NCBI GenBank assembly: GCA_964019415.1
Contig: OZ025869.1
Coordinates: 6,644,882 to 6,708,881, forward strand
DNA length: 64,000 bases
Origin: Ianthella basta
Taxonomy: Eukaryota > Porifera > Demospongiae > Verongiida > Ianthellidae
Direction of reading: 5' to 3'
The number at the start of each line of letters is the position of its first letter. The first letter of the stretch is position 1. Below, piece by piece: positions 1 to 64,000 of the stretch. Position numbers and translations under genes: made by a program. Under the pieces are notes generated by a model, which saw only the letters and a list, made by a program, of their open reading frames with translations, was not told where the DNA came from and made no database searches.

Positions 1-360
1 CCTATTCCTATTTCAAATCTGAAGTCAGTCCTAACCTTACATGTTCAAAGCAAATTCCAACTGGAAATCTGAAGTCAGACCTAACCTTAACACATGTTCC
101 GAACCCATTCCATTTTCAAATCTGAAGTCAGACCTAGACGTAACACATATTCATAACCCATTCTAACTGAAATCTGAAGTTCAACCTAACCTACACATGT
201 TCCAAACCCATTCCAATTTCAAATCTGAAGTCAGACCTAACCTTACATGTTCAAAGCCCATTCCAACTTGAAATCTGAAGTCAGACCTAACCCTAACACA
301 TGTTCCAAACCCTGTTCCAGCTTGATATCTGAAGTTGGACCTAACCCTAACACATATCCC
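1..360. repeat. Tandem repeat block, 50-54 bp unit
   Basis: About seven degenerate direct repeats. The word TCTGAAGT recurs at 18, 68, 121, 173, 224, 274 and 328, so the unit is 50 to 54 bases. Units carry CCTAACCCTAACACATG-like segments that resemble degenerate telomere repeat. Open frames across this block are by-products of the repeat and are not called as genes. Confidence 0.9.
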
Positions 361-1058
361 GAACCCATAGGGTGTGTCGACCATGGCGTTCAGCCAACTC
401 CCAAGCCCATAAAGGACATGCCCTAGTCTGTGTCCTCCATGGCATGCAGCCAACTCCCAGACCCATAAGGGACAATACCTAGTCTGTGTCCCCCATGGCG
501 TGCCACTAACTCCCAGACCCATAAAGGACATACCCTAGTCTGTGTCCCCCATGGCATGCAACCAACTCCCAGACCCATAAGGGACAATACCTAGTCTATG
601 TCCCCCATGGCATGCAACCAACTCCCAGGCCGATAAGGGACAATACCTAGTCTGTGTCCCCCACGGCATGCAGCCAACTCCCAGACCCATAAGGGACAAT
701 ACCTTGTCTGTGTCCCCCACGGCATGCAGCCAACTCTCCCGGACCCATAAGGGACATGCCCTAGTCTGTGTCCCCCATGGCGTGCAACCAACTCCCAGAC
801 CCATAAGGGACAATACCTAGTCTATGTCCTCCATGGCATGCAACCAACTCCCAGGCCCATAAGGGACAATACCTAGTCTGTGTCCCCCACGGCATGCAGC
901 CAACTCCCAGACCCATAAGGGACAATACCTAGTCTGTGTCCCCCATGGCATGCAGCCAACTCCCAGACCCATAAGGGACATGCCCTAGTCTGTGTCCCCC
1001 ATGGCATGCAGCCAACTCCCAGACCCATAAGGGACAATACCTAGTCTGTGTCCTCCAT
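361..1058. repeat. 56 bp satellite array
   Basis: Regular array of about 12 units. CTAGTCTGTG or a variant starts at 423, 479, 535, 591, 647, 703, 761, 817, 873, 929, 985 and 1041. The period is exactly 56 bases, apart from one 58 base unit. Each unit contains CCCATGGCATGCAGCCAACT followed by CCCAGACCCATAAGGGACA. The array is well homogenised and stops about 10 bases before the stop codon of the SET-YR gene. Confidence 0.95.
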
Positions 1059-1068
1059 CTCAGGTGCA

Positions 1069-4000
1069 TTAAGGCCTGATGCGCGGGAATTGTGCAATTA
1101 CTCGTAGTATTTTATAGTGTGCGAATACACTCTCTTTGTACTGCTCTAAGAACTCACGGCATACTTGCAGGGAGACCTTCCCTGTTTGAAGGTCTCGCTC
1201 CTCCAAAAAGGTGCGTATGGACACCACCTCCTCTTGACTGAATGGTTTCCGTTTGGGTTTCAGTGCAGGGGCTTCTGGAGCTGGTTGGTCCTCTTCCTCG
1301 TCTGAAGATGAAAGTCGAGCCCTCTTCTTCCCATTTCTTGTACTTTGGATTACTTTGTATGCTCTGAGTCGGTCGCTTTGCGCTGTGAGTGCAGTGTAGT
1401 AACTGTAGACAGGAAGGGACAAATGGGTTAGGGTCTAGGCCATACAACTGTACATGCAGTGCTATAGATTTAGGTAAACAATCACTTACTCATTGGCCGT
1501 CTTCACAGAATGTTGCATAAGGTTAGCCACGTGCCTCCTCTCATTGTCGTCAGCTTGACCGGCAACAGATGTCGCAATCACCTTTCTGTTCGCCGTTGGG
1601 GTTGGTACTGCTGACAGTCCAGCCGTCTTTGCGATTTGGGCCAGGTCGGCGACAGGATTCGCACACTTTGTTCCAGTTGTCGTGGCAAACAAGAAGTCAG
1701 AGGCATCTGTAAAGCCAATTTGGGGCCTCACAACATCTCGGAACACTAAGAACCACCGGAGCACGTCCTCTTCCAACACCACCTCTGCATCCCCATACGC
1801 CAGGGCAGTCTTATGTTTTGCAGTTCGGAGGAATCCTGCCTGCCCTCCTGCAATTTCCACTCTGACTACACGTCTCGCCTCCTCTAGAGTGGTGTTCATT
1901 AATGCTCCTGGTCTTGGCCCATTCCTGCAGATGAATGAAACAACGAATGCACTAGTTCGATTAGGGTTAGGGCTAAGGTTAAGTTCAAGCTAGGGTTAAG
2001 TGCAATTTAGCTCAAGAAATTATAGGTTTGCCTGACAACCGGAATCATGCTGAATGAAGAGCATAACACGCTGATACATAACTCTCACCGATAAAGGATC
2101 TGCATAAACATGAAGCGTCTACAGAAGAGGTAATCCTCCTGTGCAATCTCCATTTGTCTTCCATTCAACTTCTGAACAATGGTGTTGAACTTGTCGATGA
2201 GCACTTGTGATCCTATCAACTTGGATACTGCCTCTGGGCTGGCTTCAGCATATTGTGGTATCTCCACGGCCTTCTTTGATTTGGCATCCTAGATGGAAGA
2301 GAGTAATGCAAGTGAATGACCATGATTAACACACTTAGCTACATAACACTAGTGTGAGTCCCCTAGCCCTTGCAATCAGCCACCTCAACAATCCTTAACC
2401 TTTAAAATGCATACTCACCTGTTCTTTTAGTTTGGAAAAATGAGAATGCCAAGCTGTCAGCTTTTGGCGCATTCTGCCAATCTTGGCCAAAGCATCTGCT
2501 GGCATTGGCTGGGTCAAAGCCTGGCCATCATCCTGGATGACTGTCTCCATGAAGGAGAGGAATGTGCGAATGCACAATATCTTGCTAAGGATCCCAGCAG
2601 CCCTGAGTCCAGCCTTTTTCAGCGCTTCATTGAATTCGTTGCCCTTGCCCACATTGAATGCCATGGTTAAGTCCAAGTGAGTTGGCTCCGCAAAGAAGAG
2701 ATATTTGGAGACATCCACAGCAATTTGCTTTGCTTGTGACGCAGACCGCTCTTTTCCATCGACTGTCTGTAGCCAATCTAAGAATGTCTTCAGGTCCCCT
2801 TCTAATGGATATTTCCCAAAACTGATAGTGCTGCCCTGTCTTATCCTGCTGCCAATAATATTGACTTGAGCCCTGTGTTCCTTCTGTGCTGCTGGTGATT
2901 CATCACCAGCAGCTGGCTCAACCTTGGTCTGCCGGGTGACCGGCACGAGTGCCTTCGCCTTGGCAACAAGGAGGTCGCGGTCACGGTCTGCAATGGATGA
3001 CAAAGGGGATAAGCTACAATTTTACAATTTAATTTCCCCTGAAGTAGTAGTAATGCTAATTGAGATGTAATTAAGGATTAGAGTTAGGACCACTATGAAC
3101 CTTGCAAAACAATTGGGACTGCAGCTGTACCCTAACATCAAACATGCATGTGCAGTGCATACCTGAGATGTCCTTGTGGCAAGTCTTGATATGCTGTGGT
3201 AGCTTCAGAACATGAGCAGCACATCCCAGCACAGGACATGGCCTCCTGATCCTGACTGCACCCTTCTTCTGGGGAGGCTGCTCCTTCCCATCACTGTTGC
3301 TCCATGGTAGGGCTGCATCCCTGATACCATAATCATATAAGAGCTCCTCCCCTTGACTGATATCTCTAGTGGCCATAATGGCCACTCTCTTCCTGCCATT
3401 GACCACTAGGGCCCGAAACAGCTTCACATTTGTGTTCTTTCGGGCATGGTTGATATATCGTCCATACCTATCGAACGATCTGGTGGCATCTATAGCCATG
3501 TCTTCAACATTCATGATGTAGCAGCCTTCGTCATTCTGACGGTACTCCTCTTCCCTCTGCTTTGCTTCCTCCTTGTTGATGAGGTCACCAGCATACTCGC
3601 AAACATATTGCCCCTTTTTCAAAGGGACTTTAGCGAAGACACCCCGCTGGTTGTCTTGTCTCACTTTCACAGCGAGCAGCCGTTCCTCCTGCTGGGTAGA
3701 CGCTGACTGGAGTCCAGTCAGTGCAACTTCAACTGGTAGTTTCACAATTGAGGACTTGACATCTACAGGATTAGAATGCATATCATGACAATTGCAAGTA
3801 CCCTGACAGTTACAACTGCATCCTAGCCCTAACCATGCAACTGCATGTTTGTACACTGTACATACTGTAGAAAGTACCCACAGTCAACAGCTTAACCCTA
3901 ACCCTAACCCTAACCCTAACCCTAACCCTAACCATGCCAAGCATGCATATACATCATGCAGAACAACTGTACACTTACCATGTGCCCTGGTGAGTGTGTC

Positions 4001-4546
4001 TTCCTCAATGGAAGAAGCAACATCAGGTGCAGAAGTGCATTTCCCAATGGCAACAGCATTGGCTGAAGTGTCTGCCTCATCAGCAGTAGTGATGACCTCA
4101 ACGGAAGAAGCAACATCAGAAGTGCCTTCTTTGACAACAGCATTGGCTGAAGTGTCTGCCTCATCAGCAGTAGTGTTTTCCTCAACGGAAGAAGCAACAT
4201 CAGAAGTGCCTTCTTCGGCAACAGCATTGGCTGAAGTGTCTGCCTCATCAGCAGTAGTGTTTTCCTCAACGGAAGAAGCAACAGTGCCTTCTTCAAGCTC
4301 TGTACTTTGAATGAGATGCCGAGGCCATCTTGCATACATCCCTGTGTAAAGCATGGTATCACCCTCAACAGGGTCAGTGTAGAGGGCCTGCCCCATGGAT
4401 TCCACCTCGTAGATCTCCATTACAACATCCCCTTCAGGGATGGGGTGGCCATGTAATAGTCTTCGAGTACAGATGTACCCATATGCCTGCACCTCTCCTA
4501 GCTCATTCAAGAGCTTGTAGGTTGTGTTGTCAAGTGTGGCTGTCAT
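1069..4546 (-). CDS. SET methyltransferase - zinc knuckle - tyrosine recombinase fusion, six exons
   Basis: Exons on the minus strand are 4546-3979, 3762-3163, 2987-2419, 2288-2089, 1924-1490 and 1402-1069. All introns are GT-AG, and the exons total 2706 bases, giving about 901 residues with no internal stop. Exon 1 carries four copies of an acidic 28-residue repeat. Exon 2 (about residues 190-389) is a SET domain closest to KMT5A/SETD8, with RGVFA (cofactor loop), DATRSFDRYGRYINH and EELLYDYG. It ends in a C2HC-like knuckle (CPVLGC...HIKTCH). Exon 3 (390-579) is helical and fits a recombinase core-binding domain. Exons 4-6 form a YR catalytic domain: Arg in YRNGPRPGAL, Lys in KHKTALAYG, Arg in ANRKVIAT, His in LMQHSVKTAND, then the paired tyrosines YY. 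The C-terminus is a charged tail plus a small helical domain. The ATG at 4546 follows a possible acceptor (TACTCCAG), so a 5' UTR exon is likely. Expected roles are lysine methylation and DNA strand exchange in the nucleus. Whether it is a mobile element or a host gene is unknown. Confidence 0.85.
3896..3931. repeat. Interstitial telomeric repeat (CCCTAA)6
   Basis: Six exact CCCTAA units lie inside intron 1 of the SET-YR gene, and they read TTAGGG on the coding strand. A shorter degenerate match (TTAGGGTTAGGGC) occurs near 1963 in intron 4 of the same gene. Confidence 0.9.
4001..4300 (-). repeat. 84 bp in-frame coding repeat of SET-YR exon 1
   Basis: Four tandem copies of an 84 base unit encode a 28-residue acidic repeat with the core DVASSVEENTTADEADTSAN. 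The copies differ by a few substitutions and all keep frame, which argues the exon is or was recently translated. Confidence 0.9.
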
Positions 4547-5221
4547 CCTTCCCTGGAGTACAATGGAAAAAAGTCATCCATTTTAAAGTGTTTTTTTATT
4601 GCATTTGATGTAAATTAAGCTTGTGTGCTTTTCAAACACTGCATGAATATCCTATAATGTGTATGTTGATTGCAGCGGATTTACGCAGTTTCAAATTTTT
4701 ATTATAACTGATCATTTATGTTGTCTTAATTAAGACTGAGTATATGTATATGCATGTGCATGACACAGGAAATACAGAGAATATAAAGGGAAAGTTAACG
4801 TAATAGGGCATATGAAGAAAACTTGGCATCCAAAGTTTGCTATGCCATGCAGCAAGAGCGCTATTTTGATTAAAGGTGGTTTAGCTACGTATAAGCTTGC
4901 ATGATCATGAGTAGTGCATAACAAGTATTTTGAGTTATAATACTTGTGTGTGTGTGGGGGGGGGGGGGGGGGGGTTGCAGCCCCAACTCAAAATACTTGC
5001 TCCCGGTCGCTGCTGTGTTATCAATGTATAGTAGCTATAGCAACTAATTTTATGTATTGTATTAACACACTTGTAAACACACTTCATAAGCAAGAATGAA
5101 CACAAATGATCGAAGCTGACACAAATAGAGCCAAAAGATATGGACACACATTTGCACAATGGCACAGTACATTAATTTACATACCTTACACACAGTTTGC
5201 ACATTCTCAGAGTTGCCAAAA

Positions 5222-5253
<32 letters not shown>

Positions 5254-6480
5254 ACACATTGAAGCACACCACACCACTCACACCACTCTCACACGCACGC
5301 AACCACCCACATCAAATAAGATCAATTATTAAACGGTACCGTTGACTGAAAACTTAAAAGGCCGTTAATCCTTTCCATTCCAGATGTATTACATATGTGT
5401 GTATGTGTATATTTATATCCTATCAGTTTGTGTCAAGCTGCAGCTGTCACTATGGGAGTGTATGACACTGAAACTTCTGTAACTGTGTGCATGAAGATTA
5501 ACATTTAATGTATTATTTATTGTTGTTGATGTGTGTGATCCATTGACATCCCATAGTCTCTGGCTCTTGAACCTTGTACCTTGCACTCTAGCCCGTCAGC
5601 AACCCAAACCCCACCCAATTAGTTGGTGGTGGAAAAGACCACCAGTGCAAGTAACAGAGGGTCAAAACCACATGCCGGTAGAGTAAATGCAATAGTTGGT
5701 GGCAGAAATGACCAACAGCACAAGTAACAGAGGGTTAGGACCACATGTAACTAACTATATTATATCTCTATAGTATGCAATTGTACATAGTTTAGGTCTT
5801 AAGGACTGTAGAACTTCTAATATATAATATATATATGTATGCATGTGTAGCTATACGTTGTACATTGTACTTTGAAGAATTAATCAAAAGAAAAATATAT
5901 GTACCACCGCCACATACAACCACCAGCACCACCACCACCACACAGTTCAAGTAACAATGAGACCACCACATGTGGCAGTAGAGTAAATGCGGTAGTTGGA
6001 GGTAGAAAAGACCACCAGTGCAAGTAACAGAGGGTCAGAACCACGTGTGCCAGTAGAGTAGATGCACTAGTTGGTGCAGAAAAGACCACAAGTAACAGAG
6101 GGTCCCCACTTTGCCTTCTCTGACAGCAATAACCAGCTTTCTCCTTCCCGGACTAATCAAACCACATTGGTAAGAGCAATTCCATGCATGTGCATGTATC
6201 ACTATGTGCACTGATGCACTGTTGTTGTATCTGTCACACATATGTATGTGCGTCATTATCACCCATGTCTGTCCATGACTGTAGCACATCACTACTGGAG
6301 GAGTTCTCTTCTATGCCATTAGCCCTATTAAATTACTTGGCCAGCTATTGAGATGTGAGACAATAGCTGAAAAGTTGATTCGTTACCCTGATCTAGCAGT
6401 GGATCACATAACGTTAGTTGATGTATATTGCACCCACTAGCTACTTGCTACCAAGCTTCTCTCACAAATTGTCAATTTAT
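4547..6480. other. Non-coding stretch with microsatellites
   Basis: No convincing gene was seen. It holds a short GT run followed by about 24 G at 4946-4974, a CA repeat at about 5219-5260, and AT-rich DNA. The sequence just left of 4560 may contain the 5' UTR and first intron of the SET-YR gene. Confidence 0.6.
5600..6110. repeat. Dispersed minisatellite-like repeat
   Basis: Degenerate units of about 65-75 bases contain CAAGTAACAGAGGGTCA, CCAGTAGAGTAAATGC and TAGTTGGTGGCAGAAA. They appear at about 5630-5760 and 5930-6100. A diverged cluster with the same words lies at about 56420-56640, preceded there too by a CACCAC run. Confidence 0.65.
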
Positions 6481-6746
6481 GTCTTTGTATGCATCCAGAG
6501 AACTGTGGCAGGGTAGAAGCTGGTTGTCCGAGGAGCTGTACCACTCAAGCTCTGCAACTACTTAAGATAGTGAAGTTTTTCCACAAGATTTTGTATCTGT
6601 GCTACATGTTGAGTATGGAATTGTAGTAGGAAGGATTGTCAAGTTTTTCACAGAGGTACGGATATCTCATACTATAGTGTGACTGTCTTACACGTGATTG
6701 TAGTGCCCTTATTGCAATTTATTATAATATAAATTACATTGTGTAG

Positions 6747-9110
6747 TCTGGCAAGATGCAGCTGGAATGTGATGTGTTTCTGACACATGTGCAAGCTGGT
6801 AGGGATGTGCCAGAAGAATCATCTACTGGGGACTTATTCCTAACTGAAAGAAAATTGCTACCCATTGAGTTAGTTGTATCAGTCACCCTGACTGCAAGAC
6901 CTTACAGATTTTGGTACAAAAAATGTGGGCAGTGGGAAAGAGCTTCACGTGAGGTATGCCATATTGTGGCATATACCAGTACCATTAAGTCATTGACTCT
7001 GCATGTGACTACTCTGCTGTTTGCAGGCAGGAGGTAATTAACATCCTTACACAGCATCCCTGTAAGGAAATTGGAGGCAGATGCCCTGTAGTGTGCTGTC
7101 CATTGCTACTCTACACTGATGACACCAGCGGGAATCTGACTAAGAAGTGGAACAAGTTTGATGTTTGGTGCTTCCTACTTGGTGCACTTCCACGCTCAGA
7201 GAATGCAAAGCTTGAGAATATACACTTCATTTCCTGCTCCAATTCTGTATCAGGTGAGAATGATAGCTATTGTGTGTACATGCATGTGTATCATGTTATG
7301 AGTGTGTACTTTTGTGCAGTTAATGACATTTTGAGTGCTTTCCTTACCATGCTGGTCTTAAGCGAGATGTGCTACTGGTGGCACCAGTGCTGCAGTTGAT
7401 GTGTGATAACCCCCGAGCTTCGGAGGTACTGTGCCATCTGGGGAGAACTGCAATCAAATTTTGCTGGATGCGCATAGTATGTCAATTATTATGATTTGCC
7501 AGAATAGTATTACAAATGTGGACCTGTATACATGTATACATTCATTTTTGTAATTGTAGCTAACTATGTATAATACTTTGACTATGCAGAGAGATAAGGC
7601 TTCTCCTGCAGTGGTAGGAGAGTTGAGGACGAAACAGCAGAGCTTAGATAGCCACAGAATTATTAGTGCGAGTATGCCAGCTATGCAGAAGACCCTGTCA
7701 ACACAATTTGGATAGTATCTCACACCAAGCCCGCTGCTGGAGCTTAGTTTCGCCTTCAGGTATGTCTTAATTACTGTACATACACCAAGATGCATAAGCA
7801 TGATACATGTGCATGTATGCATACTGGTTTACATGTACAGGTTGTTCACACCTCGCGCAGGGGAACTTGGACATGGGCCCAGGATTTAGATTAACGTCTC
7901 CAGAGAGTAACAGGCAGGTGGTAAGAACGAGTAGCAGATACTGCGATCTCTGGTGATGGAAGATACAGCTACTGAACTGCTTGAGTAGACGGGTTCTTTG
8001 CCGACTTTCACGTCTGGTGATGGCAGGTAACGGCAATCCCCGCTGAGTGATCACTACGTACAATTCCAAGTTAGTGAGCTCACAGGGATGTCTTGGGTGA
8101 GTAGAAACAATCGCAGAGCGCTCTGACCACGGGACTTGCAACAGGATAAACAGCCAGATCAAAACTAGCACATGCACCACCGCCATCTTTAATCACTTCA
8201 CAAGTGTAGCAACATGGCTGTTCATCTTGCAGTCTGTGTGCATGTGTATCTTTCTGTGTGATGCAGGCAAACTGGCAAGGGCTTATCAGACCTCCTAGCT
8301 ACAACACAAGTCCAGCACTTTCTCTTTGGCACACCAATGCCATCACTTGTGGCTAAGAGTATCTATAAGCATGGAGCGCTGAGAAAGGTATCCATGCATG
8401 TGCAGTTTGTGGCAATTGTGCATGTGCTTATATGGTTACATGTGAGCAATCTGTTTCTGCTACACTATCTTAATAGGTTCAGTCGCAGAGAGCCATTAAG
8501 GTGGGAGATGTAGCAGTCAAGCTTGCAGGCAGGACCTCCAAGTTAAAGGACCACCTGTCATTGGCATCGCTTAATTTTGAGAGCCTGTGTCTGTGTGGAG
8601 ATGCGTTCTATTGTGCTGAGCAGAGCAAGCTAGTCCACATCGGAAGCTACGTGAAGTTCAAGGACTTAACTGGCACGGTATGTACGTATTATTTTAGCTA
8701 TTGCAATTACAGTGTCTGTCGACTGTCTTGGTTTGTACAAGTCATGCATACATGAAGTACATATCACACTTTATTCTCTCTCACTGCAGGAGCAGTATGG
8801 CACAATGGCTGCTGTTTTCTGTTGTAATGGGGACACCACAGCAGTGCTAGCACCCTTTCTCCCGTTGGGAATGGGCGAGATGGATTGTCCCAAGTTTGTT
8901 AGGTCCTTGGACTTGTGTTCAGTGGCTGCAGCAACTATTGTAAGCAAAGTTTCCTTTGTACTCTCATGTGGCAGGGGTCGTGCTTTTAGAGAGGCTACAA
9001 GTGTCCACAGAGTGGAAAGGGAAGAAGCAGAACTAACAGGGTCAGTTTCTTTTGTGCATGACTGCAACAACGAAGTTTTCATCCTCAACTGTTTCCGCCT
9101 GTATCACTAA
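6747..9110 (+). pseudogene. Decayed multi-exon gene with DDTSGN motif, probably transposase-derived
   Basis: Exons supported by GT-AG edges and reading frame are 6747-6953, 7031-7253, 7320-7476, 7590-7759, 8267-8387, 8477-8677 and 8790-9110. A further upstream exon is likely at about 6506-6655. The joined protein includes LLLYTDDTSGNLTKKWNKFD, LPRSENAKLENIHFISCSN and LLVAPVLQLMCDNPRASEVL. I know this motif series from large repeated families in animal and fungal genomes but cannot name the family with certainty. Exon 7320-7476 needs a frame change, and stops occur in exons 6506-6655 and 7590-7759, so this copy is probably inactive. A LINE fragment lies antisense in the intron 7760-8266. The last exon, with EQYGTMAAVFCCNG, runs to a stop at 9110. 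Confidence 0.55.
7841..8210 (-). mobile_element. CR1/L2-like LINE, 5' fragment with 2A-like peptide
   Basis: Minus-strand open frame from the ATG at 8186. It starts MAVVHVLVLIWLFILLQVPW, and after about 100 residues has a hydrophobic run followed by LLLSGDVNLNPGP, then MSKFPCARCEQPV. GDVxxNPGP is the 2A ribosome-skipping signature reported in CR1/L2-type LINEs. The following Cys pattern fits the PHD-like finger that often comes next in those elements. The consensus Glu (D-V/I-E-x-N-P-G-P) is Asn here. The copy breaks off near 7841 and lies inside an intron of the gene around it, in antisense. No RT is present. Confidence 0.65.
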
Positions 9111-9855
9111 CATAAACTGTAATCACCCTCATGTACTTCACTTACTTGTAACTGATCTTCATTTTGTTTGAAGATTGATTCATGTAGTTATAAACGATTG
9201 AAGTGAGTGCGCAGGAGCCGGTGAACATAGTTACAACTGGAAATGACCGGTGATATAATCACATCTGTTCATGATCTGTTCTAGAGCCGTCTCGAACCGT
9301 TATCGAGTCGATCCGCTTCCGATGCCAACAGTTCACAGATGTGGCCTGTACCGTAACCTACACATCTGGTCCGTATACGGAACAGATCCGTATACAAAAG
9401 CAATATTTGGCCGTGTAAGCTTATGCAATCTACAGTCTAGATGTACTTTCTAACTGCAATGGCTGAAGTTGTGGATTTAACTGTCAGTGACCCAGAAGAA
9501 GTGCATAGTGACAACTCAGAGACAGTTGTGAAAGAGGAAGTTTTGTTAGCTTAGACAGCGATTCAGACGAGGACAAAGCCCCTCCCAAACCCATAAAGGA
9601 AAATATTTCAGACAGAATTACACAGTGAGTTGTGTGCTGCAAACACTATATATGCCATTCAACCTGTGAATTTGCTTCTACACATGCAGAACACAAGATA
9701 GTTCAGGTTTGTCTTACGTTTCGGATTTGGATGATGAACAGCACGAGTAAGTGTATATACAATGGCTTACAATGTAATCCTATAGCTGCACCAATCTCTT
9801 ACAATACTAGTGTGTCATGTGCCGTAATTGGTACCTATACTATCCATGTATACAG
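9111..9855. other. Intergenic, no gene recognised
   Basis: A short acidic coding-like stretch (ATGGCTGAAGTTGTGGATTT onward, near 9460-9630) could be an upstream exon of the MULE-like gene that follows. Otherwise nothing was recognised. Confidence 0.4.
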
Positions 9856-11205
9856 GCTGAAACTGACCCACTACAAAGAAGACAGGCAGCTTCCATGTTA
9901 TACTGACTTTGACAAACCCTTGCCACCACACCAATTCATTCAGCTACTCCTAGACACTCCATCCACTGATGACAGTGTGTGCAAGAAGCGACCAGCTGCA
10001 GTTGAGAATCAGGCTGTCTTTATCATTAACTGGACATCATTTCATTCTTTTAATGATATGAAGGCTGATGAAAAGGGAGCTTTTGACCACAAAGGAACTC
10101 CCAGCAGATACTTGAAAGTGGAGCATTCTGCTTCTGGGAAGATGAAGAATGCTTCCTTGTGCACAAAACAACAGCGAGATGATGATGTTTATTGCCTTAC
10201 AAGAATGTATTATCTTCACAAGCACAGCCCTGAAGTCAGAAAAATGATTGCAACTGTGCAAGGTAAGGGAAGTGAATGCATTGTGTATTGCTAATAGCTA
10301 CTATATTGACAGTAATTGTCACAAGCAGGGTACTATTATACTTTACCCCATTGCTGCTGCACTATTTGCTGCCACAATTACATATATACATGCCATTTTC
10401 TCATTCCTTTCAGACTTCAATCGGCTCTGGCAGCCTCTGTGTATTGTGCAGTATACCTTCTTTGGAGGTGCAAAAGTGCAAATTAAATGCTTGCCCCACG
10501 GGAATAGCAAGAAGGAAACCAAACCGTAAGTCAGAACTGAACCCAGTGTATTGGAAAATCACAAAGCGAATCTTCAGCACATGACCCCATGAGAGGCAGT
10601 CAACAGGAGCTACAGTGATGCTGGTGGAGTAGTTAACATGAGCACTTGCAGTGAGGCAGCCAGGAATAGAGATCAAACATACAACCTGAAGAAGGGGCTG
10701 TCAAGTACATCTGGCGTGGCGACCAACAAAGATAAGGATCTTGTTTATGAGCTAATACAACAGTGTTGCTATGACGGTGAAAAATAGGGACAGGGTTTTG
10801 TGAGAGACGTGAACTTTTCCAAGTCAATGATGACAGTCTTGGCAACAGATCAGCAGGTGCAGGATTTGAAGCGTTTCTGCGCAGACACATCTGCAACAGA
10901 ATTCAGTGTATACTTGGTATTGATCCTACCTTTAACCCAGGTGAATTCTATGTCATGGTGACAACATATGAACACAAACTGCTAGAGACCCACCGAACCG
11001 GCAAGCACCCTGTTTTCATTGGGCCTATCATGGTGCACCTGCACGGAGATGCAGAATCATATGAATATTTTGCTTCTACACTTGGTAGATTGTGCCCAGA
11101 GTTGGCAGGTATTCACGTAGTAAGAACAGATGGAGAGGAAGCACTAAAGGAGGGATTTCGCACTGTTTTTCCTGGTGCTGTGCAGATTCAGTGTGCATTC
11201 GACAG
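9856..11205 (+). pseudogene. MULE-like transposase gene fragment
   Basis: Exon 9856-10262 (starting RLKLTHYKEDRQLPCYTDF) and exon 10414-10525 (DFNRLWQPLCIVQYTFFGG) join with a good phase. Downstream coding resumes around 10530-11205, with LATDQQVQDLKRFCADTSAT, IDPTFNPGEFYVMVTTYEHK, PVFIGPIMVHLHGDAESYEY, and TDGEEALKEGFRTVFPGA. The Asp in IDPTFN and in TDGEEA fit the first two acidic residues of the MULE DDE fold. The region from 10530 to 10960 needs several frame changes and has stops. The reading frame ends abruptly at 11205, where an antisense BTB fragment begins, so the C-terminal part is missing. A plain DNA transposon relic is the best explanation. Confidence 0.65.
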
Positions 11206-11430
11206 TATCTGGGTCTACAGTAACCTCGCCCAAATAGACAAACTTCACCAGACACTGGATGACAGCTCGGCTGAATGCTACCAGAATATCCCTTGCAGTA
11301 GCTTCCTTCATCTGACAGGTGAACATGGCCTTGAATACTGAAGATATTGTGGATAGCACCAGCTTATGAGCACCAATGCTGGCTTCACTTTGTTGCGAGT
11401 TTCGCCTACGATTTTTGTCCCAAATGGCAC
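11196..11430 (-). pseudogene. BTB/POZ domain fragment
   Basis: Minus-strand translation includes IGAHKLVLSTISSVFKAMF, then MKEATARDI and CLVKFVYLGEVTVDPDTVE. This is the middle of a BTB fold (AHK.VL...S..F.AMF, then ...Y.G.V.....TV). Only about 60 residues of the domain are present and there is no supporting exon structure, so it is probably a retained piece of a BTB-Kelch-type gene. It abuts the end of the MULE fragment. Confidence 0.6.
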
Positions 11431-11529
11431 TCCATAGTTGACCACATAGTGTACACAGTCCACACGACACACATGTTACTGCACAATCACTCCCTCCTAC
11501 TGTCGCCCTATCATGGTACTGAGCATGCA

Positions 11530-12785
11530 TAGTACAGTTATCATGATAAGTGATGTTAGGTAATGAGGCTATGATATCATGCAGCTATAAGGATAATGTT
11601 CATGATATGGATATAATGGTTACGATATATGCACACATGTAAAATGAAAGAGAGATCAAGTCTTTATTTCCCTGTATGCACTGTTTACATGAGCTGTATC
11701 TCTGTATAGGAAGACTCATTGCACTTTCAATACTTCATGGTGGCCCTTGGCCCGTGTTTTTCGCGCCTGTCATTGTTGATTACCTTTTTGGAGGTATTGG
11801 TGCTGTAAAGCCAAGTGTTGAAGATGTCCCTGATCAACAGCCGAAATGTATGATTAAAAAGGTATAATAATGCATAATGTACAGTATCAACAGTTCAGTT
11901 TCATGCATGTGTAAGACATATTACATTTGAAACTCTGTTAAATTCATATGACCTAGTCTATACAAAAGAATCAAACCCTGTCTTCTTCAAGCGTTGCAGG
12001 ATATCACCTCGGGGGTCCATTCATGTCACTTAAGGGCCAAAGGCACCGGCCCTCAGGTGACGTGATAACCGGTTATATCCTGCAAAATCTCAGAAGACAT
12101 ATGCAGAGTATATGGCTATTATAGCCGAGTTATATACTGTAGCATCATTTATTTGTCTCATCCAGCTTGACAACGCCACTGAGCTAGAGTTTCATCCTGC
12201 TGATTATATATGCAGACTGCAGCTGTTTGATTTATGCATACGTATATGCCATGTATCCTGTAGTTTAGCTTGCTATTGTATTACAGCCATGCAAAGGATC
12301 TAAATGTATTTCCACATGCATGTATGTATTCAATATTGATCATGATCTGACTCTCACTAAAATGTATTCATACACGATCATAATACATCATGATTAAAGG
12401 ATTTACACACTGCAACAAATACAAGCTTGTTAGCAAACATTATAACATGCATAGCAGTATAATAATTATATTAATAAGTTCACAGTGCAATTGCATGCAT
12501 GGAGACATGTGTTACAGACTGTATCCAAGTTTCTGTGATACAAACAGAAGAGTTCTTTCGTTAAGTCTATTCCATAGTGCACAATTGGGGCTAGTGGTGG
12601 TATCACTGACAATAGTTCTTCCAAGTCATTGCTGCTAAGGGGACGTTGTGTTTCAGGCACAGAAACTGTCTTCATGAGAAACAGGTCCCTCCCAATCAAT
12701 ACCAAACTGTTCAGCTCCATCCTACATAGAATGCATTAGAAGAAGAAGAATTAAGAGCCAGGCAAATATATATATATATAGTCAG
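11530..12785. other. AT-rich stretch with one hairpin; no clear gene
   Basis: It includes an imperfect fold-back at about 11994-12094: GCAGGATATCACC at the left arm and TTATATCCTGC at the right. A minus-strand open frame (12466-12720) of unknown origin and a TA run at 12768-12780 are also present. No recognisable protein. Confidence 0.45.
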
Positions 12786-13483
12786 ATGTCAGATGATGCT
12801 TCCAAGGGCTGCCTGCTGGCGTCGATGAGAAAGGAGTCTGGTGCTTGGCTTTCTGCGGCTACTGTATCATCCCTCGGCCTCCGAATGGTCGATGACACTG
12901 TGAGGATTGCTGTTGGTTTGCGACTAGGATCCCCGTTATGTACACCGCATCAGTGTACCCTATGTGGGGGCCAGGTGGATGCATCTGGTACCCATGGGTT
13001 GCATTGCAGAAGAAGTGCGGGCCAACACCTCAGACATACTGCCCTCAACCATCAGGTGAAAACATCCCTTGCTTCCATTGACGTACCAGCCATCCTGGAA
13101 CCCCCAGGCCTTTTTCGGTCCGACGGGAAGCTCGTGGATGGTGTGACAATAGTCCCCTGGAAATCTGGTCATGCCTTGGCTTGGGATGTCCCCTACCTAT
13201 CTATCCCTGGCCTCCTCGGGTGCCAGTAGGGTAGCAAACCTAGCCAAGACTAGGAAGAAACATCTGTATCAAGAAATAGAGCCTACTCACCATTTCATCC
13301 CTATTGCCATCGAGACATCCAGCATTTTTAGCGATGAAGCTTTAGCTTTTTTTAAGGAATTAGGGTACCGCCTTAGATCTAAGACTCAAGACTCACAATC
13401 CTTTAACCAGATTTGTCAACGTATTAGTGTATGCATGCAAATATTTAATTCTGTTTCTATTTTGGGCTCTAGTGCCACATAGG
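12786..13483 (+). mobile_element. LINE C-terminal fragment (zinc knuckle and restriction-like nuclease region)
   Basis: Plus-strand translation gives KESGAWLSA, then CTPHQCTLCGGQVDASGTHG with LHCRRSAG, then HTALNHQVKTSLASIDVPAI, EPPGLFRSDGKLVDG and, after a frame change near 13210, KTRKKHLYQEIEPTHHFIPI with AIETSSIF. The order of C..C..H..C knuckle, EP.GL...DGK.PDG and VP.A.ET matches the C-terminal region of LINE-type reverse transcriptases with a PD-(D/E)xK-like nuclease. The usual PDG is VDG here. No RT motif is present upstream. Flanked by TA-rich DNA. Confidence 0.55.
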
Positions 13484-13616
13484 TTTTTCTGTAGTATGAA
13501 ATTGTATAGTGACTCTTTTCTGTGTAAAAAAATATATATATATTTAGGAAGGCTTGTAATAATTACAATACATATTTACAGATGGAAAATAAAACCGGGT
13601 CCATTAACTACAGGTA

Positions 13617-13692
13617 AACACTAACTCTAGCAGCAACAGTCCTAAAGAAATCAAAAACACTAACTCTAACAGCAACAGTCCTAAAGATGTCA
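13617..13692. repeat. Two-copy 39 bp tandem repeat
   Basis: AACACTAACTCTAACAGCAA CAGTCCTAAAG-type units occur twice in a row (about 13617 and 13656). They lie between the two tail-to-tail LINE fragments. Confidence 0.8.
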
Positions 13693-13726
13693 AAATGAAG
13701 AACTACATCCTAAAATTGAAGCACAA

Positions 13727-14150
13727 TTAAAGTTCTGAATACAGACACAGTTTAAGATACCCTAGGGGGTCCTTGGAAATTGATTGCAGACGTGATGCCA
13801 ATTGATGGAGGCAGGCTATTGTATCCTCGCCGAAGGATCCCATGGTCTCCACAGCAACTGGGACAAAGTGATGGTTCTGCGAGTTTTCTCGGTAGATGTC
13901 TTTCTTTCTTCTCACTGCCATGTCTGCCACCCATCTGGGGCTAGACATGGCGATGTGGATGTCGGAAGCTGCCATCGAATCCCAGCAGGTGGTATTCCAA
14001 ATGAAAAGCCGGCCTTGGGTACATGGTGTAATAGTCATTCCATCAGGGCGTTTGCCATCTGTACGAGACAGTCCTTGGGGCTCTAGCACCGATGGAATGT
14101 TAGCGCAGGCAAGGGACTGCTTAATGATGGTATTCAACTGGCCATGGTGG
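13727..14150 (-). mobile_element. LINE C-terminal fragment, inverted relative to 12786-13483
   Basis: Minus-strand translation gives GQLNTIIKQSLACANIPSVL, EPQGLSRTDGKRPDGMTI, AVRRKKDIYRENSQNHHFVP and VAVETMGSFGEDT. It is clearly homologous to the fragment at 12786-13483, but the PDG motif is kept and the zinc knuckle is absent. The two pieces lie tail to tail. AT-rich repeats (14155-14192) mark the upstream edge. Confidence 0.55.
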
Positions 14151-14192
14151 GTATACATATATATATATATAATATAATATATAATAATATTA

Positions 14193-14500
14193 CTTGCATG
14201 CACCATATACATACAAAGCAATTAACTTAGGTTTATTTCTTCAATGCTCTCAAAGACATCATTGGCAATAAGGCTATTGGAATCAGCAATTCTCTTTCTC
14301 TTATTACTGCACTGTTGTTACCACTGCACACATTTTGAACAGTTATCACTTGTGAGATGACTACATACCTGTTTGGGTGCAGCTATGACTTAATTTTCCC
14401 TCCTATCAGCACCTTTGATTCACCATATGACGAACTAGGATACAAAAGCTGTTACTTTGGATTCACTGCATAGCAATCAATTTTTCTGCTCTACCCACAG
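14193..14500. other. Short non-coding stretch
   Basis: Nothing was recognised beyond the splice acceptor TCTACCCACAG that opens the BEN gene at 14501. Confidence 0.4.
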
Positions 14501-15205
14501 GCAAAGATGGGGGGAGATACAAGTACATGTGCATGCAAGGTGTCTATTGAAGAGCAAGGCAAAACAAAGCAGGTCAAGGTGTCTATTGAAGAGCAAAGCA
14601 AGGCAGAGCAGGTAAATTTGTACTGTATACAAATTGTAACTGTGTTTCTGCATGCACCAAGACAGCAGCACTGTGGACTAGGCAGCATAGTACATTGACA
14701 TTTGCTTATTCATGCTTATGCAGACGAAGGTGGAACTAGTCCCTGGTTATGGAGTCTATCTGACACCAAGGCAACTTGACAAAGCAGTGGCTTCTAGTAA
14801 TGGAAAACCAACCAAACTGATGCGTTGTCTGCTGTCTGTATTTTTTGAGCCAGAAGTGCTGACACAGAGTAGTGCTCTGGGCTCCCGCTCCAACAGAAGC
14901 TTGGATAAAGACATTTTGTCTGCATGCATCAGTAAGTGTATATTATATATTTTTATTTGCATCAGTTGTATATTATCCCCATTCTCATACCATACACCAT
15001 TTCCTTTACTGCATGCAATGCATTCATCACAGCAATATTGATGAATGTTTGCTAGACTATCACTACATTGTATGTCTACTGGGCCCTGCGATTCAGCCTC
15101 ATGTGTTATTTATACACAGGTATACTCCATCACGTATGCCAACTTGTCTTGTGCGAAGTGGCCGGTAGTGAAGGATGCACCAGTAAGGTGGACTCATGAC
15201 CAAGT
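14501..15205 (+). CDS. Small BEN-domain gene, partial
   Basis: Exon 14501-14611 ends in CAG before GTAAATTT and contains a duplicated KVSIEEQ motif. Exon 14724-14931 follows in phase and encodes VELVPGYGVYLTPRQLDKAV, then KPTKLMRCLLSVFFEPEVL, GSRSNRSLDKDIL. This matches a BEN domain, a DNA- and protein-binding fold of chromatin and transposon proteins: the initial strand, RLL..LF..E.L, the G.R..NRSLD segment. A short last exon from 15120 fits but its frame is uncertain. No upstream start was found in the first exon other than ATGGGGGG at 14507, so the 5' end may be elsewhere. It is small for a BEN protein and could be transposon cargo. Confidence 0.5.
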
Positions 15206-15360
15206 TTACTAATTTGACTTTTTTGCCATACTAATGTTAATGACCGCAGTTCAAGACAAGCATGTTCATGCACTTGCTGTTGCCTTCACCTAATCTAGCA
15301 TTGATGTACCATGAACAGTGATAGATTACAGTCAAAGGAATCAGTGAAACAGCATGCATG

Positions 15361-17610
15361 TTAGTGATGCTGTGCTAACTTATTTAGAGGACAGTCTCTG
15401 AAAGTCACACGAGAATGTGTTGTTGATCCACATCGGCACGGTTTTCTAGGGCCACCTGCCTTCTCTTTACCCTTCTTGGAAGTCTGTTTGCCTGTGGCAA
15501 TATTGCCATTAACTACTAACAAGGCTCCATCTTCCATGTTACGGCCTTGAGTGGCAGGAAGTGGCCCAATGTCTGTGTCACTGTCATCTGAGTCATCACC
15601 ATCTTCCATGCCATAGCTATGCTGAATCTGTTGCCTTTTTGCCCACTGCTTTCGTTCCTGTTGTTCTGCTACATGAGCACTTTTCTGGCGTATCCAATAA
15701 CTCATCGCTTCATCTGTTTTCTTCTTTTTCAGGTGGGCAGTTCTTAGCCTCCATGTTTGCTGTCCACAGTGTTATCATTCCATCTAGAACTGGCAATCCC
15801 ATTTCTCTATAAAGAGCAACATGTGGGGAGTAATCTGATCCATACACTTCTTGTAGGAATGACAGGCAACTGATGATCAACCCCCGATTTGTTAGGGTCA
15901 TGTATGTCAGCCGGTGCAGTGCCAGATGTTTGGCACGGAATCTTGGAAGTACACTAAATGCCGATTCGCACAGATTATAGAGTATCCTTTCCCCAATTCA
16001 TTGTGTATTACACTGATCGCTTTGCTTGCCCTTGCCTCACACTCCAACTTGTAGGCTAGCGAGTGCAACGGGCAGCTGACCACATTTTTGCTCTGGTAGG
16101 GCTTTCATTCACATTTCAACTCTTCACTGCATTTTCCATAGGAGCACATACGATGAGGGTGAAAGGAGCAGACACCATCCTCCCATGTGTGCACGCCACG
16201 AGCATGATACTTTCCAAGCTCACACATTTTACTTGCATACGCTGCTGGATCTTTGTCTGTTTGCACACATGCCAGGAAGTGATTGATGCATGCATTCCAT
16301 ATGAAGCCTTCGGTAATGCAGCCACAGCCAATGGAATGTTTTTTTGTCCATGACAGCAACACTTCACAGCACCCACTTCAGGATGGTCTTTGTGTGACTT
16401 AATGAACTGGTCAGTAAAAGACTTCTTGGACTGGATGTCCAATAACCTGTGAGTATGGGCCCTGCTCACATGCCCAGCACAGTACATAATTTGTGTAGAA
16501 GGGAAAACACCTCGCACTGCCTTTGCTGAAGATGAATCGCTATCTTGCCAAGTCAGTGCAATTTCACAACCTTCTTCCTTTGCCTTCTGAAATAGCATGC
16601 CAGCCAAGTGGCCTTCAGATGTTCCCAACCACAATGGTTCTTCGATGACTTCATCTCCTCCTCTCATACACAGGTGCCCATACCACAGGATGCTGCTTCT
16701 CAGATAGTTCTTTACAATAAAAGTGCAGTTCTGGCTGAAATGCCCTTGTGTCAACCAGCAGCCATCTGCAGTGGTCACCGCTCTGTGCCAGCTGCCAAGG
16801 GTATCTGGAGATAAGCACTTCATCTCATCCTTGGCAAGGGAGCAGATGTTGTCTAGCATCCTCTTGATATACATATAAGAATCTTTCACAACATCATAGA
16901 AAGTAGTATGGTGTATGGCTGGAATTCCTAGGCCACGAGCAAGTGTGTTGTGGTAACCCGAGTGGGTATGCCCCGTAAGTAGGAATGCCAGTGCAACAGC
17001 CAAAGATACATGTCGGCGAGAATCAAGGACATACGTAGATGAATCAAATTGGAGATGCTCTGCTCTGCACCCACTGCATATGTACTCAACTCTTGCACTG
17101 CCACCCAAGCCAGATCTCTCCACCTGCACAGGTACAAGCAAGCCTTTGCATCCTTCTGTGCCGCAGTGCCTGTAAGTGCTTACTTACTTAAGTGCCACGA
17201 ATTTGCAATGCATGCAATTCCATGAAGAAGAGGCAGTTCTGGGGGTCTTCTGGGTCTTCTTCGATGTCACTTTCTGGTGCTACGTTTATTCTTCTGCCTT
17301 TATTGGGTGTAGGAAAGTACTCAGATCCTGAATCGTCAGTGGCACAAGAAATCGGCACCTGCCCGATCACTGCCGTCATTCTGGATGATGTGACATGCTC
17401 CCAGACAGCTTCTGTGCTCCAGAACGTCAAGCCATCAGGCGAAGTATATCGCAGTCGTCCTTCTTCACTACTGCGCTGCACCTCCTCAACAACGAAGCCA
17501 TATGGCAAGGGAGAGGAACGACTGCCTGCTTCAACACTGCGTGCAGCGTGTCCAGCAGAGCTGATTCTTGCTAGATTCTGCCGCTGCTTCACTCCTCTTC
17601 GTTTTGGCAT
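15361..17610 (-). pseudogene. Mutator-like transposase gene with MBD-like N-terminus
   Basis: Minus-strand reading starts at 17610 with MPKRRGVKQRQNLARISSAG. An MBD/TAM-like segment follows (LPYGFVVEEV, GRLRYTSPDGLTFWSTEAVW). After a short gap, RHCGTEGCKGLLVPVQVERS and YICSGCRAEH form a zinc site. The transposase-like core (17141-16360) has TADGCWLTQGHF, ILWYGHLCMRGGDE, EGHLAGMLFQKAKEEGCEIA, LTWQDSDSSSAK, YCAGHVSRAHT. It continues in another frame from about 16355 (GCGCITEGFIWNACINHFLA, LGKYHARGVHTWEDG, CSFHPHRMCSYGKC). The C-terminus (15705-15361) ends CRCGSTTHSRVTFRDCPLNK. Motifs fit the Mutator-like transposase domain common in invertebrates. At least three frame changes and one stop make this copy inactive as it stands. 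The domain order from N-terminus to the terminal zinc knuckle is otherwise complete. Confidence 0.6.
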
Positions 17611-17971
17611 CTGCTACTCTTTGCACTAAGAACTGATCTTGCAGTCAAATGTTTACACTTAACACCTCATATGTTTACTTAACACCTCTCCGTGCAATGA
17701 GGTATTACGCACTTGAAATGATTGGCACGGGCAGACCCGAAGTTAGAATTCAGTATCACTGAGGCTTTTTTCTGGCTGCTACGGTCAGCGCTACGAAGCA
17801 GAGTACTTTGCAGACAATACCGAAGGTAATTCACAGTTTTTTCCTTTCAAAAAGTGTCGTGCCTTTGTGTTTTTCTTACTTTGGCAATTTTGACAAGGTG
17901 TTGCGCGTGGAACTACTTTGCTGCGCAACACACGGTGCACCCCGCGTTTGTTTCAATACAAAGCATACTGA

Positions 17972-18114
17972 GTGCGCTAAAATTGTATGGCAGCGACTAG
18001 AGTTACACGCAACGGTTGCAGTGTTACGAGCATTTTACAAATTTTATATTTACTGCGCTCTAACACGACGATGATAACTGCTACGCCTAGTCGCTGCCAT
18101 ACGATTTTAGGCAC
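17972..18114. repeat. Inverted repeat pair, 28 bp arms
   Basis: The left arm at 17972-18000 (TAAAATTGTATGGCAGCGAC plus flanks) and the right arm at 18087-18114 (GTCGCTGCCATACGATTTTA plus flanks) are reverse complements with about one mismatch and one indel. The spacer is 86 bases. This could be a small fold-back element. Confidence 0.75.
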
Positions 18115-18702
18115 ATGCCTTGTCTTCCACTGTACCACGTTTGAAAGCTCCAGGCCACTCTGATCAGAACTAGTTCACATTTTACTGTGGGCTATTGGGA
18201 ACATAGTGCACTTAATTAATTGCTTACATCACAAGAACTGATCAAGCAATTAATTAACTCATCACACCAAAATACACGGAAAGCATGGCTCTAATAACCT
18301 TGAAAGAATGAAGGTTATATGTGCCATGGTTTCAAAGTTATTAGCATTCAAACCTTACCCTTTAATTTCTTAAAATAGCCCCTACCTTAAGCTAACACCA
18401 AGAACATCAGCAACCTTTGGACAATTGAACCCCAAGTGCAGGAGGTATTCAAGCTGCTATATAAAAGTGAATGCAAACTGAAATGTTTATAATAATAATA
18501 TTGTGCATATACAATATAAATAATGTCTACAAGTGGTTAATTCTCATATACTGTACTACAGGAGACACTCCCATCAAATGAATATGCTGCTTAGTTGCGA
18601 CCAGAAATGCAACATTGTGTGGGGCAATCCTTTGCCCTGCGCAAGGATTGAAGAGGAGCTGCAGCTGGTGCATTCGCAGCAGCTTCATCTTCATGATCAC
18701 GT

Positions 18703-18775
18703 GGACCCCCAGCACCAGCAGCAGCAGCACCAGCAGCAGCAGCAACAACGTTAACAGTAGGAACAGCAGCAACAG
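18703..18775. repeat. CAG-rich microsatellite
   Basis: Interrupted (CAG)n/(CAA) run, with CAGCAGCAGCACCAGCAGCA near 18716. Frames through it give artefactual poly-Gln or poly-Ala. Confidence 0.85.
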
Positions 18776-19763
18776 CAATGACCATAATTTTTTTACAGCC
18801 CATTACTGCATGATGATAATGACAAAACATTGTTACATAAAATTTAAATAATTATTATAAACTTTAGGTTTTTACATTAATTTGCATACATTTTAACTTT
18901 GACTTAGCCTAAGCTGCCAATTATCAACCACTTTGTGCACCTTGGAGCATAACCTGGGCGCTGAAGGTTGCAGAAGCTTGATTTTGCTGCAAAAGATAGC
19001 TGATTGACCGGTTATCCTGTCCAGCCATTTTTAAGCTATAACTACATTCATTGCCTAAGTGCTCACCATTTCCGTGGACCTGGTGATTGACCAGTTATCA
19101 ACCAAGCGTACCAATTATCGACTGCACATACAAACGCCTATGCCAATTATCAACTGATTCGCAGAAATCGTTCAGTAATTTGGCTTTGCAATGACCCAGC
19201 AATCTAGGATTGGCCAAGATTGCAGAACAAGGCGTGCCACGTCTGTATAGCAGTTTCGAGAGGAAGGCTGGTACCATTCACGACTTATAATAGAGAGTTT
19301 TAGTTACACAGTTTATCACATTTCTGGGTAACAGTAAACTGGAAAATCATCACGTGATCGCCTTCACACGTGTCCCGTTTCTTGTTTTAACTGCAGGAAG
19401 AAGGCTCTCCTGTTCGGTTTCGATCATGTTCATGTGACTTGCTGCTGCCCCTTGGAATCGTTTGGTGAGTTACTACCAAATCCTTCATGTCTTTTTTAAC
19501 GTTTTATAACCCTTGAATGGCAGTTTAGGGTACTGCCTTGGTGCAATTCGGCCGAATTTTGTGCCTTCTGTTTGTGCACAGATTTGGACAGATAGGCTGC
19601 CGCGTTCAGTATCGTTCGGGTTCCTGTGTTTTGTGCTGGCCGTTGGAATCGTTTTGTGAGTACCTACCAAATGAAGGAATGTTGCCAAACCTAATGTTGT
19701 GGCTGCTGATTGTACATAGATTTGTACCCATTTTCTTGCCCTTTGTAGAGGACTAATTTCAGG

Positions 19764-19975
19764 TGGCCACTACTGTTACATGACATTGCTCTGGTCAAAG
19801 AAGTCATTTCTTTATGTCCTGAGAAGTCTGCTGACTGCATGGGACAGCATAGCTTCTACTTTAAGCACACTGTTTTCTGGCAAAGATAACGTGATTGCTA
19901 TCAAAGGCCGAGCCTGCAAAGACAGGCTAGATTTGCAATTGAAGAAATATAAAGAGAGGATGCAAAATCTCTGAA
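19764..19975 (+). pseudogene. Myb/SANT-like exon fragment
   Basis: After the acceptor TAATTTCAG, the reading is RWPLLLHDIALVKEVISL, CPEKSAD. Then, after a frame change, it is WDSIASTLSTLFSGKDNVI and IKGRACKDRLDLQLKKYK. The pattern of one Trp per helix and KGR.C.DRL.LLLKK fits a Myb/MADF-like DNA-binding domain. A homologous exon lies at 40244-40440. The repetition within one window suggests a transposon-borne gene. Confidence 0.5.
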
Positions 19976-20339
19976 ACAGTTTGTCATTCATGTATGGCCA
20001 TTCTGGCAACCAGAAGCAGAAGCAGAAACTTGACATGGAAGAGGAAGAATGAAGAAAACATTGGGAAATGGAGGAAACAGAGTGAAAGCAGAGGATGGAG
20101 TTGGAAATGGAAGAAAATTTGAACCCTAACCCATAACATAACATAACATACATAAAGTTTGATAGTGAATACAATCTGCTTGGTATACAGTCACTTGTCA
20201 ATGAATACAGTGCAATATAATGTCTGAAGATCGTGTTAAGTTGATGGGAAGCAGAAGTTTGCGGTTTCCCAGAAAGGTGAAAAATCATTGAACTAAAACT
20301 CTCTAATGCATTAGCCCAAAGTTCACTCAAGATTTGCTA

Positions 20340-22277
20340 CAGGCAGGATAGCTGCAGCTGGCCAGTTTGCACTTTTGCTCATTATCCCTTTCACTTTCTC
20401 ACAAACAAGAGTCTCACAAACAAGAGGAAACCATAAAAGAAATGTTATTGGTTTCCTGACTGTGACAAGGAAGACTGCCCCTACATCCATTGGATGGAGG
20501 GGATGCCAGAGGAGAGGGAAGGGCCATCAGAGTACAACCTGCTAGATGGTACTATGCTCCCATGAGTTTTGTCTTGTGTGGGGTTAAGGTATGTAGGGAG
20601 TTCAAAATCGAAAAATGGCCGTGACAGAAAAGTGACTGAATCTGAAGTGGTGAACAGTCAATTTTCTTCACGATTGCTGTGTGTGAACCTCTGCCAACCT
20701 ACTACCTGTGTACCAACTTACAGCCGGCGAAGGCACTTGCACGCAACACCATGCAATTGCAAAGAAAGGTTATATTCCAAAATTTGTGTTTTTTTTTTAT
20801 CTAGGAACAAGCTAGAAACATCTAGTTTGTATCAACAAGAAACTTGCTGCATTAGCTACGTTTTCCTATGAAACCGCAACTAGAACTCCTTCACAGAATA
20901 TACGATCGATTTTCCTTTCGTACTCTAACTTCACAGCAAGTGCCATGATTCTGCGCACTTGGGACATGTCCTATGTAAACAATGCGGGACAATTTTTGAC
21001 ATTCGTATTCTCTGCTCTTTCTCCTGTAGATAGGATCTGCACAAAGCAAGCTTGTATGTAATTGAAGCTGCATTCTTGTACTTCTATTCAGCGCAAAAAG
21101 TATTTCATTGACGGCTTCCTTGACGGAGAATCGCCGCCGACAAGAGTACCTATAAAAAGGCAGGAAAATGCCGATCGACTTCGTGGGAGAGGCTAAAATC
21201 GAATGAAATTGCATAGAAGTATGTACAATCACATCATCAAAGTTTTCCACGTGACCGCTTTTGATAAACGAATCTGGTGCAGAGTTACATCGCGAAAACC
21301 AAATTCTTCCTTTGCGGCTGAAACTTTGGCACTGGATAACTCACGATAGGAACCTCGTACTAAAAGCGGTCACATGGAGAAGTTGTAAATCATCCTTAAG
21401 TTACAATATCTGGTCTTATCGTGCAAAGGGCTGGTGTCCTTCAAAGTCGGGAAGGCGATTTACTGCAAAATCAATTCTGCCATCTCGAAATGCTTCAGTC
21501 ACATGACAATCTCGTGACATGTCAAATATGGAATACAAAACGAAAGCAAAGCTATGACATCATTTAACGTTTGTCGTGTATGAGATGCAGGATTCATTTG
21601 CCAAAAAGCCATGAAACCTTGATCCTTTCGAAGTTTAAGAACGGCGAAGATTTCATCTCTGTTTCCCTCTTACCATAACTCTTTGTTGTCTCCTAAAAGC
21701 TCGTTTCTTGCCATCACCGGATATGATGTTCAAATACACAGGCCTCTCCTATCACGCGCACATCACATGCAGAGCAAGCGTTGCCGTGGCAACACAGGAA
21801 TTTCACACCTTAATGCGCGAATACCACAAGGTTCATGCTGTGTAAACTGAGTGGACATGTCCCACGGGCGTGGAAGAGTGTACGCTGCAATTGTGGCTTC
21901 ATAGGAGAATCAGGGAACACCTCTTAGCTGCCTATAAACCAAGTTGCAGAAAGGAGTTCATCTCTGCATGAAGTTATACTTCCCACTGGTTACCTTGTGC
22001 AATCATTGCCCACAGTAACTCTCATAGTTTCTTCAAAACAAGTGTGTTTGAAGGCTCACCTGGAAGCCAACTCGATGTCGGCAGCAGCCATCTTCCAGCA
22101 ATAAGAAACACCAATATAGAGTCGATTGCGCATAGCGAACCAGCCAGAATCGTTTGGAAAGGCAGCGTACCAGAACAGATACACTTCCTATTAGTTCACA
22201 TGATAGTGTGCAATAACGCGTTTGCGGAACAGAAGTGCAATCTTGAGAATCAATGGTTGGAATGAAGCCAAGCAAAA
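20340..22277. other. No gene recognised
   Basis: A short coding-like piece near 20445-20565 (PDCDKEDCPYIHWMEGMPEE) ends in a stop and may belong to the Myb-like element. The rest shows no recognisable protein or strong repeat, and several medium open frames look incidental. Confidence 0.4.
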
Positions 22278-22462
22278 TGTAACTGTGGTGTATTATGTTT
22301 CGTTTGTTGTACACATGCTTACTTATTATTACGTATGCTTACGTTATGTTTGTGTGTCACATGTATTGTATGCATGGTATTGCGCGTGCTTAGTTTTGTA
22401 GTAGGCTTCGTGCTCTAGTAATTATATTCCTGGTATATTGTCAGTTGATGACAGACATTACA
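22278..22462 (+). repeat. Probable 5' LTR of the gypsy fossil
   Basis: 185 bases opening TGTAA and closing TTACA, a matching inverted end pair, followed directly by ATTGGCAATGAAGGTGGGAT, where a primer-binding site is expected. The partner LTR is not visible, so the boundaries rest on end signals only. Confidence 0.55.
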
Positions 22463-24110
22463 ATTGGCAATGAAGGTGGGATCGCCAGTTGTACCAGAGG
22501 GATCATGGCCATGATCAGTCAATTGGAAGCTTTCAAGCCAGATGAGGAAAAGATCTTGGCATACCTAGGACGGGTACAGTTGTTTTTCGCGGCCAATGAG
22601 ATAAAGGAGGAGAAGCAAGTCCCAGTCCTGCTGTCAGTGATAGGCGGGAAGACCTACACGCGCCTTAGCGACCTGTTGGCTCCCCAGAAACCCACTGAGA
22701 AGGACTTCAGCGAGTTGCAGAAAGTGCTAAAAGAGTACTTTGAGCCTAGTTACAGTTGTGGGGGTAGCCATAAGGAGCGAGAGTACTGCCACAAAGACAC
22801 TGTGTGCCATAACTGTGGCAAGAAAGGTCACCTGCCCAAAGTCTGCCAGTCGGCGCATCAGTCGCCTGAACACCAAGTGGGTAAACCTGACTGAGTGTGA
22901 TGACTCGCTGACAACTATTCTGGCTATTCAGGGGCAGCAGAGCCTACCCCTCACCGTGAACCTTCAGTAAAACGGTGTGCCAGTCCCCATGGAGGTAGAC
23001 ACAGGTGCGACAGTATCCCTGATGTCCGAGGAATTGCAATGACACTTCTTTCCCGAGGCCATAATCGAGAGGCCTAAGGTACGCCTGACTACCTATACCA
23101 CAGAAGTGATCTTGGTAATGGGTACAATGACAGTGAAGGTGGAGTACCTTAACTATGTAGGGTCCCACACCTTGTACATAGTGCAGGGAAATGGGCCCAC
23201 ACTCCTAGGCTGAGACTGGCTGCAGCATGTGTGGCTCGATTGGAAGAGCCTAGGTGTGGCCTACATGCACGACAGGCCAGCAGCACTCCCTGAGATCGTG
23301 GAGAGACATGCAGATGTATTCAACAAGGAACTCGAGCTGATGGACCAGTTCACAGCTAAGCTGGTTGTCAAGCCAGGTGCTCAACCCTGCTTCTGCTGGC
23401 CTAGGCCGGTACCATTTGCCCAGAAAAGTGACATCGAGTGGGAGCTGGACAGGCTGGAGGAAACAGGAGTCCTAGAGAAGGTCACACACAATGAGTAGAC
23501 GGCCCCAATTGTGGCTGTGCCAAAGAGTGATGGCAACATCCGACTCTGTGGCGACTACAAGGTGACTGTCAACCCTGTCCTTGATGTGGACCAGTATCCC
23601 TTGCCATATCCAGAGGACTTGATGTCCAGTCTCACTGGTGGCCTCAAGTTCTCAAAACTCAACCTATCCTCCGCATATCAGCAGATGCCTTTGGACAAAG
23701 ACTCTCGAGAGTACATGGCCATCAACACCCATCACGGGTTATATCGCTACACCCAGTTGCCTTTTGGGATAGCATCGGCCCAGCCGTTTTCAAAAGGCAA
23801 TGGAGAGCGTCCTGCAAGGGCTGCAGCATGTCATATGCTACCTGGACGACATCTTGACGACAGGTACCACAGACAAGGAGCCCTTGCAGAACCTGGACAC
23901 AGTGCTCAGCCAGCTCAAGAAGCAGGGTCTTCGACTGAAGAAGAAGAAGTGCTACATTTGGCAGTCTTCAATGGACTATCTGGGACACCACATTGATGCT
24001 CAGGGCATTCACGTTGCTTTGGCAAAGGTAGATACTCTCCAGAAGGCCCCTGCCCCTCACAATGTGAGTGACCTTAGGTTCTTCTTGGGGATGATCAACT
24101 ATTACGTAAG
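22278..24110 (+). mobile_element. Ty3/gypsy LTR retrotransposon fossil
   Basis: Parts in order: a 5' LTR (22278-22462), a gag-like region with a CCHC knuckle (CHNCGKKGHLPKVC), a protease-like segment (DTGATVSLM), and the N-terminal half of an RT region (QYPLPYPEDL, LPFGIAS, YLDDILTTG). Homology fades near 24110, where a LINE piece takes over. The copy is broken in several places and is not a whole element. No 3' LTR was found in the window, so its age cannot be estimated from LTR divergence. Confidence 0.85.
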
Positions 24111-24159
24111 TACGGGAATATATGGGAAGTACGGGAATTGTGGATGGCAACTTAAGATC

Positions 24160-24400
24160 GAAGAAAGTCTTGTGGCGCAGGTTCGGTGCTACAGGTTTCT
24201 CAGAGTAGTAGTCAACGACACCCTCACACGATTTGATCACATTGACATAGTTTGTAAGAAGGTCTCTCGTAGTCTCAATTTGCTTTGTCGCCTCTCTTGG
24301 CTTCTTCCCCAGCCTCTCCTGCTTCTTTTTCTTAAGTCCTACATACTCCCCCACTTGCGTGAATTGGCTGTACCAAATCTCTCTGGTTGGCAAATCCACC
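24160..24400 (+). mobile_element. LINE fragment (post-RT region)
   Basis: The plus frame reads FLRVVVNDTLTRFDHIDIVC, KKVSRSLNLLCRLSWLLP and LLLFLKSYILPHL. This is the typical segment after the RT domain of L2/CR1/jockey-type LINEs (YLGV..D..L.W..HI..V..K..R.LG.L.R....LP). About 80 residues, without an RT core. Confidence 0.6.
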
Positions 24401-24429
24401 TCACATGTGAAAAACTCAGCTGAATTTGC

Positions 24430-24950
24430 GTCCTTTATTGCAGGTCAGACCCTCAGCAGTGAGATGACACTGGTGTCACTTGATGTTGTGTCCCTATTCA
24501 CAAAAGTCCCTGCTGACCTTGCAATAAAAGTGGCCTCGAGGCTGACAGCGCATTATCAGAACGGACAGCACTCTCAGCAGAGCAGGTAGTGAGGCTTCTC
24601 CAATTTTGCCTGGATGCAACCTACCTTGCCTACAGGGGAGAGTTCTTCCAGCAAACGTTTGGTACAGCCATGGGCTCCCCCAGTATCAGTGACAGTGGCC
24701 AACCTGGTGATGGAAAGTGTAGAGGAGAGAGCACTGTCTACGTACCAATTCCAGCTTCCCTTCTGGAAAGATATGTAGATGACACAGTGACGGCGCTACC
24801 TCAAGACCAGGTTCAAGGCCTCCTTGCACATCTGAACACCATTGAGGAGTCCATCCAGTTCACAGTTGAAGAAGAGACAGATGGCAGGTTAGGTCAGAGG
24901 GTTAGGATAACAAGGAAGAGAGCAAGGAGTAGCAGTGAAGGCATTTAAAA
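24430..24950 (+). mobile_element. Penelope-like element fragment
   Basis: RT motifs of a Penelope-like retroelement: TLVSLDVVSLFTKVP, CLDATYLAYRGEFFQQTFGT, AMGSPS and LLERYVDDTVTALP, HLNTIEESIQFTVE. The piece is broken and lacks the N-terminal RT part and the GIY-YIG region. It is diverged from the element at 49.5 kb. Confidence 0.75.
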
Positions 24951-25139
24951 CTACATACTTATAGAGAACATTAAGCTGGTTAATTTCAGTATAATTGTAT
25001 TCACCTTCATGTAAAGAACTCTATGTAACATGTTATGACCTACATAAATACTAGTACAACAAACATCTGCTGGGCGTTGCATATAGGTAGTTGTACGTAT
25101 CTACGTACATATGAGTGCATGGGTAATGGAGGTGTTAGG

Positions 25140-25390
25140 TGGTTGCAGGTTAGTAGAAGGTTGGTGTGGAGGTATGGTGTGGAGTAGGGGGATGCAGCAG
25201 TGGAGTGGAGTGGGGGGGGGGGGGGTGATCATTGGAGTGGGGTAGGGGCATGTAGCATTGGAGTGAAGTAGGAGGATGTAGCAGTGGAGTGAAGAAGGAG
25301 GATGTAGCAGTGGAGTGGAGTAGGGGGATGTAGCAGTGGAGTGGAGTAGGGGGGGATGTAGCAGTGGAGTGGAGTAGGGGGATGTACGTA
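25140..25390. repeat. G-rich minisatellite upstream of the second SET-YR locus
   Basis: Units of about 26-27 bases read GTAGCAGTGGAGTGGAGTAG followed by GGGGAT. They are repeated about five times, mainly at 25250-25385. A run of about 14 G lies at 25210-25224. Confidence 0.85.
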
Positions 25391-25419
25391 ACAGAGGAGT
25401 GGGGAAGGAACTACTGCTG

Positions 25420-25545
25420 TCACTAAGGAAGGCACTACTCATGTTACCGTTTGGGAAGGCACTACTCATGTTACCGTTTGGGAAGGCACTACTCATGTTA
25501 CCGTTTGGGAAGGCACTACTCATGTTACCGTTTGGGAAGGCACTA
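25420..25545 (+). repeat. 27 bp in-frame coding repeat
   Basis: The unit GGCACTACTCATGTTACCGT TTGGGAA is repeated four times with a fifth diverged copy. It encodes EGTTHVTVW. It occupies the exon just before the SET exon, the same position as the acidic repeats in the first SET-YR gene. Confidence 0.9.
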
Positions 25546-26929
25546 CTCTCGTTGCCGTTGAGGATGGCACAAATCAACATCTCAAGAAAGGCTGTTCATC
25601 TGGTGAGTGTACAAGCTTTGGGATTGGGTTTGCACTGTAGTTGTGTATGTTCTGCATGATAGCTGGTTGGCATTGGGTTAACACTGTAGTTGAGCATGTG
25701 TTCTGCATGATAGCATGCTTGGCAGGCAGGTTAAAAGTGCTCATGGGTAATTGATGGGCTACATGACGTATAGCATACTTGTGCTATGCTACAATGCAAT
25801 CAATTCTCTCCTGTAGATGTGAAACCAGCCATGCTGCTGTCTCCGTTCGAGACTGCACTGGCTGGCTTGAAATACTCAAGTGGCGAGAAGGAGGCTGTCT
25901 TGCTGTCAGTGAAACTGAGCGACGATGGCCAACGTGGTGTGTTTGCGGCTGTGCCTATCAAAGCAGGTCAATATGTATGTGAATATGCGGGCGAAGTCAT
26001 CTTCCTAGATGAGGCTAAGGAGCGTGCTCGACAATCTCCAGCTGAACACTGGCAAAGGGCGAATTTATATTAGACCCATCCAGGAGAACCTAGAGCTCCT
26101 CACAGCAGAAGATTGTGAAGACTTCGATGAAGAGGTAACTAAATTGAATGCATGCATATTACTCTGGTATTGGTATACTTATACTGTGCATGCATTAGAC
26201 ATCCTGCTCCAAATGGGGCATGCATGATGTGTGCTATAATATGTTGTATTAAAATGGGCCTGCACACTGGCTTGCATAGATGTCAATGCATATAGGCTAT
26301 CTATTTAGACCATGGCCAGTTAATGCATGAAATTTAATACATATACCATTTTTGAGTATGCAAGACTGTGTGTACATGCATTACACTCCAGGGGGAGGCC
26401 ATCTGGTGGAGTGGCCACACTCATGGCACTTGCCTCTCTACCCTTCTGACATGCTGGTGCACCCTTGTCTGCAAAGGCTCATGCTGGCAGCAATGCGAGG
26501 CCACCTTACATAGCATACGCAACCACACGTGCACAGCGTGAGCGCTATCATAATAATAATTTTATCTTGCATGCAATATGGCCGAAGGTGGGCATAAGGC
26601 AAGTGGAGAACATGCACATGCAGTTGTTACTCAATATTTCAATCAATAATTATTCACTAAATGACACATGCACGTTTTGCCATGACAGGACACAATGGAG
26701 TTGGACAATGCCATTTTGGACGAGGACAGCGCAGAGTCCATGGTGAGTGCGATCCAAACTCCCATCATAGGTAGCACAATTGCCACGTTCATGTCACCTT
26801 TCTACCTGCAGAGCAAGGAGGAACTCCTGAGGGCCCTGCAGCTGGCCTTACAGGCCTTGGTATGCAGTCATGCATGCGTTCACTCTCGCCCACACCTACC
26901 CACCCACACATACATGCACACAATGCAGT

Positions 26930-28195
26930 AACTGCAGACGGCTTCAATAATGAAGCCGTTTCGCCTTTCTGGGGCTCATCAGTGTAGTGCTCAAGCGAAT
27001 TCACAGCACACACATGCACAGTCACACGCACTCACCACTGGAGCACCCGCCCACACACCCACACTCCCTCAAGCACCGGCAGACACAAACACTCAACCCA
27101 CCTGAGCACCGCCTCAAGCACCTACACACCTGCATGCAACGACTGGAGCATGTGCACAGACAAACACACCAGTTCAACATCTGCAAACGCAAACACACCG
27201 ACCCAAGCACCTGCACACACAAAACACACACACCCCGACTCAAACACCTACACACACACAGTGTTTTACTTTTCCACTGCAGAAGGAGGCAAAGGCTGTA
27301 CTAAATAAAGGTTCCACCCCCAACTGAAAAGGGGGACGGGGGGGCGCCATCCTTGGGGCAGCCACCTCCCCTGACGGCAGTCATCCCTGAGGGGTCTGTG
27401 CACTTCACAGGGGGCAGCCACCAACACACTCACTATTACGGTAGTGTGAAGGGGGTGGGCAAGGACAAGGGAGGAAGAGGGAGTCTCGAGGGAGGAAGAG
27501 AGGGAATGGGAAGAAGAGAAAGAGGGAGGAAGAAGGGAAGGAGGAAGGGAAGGAGGAGGGGAAGGTGGAGGCAAAGGAGAAGATGGATTAGACAAATAAA
27601 TAAATAAGGAGCACCATAATAATTTAGCTATAGGAGAAACACACAGGAACGCTTAACCACTACTTGTATTGTGATTTGTAAGCTGTAATCAGTGTGATTT
27701 GAATGAAAAACAACTAAATTCCTAACCTACCACCAACCCACCACACGCATGCATGGCAAAGGGCATGTACGTACAAGGGGCCATCTTGTGGGAGGGACAA
27801 TGCAATGACATTGCCCAACCTGGGGGACATTAGGCCAGGAAGTAATCAGTTTGTTATTTGCTCAGTGGAGCTGTTTGCGTGATTTGTGGTCGCAACAGTG
27901 GAGCTGTTTGTTGTGTTGTTGTGGTCGCAACTAGGACCATTTTGTGGGTGGGGTCTAGGCTAGCCCACAAAAGGAGGTACCCATACAGCCAGTGCATTAG
28001 TCCAAAGAGAAAGAAGAGCAAGTTGACAATGGCGGGTGAAGAGGACCCCTTTTGGAAACTCCTGTGGAAATCGGCTTTTGCCCTGGTGGCACAGGGCTCA
28101 TAAAGAGGTATGAGCAGTCCCTACAACGCCATAATGGCCGGCTAACCTTAATCTCTAACAGTTTCAATCACTGATACCTTCAATACCAAGACGCT
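26930..28195. other. Intronic or intergenic stretch of the second SET-YR locus
   Basis: It contains CA-rich simple sequence (27000-27260), one likely short exon at 27283 and purine-rich GGAAGGA repeats (27430-27590). No further gene was recognised. The small open frame at 27858-28103 has no recognisable domain. Confidence 0.45.
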
Positions 28196-28455
28196 TATGT
28201 AGGTACGTACCTACCTATCTACCTACCTACCAAAGTAGCAATCACTGATACCTTCAGTACCAAGCCATCTACCTACCAACCTACCTACCTACCAAAGTAG
28301 TAATCACTGATACCTTCAGTACCAAGCCATCTACCTACCAACCTACCTACCTACCTACCTACCTACCTAACAAAGTAGTAATCACTGATACCTTCAGTAC
28401 CAAGCCATCTACCTACCTGCCTACCTACCTACCTACCTACCTACCTACCTACCTA
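28195..28455. repeat. ACCT microsatellite within a compound repeat
   Basis: (CTAC/ACCT)n tracts are separated by about three copies of a unit containing AATCACTGATACCTTCAGTA CCAAGCCATCTACC. It lies directly upstream of the exon at 28479. Confidence 0.9.
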
Positions 28456-28499
28456 TATCTACCTTCCCACAGGCAGACGGGGACAGAGCACCCGCCCAC

Positions 28500-28915
28500 T
28501 GAAGTGTCCATGGAGCACCAACTCACTGAGATGGCCACCGAGAACCCACCCACCAAGGCGTCCACAGAGCACTCGCCCACTGAGACCGGGACAGAACACC
28601 CACCCACTGAGACCGTGACAGAGCAGCCACCCACTGAGACCGCGACAGAACAGCCACCCACTGAGACCGGGACAGAACACCCACCCACTGAGACCGGGAC
28701 AGAACACCCACCCACTGAGACTGCGACAGAACAGCCACCCACTGAGACCGCAACAGAGCAGCCACCCACTGAGACCGCAACAGAGCAGCCACCCACTGAG
28801 ACCGGGACAGAACACCCACCCACTGAGACCGGGACAGAACACCCACCCACTGAGACCGTGACAGAACACCCACCCACTGAGACCGGGACAGAACACCCAC
28901 CCACTGAGATGGCCA
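28500..28915 (+). repeat. 30 bp in-frame coding minisatellite
   Basis: About 13 units of 30 bases encode a ten-residue Thr-Glu-Pro repeat (TETGTEHPPT, TETATEQPPT). All units are exact multiples of three and the frame is open throughout. It lies in an exon of the second SET-YR locus. Confidence 0.9.
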
Positions 28916-31199
28916 CAAAACACCAATCCACTCTAACAAGGTACCCCACACACCAACCCATCCATCTTAAGAGAAACACTGCATGCCCCACCTACCTCAC
29001 ACTGTTTATATTGCAACAAAAATTCCATAGCCATACAAACATACAAGTGAATTGGCGGCATAAATGCATTACATATGTGGCTTCTCTCTTATGCAGCAGT
29101 GACAGTGATGGTGGTAGTGACTACCAGCCACCAGCCAAACGGCGGCATCAAGGGACTGCCTCCAATAAAGGAGGACGCACAAGGAGCTACCTTGATATTC
29201 ATGCTCCAGAGCACAAGGCACTACGCGAGAAAATGGACAAAATGAGACGCTTTTTCACGAACCCAGTCAGCCTACAGAGGGGTCGGGACCCCATTGCATC
29301 AACCACATGGGAGAGAGTACAGCTGCACCATCTACGTAAGTCAGTGTACCTGCCACTTGTTACCCACCCATCCCCACGCACACAGACTATGCCAGAGGCT
29401 CAACACTACGTAGACCCCACATCATGTCTATCTACACACTGTACAATTGAGACCCCCTCACCCGCTAATCCCTTTCCCTCACACACACTTAGTCTTCTTT
29501 GCATACGTAAAAGAAGAACAGCAGACCAGCCCCACCCTTGAGTGCCTCTTGGACGCTAAAATGATTGAGGGGTTCATGTTAACCCTGAAAGAAAAGCCTC
29601 TCCAGGGCATCACCATTTCACGATACCTCGAAAACCTGAGGTATGGCCTACGCAACCTCTACATAAAGGATGGAAAGGAGTACAGCGAGCAAGAGCACTA
29701 CATAAACGTGGGCAGACTTGGGGAGCAGTGCCGTAGGCAGGTCGTCTCCTCTACAGCACACACTGAAGCTGGCAAGCATTGCAAGCACAGCAGAAGTGGG
29801 TCGAATGGTGGGTCTGAGGGGGATTTGACAACTTTACGTGGTGGGCTAAGTGTCAAAGCTATACCAAAGAGTTGCATTGGAGCAACTCAAAGCCTTACAT
29901 ATATGTACTCCACGGTGTCCATGCCACCCTCCCCTACCCTCCTCCCTTCTCTATGCAGGGATGACATTCTGGCTGCAGTCAAAGACCAGAAGGGTCTCTT
30001 TGAAGGAGCAACCGGCCCCCGCATAAAGGCCCAGGAGTCTCAGAAACTACTGGCCATGCTCTTTTACGCCGCCCTCCCACCTGGCCGTGCAAAGGAGTTC
30101 CAAACGTTACATGTGGCCATCCATGACAAACTACCTATGCCAGTGGTGGACCAAGCGAGGCCAAACTGCCTCTACATCACTACAGATGGCAGGCAAGCCT
30201 ACCTTCTATTGGCTGATTACAAGACTCACAAGAGTTACGGGGACCACTTCCTCCCCCTGGACGAAGACAGTCAGCTATTGAGTCACCTTGTGATACATCT
30301 AAATCACCACAGGAAGGTCCTGCTGGGAGCAGGACAACAGACCACTGCCCTCTTCTTAGTGAGTACAAGACATACATATAACTATATATGGTACACCTAT
30401 GCATGTATACACCACCACCGGAATCACCACTATCACCATCATACTGCAGTTGTTGTTCTCTAACTCAATTCTTTCTTTGGTACAGAATGATAGGGGAGCA
30501 CCATACAGTGCCAGTTCGTGGACTGCCTACATTGAGGGAATCTTTGAATGCCGCATTGCGAAAAGATTGGCCCCACTTTGCTGAGATCCATTTTCGTTAC
30601 CCACTGTGAGAAGTCAAACCTTTCAGAAGCAGAAAAGGAGTCTATGGCCACAGCCATGCAACACAGCCATGCAGCACAGCAGGTGAGCAAGCACTGACAT
30701 GTGCATTCAAACCCTACTCACTCCATTGCAATCAGCATGCACAAACATTTATCCACCCATGAAACTATGCCTACCAACTTTAACGTGAATCCCTATCCAC
30801 TCGTGAATACGCAGCAAAAAGAGCATTACGACAGACGCACACAGGTAGACAGGGAAAAGAAGGGCAGGAAGTACACCGGAGGCCTACTTGAGAAGGCCGT
30901 CCTTGGCAACCACCACCGCTGAGGACTCGGCCGGGCCATCCACCAGAGAGCCACCAACTGACAGCGACAGTGACAACGAAGGACCTGATAGGAGACATTG
31001 TCGCAATTGTGCTGCCAGACTCCACCACAGTGAAGCCAAAAGTTGACGTGGGCAAAGTCATGCGGATTGACAAAGCCAAGACGATGCTCAGGTATTTGCC
31101 ACTCAACCACATTGGAGGTAGTGGGAGAATGTGGCTTTTTGCTATGAGTTACACATCCTGAGGCTGGAACAGGTGGAAGATGCAATTCAAAGTGCAAAT

Positions 31200-31622
31200 G
31201 ATGGCAATGAACGTGATTGTCAGCTTGGTTTGGTTGATTACTATGGTGCATGTTACTACCCACTCAGAGTACCAAATGAGCTTGAGAATCAATCCAGCTA
31301 TTGGCAGCTCAAGCAGTTTCGTTCAAGACACGCACTAGTCCTTGGAAATGATACTGCTGTCCTAAAATTGTTTTTTACTATCAGGAGCAAGCCTACCTCA
31401 CCATGGACTGTTCAGTCTTGTTCAGTTTTCCAATACCAAAGGCCGCTACGGCACTGCTGGGCAGCTATTACATCTTTCACGTTAGCTACCCAAGAGAACA
31501 TACTGGCTTCTTCACATACTTCCCAAGTTCCCAAGACAGTGGTAAGTGAACAGTGGTGGACTGACATGGTAAGTGCAACTGAAGAGTACACGAGCTGGCC
31601 TTTGACCAAGTTTGGAGTACAG
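31200..31622 (+). repeat. 420 bp repeat, copy A
   Basis: Nearly identical to 34841-35263, from GATGGCAATGAACGTGATTG to GGAGTACAGT. A frame in it reads LFSLVQFSNTKGRYG..GQL and is reminiscent of an ankyrin-like repeat, but the protein is not identified. Copy A directly follows the decayed YR C-terminus. Confidence 0.9.
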
Positions 31623-31624
31623 TG

Positions 31625-31692
31625 GAACACCCCTATAATGCGGACACCCTTCGGAACAAGAGAGGTGTCCTGATAATAGGGGTGTCCGCATT
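31625..31692. repeat. GGACACC hairpin
   Basis: ACACCCCTATAATGCGGACA CC on the left faces GGTGTCCTGATAATAGGGGT GT on the right. The arms are about 22 bases around a short loop. A further GTCCGCATT follows. It starts exactly where copy A diverges from copy B, so it is probably the end of an inserted element. Confidence 0.65.
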
Positions 31693-32035
31693 TCAGAAGT
31701 ACGTCATACAGTGGATATCGTACCATAATTGTCTTCAGCACTTTTGGCATAGGGAAATTTGGTAAATGCGGTAGTAGTGATAAGATGGCGGTAACGGAGC
31801 TCACACAATGACCGATTGCTTGCCAAACCAGGAAGATGACAAGCAGGAATAAGACATTGCCCCTCACAATCGAGTGCAAGAAGCAGCTAGACCAGTAGAT
31901 AGCAACTTACAACGCAGCAGGTGACACTAACGTGTATGAATAATGTGTTGTCAAAATGGGATCGAGAGGGAACTATGGAGCAAGAAGGCTGCCTGAAACA
32001 ATCCAAAAACAGTTCCCACCAATGATTTGAATGTT

Positions 32036-33590
32036 CCTACCAATCTGGGCTTTATGATACTACTGGGGATTGTGCAGCTACCAGGTATACGTGATTATTG
32101 GAAGCAAGATGCAATATATCACTATTTGCCTGTAGCAAGTAGAATTTCACGATGAGCTCCTTCACTACTTGCACTTTGCTGACACCACCACCCTAGCACC
32201 ACCTCACACGCCAGGATACAACAAGCTTGGGAAAATCGCGCCAATCCACACAATGCTTAGACTGATTGGCTACAATTTGGAATCCAGGCAAAAATATAGT
32301 GTAGATGAAGCGATAATCCCCTTCAAGGGCAAGTCAACTCTGAAGCAGTATCTGCCCTTGAAGCCTATCAAGTGTGGGATTAAGGTTAGGATGAGGGCAG
32401 ATGCAGACAATGGGTTTGTGTCAGCATTCGAAGTGTACACTGGCAAAAAGGGCAACACATCAGAGAAGGGGCTGGGAGCCAACGTAGTAAAAGGCTTGAC
32501 TGAACAACTACAAGGCACACACCGTCATGTATATTACGACAACTTTTTCGCTAGTGTGGACCTTGCACTTGACCTAATGAGAACTGGGCTGTACAGCTGT
32601 GGAACCCTCAGAAGCAATCACAAAGGTTTCCATGCCTAATTGAAGCCATTTGTCAAGAAGGGATTTGATAAGAGGCATAAGTAAAACATACCAGTAAGGA
32701 AACCTTACAGTAGCTGTGTGGCAAGATAATAAACCGGTTATACTAATCTCTACCAACTCAGACCCTACCACTACCAGCTCCATAACGCAAAAAAAGAGAT
32801 GGCACAAGCACTAGCTACTCCTGTCTGAATTCACTCGCATTATACAACCAATATATGGGTGGAGTCAATTGTAGTGATAAACTCCATGGATACTATCATG
32901 TGAGACAGAAAAACAGAAAACATTACAAGTATATATTTTGGTTTTTGGTTGACTTGGCAATCACCAATGCCTACGTACTTAGCCAGTCAAACCCAGACAC
33001 TGGAGTAAGGAACGTCAAGGACTTCAGAACATCCCTTGCCAAAGAGCTAATTGGCACATATGCTAGCAAAAAGAGAGTAGGGCGCCCGTCCATTGGACTG
33101 CCTATGACTAGATTCTGCCAACACCACTTTCCTATGCGAGTGACATCCAAGCATCTTTGCCACTACTGCCACAATTACAAGAACAGAGGAAAACTGTTAG
33201 GCACTGCAAAAACTGCCAATTGTATCTTTGCCACACTGGCCTGGATGAAAGTGACTGCTTCCTGCTATACCACACAAGATACATTGAATGGCCCACCAAC
33301 AATGCTGATAAGAAAGCTAAAGGAAGAAATGGTGACAAAGCAACTGAATTACTATGTGAATAAGGACCTAGGCAGAGCAGGGAATATTTGGAGACTGAAG
33401 TCCACAGTAAAATTGACCATCTGATGAAGAAAGGGAGGACATACCACACAAAGTACCAAAAGAAGGGGAAACAGGAAAGGTAGTAACCAATGACGACATT
33501 GACATTAAGGCTGCCACTGCAGCTTGGCCCAACTTTAAAACCTTCTTGGATAAATTAGGAATCACCCAGCCCTTGGACCAGGTGCGGTAG
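32036..33590 (+). pseudogene. PiggyBac-type transposase relic
   Basis: Open stretches 32169-32639 and 32855-33424 carry PiggyBac DDE motifs: YNLESRQKYSVDEAIIPFKG, LKQYLPLKPIKCGIKV, HVYYDNFFASVDLALDLM, and MGGVNCSDKLHGYYHVRQKN. The first two catalytic Asp positions are kept (SVDEA, YYDNF). The third, normally GGVD, is GGVN. Upstream of 32169, LLGIVQLPGIRDYWKQDAIY reads in another frame; stops lie at 32638 and near 32813. The Cys-rich C-terminal domain (CQHHF..., CHYC) is partly kept. With these changes it cannot encode an active enzyme. No TTAA-flanked terminal repeats were identified. Confidence 0.85.
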
Positions 33591-33599
33591 ATGATGCTG

Positions 33600-34840
33600 G
33601 CACTTTATCAAACAGCAGTCGACAGTCATAGACAGAAGAAGAGCAAAGCTATCTTGAAGCGGGTGATGATGATTTGGACAGATTAGATAGCTGTCCCTCA
33701 CGTGCCAGCACATCCACACATGACAGCAATAGTGATGACACAGAGGAGGTGGAAGTACCAGTTAAAAGGCAGAAAAATTCACAAAGTCCATAGTTCACAC
33801 ATATGACAGCAACAATGCATCGTGGATACTTGATGCACTGCCAACAACTGCATTACTGACAAGGTGTTGTGGAGTCTCTTGCTGATATTGGGTAGGATCT
33901 GGAAGCCAGCTCGCTTCAAACTTACAGTTGTGTTTCTAACACACATTGTGCAAAGCATGATAGACTAGCAATGGTACGAGCAAATACGGGATCTCTCACA
34001 CTCTTGCTTGCTGAACAGCCTTCCATCTGCACTTCAGCCAACCAAAATGTGGCACATGCACTTAGAAATGAACTGTAGCCTTGTCTTTTGATTCATGTTA
34101 TGTACCCTGTCATGGAGAAATAAATGTGTACAGTCAGAAATATAGTGCTCATCTATTGCAGCACTTTGCCTGATTCTGTGCTTTTGTGCATGCAGTGTTT
34201 AAATAGCTTTTCTAGCTCTTCGGTACTTCTTTGTGGCATTGGTGCTTTGATGTTAAGTGCCACTGCTACTGCCTTGACAGCCTGTGCAGTGCTTGTTGCC
34301 ACTTCCATGTCATCGCATGAAACCTCCCTGAGGATGGCTGTTGCAATGAGCAACTCCAAATTGGTCCATGGACCAGTCTTTGGTTGTTCACCTGTGGCAC
34401 ACATGAACTGTTGCCCCTTTCTGCCTTTCAGCCCTTGTGCCTGATAGTGAAAGTGGGCCCTTGCCCTCTTAGCCTTGGGCAATGCATTGGGCTTTGGCAG
34501 TTTGCCATGCACGTTGCGACAGTTCTTGCACCTGCATCAGTAAGTACATGGCTGAGATGCTCTGTGGCATGGACACCTGGTTGAGTACATTTGCCCTACT
34601 GCGGCACATGGCTCAAAGCATGAATTCAAAGACCTTCCCTCCCCCGTGGAAACATCTCAAAGGAAAAGACAACCATGATCAGGTCTCACGATCATCACAG
34701 TTTGTAAAAACAATAATGTCATTAATACAAACACATCACAATGTGCATGTGCATATAATAGTGACATTGTGCATGTGTGATTAAAGTAAGTATGCAGTAC
34801 CTCCTGGAAACTTCATCAACTTAGGCTGAGTGGTGTGATG
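33600..34840. other. Degraded transposon-like DNA
   Basis: It holds an acidic coding-like tail near 33640-33800 and a minus-strand open frame at 34153-34512 (119 residues, starting MHGKLPKPNALPKAKRARAH). No domain was recognised in that frame. Its predicted helices (ELLIATAILREVSCDDMEVA) could be real, but nothing supports a function. Confidence 0.4.
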
Positions 34841-35263
34841 GCAATGAACGTGATTGTAAGCTTGGTTTGGTTGATTACTATGGTACATGTTACTACCCAC
34901 TCAGAATGGTTACTACATGAGCTTGAGAATCAATCCAGCTATTGGCAGCTCAAACAGTTTCATTCAAGACGTGCACTAGTCCTTGGAAATGACACTGCTG
35001 TCCTAAAATTGTTTTTACGATCAGGAGCAAGCCTACCTCACCATGGACTGTTCAGTCTTGTTCAGTTTTCCAATACCAAAGGCCGCTACGGTGCTGCTGG
35101 GCAGCTATTACATCTTTCACGTTAGCTACCCAAAAGAACATACTGGCTTCTTCACATAATTCCCAAGTTCCCAAGACAGTGGTATGTGAACAGTGGTGGA
35201 CAGACATGGTGAGTGCAACTGAAGAGTACACGAGCTGGTGTTTGACCAAGTTAGGAGTACAGT
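34841..35263 (+). repeat. 420 bp repeat, copy B
   Basis: Second copy of the repeat at 31200-31622, in the same orientation, 3.64 kb downstream. Together the copies flank the PiggyBac relic. An open frame (34835-35125) reads LFLRSGASLPHHGLFSLVQF without a recognised family. Confidence 0.9.
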
Positions 35264-35600
35264 CACCAAGAGCATCCCCACGCCTGGGCCTCTTGCGGTG
35301 GGAGGGGCCTCCAGCACGTCTGCCCAGTTTATGCAGATGAGGCTGGAGGGGGGCCGTGATGGCCGCAGCCGTGCTGCTGTCCAGCAAGGGCAACAAGGAC
35401 AGGAGTAGCTCCACTGCCTCGCGGCAGTGTTCAGTTGCGTCTCCTGAGGTGGGGATTGGTGTGAATATAGCAGAACCACGAGGTCAGCTGCACTACCACA
35501 CGGAGGGAGACCCAGTGCAGCAGCAGGACTAAACTCACTTTCTTCATCCATCGAACAAAGCAGGCAGAGCCAGAAAATGGTGGCCAAGTACCTATCCTAG
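35264..35600 (-). other. Hypothetical minus-strand coding-like stretch
   Basis: GC-richer than its surroundings, with two overlapping minus-strand frames (one from the ATG at 35587: MATIFWLCLLCSMDEESEFS). The start resembles the N-terminus of some transposon-derived proteins, but no domain was recognised. Confidence 0.3.
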
Positions 35601-35716
35601 TCACCTTTAAGGTGGCACATCCAGGATGCTGCTAAGTGTTTATCCTCCATTGGAGGATATGCATGTGTTTCCAGTAGAGTATGTTTACCAATCTTTCGCA
35701 CCACAGTGGTCTGTTG

Positions 35717-36704
35717 TGGCAACACATTTCAAGGCGATATTCCTTCCTTTGATCCTTCCTTCTTTCCTCTCTCTTGAGAAGGACGCAGTGAATTCCTATG
35801 GATAGAGGTGCAGTGGCGGCTGTGCTGAAGGAAGGTGAACAGCGAGTCAGCCGTGTCAGTGGTTATTATACTTTCTAATATTGCAATAATACATTAATAC
35901 GCTTAGGTTTCCATAAAATTGCATGATTGTTGAGGTACAGACAGGTCTCCCCCCAAGGCTATGCTGTAAAGGCCTTCCACTTCGTGTAGAGGTCACCTAA
36001 GGGAGTGCTGTGTGTCAAGCACTAGCTAATCCCAGTACATGCCACCAGTTGTGGTAAGATTTACTACGCATCATGAATCTATTGGAGAAAGTTGAAATAT
36101 GATTACATTACCTCTACTTTCAACCAATTATGCTTTAACCTTTGCTGCACTGCCATACTTTATGCCTGACTCCAGGCACAAGGCAGACAAAAAGAAAGTC
36201 CTCAGCAACAGTATTTCATTATCACCTGAATGCTGAGTCTCTGGTCTGCCTTGAAAGCTATATTGGTGGAAGCAGTTGACCCTTCACTTATCCAAATACT
36301 GGACTGTAAAGGACCGTGTGACTGCCATACAGCCGTGTGAAAGATTACTGAACCTCTTGAACTTCTAGAGGGGAATGACTATTAAGCTGGGTATGGCTCT
36401 GTATCCATATGAATCTGCAGCATAAATCTTCCAGCTAGCCAGCATGTAGCAGAGATACAATCTTAACACACCTAAAATCTATACATCTCAGAATCCATTG
36501 CACTCTATTACTCTCTGACATATCGTTGCAACAGGCTGGAATGATGGCTTTACAATAGGCTTTGAAGCCTAGATGGAACCCCCCAAAAATGCTCTGATCA
36601 ATGAAAACTCAGAAGCTGATCCCAGCATGTTCAGCAGATGAACTCAATTGGCACTGTTGTACAATTGGAGTAACATCATGAAATTGTATGTCCATGATCA
36701 TCAT
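35717..36704. repeat. Long dispersed repeat, copy 1 left part
   Basis: 35717-35800 (CAACACATTTCAAGGCGATA) matches 40591-40670. 36069-36704 matches 41952-42575 with about 20 differences by eye over 630 bases. The repeat is interrupted at 36704 by the RTE-like LINE and resumes at 39960. No protein was recognised in this part. Confidence 0.85.
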
Positions 36705-36817
36705 TAAAATGGCTGACGGGCTGACAACCGTCTAATGGAGTCCGGACATCGACTCTAATAGAGTCATAACATTGACTCTAATAGAGTCATAACATCGACT
36801 CTAAATGTCTACCCTTC

Positions 36818-37837
36818 TTGTCCATCCGTTTCCAACTCCTCTATTCTAACATGGTACTATTTAAGAAGAGTGCGAAGAAGCAACGTTCCACCAGCCGATT
36901 TTCCATTGCAACTTGGAACGTCCGCGGACTATCAGCGAAGGAAAAGAAGGAGCAGTTGGGCAGAGATTGTAGCGCATACGCCCTCAATCTAGTATGCGTA
37001 CAAGAGACAAAAGTCCCAGAGTACGACGAGATCAACCTTTCATCTGGACACAAGTTGATTTTGATGCAGCAAAAGACGGCCAAATATCGTGGTCTTGGCT
37101 TCGTTATTGGGCCCCATCTAATACCACACGTAAGATCCTGGTGGTACGTCAGCGATCGTGTAGCTGTCATCAATATTGCCATCCCTAATCCAGGAGGGAG
37201 GTTCACAGACTGCCGTGTGATCAATGCCTATGGACCCACAATGCAGAAGACAACTGACAACCCTGCACTGAGGGACAGATTCTATGCAGAACTCAGCAGT
37301 GCAGTGACTGCACCATCCCATTTCCAGGTGTTTGTATGTGGTGATTTCAACTCAAAACTGGGGCAGATGACTCTTGAAGATGAGGAGGCTGGGTTAAGTT
37401 GCTGTCTTGGTGTCCATGGCAAGGGCACTCGTAATAGCAATGGTGAAGCACTGATTCAGTTCCTCCTACATCATGGACTGTTTGCAAGCAACACAGCATT
37501 TGAACATGCTAGCCGCCACAAGACCACATGGACTGGGTGGATAAAAGATCGTAATGCCCCCTTACACTCTGAGGCTACTAAACCAGTTTACAACCAAATT
37601 GACTATGTGCTATGCAAGACCAGTGCTAAATCCCTGCTTACTGATGCTCGTTCCTATGGCGGTACTACTTTATCATCTGACCACAAGCCTGTGGTGGCCC
37701 GCCTACAGTTTGCCAACATCCCACTGGTACGGAGGCAAAGTCCCAAGAACTCCAGAGTCTTGTATGATCTCCATCGACTAACTTCTGACACTTCACTACA
37801 GGAAACATATTGCAAGGACTTAGAGAGGACCGTATGA
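36818..37837 (+). CDS. LINE AP-endonuclease region
   Basis: About 340 residues. Motifs of an apurinic endonuclease: ATWNVRGLS, CVQETKV, DRVAVINIAIPN, INAYGPT, VFVCGDFNSKLG, NQIDYVLC and LSSDHKPV. Together these are the catalytic Asn, Glu, Asp and SDH of the family. The frame may start at the ATG at 36818 or at 36851; the latter gives a more usual N-terminus (MVLFKKSAKK). It ends at a stop at 37837, where the RT frame already overlaps. A single base change near 37810-37837 would explain why one ORF appears as two. The enzyme nicks target DNA for target-primed reverse transcription. Confidence 0.9.
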   Translation: MSIRFQLLYSNMVLFKKSAKKQRSTSRFSIATWNVRGLSAKEKKEQLGRDCSAYALNLVCVQETKVPEYDEINLSSGHKLILMQQKTAKYRGLGFVIGPHLIPHVRSWWYVSDRVAVINIAIPNPGGRFTDCRVINAYGPTMQKTTDNPALRDRFYAELSSAVTAPSHFQVFVCGDFNSKLGQMTLEDEEAGLSCCLGVHGKGTRNSNGEALIQFLLHHGLFASNTAFEHASRHKTTWTGWIKDRNAPLHSEATKPVYNQIDYVLCKTSAKSLLTDARSYGGTTLSSDHKPVVARLQFANIPLVRRQSPKNSRVLYDLHRLTSDTSLQETYCKDLERTV

Positions 37838-39891
37838 TCAGAATCCAACCCAGCACTGACCCAAACAAAGCACTAGCTGATATGCTCAATTTGGTCAAAA
37901 CGTCAGCTGAGACAACCATAGGTACCATACCTACGAACAGGACAACACGTTACTGTCAAGACCACCTTGTAGCCTCTTTATCAGAAGAACAAAAGCAACT
38001 GCGCTTACGCATTGAAGCATGCAACGACTCTAACACTCGGAAAGAACTACGCAAGCTGCGCACATGCACATTAAGAAAACTAAACAATCGCCTACGTGAA
38101 GTGGCTTGTCAGAGGGCTGACCAGTTGGCCAGAGACATTGCCTCCACTGATGACAGCCGCCGAATGTTCAAGGCTGTTCAAGCCATCAAATCTACCAAAC
38201 GACCTCCACCTTTGACTGTTCACACCAAGGATGGCAAATGCATTGGCACAGACCAAGGTAAAGCTAACGCCATTAGTGAATGGTTTGCGCAACAGTTCTC
38301 TGATCAATCTGATGAACGACTGAACCCTTTCATTGGCAGTCCACGTCCACTGAATCAACCAGTTACAGCTGCTGAAGTTGCAAAGGCACTTGGATCTCTC
38401 AACAATGGACAAGCCTCAGGTCCCGACAGCATCAGTAATGAATTGTTGAAGTATGCTGCCAGTGTAATATCCACACCCCTCGCTAACATCATTAACATGA
38501 TGTTTGAGCAACACATTGCGTTAGACTCCCTGGGTAAAGGCATTTTAATAGCCCTGCCTAAGCCTAGGAAGCCACTGGGCCCTCTATCCAGCCTACGCCC
38601 CATTGTACTTCTAAACTGCACCAGAAAGGTCATCTCTCTTGTTGCTCTTCACCGTATACGAGAGAAAGTAAACATCTTCACTGGTGCCTCTCAAGGGGGC
38701 TTCAAACAGGGCCGCAGTTGTGCAGACTTAGTCTGGGCACAGCGTATGCTCATAGCCACAGTACAATGCCGTCAGTGGGGTTTCCATAAGATGGGCATCG
38801 ATATGTCCCGTGCATTTGACACCATCAACAGAAGTAAAGCACTGGAAGTCCTAAACATGGCTGGATGCAATGAAGATGACCATCGGTTGGTCAGAGCTCT
38901 ATTGGCCAACACACATCTAACTGTCAGAGTCAAAGGCACACAGTCAGCTTGGTTCGAAACATCCATTGGGTCCCCTCAAGGGGACTCACTGTCCCCTGTA
39001 CTCTTCACTTGCTATCTTGCAGCTGCCCTACGCAAAGTTCGGGAGAGTACATCATGGCTGAACCCCCCTGTATCAGATCTAGGAATGCCCCTGGAGTGGG
39101 AATATGCAGATGATGTTGACTTCACCAATAATGAAAGAGAACCATTAGACCTCCTACTTCCAACAGCATGCAACATCCTTCGGGATTGGAACCTGCTAGT
39201 GAACGAATCAAAGACAGAGTTCACACACATCCATCTAGCAGATGCAGATCAGAAGGACAATAATGGCAAAGCTGTTTGTGGTAATGAACAATGGCGTAAT
39301 AGCAGATCCCTTGGGTCACTTTTATGCAGCAGTGCAGATGTATTTCACCGATGCAGTCTTGGCACTGCAGCATTCCACTCACTCTGGGCCATGTGGTTGA
39401 GGCATCCCCTCATCACACTACAGAGAAGGCTGCGGATATACAATGCGGTAGTGGTGTCCATAATGTTGTACAACTGTGGCAGCTGGGCAGTACCCCAGTC
39501 AGTCCTCGGCCATTTGGACAAATGCCATCGGCGCCACCTCAGATCCATATTAGGCATCCGCTGGCCTACCACCATCTCAAATGAGCACCTTTACATCAGG
39601 TGTGATGCACGACCACTATCAGAGTTGGTGACAGAAGCACGTTGGCGGATGACAGGGCATGTATTGTGCATGGCAACAGACACTCCAGCCCAACTAGCGA
39701 TGCGGTTTGCCTTACAGGGAGCCATGGAGTACAAGGGGAGACGTGGACGACATCAGACAAATCTCCTTGAGACCATCCGAGCTGATCTCAGCAAACACCA
39801 ACTGAAGTTGCAGTGTGAAGCAGACATCAAAACCCTGACAGAGCAGGCAACCGATAAGAACAAATGGAGAGCACTAGGACAAAAGGACTGA
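37810..39891 (+). CDS. LINE reverse transcriptase region
   Basis: About 690 residues in one open frame. RT blocks in order: GPDSISNELLKYAA, LRPIVLLNCTRKVISLVALH, GASQGGFKQGRSCADLVWAQ, KMGIDMSRAFDTINRSKALE, SIGSPQGDSLSPVLF, EWEYADDVDFTNN (catalytic YADD), and a post-RT segment with HRRHLRSILGIRWPTTISNE. The C-terminus contains ARWRMTGHVLCM and RRGRHQTNLLETI, as in RTE elements. All catalytic aspartates are present. It continues the endonuclease ORF after the frame break, so it belongs to one polyprotein. An intact RT this long points to a recent insertion. Confidence 0.9.
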   Translation: MQGLREDRMIRIQPSTDPNKALADMLNLVKTSAETTIGTIPTNRTTRYCQDHLVASLSEEQKQLRLRIEACNDSNTRKELRKLRTCTLRKLNNRLREVACQRADQLARDIASTDDSRRMFKAVQAIKSTKRPPPLTVHTKDGKCIGTDQGKANAISEWFAQQFSDQSDERLNPFIGSPRPLNQPVTAAEVAKALGSLNNGQASGPDSISNELLKYAASVISTPLANIINMMFEQHIALDSLGKGILIALPKPRKPLGPLSSLRPIVLLNCTRKVISLVALHRIREKVNIFTGASQGGFKQGRSCADLVWAQRMLIATVQCRQWGFHKMGIDMSRAFDTINRSKALEVLNMAGCNEDDHRLVRALLANTHLTVRVKGTQSAWFETSIGSPQGDSLSPVLFTCYLAAALRKVRESTSWLNPPVSDLGMPLEWEYADDVDFTNNEREPLDLLLPTACNILRDWNLLVNESKTEFTHIHLADADQKDNNGKAVCGNEQWRNSRSLGSLLCSSADVFHRCSLGTAAFHSLWAMWLRHPLITLQRRLRIYNAVVVSIMLYNCGSWAVPQSVLGHLDKCHRRHLRSILGIRWPTTISNEHLYIRCDARPLSELVTEARWRMTGHVLCMATDTPAQLAMRFALQGAMEYKGRRGRHQTNLLETIRADLSKHQLKLQCEADIKTLTEQATDKNKWRALGQKD

Positions 39892-39959
39892 TTGCAACAC
39901 TAATTACACTAACACTGTTATTATTGTTTGCAGAAACCAGTTTCTAATAATAATAATAA

Positions 39960-40112
39960 ATGATCATCATGGCCACTCATGTTACTTCGGGGTCATTACA
40001 TCCCAGGGCATTTAGCAATAATTTTCGATTTTGAAGTCTGGCCTAACTGCATTTGCCACTTGAGAGTTGCAGTTGAAGATACACAGAAGCAGTTCTTGTC
40101 AAGACATTCTTT
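39960..40112. repeat. Long dispersed repeat, copy 1 right part
   Basis: Matches 42576-42711, from the target-site duplication through TTGAAGTCTGGCCTAACTG to CTTGTCAAGAC. It joins to the left part across the LINE insertion. Confidence 0.85.
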
Positions 40113-40233
40113 GTTGTCTCATTATCCTTTTCATCCACTCCTTGACATTTGTAATTGCCTCAGTTGTAATCTTCAACGTTGGACCTCTTGCACACAGTGT
40201 TGACTTACAGAACTCTGCGTTGTCAACCTAGTT

Positions 40234-40515
40234 ATGCCGAATTTTAGGTGGCCCCTGCTCTATCATGATCTCTCCCTGGCGAAAGATGTGATTTCCATCC
40301 GTCCTGAGAAAACTTCTGACTGGGACGCAATTGCAGCTAAGCTGAGTACACTATTCTCGACAGATGCTAAGCCTGTTTCGATAAAAGGAAGAGCTTGCCA
40401 TGAAAGGCTTGATCTACTTCTGAAAAAGGTGCAGGGAGGAAGATTCCAAAACTTTGAAATGGTTTGTCACTGTGTATCAGTGTGGGCAGGCATGATTATC
40501 AGATTTCGGCCATGA
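40234..40515 (+). pseudogene. Myb/SANT-like exon fragment
   Basis: After the acceptor AATTTTAG the frame reads RWPLLYHDLSLAKDVISIRP, EKTSDWDAIAAKLSTLFSTD and SIKGRACHERLDLLLKKVQG. It is the same exon as at 19764-19975 but with an open frame through the domain. It lies inside the dispersed repeat, so it is probably part of a transposon gene. No following exon was found. Confidence 0.5.
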
Positions 40516-40590
40516 ATTTTGCCTATAGATCCGGCACTGAAGAGGAATACAGTTAGCTCCATCAGTTACTTGAAGATATATCTTCATATG

Positions 40591-41951
40591 TGGCAACACA
40601 TTTCAAGGCGATATTCCTTCCTTCGATCCTTCTTTCCTCTCTCGAGAAGGACACAGTTAATTCCTATGAGGTGAGCAGCGAGTCAGTAGTGTCAGTGGGT
40701 TTTAGACAGTACTTGGAATGATTGGCTTCTGTGCCACTTCCATTTCTACTGTCCAAAGTGTGTTCTTGTGAAATGTAGCACTTGCACTCAGCATAGGAAT
40801 TAGTGAGAGTATCTAGCTGGAGGGGGGGGGGGGGGGGGCGACCTTTAAGAGGACGCCTTAGAATTGCACTTAGCTCCGGATAGAGGGACAAAGGTAAGGC
40901 AGTTCTGTGATTTCAAGATGCCAGTGCCAGCATTGTACAAGCCGCAGCATTCCATGACATTGTACATGGATAGATGGTGCAGTGTGTGCATGGATACCAA
41001 TGCATACAGCATGCACATGGTCCCGTACAAATGGCATGGGGAATGCATCATGGCACATCTGACAATGTACCATGCCATGATCCATCCATCATGCATGGAT
41101 GAATCCATCTATGCCTCTGTCCATGCATGATTAGAGAGAGAGGGAGAGAGAGAGGCAGTCCAGACTTTTTTTAATGGCATTTGCCCCAACACCTGCTTAC
41201 AACGCTCTCATCTCAATGTACACATGGCATGATCCATTGTGTGGACATGCCAAGATGCACAGGAGCGGGTGGGGGGCCTGAGGGTGCCAGCATTGTACAA
41301 GCCGCAGCATCCCATTACAGGGTAGTTATAACATGAAACCACTAATATAGCCGCTAACTTTGCACCTTTTTGAAACTGTTGGATTCACATGGCTGGTCAC
41401 AGCGTAGGATGTAGGAAGTGTCAACAGCTTCAGCAAATCCTTTTCATACTGGTTCACACTTAGGCCGATTCCCACACTCCACACACCATTGCCAAGGTTT
41501 AGGTGGATAGATTTGCACCATCTTTTCAAATTTGTAATAAAACATACAGTTGAGATGTCAGAGTCTATCAATTCTATACATAAATGGCCAAGTACATGCA
41601 ACTGGATGAGACATCATTGCATTCTACACTTACTTTAGCTTGACAACAAGTCGGCTATTGAAATTTTGCAATCATTACTTAACTTCATCTCCTTTTTTCA
41701 ACCATGATAGGATGTTCATAATCAGATGATGTTCTTTCTAACCACATGAATACGCTTATACTGTCTTTCTCCACCGCCCCTGATGCTACTCATGTGGATG
41801 TACTCTTTCTGTTATTAGTTGCAAATGGATATGCAGAGAACTATGCCAGAATCTTCCATGTGGTCACCAAGATCATTTCACTGGTTCATCTGGAGTCCAC
41901 GCACAATTATACTTTAAGACGTGTCTCAAAGAAGGGGGCAAGTTCTTGGAG
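40591..41951. other. Copy 2 of the dispersed repeat, variable left part
   Basis: Opens with the match to 35717. It then contains a G run at 40822-40838, a (GA)n run near 41131 and a 26 base direct repeat (GCCAGCATTGTACAAGCCGC plus CAGCAT context) at about 40923 and 41285. Between them lies ATGCATGG-rich, partly palindromic DNA. No gene. Confidence 0.55.
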
Positions 41952-42711
41952 ATGAATCTATTGAAGAAAGTTGAAATATTATTACATTATCTCTACTTTC
42001 AACCAATTATGCTTTAACCTTTGCTGCACTGCCATACTTTATGCCTGACTCCAGGCACATAGCAGACAAAAAAAAGTCCTCAACAACAGTATTTCATTAT
42101 CACCTGAATGCTGAGTCTCTGGTCTGCCTTGAAAGCTATATTGGTGGAAGCAGTTGACCCTTCACTTATCCAAATACTGGACTGTAAAGGACCGTGTGAC
42201 TGCCATACAGCCGTGTGAAAGATTACTGAACCTCTTGAACTTCTAAGAGGGAATGGCAATCAAGCTGGGTATGGCTCTGTATCCATATGAATCTGCAGCA
42301 TAAATCTTCCAGCTAGCCAGCATGTAGCAGAGATACAATCTTAACACACCTAAAATCTATACATCTCAGAATCCATTGCACTCTATTACTCTCTGACATA
42401 TCATTGCAACAGGCTGGAATGATGGCTTTACAATAGGCTTTGAAGCCTAGATGGAACCCCCCAAAGATGCTCTGATCAACGAAAACTCAGAAGCTGATCC
42501 CAGCATGTTCAGCAGATGAACTCAATTGGCACTGTTGTACAATTGACGTAACATCATGAAATGATATGTCTGTGATCATCATGACCACTTCGGGTCAATA
42601 CATCCCAGGACATTTAGTAACAATTTTCAATTTTGAAGTCTGGCCTAACTGTGTTCGCCAACTGAGAGTTGCAGTTGAAGATACACAGAAGTGTTTTTTG
42701 TCAAGACTAGC
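41952..42711. repeat. Long dispersed repeat, copy 2 with empty LINE site
   Basis: Uninterrupted version of 36069-36704 joined to 39960-40112. At 42572-42582 it reads GTGATCATCATG, where copy 1 has the duplicated ATGATCATCAT and 3255 bases of LINE. This is a pre-insertion allele in paralogous form. Confidence 0.9.
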
Positions 42712-45010
42712 TAGGTAAACTAAGGTACCAAAAACATATATGGACAGCACTATGGACAGGAACACTTAATCTATTTTGTAGCCATTGCTGCACATCGTAC
42801 TATAGCATCTTTTCACCAATTTAAAATGGAAGCAGAGATTAAAGTTGAACAATGCTGATCCTACGTACATAAAGTGAATGCAACCATGAGAGAGAAAGAC
42901 GGGTTCCATGAGAATACTGCTACTCGGAATGAAGCAGCTAAAATCAGTGACACTCTTGCTGCAAAAGGAATATTGGCTGGCAACTCTCTCACCAGCATGC
43001 TGTCTAGAGAGTGAAAAATGATGGGACTTTTCTACAGATCATGTCATGTACCTGATCTCATGCATGCCCCCTTTAGGAATTGCCATGAGAGGGAAGGGTG
43101 ATGAAAACTGACAGAAATCTCCAGCAATGCCTTGCCAATAGCCCTAACTTCATTGCAAGTGGAGAATAGTTACGAGTACTGACATACAGAAAGTGGGCAT
43201 TTTATGTTGTGACTGATGGCAGGACAGCTCCAGATGTCCCCCTTCATGACTGCAATTTAAACCTACAGCTGACTACAACAGAGAGCAAGTCACCCCAATC
43301 TTTTGACAGGAGACCCATAAGCACATGAAAAATATTTGGGCAGCAGACACTGAGGAGAGCAGCAAGACTCTTCTATAAGTACTTCCTTTATTTTTGGAAA
43401 GTGACAAATTAACTACTACTCAGAGTAGGCATTGCCACGAGGGGAGCAACAGCAAAGCAGACATCTTTCTTGAATTATGAAACTACTCCAGCTCACCAAC
43501 TAAACCTTATGGTAATGTTTTGCTTAAATCCTTCTCATCTACTCCCTCGAATGGCGTCTATATGGGCGGCAGTGCCTTGACAAGGAGCAGGCTCAACATA
43601 TCTCACTTCACTTGTCAGCCAATACAGAGAGAGCTACAAATATCAGTGGGTGCAATGAGTTACATAAAGGCTATGCCTACAGAAGAGATAGATGCAGCGT
43701 CTACAGATAGTTAGCAAAGGCAAAAGGTAGCTTGAACGGACCACATATTTAATCAAGACTTTTGTCATGAATAAAACCAGTCTAATAGCTATCTCCATAA
43801 ATGATCACATTCATCTCTACTCCATTTTGCCGAGTGAAAGATGTCCACCTGTAAGACGCTGTCATTGTGCCAAAGCCGAAAGAGTAGAACAGAAGCAACA
43901 ATGGTGGTGCAAGCTCAGAAACAAGGATAGAGATTACACAGGGGAGCATTAGCCTGTGCAGTTATCACATATAGGCACAGACGTGCACATACAGAGAGAG
44001 GGAGGGTGAGAGATAACACTCAGTGACGAAGCTACATTCTATACCGGCATATTTAGCTTCGTTTTCCCATGAGACGCGCCAGTCCTAATTATTCTACCAG
44101 TCAACAGTTCATAGAAACTCAGAAACACTGAGGTCCAATTCTGTTGAACATTGATCCAGCAATAGACACTCAACAACAGAGGGCTGATGATGCTTAAAGC
44201 CAGCATCTGTCAACTCTTAGACATATTCTCAATTTCACCATCACGTGGCTCCAAACTAAGCTTCAGCCACTTGCAAAACGTGCATGAACAGACTGCAACT
44301 TAGCCACTTCAGCAGACACAGGTCAGTAGTACCAACCAAGGCCAATAGTGACCTGAACCTCCTACTGCTAAACATGTGGTTAATGTGGTCCATGTGGTTA
44401 AAGCCACCACCTACTTGTGCCCCAGAATCGAAGTCAATTTGCGGAGGTCTGCCTTTATTTCCTTTCAAGAAATAACATGATCATGGAAGACTACCACCCA
44501 CATTAAGGTGAGGCAATGGCAGCAGATTCTGAGATGTTTGGTGGGAAAAAACATAGATCTATGGAAAAACATACACACAGCCCTACTGGGGTTGATCGCC
44601 TCCACCACAGCCAAGAGTGACCTGTGGGAGTGGGTACAGAGAAGACTACGGTGACAGTGCCGCATTCACCCACACGCAATCTAGCATCCTACATGGACTC
44701 AACAGTCACCAGTGTGCACGTTAAACAATTAACATATTGATACTACGAACTGTTGACTCTCTTGGGGTACATAATTTACAGCGCTTACCGCGTTAACAAC
44801 GACGATTGATCTGTGCTGCTCCATTTGTCTAAGGTACGGCAAGAAGAGTGAACGCTTTGGAGGCGAGAGGTCAATTCAACAATCTGATGGAGATGTCCAC
44901 TAGTCTTCATTAAGACAGTTAGCTGTTGACTGCCAGTGTTGAAGGATAGTGTGTCACAGAGCGTGAGCCGGCTTTTCCAACTCCACAAGATATTTCAAGT
45001 GGACGTCAAC
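42712..45010. other. Stretch without recognised genes
   Basis: Several short open frames lack domain signals. Coding-like pieces such as the stretch around 42880-43010 (KDGFHENTATRNEAAKISDT) might be remnants of a transposon gene; no family could be assigned. Confidence 0.35.
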
Positions 45011-45019
45011 ATAATAAAA

Positions 45020-45800
45020 ATGGCCGCCAATCTACTTTCGCCGGAACTAGATCGAGATCGAGATGTGAAAAGATGGCGGCAGCAAGTAGATGCCTTTGTA
45101 TCCTTCGGAGGCGCGAGAACGAATCAGGATGGGGTTGCCCAGAAACATAGAGTTAGTGAGTGTAAACTTGAAGGTACGATGTTGAATGAAGAATTCAAGC
45201 TAAGTGCTTCGGAGATACTGAGCGTAACTCTCTGTGTTATCAGCTAAGGATCGCGTCCTAGATCGGTTGGATAATCGCTTGCGAAGTAGTTAGAACCCTG
45301 CAAAGCGAAGCTTCATATCCATTTGTCTCTCTCTAGTGACATCGAGACAAATGCTGGCCAGGCCAGTAGCTGATAAACTATGAGGCAAACGGGGTAATTC
45401 CGCAATCCACTTCGCTGGAGCGAAGGGAAAGGGCGAAATCCTGCAATACACCGTCGATCAACTGTGACTATAGCACTGCCACTCCAGTGCTAACCACAAG
45501 TACCAGCCTCTGTGGGCCTGATTAGCACGCGCCGACATCCGTATACGAATTTTTGCAAGGGGCTTAATCTGATAGACAGTGCTGTAAGTTTCAGTCGCAT
45601 TCCATCAATAGCTAACATCGGTGCTACTGTCGTGCAGCCAATACACGAGGTTTACTTGACAGCATGCAATAGCTTCAACACAGCTTCACTTCCCAGAGTT
45701 ATCTTTGTGTGCTTTGAAAATTTCCTGAAATTACAGAATTACTCCCACTCCAATTGGCGACACACTTTTAGGTTGTGTGCTTGAACGAGGAAGAGTTGTA
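45020..45800 (+). other. Possible degraded LINE 5' region
   Basis: An open frame starts at AAAATGGCCGCC (MAANLLSPELDRDRDVKRWR). Further on, at 45335-45365, the translation SLSSDIETNAGQ resembles a decayed 2A-like GDIETNPGP. Later short frames are uninformative. This is a weak resemblance only. Confidence 0.25.
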
Positions 45801-47651
45801 GGCTCATAATAGGTACAGATACTCCACACAAGTTGTTGCTCTGCCAGTCAAGATTGGACGCCTGTATCTTCCTACGTCGTCATTTTCTATGGCATTGAAC
45901 TCAATAGATTACAGAATACCCAGTTACCTTACTGTACAAGGGGATCATCAAATGTTGTGTTATAGTAGTCAGGCTTGTCACTTCTCTTAGGTCACAGAGT
46001 GAAGGCCTTCAAGGCGAGTACCCTATTATAGACGCATTGCCAAGTAGCATGTGTGGTCTATGAGGAATATTCATAGTAGTTTGGGGTTTTAAATATCCAG
46101 ATACCTGAGTATCAGCTCTTAATGATCGATTGGGAGACCAATGGCTGTTTCCAAGCTTCATGATGGCTGAGCTTCCCTTCTTGTTGTTGTATACTCGGTT
46201 GTGCTTTCTGCAGCCTCATTACTTCCACTGTTAGCATTACCTGCTTCGAGTAGCTCCCATTTGAATATTTAATGGCATTCTATGTCTCCCTGATGAGCTG
46301 CTTACACTTGTCTGCACATACTCTCTTGGAATTCTTGAGCCATATTGGAAAATTGACTTGACCCTAGTATACCATATAATTTCTAATATAGGCGTACCCT
46401 ATTTATTCTGTTCCAATTGTAAGCGCCCTTGGGCATTGGAAATAATATCAGGTGGCGCCTGAATTATTGGAGCAGAATATATTATCTGCACTATACTGCA
46501 TATGCTGAACGTGGTGGCCCTAATGGAATACTTTAACCGCATCGCTGCTTCATTTACGTCCACAGAACGTGAGAAGATGGTTAAGCGGGTCAAGTGACCA
46601 GTGGGGAGACCAAGGAAGCACCCACTGGAACTGAGTGGCACAAGCTGACAAAGAAGACGTCCAGGTGACACCTGTATTTGCTGATAGCGAGGAGCCCACA
46701 AGTGCCAAGTCTGGTTGATGCCAGTACACCACGAAACAAAAACAGCGCACTGTTCTGTATGCAGGCGCTCAAAATATTCCGCTCTAATACATGTGCTAGA
46801 TGCCCTTCTAATTGAAGCGCCCCTTGGTCATTGCATATTTTTGGCCCTTCTAATAAGAAGAAGCGCCTTTCAGCACTGGAATTATTTTAAAAGGGGGCCT
46901 ATATTAGAAACTATACAGTAGATGACTAGGTAGTCAAATTCCTGGGTCCAGTGTCTTTTGTCCTGGCTGTTATCACCATGGAGGTGTTGACAGAGTGAGA
47001 ACAGCTCACATACAACTTAAACTGAACATCAGTGGCTTGAAGCCTCAAATGTATCTCCATCAATCCCAGATTCTACCTTAGTTTGCTGTGTTTACTACCA
47101 GCCTTCTTCTAATGCCATCTGTGTCTTCTCTGAAAATTATCAAGCTCTTACTCCCATTGGAATGCATGATAGTGTATGGTGGCATTCATTTAACAAATAC
47201 CAGCCAATCTGAACTCTTACACGTAGTGGTGCTTCACTCTATTTGGAATGTTGTTGCACAAGAAGTGTTCCTAACAATTGCAAATGGCCAACTTTGGAGC
47301 GCTGCGGAGCCTCTGGAAGAGCCCCTGCTATTGTCTGCAAGGCTCAGGCACATCTGGATTTGTCGTGTATACATCTGACATGTATAGACGTTGACATCAG
47401 CTGTGGTAAGTACAAACATCCTGGATTGGATGGGATTAGATATCTTATTTGGACAGGGGAAGCCTTTAGCCAATGGTACTATCTTAGGCACCCTGTAACA
47501 GACATGATACAACAAACATATGAAGGTTGTCCAGCATTGCCATCAACTGTCTAATGGGACTTTGGGATGTACCAAAGTCAGGGACGTGGGATGTCCCACA
47601 GTGTCCCATGTATCATGTCCAATTCCAGGTGTCCATCCTGTCTCATTGTAC
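45801..47651. other. Mostly non-coding, apart from the MITE
   Basis: Two overlapping plus-strand frames at 47088-47554, with a Cys-rich piece (CCCTRSVPNNCKWPTLERCG), show no recognisable family. The rest shows nothing that I can support. Confidence 0.35.
46375..46916. mobile_element. MITE-like element
   Basis: Inverted ends: TATAATTTCTAATATAGGC at the left and GCCTATATTAGAAACTATA at the right, about 19 bases with few mismatches. Subterminal units resemble TCTAAT.GAAGCGCCCCTTGG and occur two to three times near the right end and once near the left. No transposase inside. Confidence 0.55.
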
Positions 47652-47886
47652 TGTGACAATTTAAAGAGACTTTGTGTCTGTACTAGCTGTCTCATCTAGG
47701 GCCTGACATGACTTGATTTTGTTGACTCCTGCCTGTTCCCTCACACCTGATCCTATGTAAATCCATCACAACAAGTAATCCCATGTGTATATAAGGAGCT
47801 CATTTCATTGTATAACCAGTCCCCCTGTGTTGGTTAATCTCTGTTCAATTGAGTTGGTACGTGCGCAAAAGATGCTGTTCGTAACA
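47652..47886. repeat. Solo LTR, copy 1
   Basis: 235 bases from TGTGACAATTTAAAGAGACT to GTAACA, with TG...CA ends and a flanking 4 base duplication GTAC (47648-47651 and 47887-47890). A TATATAAGGAG box lies inside. No internal retroelement sequence adjoins it, so it is a solo LTR left by recombination. Ty3/gypsy or BEL; not decided. Confidence 0.8.
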
Positions 47887-48049
47887 GTACCATTGGGATG
47901 GGATGTCCCACAGTGTCCCATGCAATACAATTGACTTTGGAAGAAGATTAACTTCTTTAGAACACAACAAACCTAGTTCAACTGAAGCTGTGGACTGAAA
48001 GCTAATGCTAAGTATTAGACAGCAGTAAACAGGAATGTTACTGTTCTTT

Positions 48050-49015
48050 CTGTGGATACTTCCTTGGGTTTCTCCTTAATGGAGTTTTGGGATCCAGTTC
48101 ATCGTCATCTACTTCAGAGGCATGAGTAAAAATCCTCTTTCTACCACTCTTCGGAGACCTGAATATGTGTGAGTGTGTGTTAAGAACAAGTTCATTATGT
48201 ATATCCTATTCACCTTTTTAATATGATCTAATAACAAATAAAAATTCTTACTTTATCTCCACTTGCTTCAGTACATTTGAGTCTTCAAGAAGTGACACGT
48301 ACTTCATGAGCTTCTTTGCAAACTCTGCCTTTTCTTCCAGTATGTCTGGGATATCTGGGTTGTTGTGCAGCAATGGGAGGAATGCAGAGTGCCTTGCCAA
48401 CTTGAAAACATCCCTATGTATACGCATGATGAGGGTGCTACAAATGAATGGTATGACTGACAACAGTTAAATTTGCTGTGCTAGTTATGGCTACATAGTT
48501 TCTGGGTCTATTTCCTAAGCTATATTTCAAACACATGCAACACTTCCTTGGTCACCTTTGACACAAATGAAGCCTAATTTAAGAATTTCTCATTGCATCT
48601 TGGACATGTCCTGCAGTTGGAAGAGAATTTGTCCTTAATAAGTGTAATATATGACACTGTATTCATACTGGCAGAAAGATGTATAGTTGGCGTTGTTTCT
48701 TTCACTTTGTGGAAGGGAATGGTGTGGCATCCTTCTCTGGGTCTTTTTCAGCCATGCTGAATAACCTTGTTTGGCAGGCATCGAGCTGTGTTATAGTGGA
48801 AAAATTGATCGTGATATAATATAATTAGTCTTACATTGATATATTTGTGGTAAACTTACATAGTCACGGTGTGTCACTGCATGTGTGAAGTGGCCGTTGA
48901 TGTTTTGTCTTGCAGCCAGACGCAAGTATTCATCATTTGTGAGTCCACAGTAAATGATGCCAGAGACATCTTTCAATGCTTTATATCCTGTACGATTATG
49001 ACATGTGGAATTGCA
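48050..49015 (-). pseudogene. Decayed multi-exon gene of an unnamed repeated family
   Basis: Minus-strand exons: about 48988-48861 (GYKALKDVSGIIYCGLTNDE, LRLAARQNINGHFTHAVTHR), 48790-48700 (TRLFSMAEKDPEKDATPFPS), 48425-48252 (FKLARHSAFLPLLHNNPDIP, DILEEKAEFAKKLMKYVSLL) and about 48163-48050 (SPKSGRKRIFTHASEVDDDE, ending QKEQ and stop). Donors GTAAGTTT and GTAAGAAT and an acceptor before SPKSG support the exon edges. I have an impression of similar multi-copy proteins in invertebrates but cannot name a function. Upstream exons are not visible, so this is probably a 3' remnant. Confidence 0.45.
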
Positions 49016-49326
49016 CATGGTGTGGTGTGTGTATGTATGTATAGTACCACTTCATGTAGTATTGTGCTTTTAGATAGGTATGGTGGAATGTAATTTTGTG
49101 TGTTGCAGTGTTTCGACATTGGCCTGGTGCCATAGGGTCCTGACACGTTTTTTGCTTCAGGCTGTCAACAAAGACCCTATCAACCGAACTAAAGAGACGT
49201 GTTGCAGCCAGAGCAACACAATACCAGAGGAGTTTCCTAACAGAGGAGTTTGCACACCTACAGCATACAAGGGAAGGAAATATGATTTAACGCTTCAATT
49301 GCAGATGACTGAATAATGTCATAATT

Positions 49327-49411
49327 TATACTATACTATACTATACTATACTATACTATACTATACTATACTATACTATACTATACTACACTATACTATA
49401 CTATACTATAC
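49327..49411. repeat. ACTAT microsatellite
   Basis: About 17 units of ACTAT with one ACTAC variant. Confidence 0.95.
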
Positions 49412-49514
49412 CTTTACCAACCAGTTTAACATTGCAGGAGTCTTCCCTGAGCCCAACTGGTATGTACAGTCTATCTACTTATGAAGTGAGGGCTTCTCAG
49501 CTGGCTCAGGCATC

Positions 49515-49667
49515 AGAAAGGGTTGGTTCTCTAATACCAGCTTCACAACAGGGTTGAAAACCTTGCCGACGTTTCGACCAGATGCTCTGGTCTTCTTCAG
49601 GGCGAAGATAGGCTAGCGTGAGCATGGATCATATTTATAGCCTAGCATCTCATCATGCGCTGTCACC
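49515..49667 (-). repeat. Left inverted terminal repeat of the Penelope-like element
   Basis: 153 bases from AGAAAGGGTTGGTTCTCTAA to CATGCGCTGTCACC. It is the reverse complement of 50781-50933 with hardly any mismatch by eye, which suggests a recent insertion. Confidence 0.95.
49562..49607 (-). ncRNA. Hammerhead-ribozyme-like motif, left repeat
   Basis: Minus-strand copy of the motif at 50841-50886, with the same core and stems. See that entry. Confidence 0.5.
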
Positions 49668-50780
49668 GCTGTCCACCTATTTCTGCTACGGAGGAGAGTT
49701 CTATGAGCAACGGGAAGGTGCAGCAATGGGTTCCCCTGTCTCAGCAATGGTGGCGAACCTATACATGGAGTTCTTCGAAGAACTGGCACTCAGGTCCGCC
49801 CCAACCAAGCCCCGGCTCTGGAAGAGGTACGTGGATGACACCTGCTGCATCGTGAAGAAGGGCACAATGGAAGGACTCCTGAGCCACCTCAACAGTGTGC
49901 GGCCATCCATCAAGTTCACTGTGGAAGTGGAGAAGGAAGGGAGCCTCCCCTTTCTTGACGCCCTGCTCCAGAGGAAAGATGATGGCAACTTGGATGTCAC
50001 TGTCTACAGAAAGCCCACACACACGGACCGGTACCTGGACTTCCGGTCCCACCATCCATCTCACGTTAAAAGAGGGCTGGTCAGATGTCTGTACGGCAGA
50101 GCAAGGAGCATCACCACCAAGCAGGAGGACTTACAGAAGGAAGAGTGTCACCTCACCGAGGTGCTGAGACAGAATGGTTACCCCAGTAACTTCATCCGCT
50201 CCTCATCCATTCCTTCCAGGCGAGATGTGGAGACCACTGAGGAGCCACTGCCGGAGGAGGGACGCAGACCCCCCCACTGGTGATGCTTCCCTACACAGAA
50301 GGAGTCAGTGAGGACATCAGACGGGTCTGTAGGAAGTTCGGCATGAAGGTTGTCTTCAAGTCTGGACTGTCTCTACGTTCCATGCTAACCAAGGTGAAGG
50401 ACACACTGGCGCTGGAGAAGAAGTCCAAGGTGGTGTATCAAGTCCCATGCAGCTGTGGCGAGATCTACATTGGGGAGACACTGAGGAGGCTCGAGATAAG
50501 AATGAAAGAGCACCAGGATGCCTGTCAGAAGGGGACACTGGAGAAGTCAGCCCTTGCAGAACATGCGTGGGAGAACCACCATCCAATCAAATGGGAGGAG
50601 ACAACAGTGATCGACCAAGCCAGGACCTCCAAAGAACTGATGCTCAAGGAGGCAATCCACATCAGGCTGAACCACCCCTCCCTCAACAGGGATGGTGGGC
50701 TGGAGCTGCCTGGATGTTGGATGGCCGCCTTGAGGAAGGCAATCCCGCAACTTCCAGTGACACCCCTTGATGTGGCTTCT

Positions 50781-50933
50781 GGTGACAGCGCATGATGAGA
50801 TGCTAGGCTATAAATATGATCCATGCTCACGCTAGCCTATCTTCGCCCTGAAGAAGACCAGAGCATCTGGTCGAAACGTCGGCAAGGTTTTCAACCCTGT
50901 TGTGAAGCTGGTATTAGAGAACCAACCCTTTCT
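50781..50933 (+). repeat. Right inverted terminal repeat of the Penelope-like element
   Basis: Reverse complement of 49515-49667. It opens GGTGACAGCGCATGATGAGA and ends AACCAACCCTTTCT, overlapping the target duplication by three bases. Confidence 0.95.
50841..50886 (+). ncRNA. Hammerhead-ribozyme-like motif, right repeat
   Basis: CUUCGCC, then the core CUGAAGA, then GACCAGA-GCA-UCUGGUC as a seven-pair stem II, then GAAACGUC, then GGCAAG, which pairs back to CUUCGCC with one bulge (stem I). CUGANGA...GAAA is the hammerhead core, and a minimal stem III with GUC as cleavage triplet is reported for Penelope-like elements. One extra A between the core and stem II departs from the textbook fold, so activity is not certain. 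Confidence 0.55.
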
Positions 50934-50944
50934 ATCTACTTATG

Positions 50945-51645
50945 CTTAGCTATTTATGCATACCATTTCCTGTATCTAAGCTAAGTATTTGCAACAATAT
51001 CTAGAAATTGCGACAAGCAGCTGGTTATAAACCCACACATGTAGCTAGCTATATTGTGCACAAGCTCGTGAATGGAAGTAATTGGGACAAGCCTATGCTG
51101 CATGGTATTGTTGGGGGCAGCTGAACAGATCTCTCAGCTTTAGCACAGAGTTGGGGGCAGGATTCGAAGTCTGTATGATATATGTATAATGTATGCATGC
51201 ATAGATATGATGCATGGTACTTCTGACCGGTAGTTGGATAAATGGCTGTCGCTCTGGTACAAAAAACAATAATCGCATAGACAGTGATGCCCCTGGCACA
51301 TTATTGCATGAAATGAAGGTGCATCACCTTTCCAGACCCTAGGCCATGCATATTCGAGTACTTGTGCATTCTTTTGCAGTCAGTAATCTATTTGATCAAA
51401 TGAATTTGGTTGTGTAATAAATGATATAGTATTAGCTGTTCATGGGCATGCATTTCATGTACATATTTGCTGGCTCTCCTGTCCTCAGTCTCAAGCTCTA
51501 GCGGCAGCAGTACTAGTACTGGCAGTTTCGAAACTGGCAGGATTGTACACTGGTGGAGCTAGGCAGGCATGTATCATCTGCTGTCAACCAGCAAGGGAGA
51601 GGCGGTTTGAGGCTCTGCTGTTCTGCTGTGGTACAAGCCTACCTG
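50945..51645. other. Non-coding stretch
   Basis: AT-rich DNA with ATGCATGC-type words. No gene or strong repeat was recognised. Confidence 0.5.
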
Positions 51646-51646
51646 A

Positions 51647-52345
51647 GTGGAGATACTACCAGCAATGCCACCAAAGCGGGCGGCTACACGGGCTACGGCA
51701 TCACCACGAATCAAACAGGCATCATGTAGAGAGAGCTTAGAGACACAACCGATGCCTTGCACTGAGTGTGGCAAAATGGTCACAGACCGAGGAGTGCGAT
51801 ATAAAGGCATCTGCCAATGGTGGTATCATCTCGACTGCCTCCCTTTGATGGAGGAGCAGTCAACAGTGCTGAATGATCCTGAGAATGGCCCATGGAAGTG
51901 CGACAAATGCCTCACCATCTCCTCAACTTTGACGGAGTTGCTGGAAACGGCAAGAAACCTCGGCACGAGGGTACACACTCTCGAAGCAACCAACACTGAG
52001 CTAGCAGGCAGGATGCTGGACTTGTTAGTGAATCATGAGCCTGAGTCCGCACAAGGGCCGGTCCCTGACATGGACTCTAATGACCCTCTAGTAGAAACGG
52101 AAACAGAGGAGGTGAACAGTGCAACCATTGAATCCGCTCACAGCAAATATGAGCAGGAACATCAGCATCAACAGAAACAAACACATGAGATGCGGAAGCA
52201 GCGGCAGCAAAAAAGGCAGCAACAACATCAGCAGCAACAGCAGCAGTCTGTGGACCCCTCCAACTCAATGGGTGACAGGAGAATGGTAACGGTATATGCA
52301 CATTCTTTCAACAGCCGATCACAAGCAAATTACATTTCATTTTAA
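51647..52345 (+). mobile_element. LINE ORF1-like piece with PHD-like finger and coiled coil
   Basis: The open frame of about 232 residues contains PCTECGKMVTDRGVRYKGIC, QWWYHLDCLPL and GPWKCDKCLTI, a C4HC3-like finger. A leucine-spaced helix follows (LTELLETARNLGTRVHTLEA), then a Gln-rich tail (HQHQQKQTHEMRKQRQQKRQ). PHD-like fingers followed by a coiled coil are typical of the first ORF of CR1/L2-type LINEs. The Cys/His set looks complete. No endonuclease or RT follows, so the element is a fragment. A host PHD protein is the alternative. Confidence 0.55.
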
Positions 52346-52660
52346 GCTCCTATGACCATTCCATTGCAAACATACTTACCATTTAGCAACTACAATCCAC
52401 GCATCCTTTGTGACCAGTAAGCCAGTACTGGCTGTGCAGCCTCTGATTACATGCTGCTGTCACTTTAAATAATAAGAACAACATAAACATCCATGCAGTA
52501 GCACCCATAATTTCCATGGTCAAGCTAACTATATGCCATGATCTCTGATATTGAATGCACATCAATCCACATCTGTGAATCATTAATGTATAAAACTCTA
52601 TACACATGACTTATCCAAATAATCATTGTCTTTGCTTGCATTGCCTTGATCTTCATGATC
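52346..52660. other. Non-coding stretch
   Basis: Nothing recognised. Confidence 0.4.
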
Positions 52661-52674
52661 AGCAGGTGGGGGAA

Positions 52675-52960
52675 AGTTATGCAATGGTGGTATTGGGGGG
52701 TAATACGGCTGGCTGTATGCATTCACTTGCAGCTGTACTGGCTGTATGCAGCAACATTTCGCTCATAAGAGCTGAAATGCTCTGCAACTGGCCCATCATC
52801 TTTCCTCCATTTTCATTCAATAGTTTCTCTTCACTTTGAAGAAACTTTTGCTCACTGGCATGCTGTGCAGCGGTGACCTCAATCGCAGCATCCAACACTT
52901 CTCATGCTCTTTTCTTTAATTTAGCCACCTTTTTCAATGGGCTCTTGCCCTTTGCTTCCA
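52675..52960 (-). pseudogene. C-terminal helical fragment of a Myb/SANT-like gene (tentative)
   Basis: The minus-strand frame reads MEAKGKSPLKKVAKLKKRA, stop, then EVLDAAIEVTAAQHASEQKF, LQSEEKLLNENGGKMMGQLQ and SISALMSEMLLHTAS. The basic stretch followed by an amphipathic helix is the usual tail of Myb/MADF-like transposon proteins, but there is no DNA-binding domain here. One stop interrupts it. Confidence 0.35.
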
Positions 52961-53059
52961 TTAGCACTCATTCAACAATGTTGTGTACTTCACATGTCAC
53001 TTGTACGTACGTCACTTTGGAAATGGTTAGCACGTCCTTGTTGAAACAGGCACTGTAAA

Positions 53060-54395
53060 TATTTGTTCGCTAACTGAAGTTGAGCAAAAACGCTGGCAAA
53101 GATGGCTGTTCCACGACAATTAACCTATTCCGCCCGACCACTGATCGCTTTGAACAGTTGGCACAGTTAAGGAAGCATTCACCCTCACGATAGAACCGAA
53201 CCAAACTGTGCTGACCCAGTTGTGTTAGGTAGTCCCAGCACGGCTCACGCTACATTTTGCAACCGTTCCTGAACAGATATCCGAACTGGGTCAGTGTAAA
53301 CACGGTATAACATATTGGTATGTTACATGTATTGAGTACAGAGTAAAACGAGGTCTCAATACAATTGAAAATACTCAATGAAACTATGTACAGCAGAGCT
53401 GATTCTTGCTAGATTCTGTCTTCCCTGTTCCACCAGCAGACAGCAGCAGGATGCCATGGGATTCAGGGGAACTGGGTGCCATTTGTGGGGAACCCATTGG
53501 GGGCTGTAGCCATGCAGACAGCAGCAGCATGCCATAGGATTTGGGGGAACTGGGCGCCACTTGTGGGGAACCCATTGGAGCTGTCTCCATGGTCCTTCGT
53601 CACTGAAGCATTGATAATTATTGCTACAGGAGCGAGCGGGATTCATTGCCAAAAGATTCTTCTTCTTCGTTTGCTTCAGCCGTTGCCTCTAGATTACCCT
53701 CTAGCATGGCATCAGTTTAGCCTTCCTGCCTAAGTCACCTTGTAAAGAGTCTCATTGATGGTACTGCAATACGGTGCTTGTCTTGAACTTTAGCCATTCT
53801 CACTTTGAACTAATGCTGTCTGCTCAGTTTTAAATACTGTTACCTGTCTGTACCTTGTAATGTGTATTTTGGATTACTGCCATACATGGGTCATCAAAGG
53901 GCTTAGTTATATGTGAGCGGATCTGAACAAAGGGACCACTTCGCGCTAAAGGTTGATTTTGAGTTAGTGGTACTAAGCCACAGCATTCGTGGTGCTGTCT
54001 TTTATCATTTACCCTCCTGTATCCCTCTGTTATGCATGCTCGTGCACCAACCACACCAGTATAATAACGCTGGAAGTTGGGTTGAGAGGGGTTTGCATGG
54101 AGGGGTTCCAGCAACTCTACAGTGCGCTCCATACCAAGGCCAAAAGGACAGGCAATTGTTTGAGCTCGACCTTATCAAGCACACTGTTACTTGCTCACAC
54201 ACCATTTGGTGTAAATGTAACTGGTATCTGTTGTACTTTTGACTTACTTTCTTGTCATTTGCCGTTTCTTTACCACATATCTCTGTTTAACTTTATACAA
54301 TACTAAGATTAGTGCACGCTAAAGACAGAAAGATTACAGAAAGACAGAAATAATATATATATGTCAGTGATGATGCATCTCAATTATGCAATTTA
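53060..54395. other. Non-coding stretch with small remnants
   Basis: At 53390-53420 the minus strand reads RQNLARISSA, the same string as the start of the Mutator-like gene at 17.6 kb. Near 53470-53590 a 95 base unit (GGGGAACTGGG.GCCA.TTGTGGGG) occurs twice. Near 53160-53310, CTGACCCAGTTGTGTTAG and AACTGGGTCAGTGTAAACAC are partly inverted copies. Confidence 0.5.
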
Positions 54396-54404
54396 ATCAA
54401 CTTA

Positions 54405-55505
54405 TGGCTAGTTTATTGTTTCTCTGCTGCTTTGGCTGCTGCCTCCCTTCTCTTTGCGGCCAGCCATTCCTCTTTTGGTACCTGCCCTGGAGCATCAGGG
54501 CAGTACCACTGGCCACGAAACTGAGTGACCTGCTGTAGCCATTGGCTTCCCACACACCCTGCAGCAGTACTTTTGGTCCTGTTCTGTGCTTGCCTTCTGC
54601 CTGTGCCTCCATGCTGTGGTTCTGGACTCAGCTTGAGTGGCTGGTGGTGTGTCTGTACTGCCCTGATGGTCTTAACAGGTGGTGTAGCTGCAGTGCCCGA
54701 TGGTCCTGCATTGCTGCTACGCCTACGTGCCTGGCCGGTTGTGTCCTCCGGTTCTGGGTATCGGTGAGGTCTGGTTGGTGCCTCATGAACAGTTGGCAGT
54801 TCTTACGCAAGGGGAAGGGTGACACTTGCAGTGACCTTGGCACTTGGAAGTGGATGAGCAACTGTATCTCCCTCCTGCGTGTGGTGTCCTTGTGCCACCT
54901 CAGTAACGTGGTCTCATTGATGGCGTACAAGGACAGTGCGATGCCTTCCAACTAGGCTTGACTGTTAAACAGCCGTGTCTCACACCATTGTAGGCTGATA
55001 ATATCAACTTCCAGCAGTATGTCTGTCTCTCCTTGCCCCGGCTGCTTCACTCCTTCTGTGGCTGTGTGATGGAGTAGCACAGCCGAATACTGATGGCCTC
55101 CACAAGGCAGCTCTTTGATGGTGAAGAAGCAGAGGACCCAGCTGATGAAGCACCTATATAATGATTGTAAAGGTGCAACAATGATTATCATGTATTTAAT
55201 AAGCGATTTCATGGAAGAGTATACCTTTTCATGTTGTCCACGATGTTGTGACCAGAGCAGTACCCCTTGGACCAGCCAAATCTCCCCTGAGGCAGCTTCT
55301 GGGGTCTGGGCTTAAATATCGGAGGACGTTTGTCAAACTCCTACAACTTCTGTCTGGTAAAGCTCCAGAATCCTCTTGGCAACAGCACTGGTGACTGATA
55401 GGCCACTGAGTCCAAGTAGAGCCTCTGCTAGTGCATCTACTCTGTCCCAACCCGGAATTCCACGTGAATCTAGGGCCTCCTCCACTTCCTCTGTGCTGGT
55501 AGGTT
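54405..55505 (-). pseudogene. Decayed gene of an unnamed animal family
   Basis: The minus strand from 55505 reads STEEVEEALDSRGIPGWDRV, DALAEALLGLSGLSVTSAVA, KRILELY, then FDKRPPIFKPRPQKLPQGRF and NIVDNMKR before a GTATACT donor. The next exon (from about 55155) has SSASSPSKSCLVEAISIRLC, and a shifted frame NSQA / LSLYAINETTLLRWHKDTTR. The end reads VCGKPMATAGHS and CPDAPGQVPKEEWLAAKREA. I recall this motif order from multi-copy uncharacterised proteins in fish and invertebrates, but know no function. At least three frame changes and several stops make it a pseudogene. Confidence 0.45.
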
Positions 55506-55509
55506 TTCA

Positions 55510-56890
55510 TCAGTTCAGCCCTCGTTTACACTAGTTACAGCAAAACAGGTTTGAGTAGTGCAAATGAAGTGCAGAAAACAAACATGTAGTCTACAACAGA
55601 CGATTTCCATTGCATAGGCGCCAAATTTCTGAACGAAAGGCACAGACAGTTATCAGTAATTGCCACCTTAGCAGCCTTCTCCCATAAGCATTTTGATCAA
55701 AGAAAGCACCTCTGTGTCACTCCAGACACCAGCCATTGCATTTACCTGCTTAGAGCACAATGCAGGTCACTACTGAAGAATTGGAACTACTGAAGCTTCA
55801 CTAACTACCCAGTTAGGTGTGAGACAAGAGGCGTGATGAACAGCTGCTTCTGAGCGGTATAATTTTCACTAGCAAATGGAACGGTTCCGGACCAGTTTGA
55901 ACCACCTACCCGAAGTGGTACCGTTCCGCCTGGAACGGTTTGCTTTGTTGTTCTCACCTACTGTGGCTTTTAGCTTAGGAATACCGCTGTTGGTCATGAG
56001 CCTCATTGAAGCAGAATGAGCAGATTTCCTCCATGACTAAGGCACACCACTCAAGGAGGTAGCTAATGTCAATTGTGTTGTATGGTCACCAGTCAATTGT
56101 GAATCAAGAGCCTTGTAATAGTTAAATGCCTTCCAATTGGTATCTGGGGGATTTAGAGCACAAAGCTTGAGGGTGCAAAGTGCCCAATAACTGAGGGATC
56201 TAAATCCCACAGATACCGACTGAACGGCATTTAACTGTTATAGATCCCTACCAGTTGGCAAATGAATCACCTTTTTTTTCTGTTCCTAGAATGGCCAAGA
56301 AAGTGTGCTTTTGTTGGAAAGACAGAGTCTGGCATTGGAATCTGCACCAGTTATAGCAGTCACAGGGGAAGGTCTCTTACACCACATCCACCACTGACAT
56401 TCTTAATTATTTACACCACCACCACCACCACCACACAGTGCAAGTAACAATATTACCACCACACATGCCAGTAGAGTATGTGTGCTAGTTGCTTGCAGAA
56501 AAAGACCACCACCACAAGTAACAGAAGATTCTAGTTCTTGCATGCCAGCAGAGTGTATATGCTAGTTAGGTAAGAAATTACCGCCAGGCCAAGAAGCAGA
56601 GGCTCAGGACCAAAAACGCCAGCAGAATAAATGCACTACATGGCCAAAAATGTACGGGTTGGAATCAACTTGATGAAACCTCGGGTTGTTTTCTGTACGC
56701 GTTACAAACCGTTTATGATTGTTGACAAGCAGTTAACGATCAACTGAGTTCAGTATCGAGACGAATTGTAAATCAAATCTGTTACGGTGGGCAAGTAGAG
56801 TTGTGAACAAACTGATGACTTTGCAGGCTGTACTTGAGCCGAAACATACATAAAATTTTGATACGATCTTAAAAAGCATTTTTTCACGGT
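55510..56890. other. Non-coding stretch with fold-back and minisatellite
   Basis: It contains GGAACGGTTCCGGACC and GTACCGTTCCGCCTGGAACG (55870-55950, a local palindromic cluster), the fold-back at 56115-56241 and the CACCAC/CAAGTAACA repeat at 56400-56640. No gene. Confidence 0.5.
56115..56241. repeat. Fold-back hairpin
   Basis: The left arm TAATAGTTAAATGCC...GGTATCTGGGGGATTTA and the right arm TAAATCCCACAGATACC...GGCATTTAACTGTTA pair over about 44 bases. The loop is about 40 bases. It has no coding content. Confidence 0.8.
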
Positions 56891-56927
56891 GAAAGAGAAA
56901 TGAGTTTACTAGATCAGATAGTATATG

Positions 56928-57155
56928 GCTACGTCCCACGACGGATGAGAGTTCCGAGATTCATGATGCAGCCGAAAATGGTACGGAAGAGGGTTCTGAG
57001 ACTCATACTGTTGATGCTGATGAAGGAGCTGAGGACGGTATGCAAGTGGTTCCTGAGAGTGATGAAGAAACCGAGAATAGTGCTGTACCAGAGGGGCAGC
57101 AGTGGCAGGACTTCATGCAGTTATTACCCCATTGTGCTGACACTACCATATAATG
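56928..57155 (+). other. Acidic coding-like stretch
   Basis: One frame reads TDESSEIHDAAENGTEEGSE, TADEG-like acidic residues and VPESDEETENSAVPEGQQWQ, ending DTTI and stop. The composition resembles an acidic N-terminal region of a transposon or nuclear protein, but no domain was recognised and the start is unclear. Confidence 0.3.
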
Positions 57156-57389
57156 CTGTCGCATCTAATTTTAATTCAGAGTCCAAGGTGACGTGTCCAT
57201 GCTTGGAGACTGGAACTGTAGATGGCAGTATTGACAACGATTTACAGGCCAACTGTTCAAATCTTCCACTGCCGATAGGGTCAGTGACAGCATGCACTGA
57301 TGAGTTAGTACCTCAGGCAAGCAGTTTTGTTATGCCACCAGAGACAGCAATTGCCCTAAAAATCAAATGCACTTTATATCATCTGTGAA

Positions 57390-59045
57390 TGCATGCATCT
57401 ATGCACAATTCTATTGAAAAGATGCATATAAAGTGTAAAATTAATGAAATTCTTTTCACATTTCATCCAAGATGGTCTTGCAGTCTTCTTCTGTGGGGGC
57501 ACTGAATTAGGCCCAGATAAATAATTATTTTTCTTGAGCCTATATTTCCTTTCTCCAATGCTTTCACACACTACCAATAATGCTTTCAATGAGTACCCAT
57601 AATTCTCATAAATTGCTTGAAAAATTTGAGTGACTGTACAAAGAGATATCATTCAACAACGCTTATACTGTAACATAAACAGAGGTTTGAACATATAGTC
57701 CTCAAGAGCACTTTCTTGTTGCCGCCTCTTAGACATTCCGCACTGATTCAAAACCGAAAAAAGGCGGAGAGGAACGTGTTTTGCTGTTGGATTTGTAGTT
57801 TGTCATTTGCGACAGACAGACAGTATCTGTGACATTTAACTACAAAGAAACACATTGATATGGAGGAGATGTGCAATCACACCGAGGCAATGGAAGCTGA
57901 AATGGCTAACATGCTGCACGCCGAGGCAATGGAAGTTGAAATGGCTAACATGCTGATTCTGGTGAGCTTGGATGGAGCTAAACCTTTGCAGCACAGTCCC
58001 CGCTCACAGCACATCACTCAACAGATAAGGGACACAATAACTGAGAACAGTTCCGCTGGAACTGAGAAGATAATGATATGAACACAAGATCAATGGGAGA
58101 GATTTGTGTGATGGTGAGTCTGTAGTGGAACCTACTGTTTGCTGTTGATATTGGCAGGTATGCTAACATCCCTTTCAGGAAGCACTCATACATGCAACAG
58201 ACGCTACGTCAAAATGTAACAATGCACTAAATCATAAAGTACTATACAATCTCAGAGTGTGGTTGTACAATTTCTACACAGTCGCTCCTACTCGCACAAC
58301 CACAACTCTTAACTTTGCCGGGACTAGTGGTCGTCACAATTGGGTAGTTGCCTTGCTGAAATGCTTGCCAGACGTTTGGCAGAGATACCAGAAGGTATCT
58401 TTTGTAAGTGATGTCTGGAAGTGGTCATGACAACTACGTTTGACTGTACATACAACCAAACACTGAGGACATACTGTACAGCTAAACACTGGAGAACAGC
58501 TGAGGAATTACTGTAAATCAGTTTACCTGCAAGGAATTTTGAATTTTCCTCAAAGCCATGTTTCTATAAAATCTCATTTGATTGCGCCACTATATCAGGA
58601 GATTTGCCATTCAACACTATGGCCAGGTCATTGCAGTCCTCGAGCCCTCTACACTCTTCAGCAGTGACCAGGTTAGCTAATTGTACTTCAGCAAGAACTG
58701 AGAGAGAATGGACAGGGAGCACAATCGAGATACAGAAAGCACTGGCTCCCCCAATTAGGAAGGATATGAAGGGAATGGGGAAATGGATTGGGGATCTGTT
58801 GGGCACCCCAATGAGAGAGTGTACCACCAAGGAGATTTAGCCGGGCGGCCTGTGCATCGTATCATATGTTATGGCGCTACATTTGTTATCACAGCTGCAG
58901 TTCTGTTCAGCTGCAGGGATCTACAGGATTTAGACACCTGGTATCTAAATGATTTAGATCCTGCGCAAAATAATAGATGAAGTATACAAGTTTTAGAAAC
59001 ATCGCTTAGAATGGCCATTACCATGGTAACGAGATCTATGTATAG
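57390..59045. other. Stretch with only short open frames
   Basis: A 73-residue frame at 57860-58081 starts MEEMCNHTEAMEAEMANMLH and contains a duplicated EAMEVEMANML. A minus-strand helical piece near 58560-58680 reads LAEVQLANLVTAEECRGLED. Neither is assigned to a family. Confidence 0.35.
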
Positions 59046-59048
59046 ATT

Positions 59049-59164
59049 AAACCCTGCTTCTGAGGTGCTACGGATATATCACCGAGGTGGTCAATTGTAT
59101 CGCCTGAGGGTGATATGAATTGACCAAGGTGATATATCCGGTAGCACCTCAGAAGCCAGGGTTT
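59049..59164. repeat. Fold-back hairpin with 47 bp arms
   Basis: The left arm 59049-59096 (CTTCTGAGGTGCTACGGATA and on) and right arm 59118-59164 (TATCCGGTAGCACCTCAGAA and on) are reverse complements with a handful of mismatches and small indels. The 21 base spacer is itself partly GGTGATAT-like. It looks like a small non-autonomous element. Confidence 0.9.
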
Positions 59165-59937
59165 AACCAGTTTGTAGCCATCTTATTTAAAATGTTGGCA
59201 CCAGGAGTTGGTATGGAAAACACAGTCTGCTATAAGAAACGCAGCAACTTTCTCACGCTTTTGTGGCTGCTTTGGCTAGTGCTAGAGTTTTAATGTGTAC
59301 CAACCGTTATATTGTCTTGGAACGTACTGGTGTACAGAATGGGGGTGCTGCGAGATGGACAATCCTGAATTTGAGGAACCCCGTACAAAGAAGAAGAAAT
59401 GTGTGATGTCACCTAGTGGTTGAGGTAAGATGCACTTTGCTCCTCCCGAGTCTCCTGGAAAGGTGTAGGAAATATATGCGGCGGGTATGTCCTACCAACA
59501 ACGAAGAGGTGCACTAAGTCCGCCGTGAGGCAGAGAAAGAAAATCAGGCTCCAATACAAGAATGGCGTGCTGCTTCTGTAGTTTCAGCATCAGTTCAGGC
59601 CAGACAGATAGGACTCATGGAAGCTGGACAGTGTCAGCAAAGCCCTTGTATCTGTTTTGCGGTGGAGAAAAATGTTTAGGAATGGCCAAGAAGGCGATCA
59701 AATATTACTTTAAGACTGTAGACATCTACCAAGGACACGCCAGCATCCATCCAGCACTAAAGTGTTTAGGCTGTAAGGGAGGAGATGAGAGTCAACCAAG
59801 AGCAAAGCATGGAAAGTAGCAGAAGATCACATCTGAGGACAAAGCCAGGAATGGACAATATGCTGCCAAGAATGGTGTCAGTACTGCTCTGCGCACTTAA
59901 GGAGCACCAGAACATTCCCTAGCCTAAAGGAAAGTAT
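59165..59937. other. Stretch with one short open frame
   Basis: The frame at 59562-59819 (85 residues: MACCFCSFSISSGQTDRTHG and on) shows no recognisable domain. Confidence 0.3.
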
Positions 59938-60173
59938 TGTGACAATTTAAAGAGACTTTGTGTCTGTACTAGCTATCTCATCTAGGCCCTGACATTACTT
60001 GATTTTGTCGACTCTGTGCCTGTTCCCTCACACCTGACCCTTTGTAAATCCATCACAACAAGTAATCCCATGTGTATATAAGGAGCACATTTCATTGTGT
60101 GACCAGTCGCCCTGTGTTGGTTAATCCCTGTTCAATTGAGTTGGTATGCGCACAAAAGCTGCTGTTAGTAACA
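59938..60173. repeat. Solo LTR, copy 2
   Basis: 236 bases, same family as 47652-47886 and the same orientation, with about 20 differences by eye. TG...CA ends and a 4 base duplication GTAT (59934-59937 and 60174-60177). Confidence 0.8.
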
Positions 60174-60177
60174 GTAT

Positions 60178-62070
60178 CGTTTGTTGCTGGAAGAATGCAT
60201 ATTGCGGCGAACTGCAATGGGGATTGAGGAAGAGAGACGGAACTACTTAGATAGAAAGACATTCATAAACGGTCAGAAACAATCCCCAAAGCACCAATAG
60301 AATGAACCAAAGTATACAGCAATGCCTGAGCCAATCTAGGTGTTGTTATTGTGCTCGCAAAGGGAGTCATTCCACGAAATTTTCAGGGCTTCTCAAAGTT
60401 AAAATTGCAAAAAATGTCAGGTAAAATGCATTCTGAAAATTTGTATATATGTGATACCGCTAATCTACCAGGCTCCTAGAAAGGTCCACACAGTTTGTTT
60501 GTATGACCAATGATCTGTGTTCAGCATGATTATTATTACTTGTTGTATCATGGAATGTTGAAACTTCATTCATGCTTTGCAGTGGTGACTGGACAATTGT
60601 GCTTCAGAAGTGTGGAAGAAGCAGTAGTGCCTCTAGTAAATGGAGCATATCTGCTATATCAAAATTTAACTGGTTTGGAAATTAAATCCCATCCAAGGTG
60701 AAGACTATGCACAGAACAGCTTCACTGCTTGTAAATCATTGCTTTGACTATTAACTCAATAATGGCACATTAACTGAATAATGGGCTTCTTGCTTCCAAA
60801 GTCAGTAATTTGAAGATTCATGAAACTGTGGGGTTCAAGAAAATGGAGCTCTTAATGCCCAGCATAACACAGACAAAAGTGTTTGTTAGGAAGATAAGTG
60901 GAAATGGTAGATGATGCTAGCAACTTACAGGGAAAAGTAAATAGAAGGTGTTTAAACAGCTAATGAATCTGTGCACATTCTTGTTGGTACAGTCTCAACT
61001 ACTATTGGAATGTTGGTCAACACTGAACAAAGCTCCCTTAGCCAACCAGATTCTGCAGCAGAGCAATTGCCTGATACTCAAAACTATTTTGTACTAGGCT
61101 AAGGCCAAAGCCAAGTTCCAAGGAACAGCAGTAAGAGCAAAACTGGTAGAGCAGAAAAGGCACTTATGTGGTCTTAGTGTTAAATTCAAATGTGCAGTGA
61201 GTATTCCTGGTCCAGTTCCACAGGTATTATTATAGTATAAGAACAAAGGCATGATGGAAGGGGGCTGCCACACAGAGATAGAGAATGGAAATGTGGCAAG
61301 TAAAGCACGTGTGATACCGATGGGCAGTGTTGCATTTTAGCAAAGATAGCACAACTACCGTATTATACAAACGGAAAGTCACGCTACTCCTGAACAGTAT
61401 GAAGAACCACACCAAGAAACTGCTTACAAGGAAGGGAGGCTGTACAGTATACAGTGCTATTCTTACTTCTATGCCTGCGCGTGCTGTTGTGAAGAAGCGC
61501 CGTTGCTTTTTTTCATGTTTCGTCTTATTATTATTCTTCGTCTTCTTCTTCTCCGTCAACTGTAGCGCACGAACAATTGGGAGCAAGAGAATAATTTACC
61601 CACAGTTCTACAGTGCTTTCAACTGGTAAGTGCCTTTGTAGGTTAGATGACTCCCTGAGCAAGTTCACAGATGGAGGTTGTTAGAACTTAGGGAGGGGTT
61701 CCTGGGAGAAAGGTGCCATTTACGCTGACGACACCAAGGTTTTGGCCACCATGATTCACCTAATCCTCCTTCAGTTTCCATTCAATACTTTCACAACACA
61801 GTCAGATGACTGTTCGAAGGAGAATACACGACTAGCTTTGACTGGCGCTTGCCTGCGTGCCGTTATCGAAGGTTATCCACAGTCGTGCCATTTGACAGCC
61901 ATCTGCAATTACTGTGCAGTCACTTCCGGCTGGCACTTTAGGCCCAGTACCTGCCACTTCCAGTTCCACTCCACAACTTACATCAGGGGTGTTACTGTAG
62001 GTATGTATGGTGCAACTCTCTTGTATGTAGGGGCTATACATCTCAACCATCTGTGGTGTGGGTAGTTGTT
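60178..62070. other. No gene recognised
   Basis: Open frames at 60510-60701 and 61327-61629 have no domain signal. Nothing else was seen. Confidence 0.4.
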
Positions 62071-62897
62071 TACCGTATTTGTCCGTATAGAGGCCAGGCT
62101 CAAATAGAGCCCAGGCTCGAATAGAGGCCAGGGCTTGAATAGTGGCCGGGGGTCAGGAGGCCAGTACATTAATAGAGGCCGGGTCCGAATAGTGGCCGGG
62201 TCCCGAATAGTGGCCGGCTTCGTCGCAATTGACACGGAATGCCTCTCGATCGACGATTTTGTGCTCCTTAGCAACTGCAAGTCGCTTGTTACACTTCACA
62301 GTTGCCAAGGATCATCAGAGTTGCAAGAGCGATGTCTAAGACAGAATGTCGTAAGGTAGGAGAGGGGGGTTCCGAACAAGACGGGGTTTCCGAACAGGGT
62401 GCTGCATTTCACCTGCACTCAGTAGAACAGCTTCCGTTTCTGTACGCAGTTAGCACAAGAGTCAATGTATAAACTGACACAACGAGAAGCTGTTTCTTTG
62501 AATGCAGACGAAGTGCGGCTCAGTGTTCAGAAACCCCATCTTGTTCGGAAAAACCCTACTTTACCTTACGATGTCTCCTTCAAGCCATTGACTGCACAGA
62601 GAAGATGACCAAGGAAGCCGCTGCCACCTTATACACGTGGTGGCCTCTAACAATGCTCTCTTTCACAACAGAAACAATCGCGTGCGAATCTTGACTTGCA
62701 GTCATTCTCCCTATGCGCGGAGCCATACTTACCACTGGTTTTATATTGGAAACAAGGCCAAGTATTAGAAGAAAATATTTAGAAAAAATATTTTAATAGA
62801 AGCCGGGCCTGAATAGAAGCCGGGCTCGAATAGAGGCTGGGTCGAAACTCCTGGGAAAGAAATAGCGGCCTGGGCCTCTATTCGGACAAATACGGTA
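62071..62897. mobile_element. MITE-like element with internal GAATAGAGGCCGGG repeats
   Basis: Inverted ends: TACCGTATTTGTCCGTATAG AGGCC at the left and GGCCTCTATTCGGACAAATA CGGTA at the right, about 25 bases with one mismatch. The termini suggest a TA target. Inside each end are five to seven degenerate copies of GAATAGAGGCCGGGC. No transposase. A second inverted-repeat element sits inside it. Confidence 0.8.
62346..62574. mobile_element. Nested inverted-repeat element
   Basis: The left arm (62346-62395, with TTCCGAACAAGACGGGGTTT) and right arm (62525-62574, with AAACCCCATCTTGTTCGGAA) pair over about 50 bases; both outer ends carry CGTAAGGTA. It is 229 bases and inserted within the larger MITE. 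Confidence 0.75.
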
Positions 62898-64000
62898 GGT
62901 ACATAAAGCCAGCATATCCCTCCTGACAGTGAAAGAATATTGGGTTTATGGGTGCTGCTAGGTGATAAAGCCAGGCTAGACCTATGGACAATATTTCCTG
63001 AATCAAGTATTTTTGGGGGGCTACAGCCCCTAACCCCCTGTTCTGCTACCCTAGCCTGCATCACAACTAATAGAACTCTCAGCTTATCCAAACATAAGTA
63101 ATTGTAATGATTAAATATTCTACTCACCTGCCACAGCCTACCCTAGGCTGCCCACCCAGACACAACCCACATTGTGCTACACACCCTGTTATGATTCAGA
63201 GAAAGTTTGGAAGCCTTAAAAGTTGACCAGCCCATGTGTAAGTTGCATTACATAAAAAGTAGAGAAACAAGAGTGTGTAAAAATGTTTCCTCCAAAAACA
63301 AGGGCAGATGTAGGGAGGTGCAGTGTGTACCTATGGCAAAACTACCTGGTGAAAAAAACATAAGAACAAGGAGGGGGGCCAGTCCATGCACCTGTTACTA
63401 CGTGGATACAGATATCCTAGGCTGTTCAGCTGCCACTGTGTGAAACAACCTGTCGGCCATTTTGTCTCTTGCCTTACGTCACACGCGTGATGAATAGCTA
63501 CGGAAACTGCCAGCCTTGGAGGTGCAAGAAAATGGACATCTCACTTTTTGAGTAGTGTTGAGTAGTGTTGAATTACTCTGGCAAAGATGTTAATAAAATG
63601 CTTTTGATGTGAACAGAACTGGAAGCTGAAGAAAAGTACATTGCTTTCTGGGGGTTTCTGTATCAATTTCAGGCCAGTTCAAGGAACATCTGAAGAATCC
63701 GCGTGTCAATTGGTAACTTCAGAAGAGTTCCTATGCGCTCGTCGCCCAAGGGGGCGTTTATCTTGTCTGAACCCTTAACTACAGCAGGACTGTACTATCG
63801 TCTGACTGTGGTCTCTAAGCAAACATGTCTGTGGACTGAATGTGAGTCCTGTTTGTGTAGAGCTCTATAATATTGCTGTCCATATTGCCGTCCATTGCTT
63901 TGTCCAGGATGCTAATCTTGATCAGTTTTGTGTCCCGGCTATCTTGTCCATGTGCAAGGAGCTGTCTCAATTCTTTGCATGTCTTCCTCATCTCGCGGAT
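62898..64000. other. No gene recognised
   Basis: Open frames at 62765-63127 (minus) and 63207-63443 (plus) show no domain. The former runs out of the MITE edge and is incidental. Confidence 0.4.

Follow-up and report, generated by a model that had tools for sequence, protein, structure and literature searches.

A single gene of the sponge Ianthella basta joins a KMT5A-like SET domain to a tyrosine recombinase (YR)-like sequence in one open frame, and a second, decayed SET...YR locus lies about 21 kb away in the same window, by which we mean the whole stretch of 64,000 nucleotides that was analyzed. Our preferred reading, which we rate a little better than an even bet, is that a YR-driven DNA element took up a KMT5A-like SET domain and that this gene is one member of the repeated family that resulted. 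The second decayed locus in the window is what tips us toward such a family and away from a single host gene. Transposons that carry SET domains and the SETMAR fusion are already known; our literature searches showed no described fusion of SET to a YR, and the second decayed locus is a new observation.

The gene lies on the minus strand (4546-1069), and its six exons are separated by five short introns of 216, 175, 130, 164, and 87 nt, all with a GT donor and an AG acceptor (Table 1). As the initial annotation had read them, the joined exons form a single frame of 2706 nt, which gives 901 codons and a TAA stop; the exon phases are compatible, and the two alternative frames of each exon hold 2 to 20 stops. 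The linker in exon 1 is built of about three repeats of 28 residues (84-bp), and residues 1-93 are without a Pfam match. The C-terminal tail of exon 6, which may hold a Myb-like helix region, gave chance-level Pfam matches only (E 0.054 and 0.093).

Table 1. Positions, strands, and contents of the exons of the intact gene and of the parts of the second locus.
Feature	Positions	Strand	Content
Exon 1	3979..4546	-	N-terminal region and acidic repeat-rich linker; phase-1 donor GTAAGT
Exon 2	3163..3762	-	KMT5A-like SET (aa 229-335) and Cys/His cluster (aa 365-385)
Exon 3	2419..2987	-	Probable YR core-binding (N-terminal DNA-binding) domain; hhalign to XerD 7-89
Exon 4	2089..2288	-	Start of YR catalytic domain, as far as the Arg-I box
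Exon 5	1490..1924	-	YR catalytic core: Arg650, Lys684 (by motif), Thr756, Arg759, His784
Exon 6	1069..1402	-	YR nucleophile Tyr792 or Tyr793, charged linker, C-terminal tail, stop TAA
Second locus, repeat-rich exon	25392..25602 (start approximate)	+	9-residue repeats EGTTHVTVW; phase-1 GTGAGTG donor like that of exon 1
Second locus, SET exon, N-terminal half, truncated	25817..26025	+	tblastn E=1.4e-18; Pfam SET E=4.4e-5
Second locus, related YR	29514..30850 (ends approximate)	+	Lys block 30188-30268; Arg/His block 30572-30667

Across the whole 901-residue protein Pfam matched nothing at E up to 1 except the SET domain (PF00856, E=1.4e-21), which bears the motifs for which it was originally recognized, RGVFA (229-233), YINHA (292-296), and EELLYDYG (328-335), with the usual NHS motif of SET reading NHA. 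Its assignment to the KMT5A family is supported by comparison with solved structures in the PDB: the best 14 of 118 matches are all KMT5A/SETD8 (E 6.3e-20 to 1.3e-17), and among the best 60 of the 118 other SET proteins rank below KMT5A, from E 1.5e-16. The sequence comparison supports KMT5A as the closest solved SET to the domain in this gene. The canonical layout of KMT5A, however, places SET at the C terminus (PMC10368294), whereas here it occupies residues 229-335 of 901. A Cys/His cluster, CPVLGC...HIKTCH, with the pattern C-x4-C-x9-H-x3-C/H, is present where a C2HC-like knuckle had been noted; it has no match in Pfam and presumably binds zinc. An NCBIfam match to AnkI/LegAS4 (60.6 bits, cut-off 550) is located on the SET domain and was rejected as a SET cross-match.

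The match of the remainder of the protein to YRs is remote, and the curated libraries were negative. Pfam gave no match of any kind for residues 580-810 or 390-579 (cut at E 10, with filters that drop most matches above 0.1), PHROGs gave none for the YR part, and the sole NCBIfam match was a weak one to the XerC model PRK01287 (E=0.019-0.022). Among solved structures, phmmer matched the YR part to three topoisomerase IV sequences (E 0.24-0.82), which we take as chance. For a more sensitive comparison we used a custom YR profile of 66 sequences, made up of 63 of 81 viral-contig loci together with XerD, FimB, and FimE; the 18 loci left out had no open reading frame (ORF) of at least 120 aa carrying the HxLR motif, a selection that fixes the HxxR histidine and therefore works against the gene's own score. 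With hhalign, the catalytic half (exons 4-6) scored 28.7 against this profile (P=9.4e-4, probability 22%, XerD 133-284), as none of 300 shuffles did, and exon 3 aligned to XerD residues 7-89 with P=0.0089 and a probability of 4.5% (1 of 300 shuffles was as good). Exons 3-6 together gave a probability of 15%, in an alignment that covered the catalytic half alone. When 98 ORFs of the window were ranked by the profile, exon 5 came first and exon 3 second, and none of the 79 ORFs outside both loci reached a score of 22.

The core-binding and catalytic halves of a YR occur in the expected order, and these alignments suggest that the YR probably spans exons 3-6. The initial annotation had confined it to exons 4-6 and would have counted the lack of a YR match there in HMM searches as a refutation. 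By that standard the curated libraries fail, Pfam and PHROGs being negative and NCBIfam weak, and it is the comparison with our own profile that rescues the claim for the catalytic half; exon 3 probably belongs to the domain too. Much the same is true of the catalytic residues that had been claimed. Arg650, Arg759, His784, and Tyr792/793 fall in register with the YR boxes in the profile alignment, while Lys684 is assigned by motif and by a block common to the second locus, the profile alignment being gapped there; the HxxR histidine, however, is replaced by Thr756 in the gene, and by Thr at the second locus as well. The histidine position of HxxR varies in some genuine YRs. Because HxxR reads TxxR, recombinase activity is uncertain, and we keep the label YR-like for the predicted fold of exons 3-6. 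The union of SET and YR in one gene is nonetheless supported by the open frame, the Pfam SET match, and the YR profile match. Its earlier classification as Crypton type is not supported: no Pfam YR family was matched, animal Cryptons are described without extra domains, and one tetrad residue differs.

The decayed locus, at 25.4-30.9 kb on the plus strand, resembles the gene piece by piece. Its repeat-rich exon is weakly similar to exon 1 (E=0.14, searching 6 kb), and the position and phase of intron 1 are common to both loci, a GAT codon being split at the acceptor in each. In the SET half, for which the PDB gave nothing at E up to 0.001, 38 of 69 residues are identical to exon 2, and the similarity ends near 26028. 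Over these 69 codons the two SET copies differ by 29/13/43 across the codon positions, with an NG86 dN of 0.40 and a dS of 2.53, which is saturated; the codon-position differences and the dN/dS values suggest that both copies evolved as protein. At only about 55% identity, the SET copies lend no support to recent movement.

The related YR sequence downstream looks broken because its Arg/His block is out of frame with the preceding exon, and its Arg-Lys spacing is 45, versus 34 in the gene. Its Lys and Arg/His blocks, chosen for a shuffle test after tblastn had revealed them, resemble the gene's YR to a degree that 1 and 2 of 2000 shuffles, respectively, equaled; an N-terminal piece bears a weak likeness to exon 3, which 55 of 2000 shuffles equaled. 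Compared with the XerD profile, the YR sequence of the second locus gave no match of its own (P=0.27 and 0.055; its long ORF scores 18.1), so its identity as a YR derives from likeness to the first locus and from motifs. SET and YR stand in the same order at both loci relative to their own strands, and at the second they may be neighbors by chance.

The surroundings of the gene bear on its mobility in both directions. Several transposons are located within the window, which counts for an element; there is one full SET-YR copy in the 64 kb, which counts against a repeated one. A repeat scan of positions 1-9000 revealed no repeat pair clearly bounding the gene, end repeats of 4-6 bp being beyond detection from one copy. 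A viral contig collection, scanned with the YR, the SET, and a two-row SET alignment, and a genome contig collection, scanned with the YR and the two-row SET alignment, yielded no confirmed relative; pattern matches came from four of the five scans, and neither collection is meant for animal genomes.

The initial annotation had offered two functions, chromatin marking at the element's own insertion or excision sites and a host role built on a domesticated recombinase; either may hold, but the second locus moves the balance toward a repeated element. The strongest rival, though to our minds an unlikely one, is an immobile host gene that regulates chromatin, in which a domesticated YR recognizes particular DNA sequences and brings SET to them. 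SETMAR, where a transposase-derived domain directs the methylase to the ends of transposons (PMC6326780), provides a precedent, Crypton YRs have been domesticated several times in animals (PMC3212892), and an intact, intron-rich six-exon frame with TxxR in place of HxxR and no visible element ends would suit such a gene. Yet a repeated family better fits the neighboring decayed locus and, by analogy, the abundance of KMT5A-like genes in other animals. The gene also keeps Arg, Arg, His, and Tyr, with Lys placed by motif; domesticated DUF3504 domains, in contrast, are described as without most of the tetrad (PMC3212892).

It is improbable that a KMT5A-like SET and a YR belonging to two adjacent genes or elements were wrongly joined by an exon model drawn from sequence alone. 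The model may well be incomplete, since a good acceptor, TTTTTTCCATTGTACTCCAG, terminates six bases upstream of the ATG, so that an exon upstream of the present ATG may be missing, and no polyadenylation signal occurs from the stop codon to the end of the window; a SET-only product is also conceivable, given that exon 2, read on beyond its donor, reaches a stop after only about 30 residues. Five short GT-AG introns between phase-compatible exons nevertheless argue for one gene, as does the recurrence of the SET-YR order at the second locus. We think it very improbable that the C-terminal part is an unrelated DNA-binding or structural domain, as the negative Pfam and PHROGs searches, the chance topoisomerase matches in the PDB, the XerC match at E=0.02, and the low hhalign probabilities might imply, for exon 3 and exons 4-6 separately match the two YR halves as the best two of 98 ORFs, 0 of 300 shuffles do as well, and it is around the Lys and Arg/His boxes that the gene and the second locus share conserved blocks.

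If the gene does belong to a repeated family of YR-driven elements, we infer the following about how it moves, what it catalyzes and on which substrate, and why the two domains were joined. The YR half would bind the element ends and would cut and rejoin DNA via Tyr792/793, probably by way of a circular intermediate such as has been suggested for Cryptons. The SET half would methylate nucleosomes where the recombinase sits, with H4K20 as a first guess at the target. Local chromatin altered in this way could render the element or its target accessible, or could let the element escape silencing. If this is true, an animal mobile element carries a histone methyltransferase of its own in physical linkage with its recombinase, and offers a direct test of whether transposons alter chromatin in order to insert themselves or to evade silencing. 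A broader proposal, which we find possible but advance only tentatively, is that mobile elements whose one protein is both a YR and an H4K20-type methyltransferase are widespread and unrecognized in animals, and that the unexplained KMT5A-like expansions, whose genes switch on in early embryos of hydrozoans and sea urchin, are the same elements marking their own sites. The published hydrozoan and sea urchin expansion of predicted H4K20 methyltransferases would then have a simple alternative explanation, as a burst of SET-YR elements and not of new host regulators.

The initial annotation knew of no animal system with this order. Our literature searches likewise showed no described SET-YR fusion, pairings of KMT5A with a YR and of Cryptons with SET included, and the consulted portions of PMC12153100, PMC13228809, and PMC8406910 hold nothing on one; SETMAR, the SET-carrying HarbingerS and MuDR transposons, and many KMT5A-like genes, however, are described. 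Animal Cryptons (CryptonA/CryptonI) share a eukaryotic YR with the gene, and are reported with neither further domains nor terminal repeats (PMC3212892). The gene differs from them in having SET and a Cys/His cluster in the same frame, five introns, and TxxR, and in giving no DUF3504 match. The methyltransferase (MT) domain of DIRS-type elements is a DNA methyltransferase, not SET. These YR retrotransposons, which sometimes carry that domain (PMC4157794), also carry a reverse transcriptase, whereas Pfam finds none in the gene's protein. HarbingerS and MuDR transposon families of Phytophthora carry a SET histone methyltransferase gene (PMC12730594), but belong to other transposase classes and other hosts. 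SETMAR (Metnase) of primates is, like the gene here, a SET fused upstream of a transposon enzyme; its enzyme is the Hsmar1 (mariner) transposase in one domesticated gene, whereas here a tyrosine recombinase occurs at more than one locus and Pfam matches no mariner transposase domain in the protein at E up to 1.

The KMT5A-like expansions (up to 65 genes in Hydractinia, 24 in Hydra, and 61 in sea urchin), regarded as predicted H4K20 methyltransferases, are not general, Nematostella having one such gene (PMC10368294). Thirteen early Hydractinia genes are divergent and non-adjacent, and the longer genes have C termini conserved between Hydractinia and urchin (PMC10368294). The words "recombinase," "integrase," and "Crypton" are absent from the main text of that study. 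Most of the extra Hydractinia genes carry SET at the N terminus, as do the majority of those extra urchin genes that are expressed (PMC10368294). In this placing of a KMT5A-like SET, compared by description only, they resemble the gene here; our guess, by analogy, is that the expansions of Hydractinia, Hydra, and sea urchin may be of the same kind as the SET-YR gene.

Rebuilt from the raw sequence, the minus-strand gene in which the initial annotation saw a SET methyltransferase joined to a tyrosine recombinase (YR) reproduces all six exons (see table), with 2706 joined nt that read as 901 codons plus TAA and zero internal stops. The observation is real, and its support is stronger than could have been known at the time. 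Pfam places a SET domain at residues 229-335 of the predicted protein (E=1.4e-21); the segments EYxGDL, GCY, INH, and ELLYDYG are preserved, and the NHS motif is replaced by NHA. A search of solved structures matched 118 distinct sequences. Among the best 60 of these 118, which we inspected, KMT5A/SETD8/PR-Set7 takes the first 14 places (E of 6.3e-20 to 1.3e-17), followed by another SET protein (1.5e-16), KMT2A/MLL (2e-16), and EZH2 (2e-14); KMT5A-like, resting on this ranking rather than on a tree, seems a fair label. The Cys/His knuckle that had been described is also present C-terminal to SET, as a C-x4-C-x9-H-x3-C (or H) cluster that has no Pfam match.

Exons of the apparent SET-YR fusion gene
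Feature	Position in window	Strand	Status
Exon 1	4546-3979	minus	rebuilt open frame
Exon 2	3762-3163	minus	rebuilt open frame
Exon 3	2987-2419	minus	rebuilt open frame
Exon 4	2288-2089	minus	rebuilt open frame
Exon 5	1924-1490	minus	rebuilt open frame
Exon 6	1402-1069	minus	rebuilt open frame

One further SET segment turned up when the window was searched with this protein by tblastn (plus strand, 25816-26025; E=1.4e-18). It is identical to the first gene at 38 of 69 residues (54% in a separate comparison) and matches Pfam SET by itself (E=4.4e-5). The acceptor at which it starts interrupts the GAT codon that intron 1 of the first gene also splits; the segment lies downstream of a repeat-rich exon that ends in a phase-1 GTGAGTG donor, and it loses similarity near 26028. 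Farther downstream, also in plus orientation, a broken YR-like gene occupies ~29.5-30.85 kb. Two of its blocks resemble the first gene's YR and follow in the same order, one surrounding the Lys (41% across 27 residues, equaled by 1 of 2000 shuffles) and one surrounding the Arg/His (2 of 2000); these shuffle counts are flattering because the blocks were picked after tblastn had revealed them. The Arg-Lys spacing is 45 here versus 34 in the first gene, and an N-terminal piece weakly resembles exon 3 (55 of 2000 shuffles equal). This SET and this YR may be neighbors by chance rather than parts of one gene. The two SET copies differ at 29 first, 13 second, and 43 third codon positions, and their NG86 estimates are 0.40 for dN and 2.53 for dS (saturated; 69 codons), a pattern consistent with constraint on the protein after the two diverged.

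Several transposons (piggyBac-like, LINE, and reverse transcriptase) share the region, and the evidence favors a SET-YR family with repeated members over a lone fusion gene. We lean toward a YR element that has acquired a SET domain of KMT5A type. The recombinase half would most likely bind the element's ends and recombine them, and the SET half would most likely methylate nucleosomes nearby; movement, activity, and substrate are all predictions for this protein. No element ends were seen at the gene. A domesticated host gene is conceivable but rather unlikely.

The region holds other elements. A transposase at 32136-33424 (Pfam DDE_Tnp_1_7, E=1.7e-32 for 32136-32639), which we take to be piggyBac-like, lies near a stretch (34836-35263) that repeats 31199-31623 at 94% identity. 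At 36785-39891 is a LINE-like element that contains domains of an endonuclease and of a reverse transcriptase, and a 632-bp duplication (96.5% identical) occupies 36073-36704 and 41952-42582. Open reading frames (ORFs) at 49612-50795 resemble a reverse transcriptase of Penelope type whose end, judged by motif, is GIY-YIG-like; Pfam returned nothing (E up to 0.01) for the one ORF searched, 49612-50283, and a 153-bp perfect inverted repeat (49515-49667/50781-50933) lies at these ORFs. A dispersed repeat (5620-6104) with several copies near the SET-YR gene and one 50 kb off (56414-56525) could be a small non-autonomous element.

That the exon model wrongly joins two genes is improbable. Each of the five introns has GT-AG borders, their lengths are small (216, 175, 130, 164, and 87 nt), and both other frames of every exon contain 2 to 20 stops, so a scarcity of stops does not explain the open frame. 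An acceptor-like sequence ends six bases upstream of the ATG, and an additional upstream exon may therefore exist; no AATAAA or ATTAAA occurs 3' of the stop codon (1069-1071) as far as the window edge. Ten bases past that stop are two adjoining satellite arrays (4-1058; ~50-bp and ~56-bp units). Telomere-like TTAGGG/CCCTAA hexamers number 13 in the first 4 kb (1-4000, especially 3893-3933 and 1961-1981, with a (TAACCC)6.8 run inside intron 1) versus 0-2 per 4 kb elsewhere, a concentration suggesting that this end may be subtelomeric.

Pfam found nothing besides SET in the full protein (E up to 1) and nothing in aa 390-579 or 580-810 (cut at E 10), PHROGs gave no match for the recombinase part, and the single NCBIfam match of that part was a XerC model (E=0.019-0.022). 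Because these standard libraries do not recognize the recombinase, we assembled a profile of our own, combining the E. coli proteins XerD, FimB, and FimE with 63 XerD/FimB relatives (of 81) that viral contigs supplied, in which the catalytic Arg, Lys, His, Arg, His, and Tyr are each conserved in 62-65 of the 66 sequences. Against it, aa 580-829 as a single sequence aligned by hhalign with XerD 133-284 over 146 columns (score 28.7, P=9.4e-4, a modest probability of 22%); 0 of 300 shuffles reached this score, the highest being 22.4. Scores of 10-16 were obtained for the reversed sequence, SET exon, exon 1, and tail. Of the Arg, Lys, Arg, His, and Tyr claimed initially, the Arg-I (GPRPGAL), HS (LMQHS, paired with LLGHS), and Tyr (TANDYY, with TTQIYT) boxes align; Lys684 is placed by motif where the profile alignment is gapped, and PTANRK pairs with PHxLRH such that Thr756 occupies the HxxR His position. 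The second locus likewise has PT-x-x-R, not PH-x-x-R, and its YR on its own does not match the profile. Exon 3 alone aligned with the part of XerD that forms the core-binding half (residues 7-89; score 22.0, P=0.0089, probability 4.5%, 1 of 300 shuffles equal), and exons 3-6 as one query aligned across the catalytic half alone (29.1, P=0.0018). Among 98 stop-to-stop ORFs of at least 100 aa in the window, exon 5 (25.4) and exon 3 (21.9) ranked first and second, so the recombinase probably extends from exon 3 to exon 6; the best of the 79 ORFs outside the two loci scored 19.5, and 25 E. coli ORFs (three recombinases excluded) scored at most 15.3. That the C-terminal part is not a YR is very unlikely.

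Animal Cryptons are described as having neither a further C-terminal domain nor terminal repeats; in the same account, a C48 peptidase occurs in some CryptonF and CryptonS elements of oomycetes, and most catalytic residues are missing from the YRs of domesticated Cryptons (DUF3504) (PMC3212892). YR retrotransposons sometimes contain a methyltransferase domain (PMC4157794). The most suggestive lead is the reported expansion of KMT5A-like genes: Hydractinia has up to 65, Hydra 24, and sea urchin 61. SET is N-terminal in most extra Hydractinia genes and in most of the extra urchin genes that are expressed, the 13 early Hydractinia genes do not lie next to one another and diverge strongly, and the longer genes have C-terminal ends that Hydractinia and urchin share (E<3e-43); the single Nematostella gene speaks against a general expansion (PMC10368294). 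That those C-termini are YRs is conjecture. The words "recombinase," "integrase," and "Crypton" are absent from the main text of that paper, whose domains are named in a figure and a table. Searches of open-licence papers listed no description of a SET-YR fusion. Phytophthora HarbingerS and MuDR transposons are reported to contain genes for SET histone methyltransferases (PMC12730594), and SETMAR, a SET methylase fused to the Hsmar1 transposase, is targeted to transposon-end remnants (PMC6326780); it likewise pairs SET with a transposon enzyme, but that enzyme is a transposase, whereas here it would be a tyrosine recombinase. The joining of a transposon enzyme to a SET methyltransferase has precedents in kind, and the combination of a SET methyltransferase with a tyrosine recombinase appears to be new.
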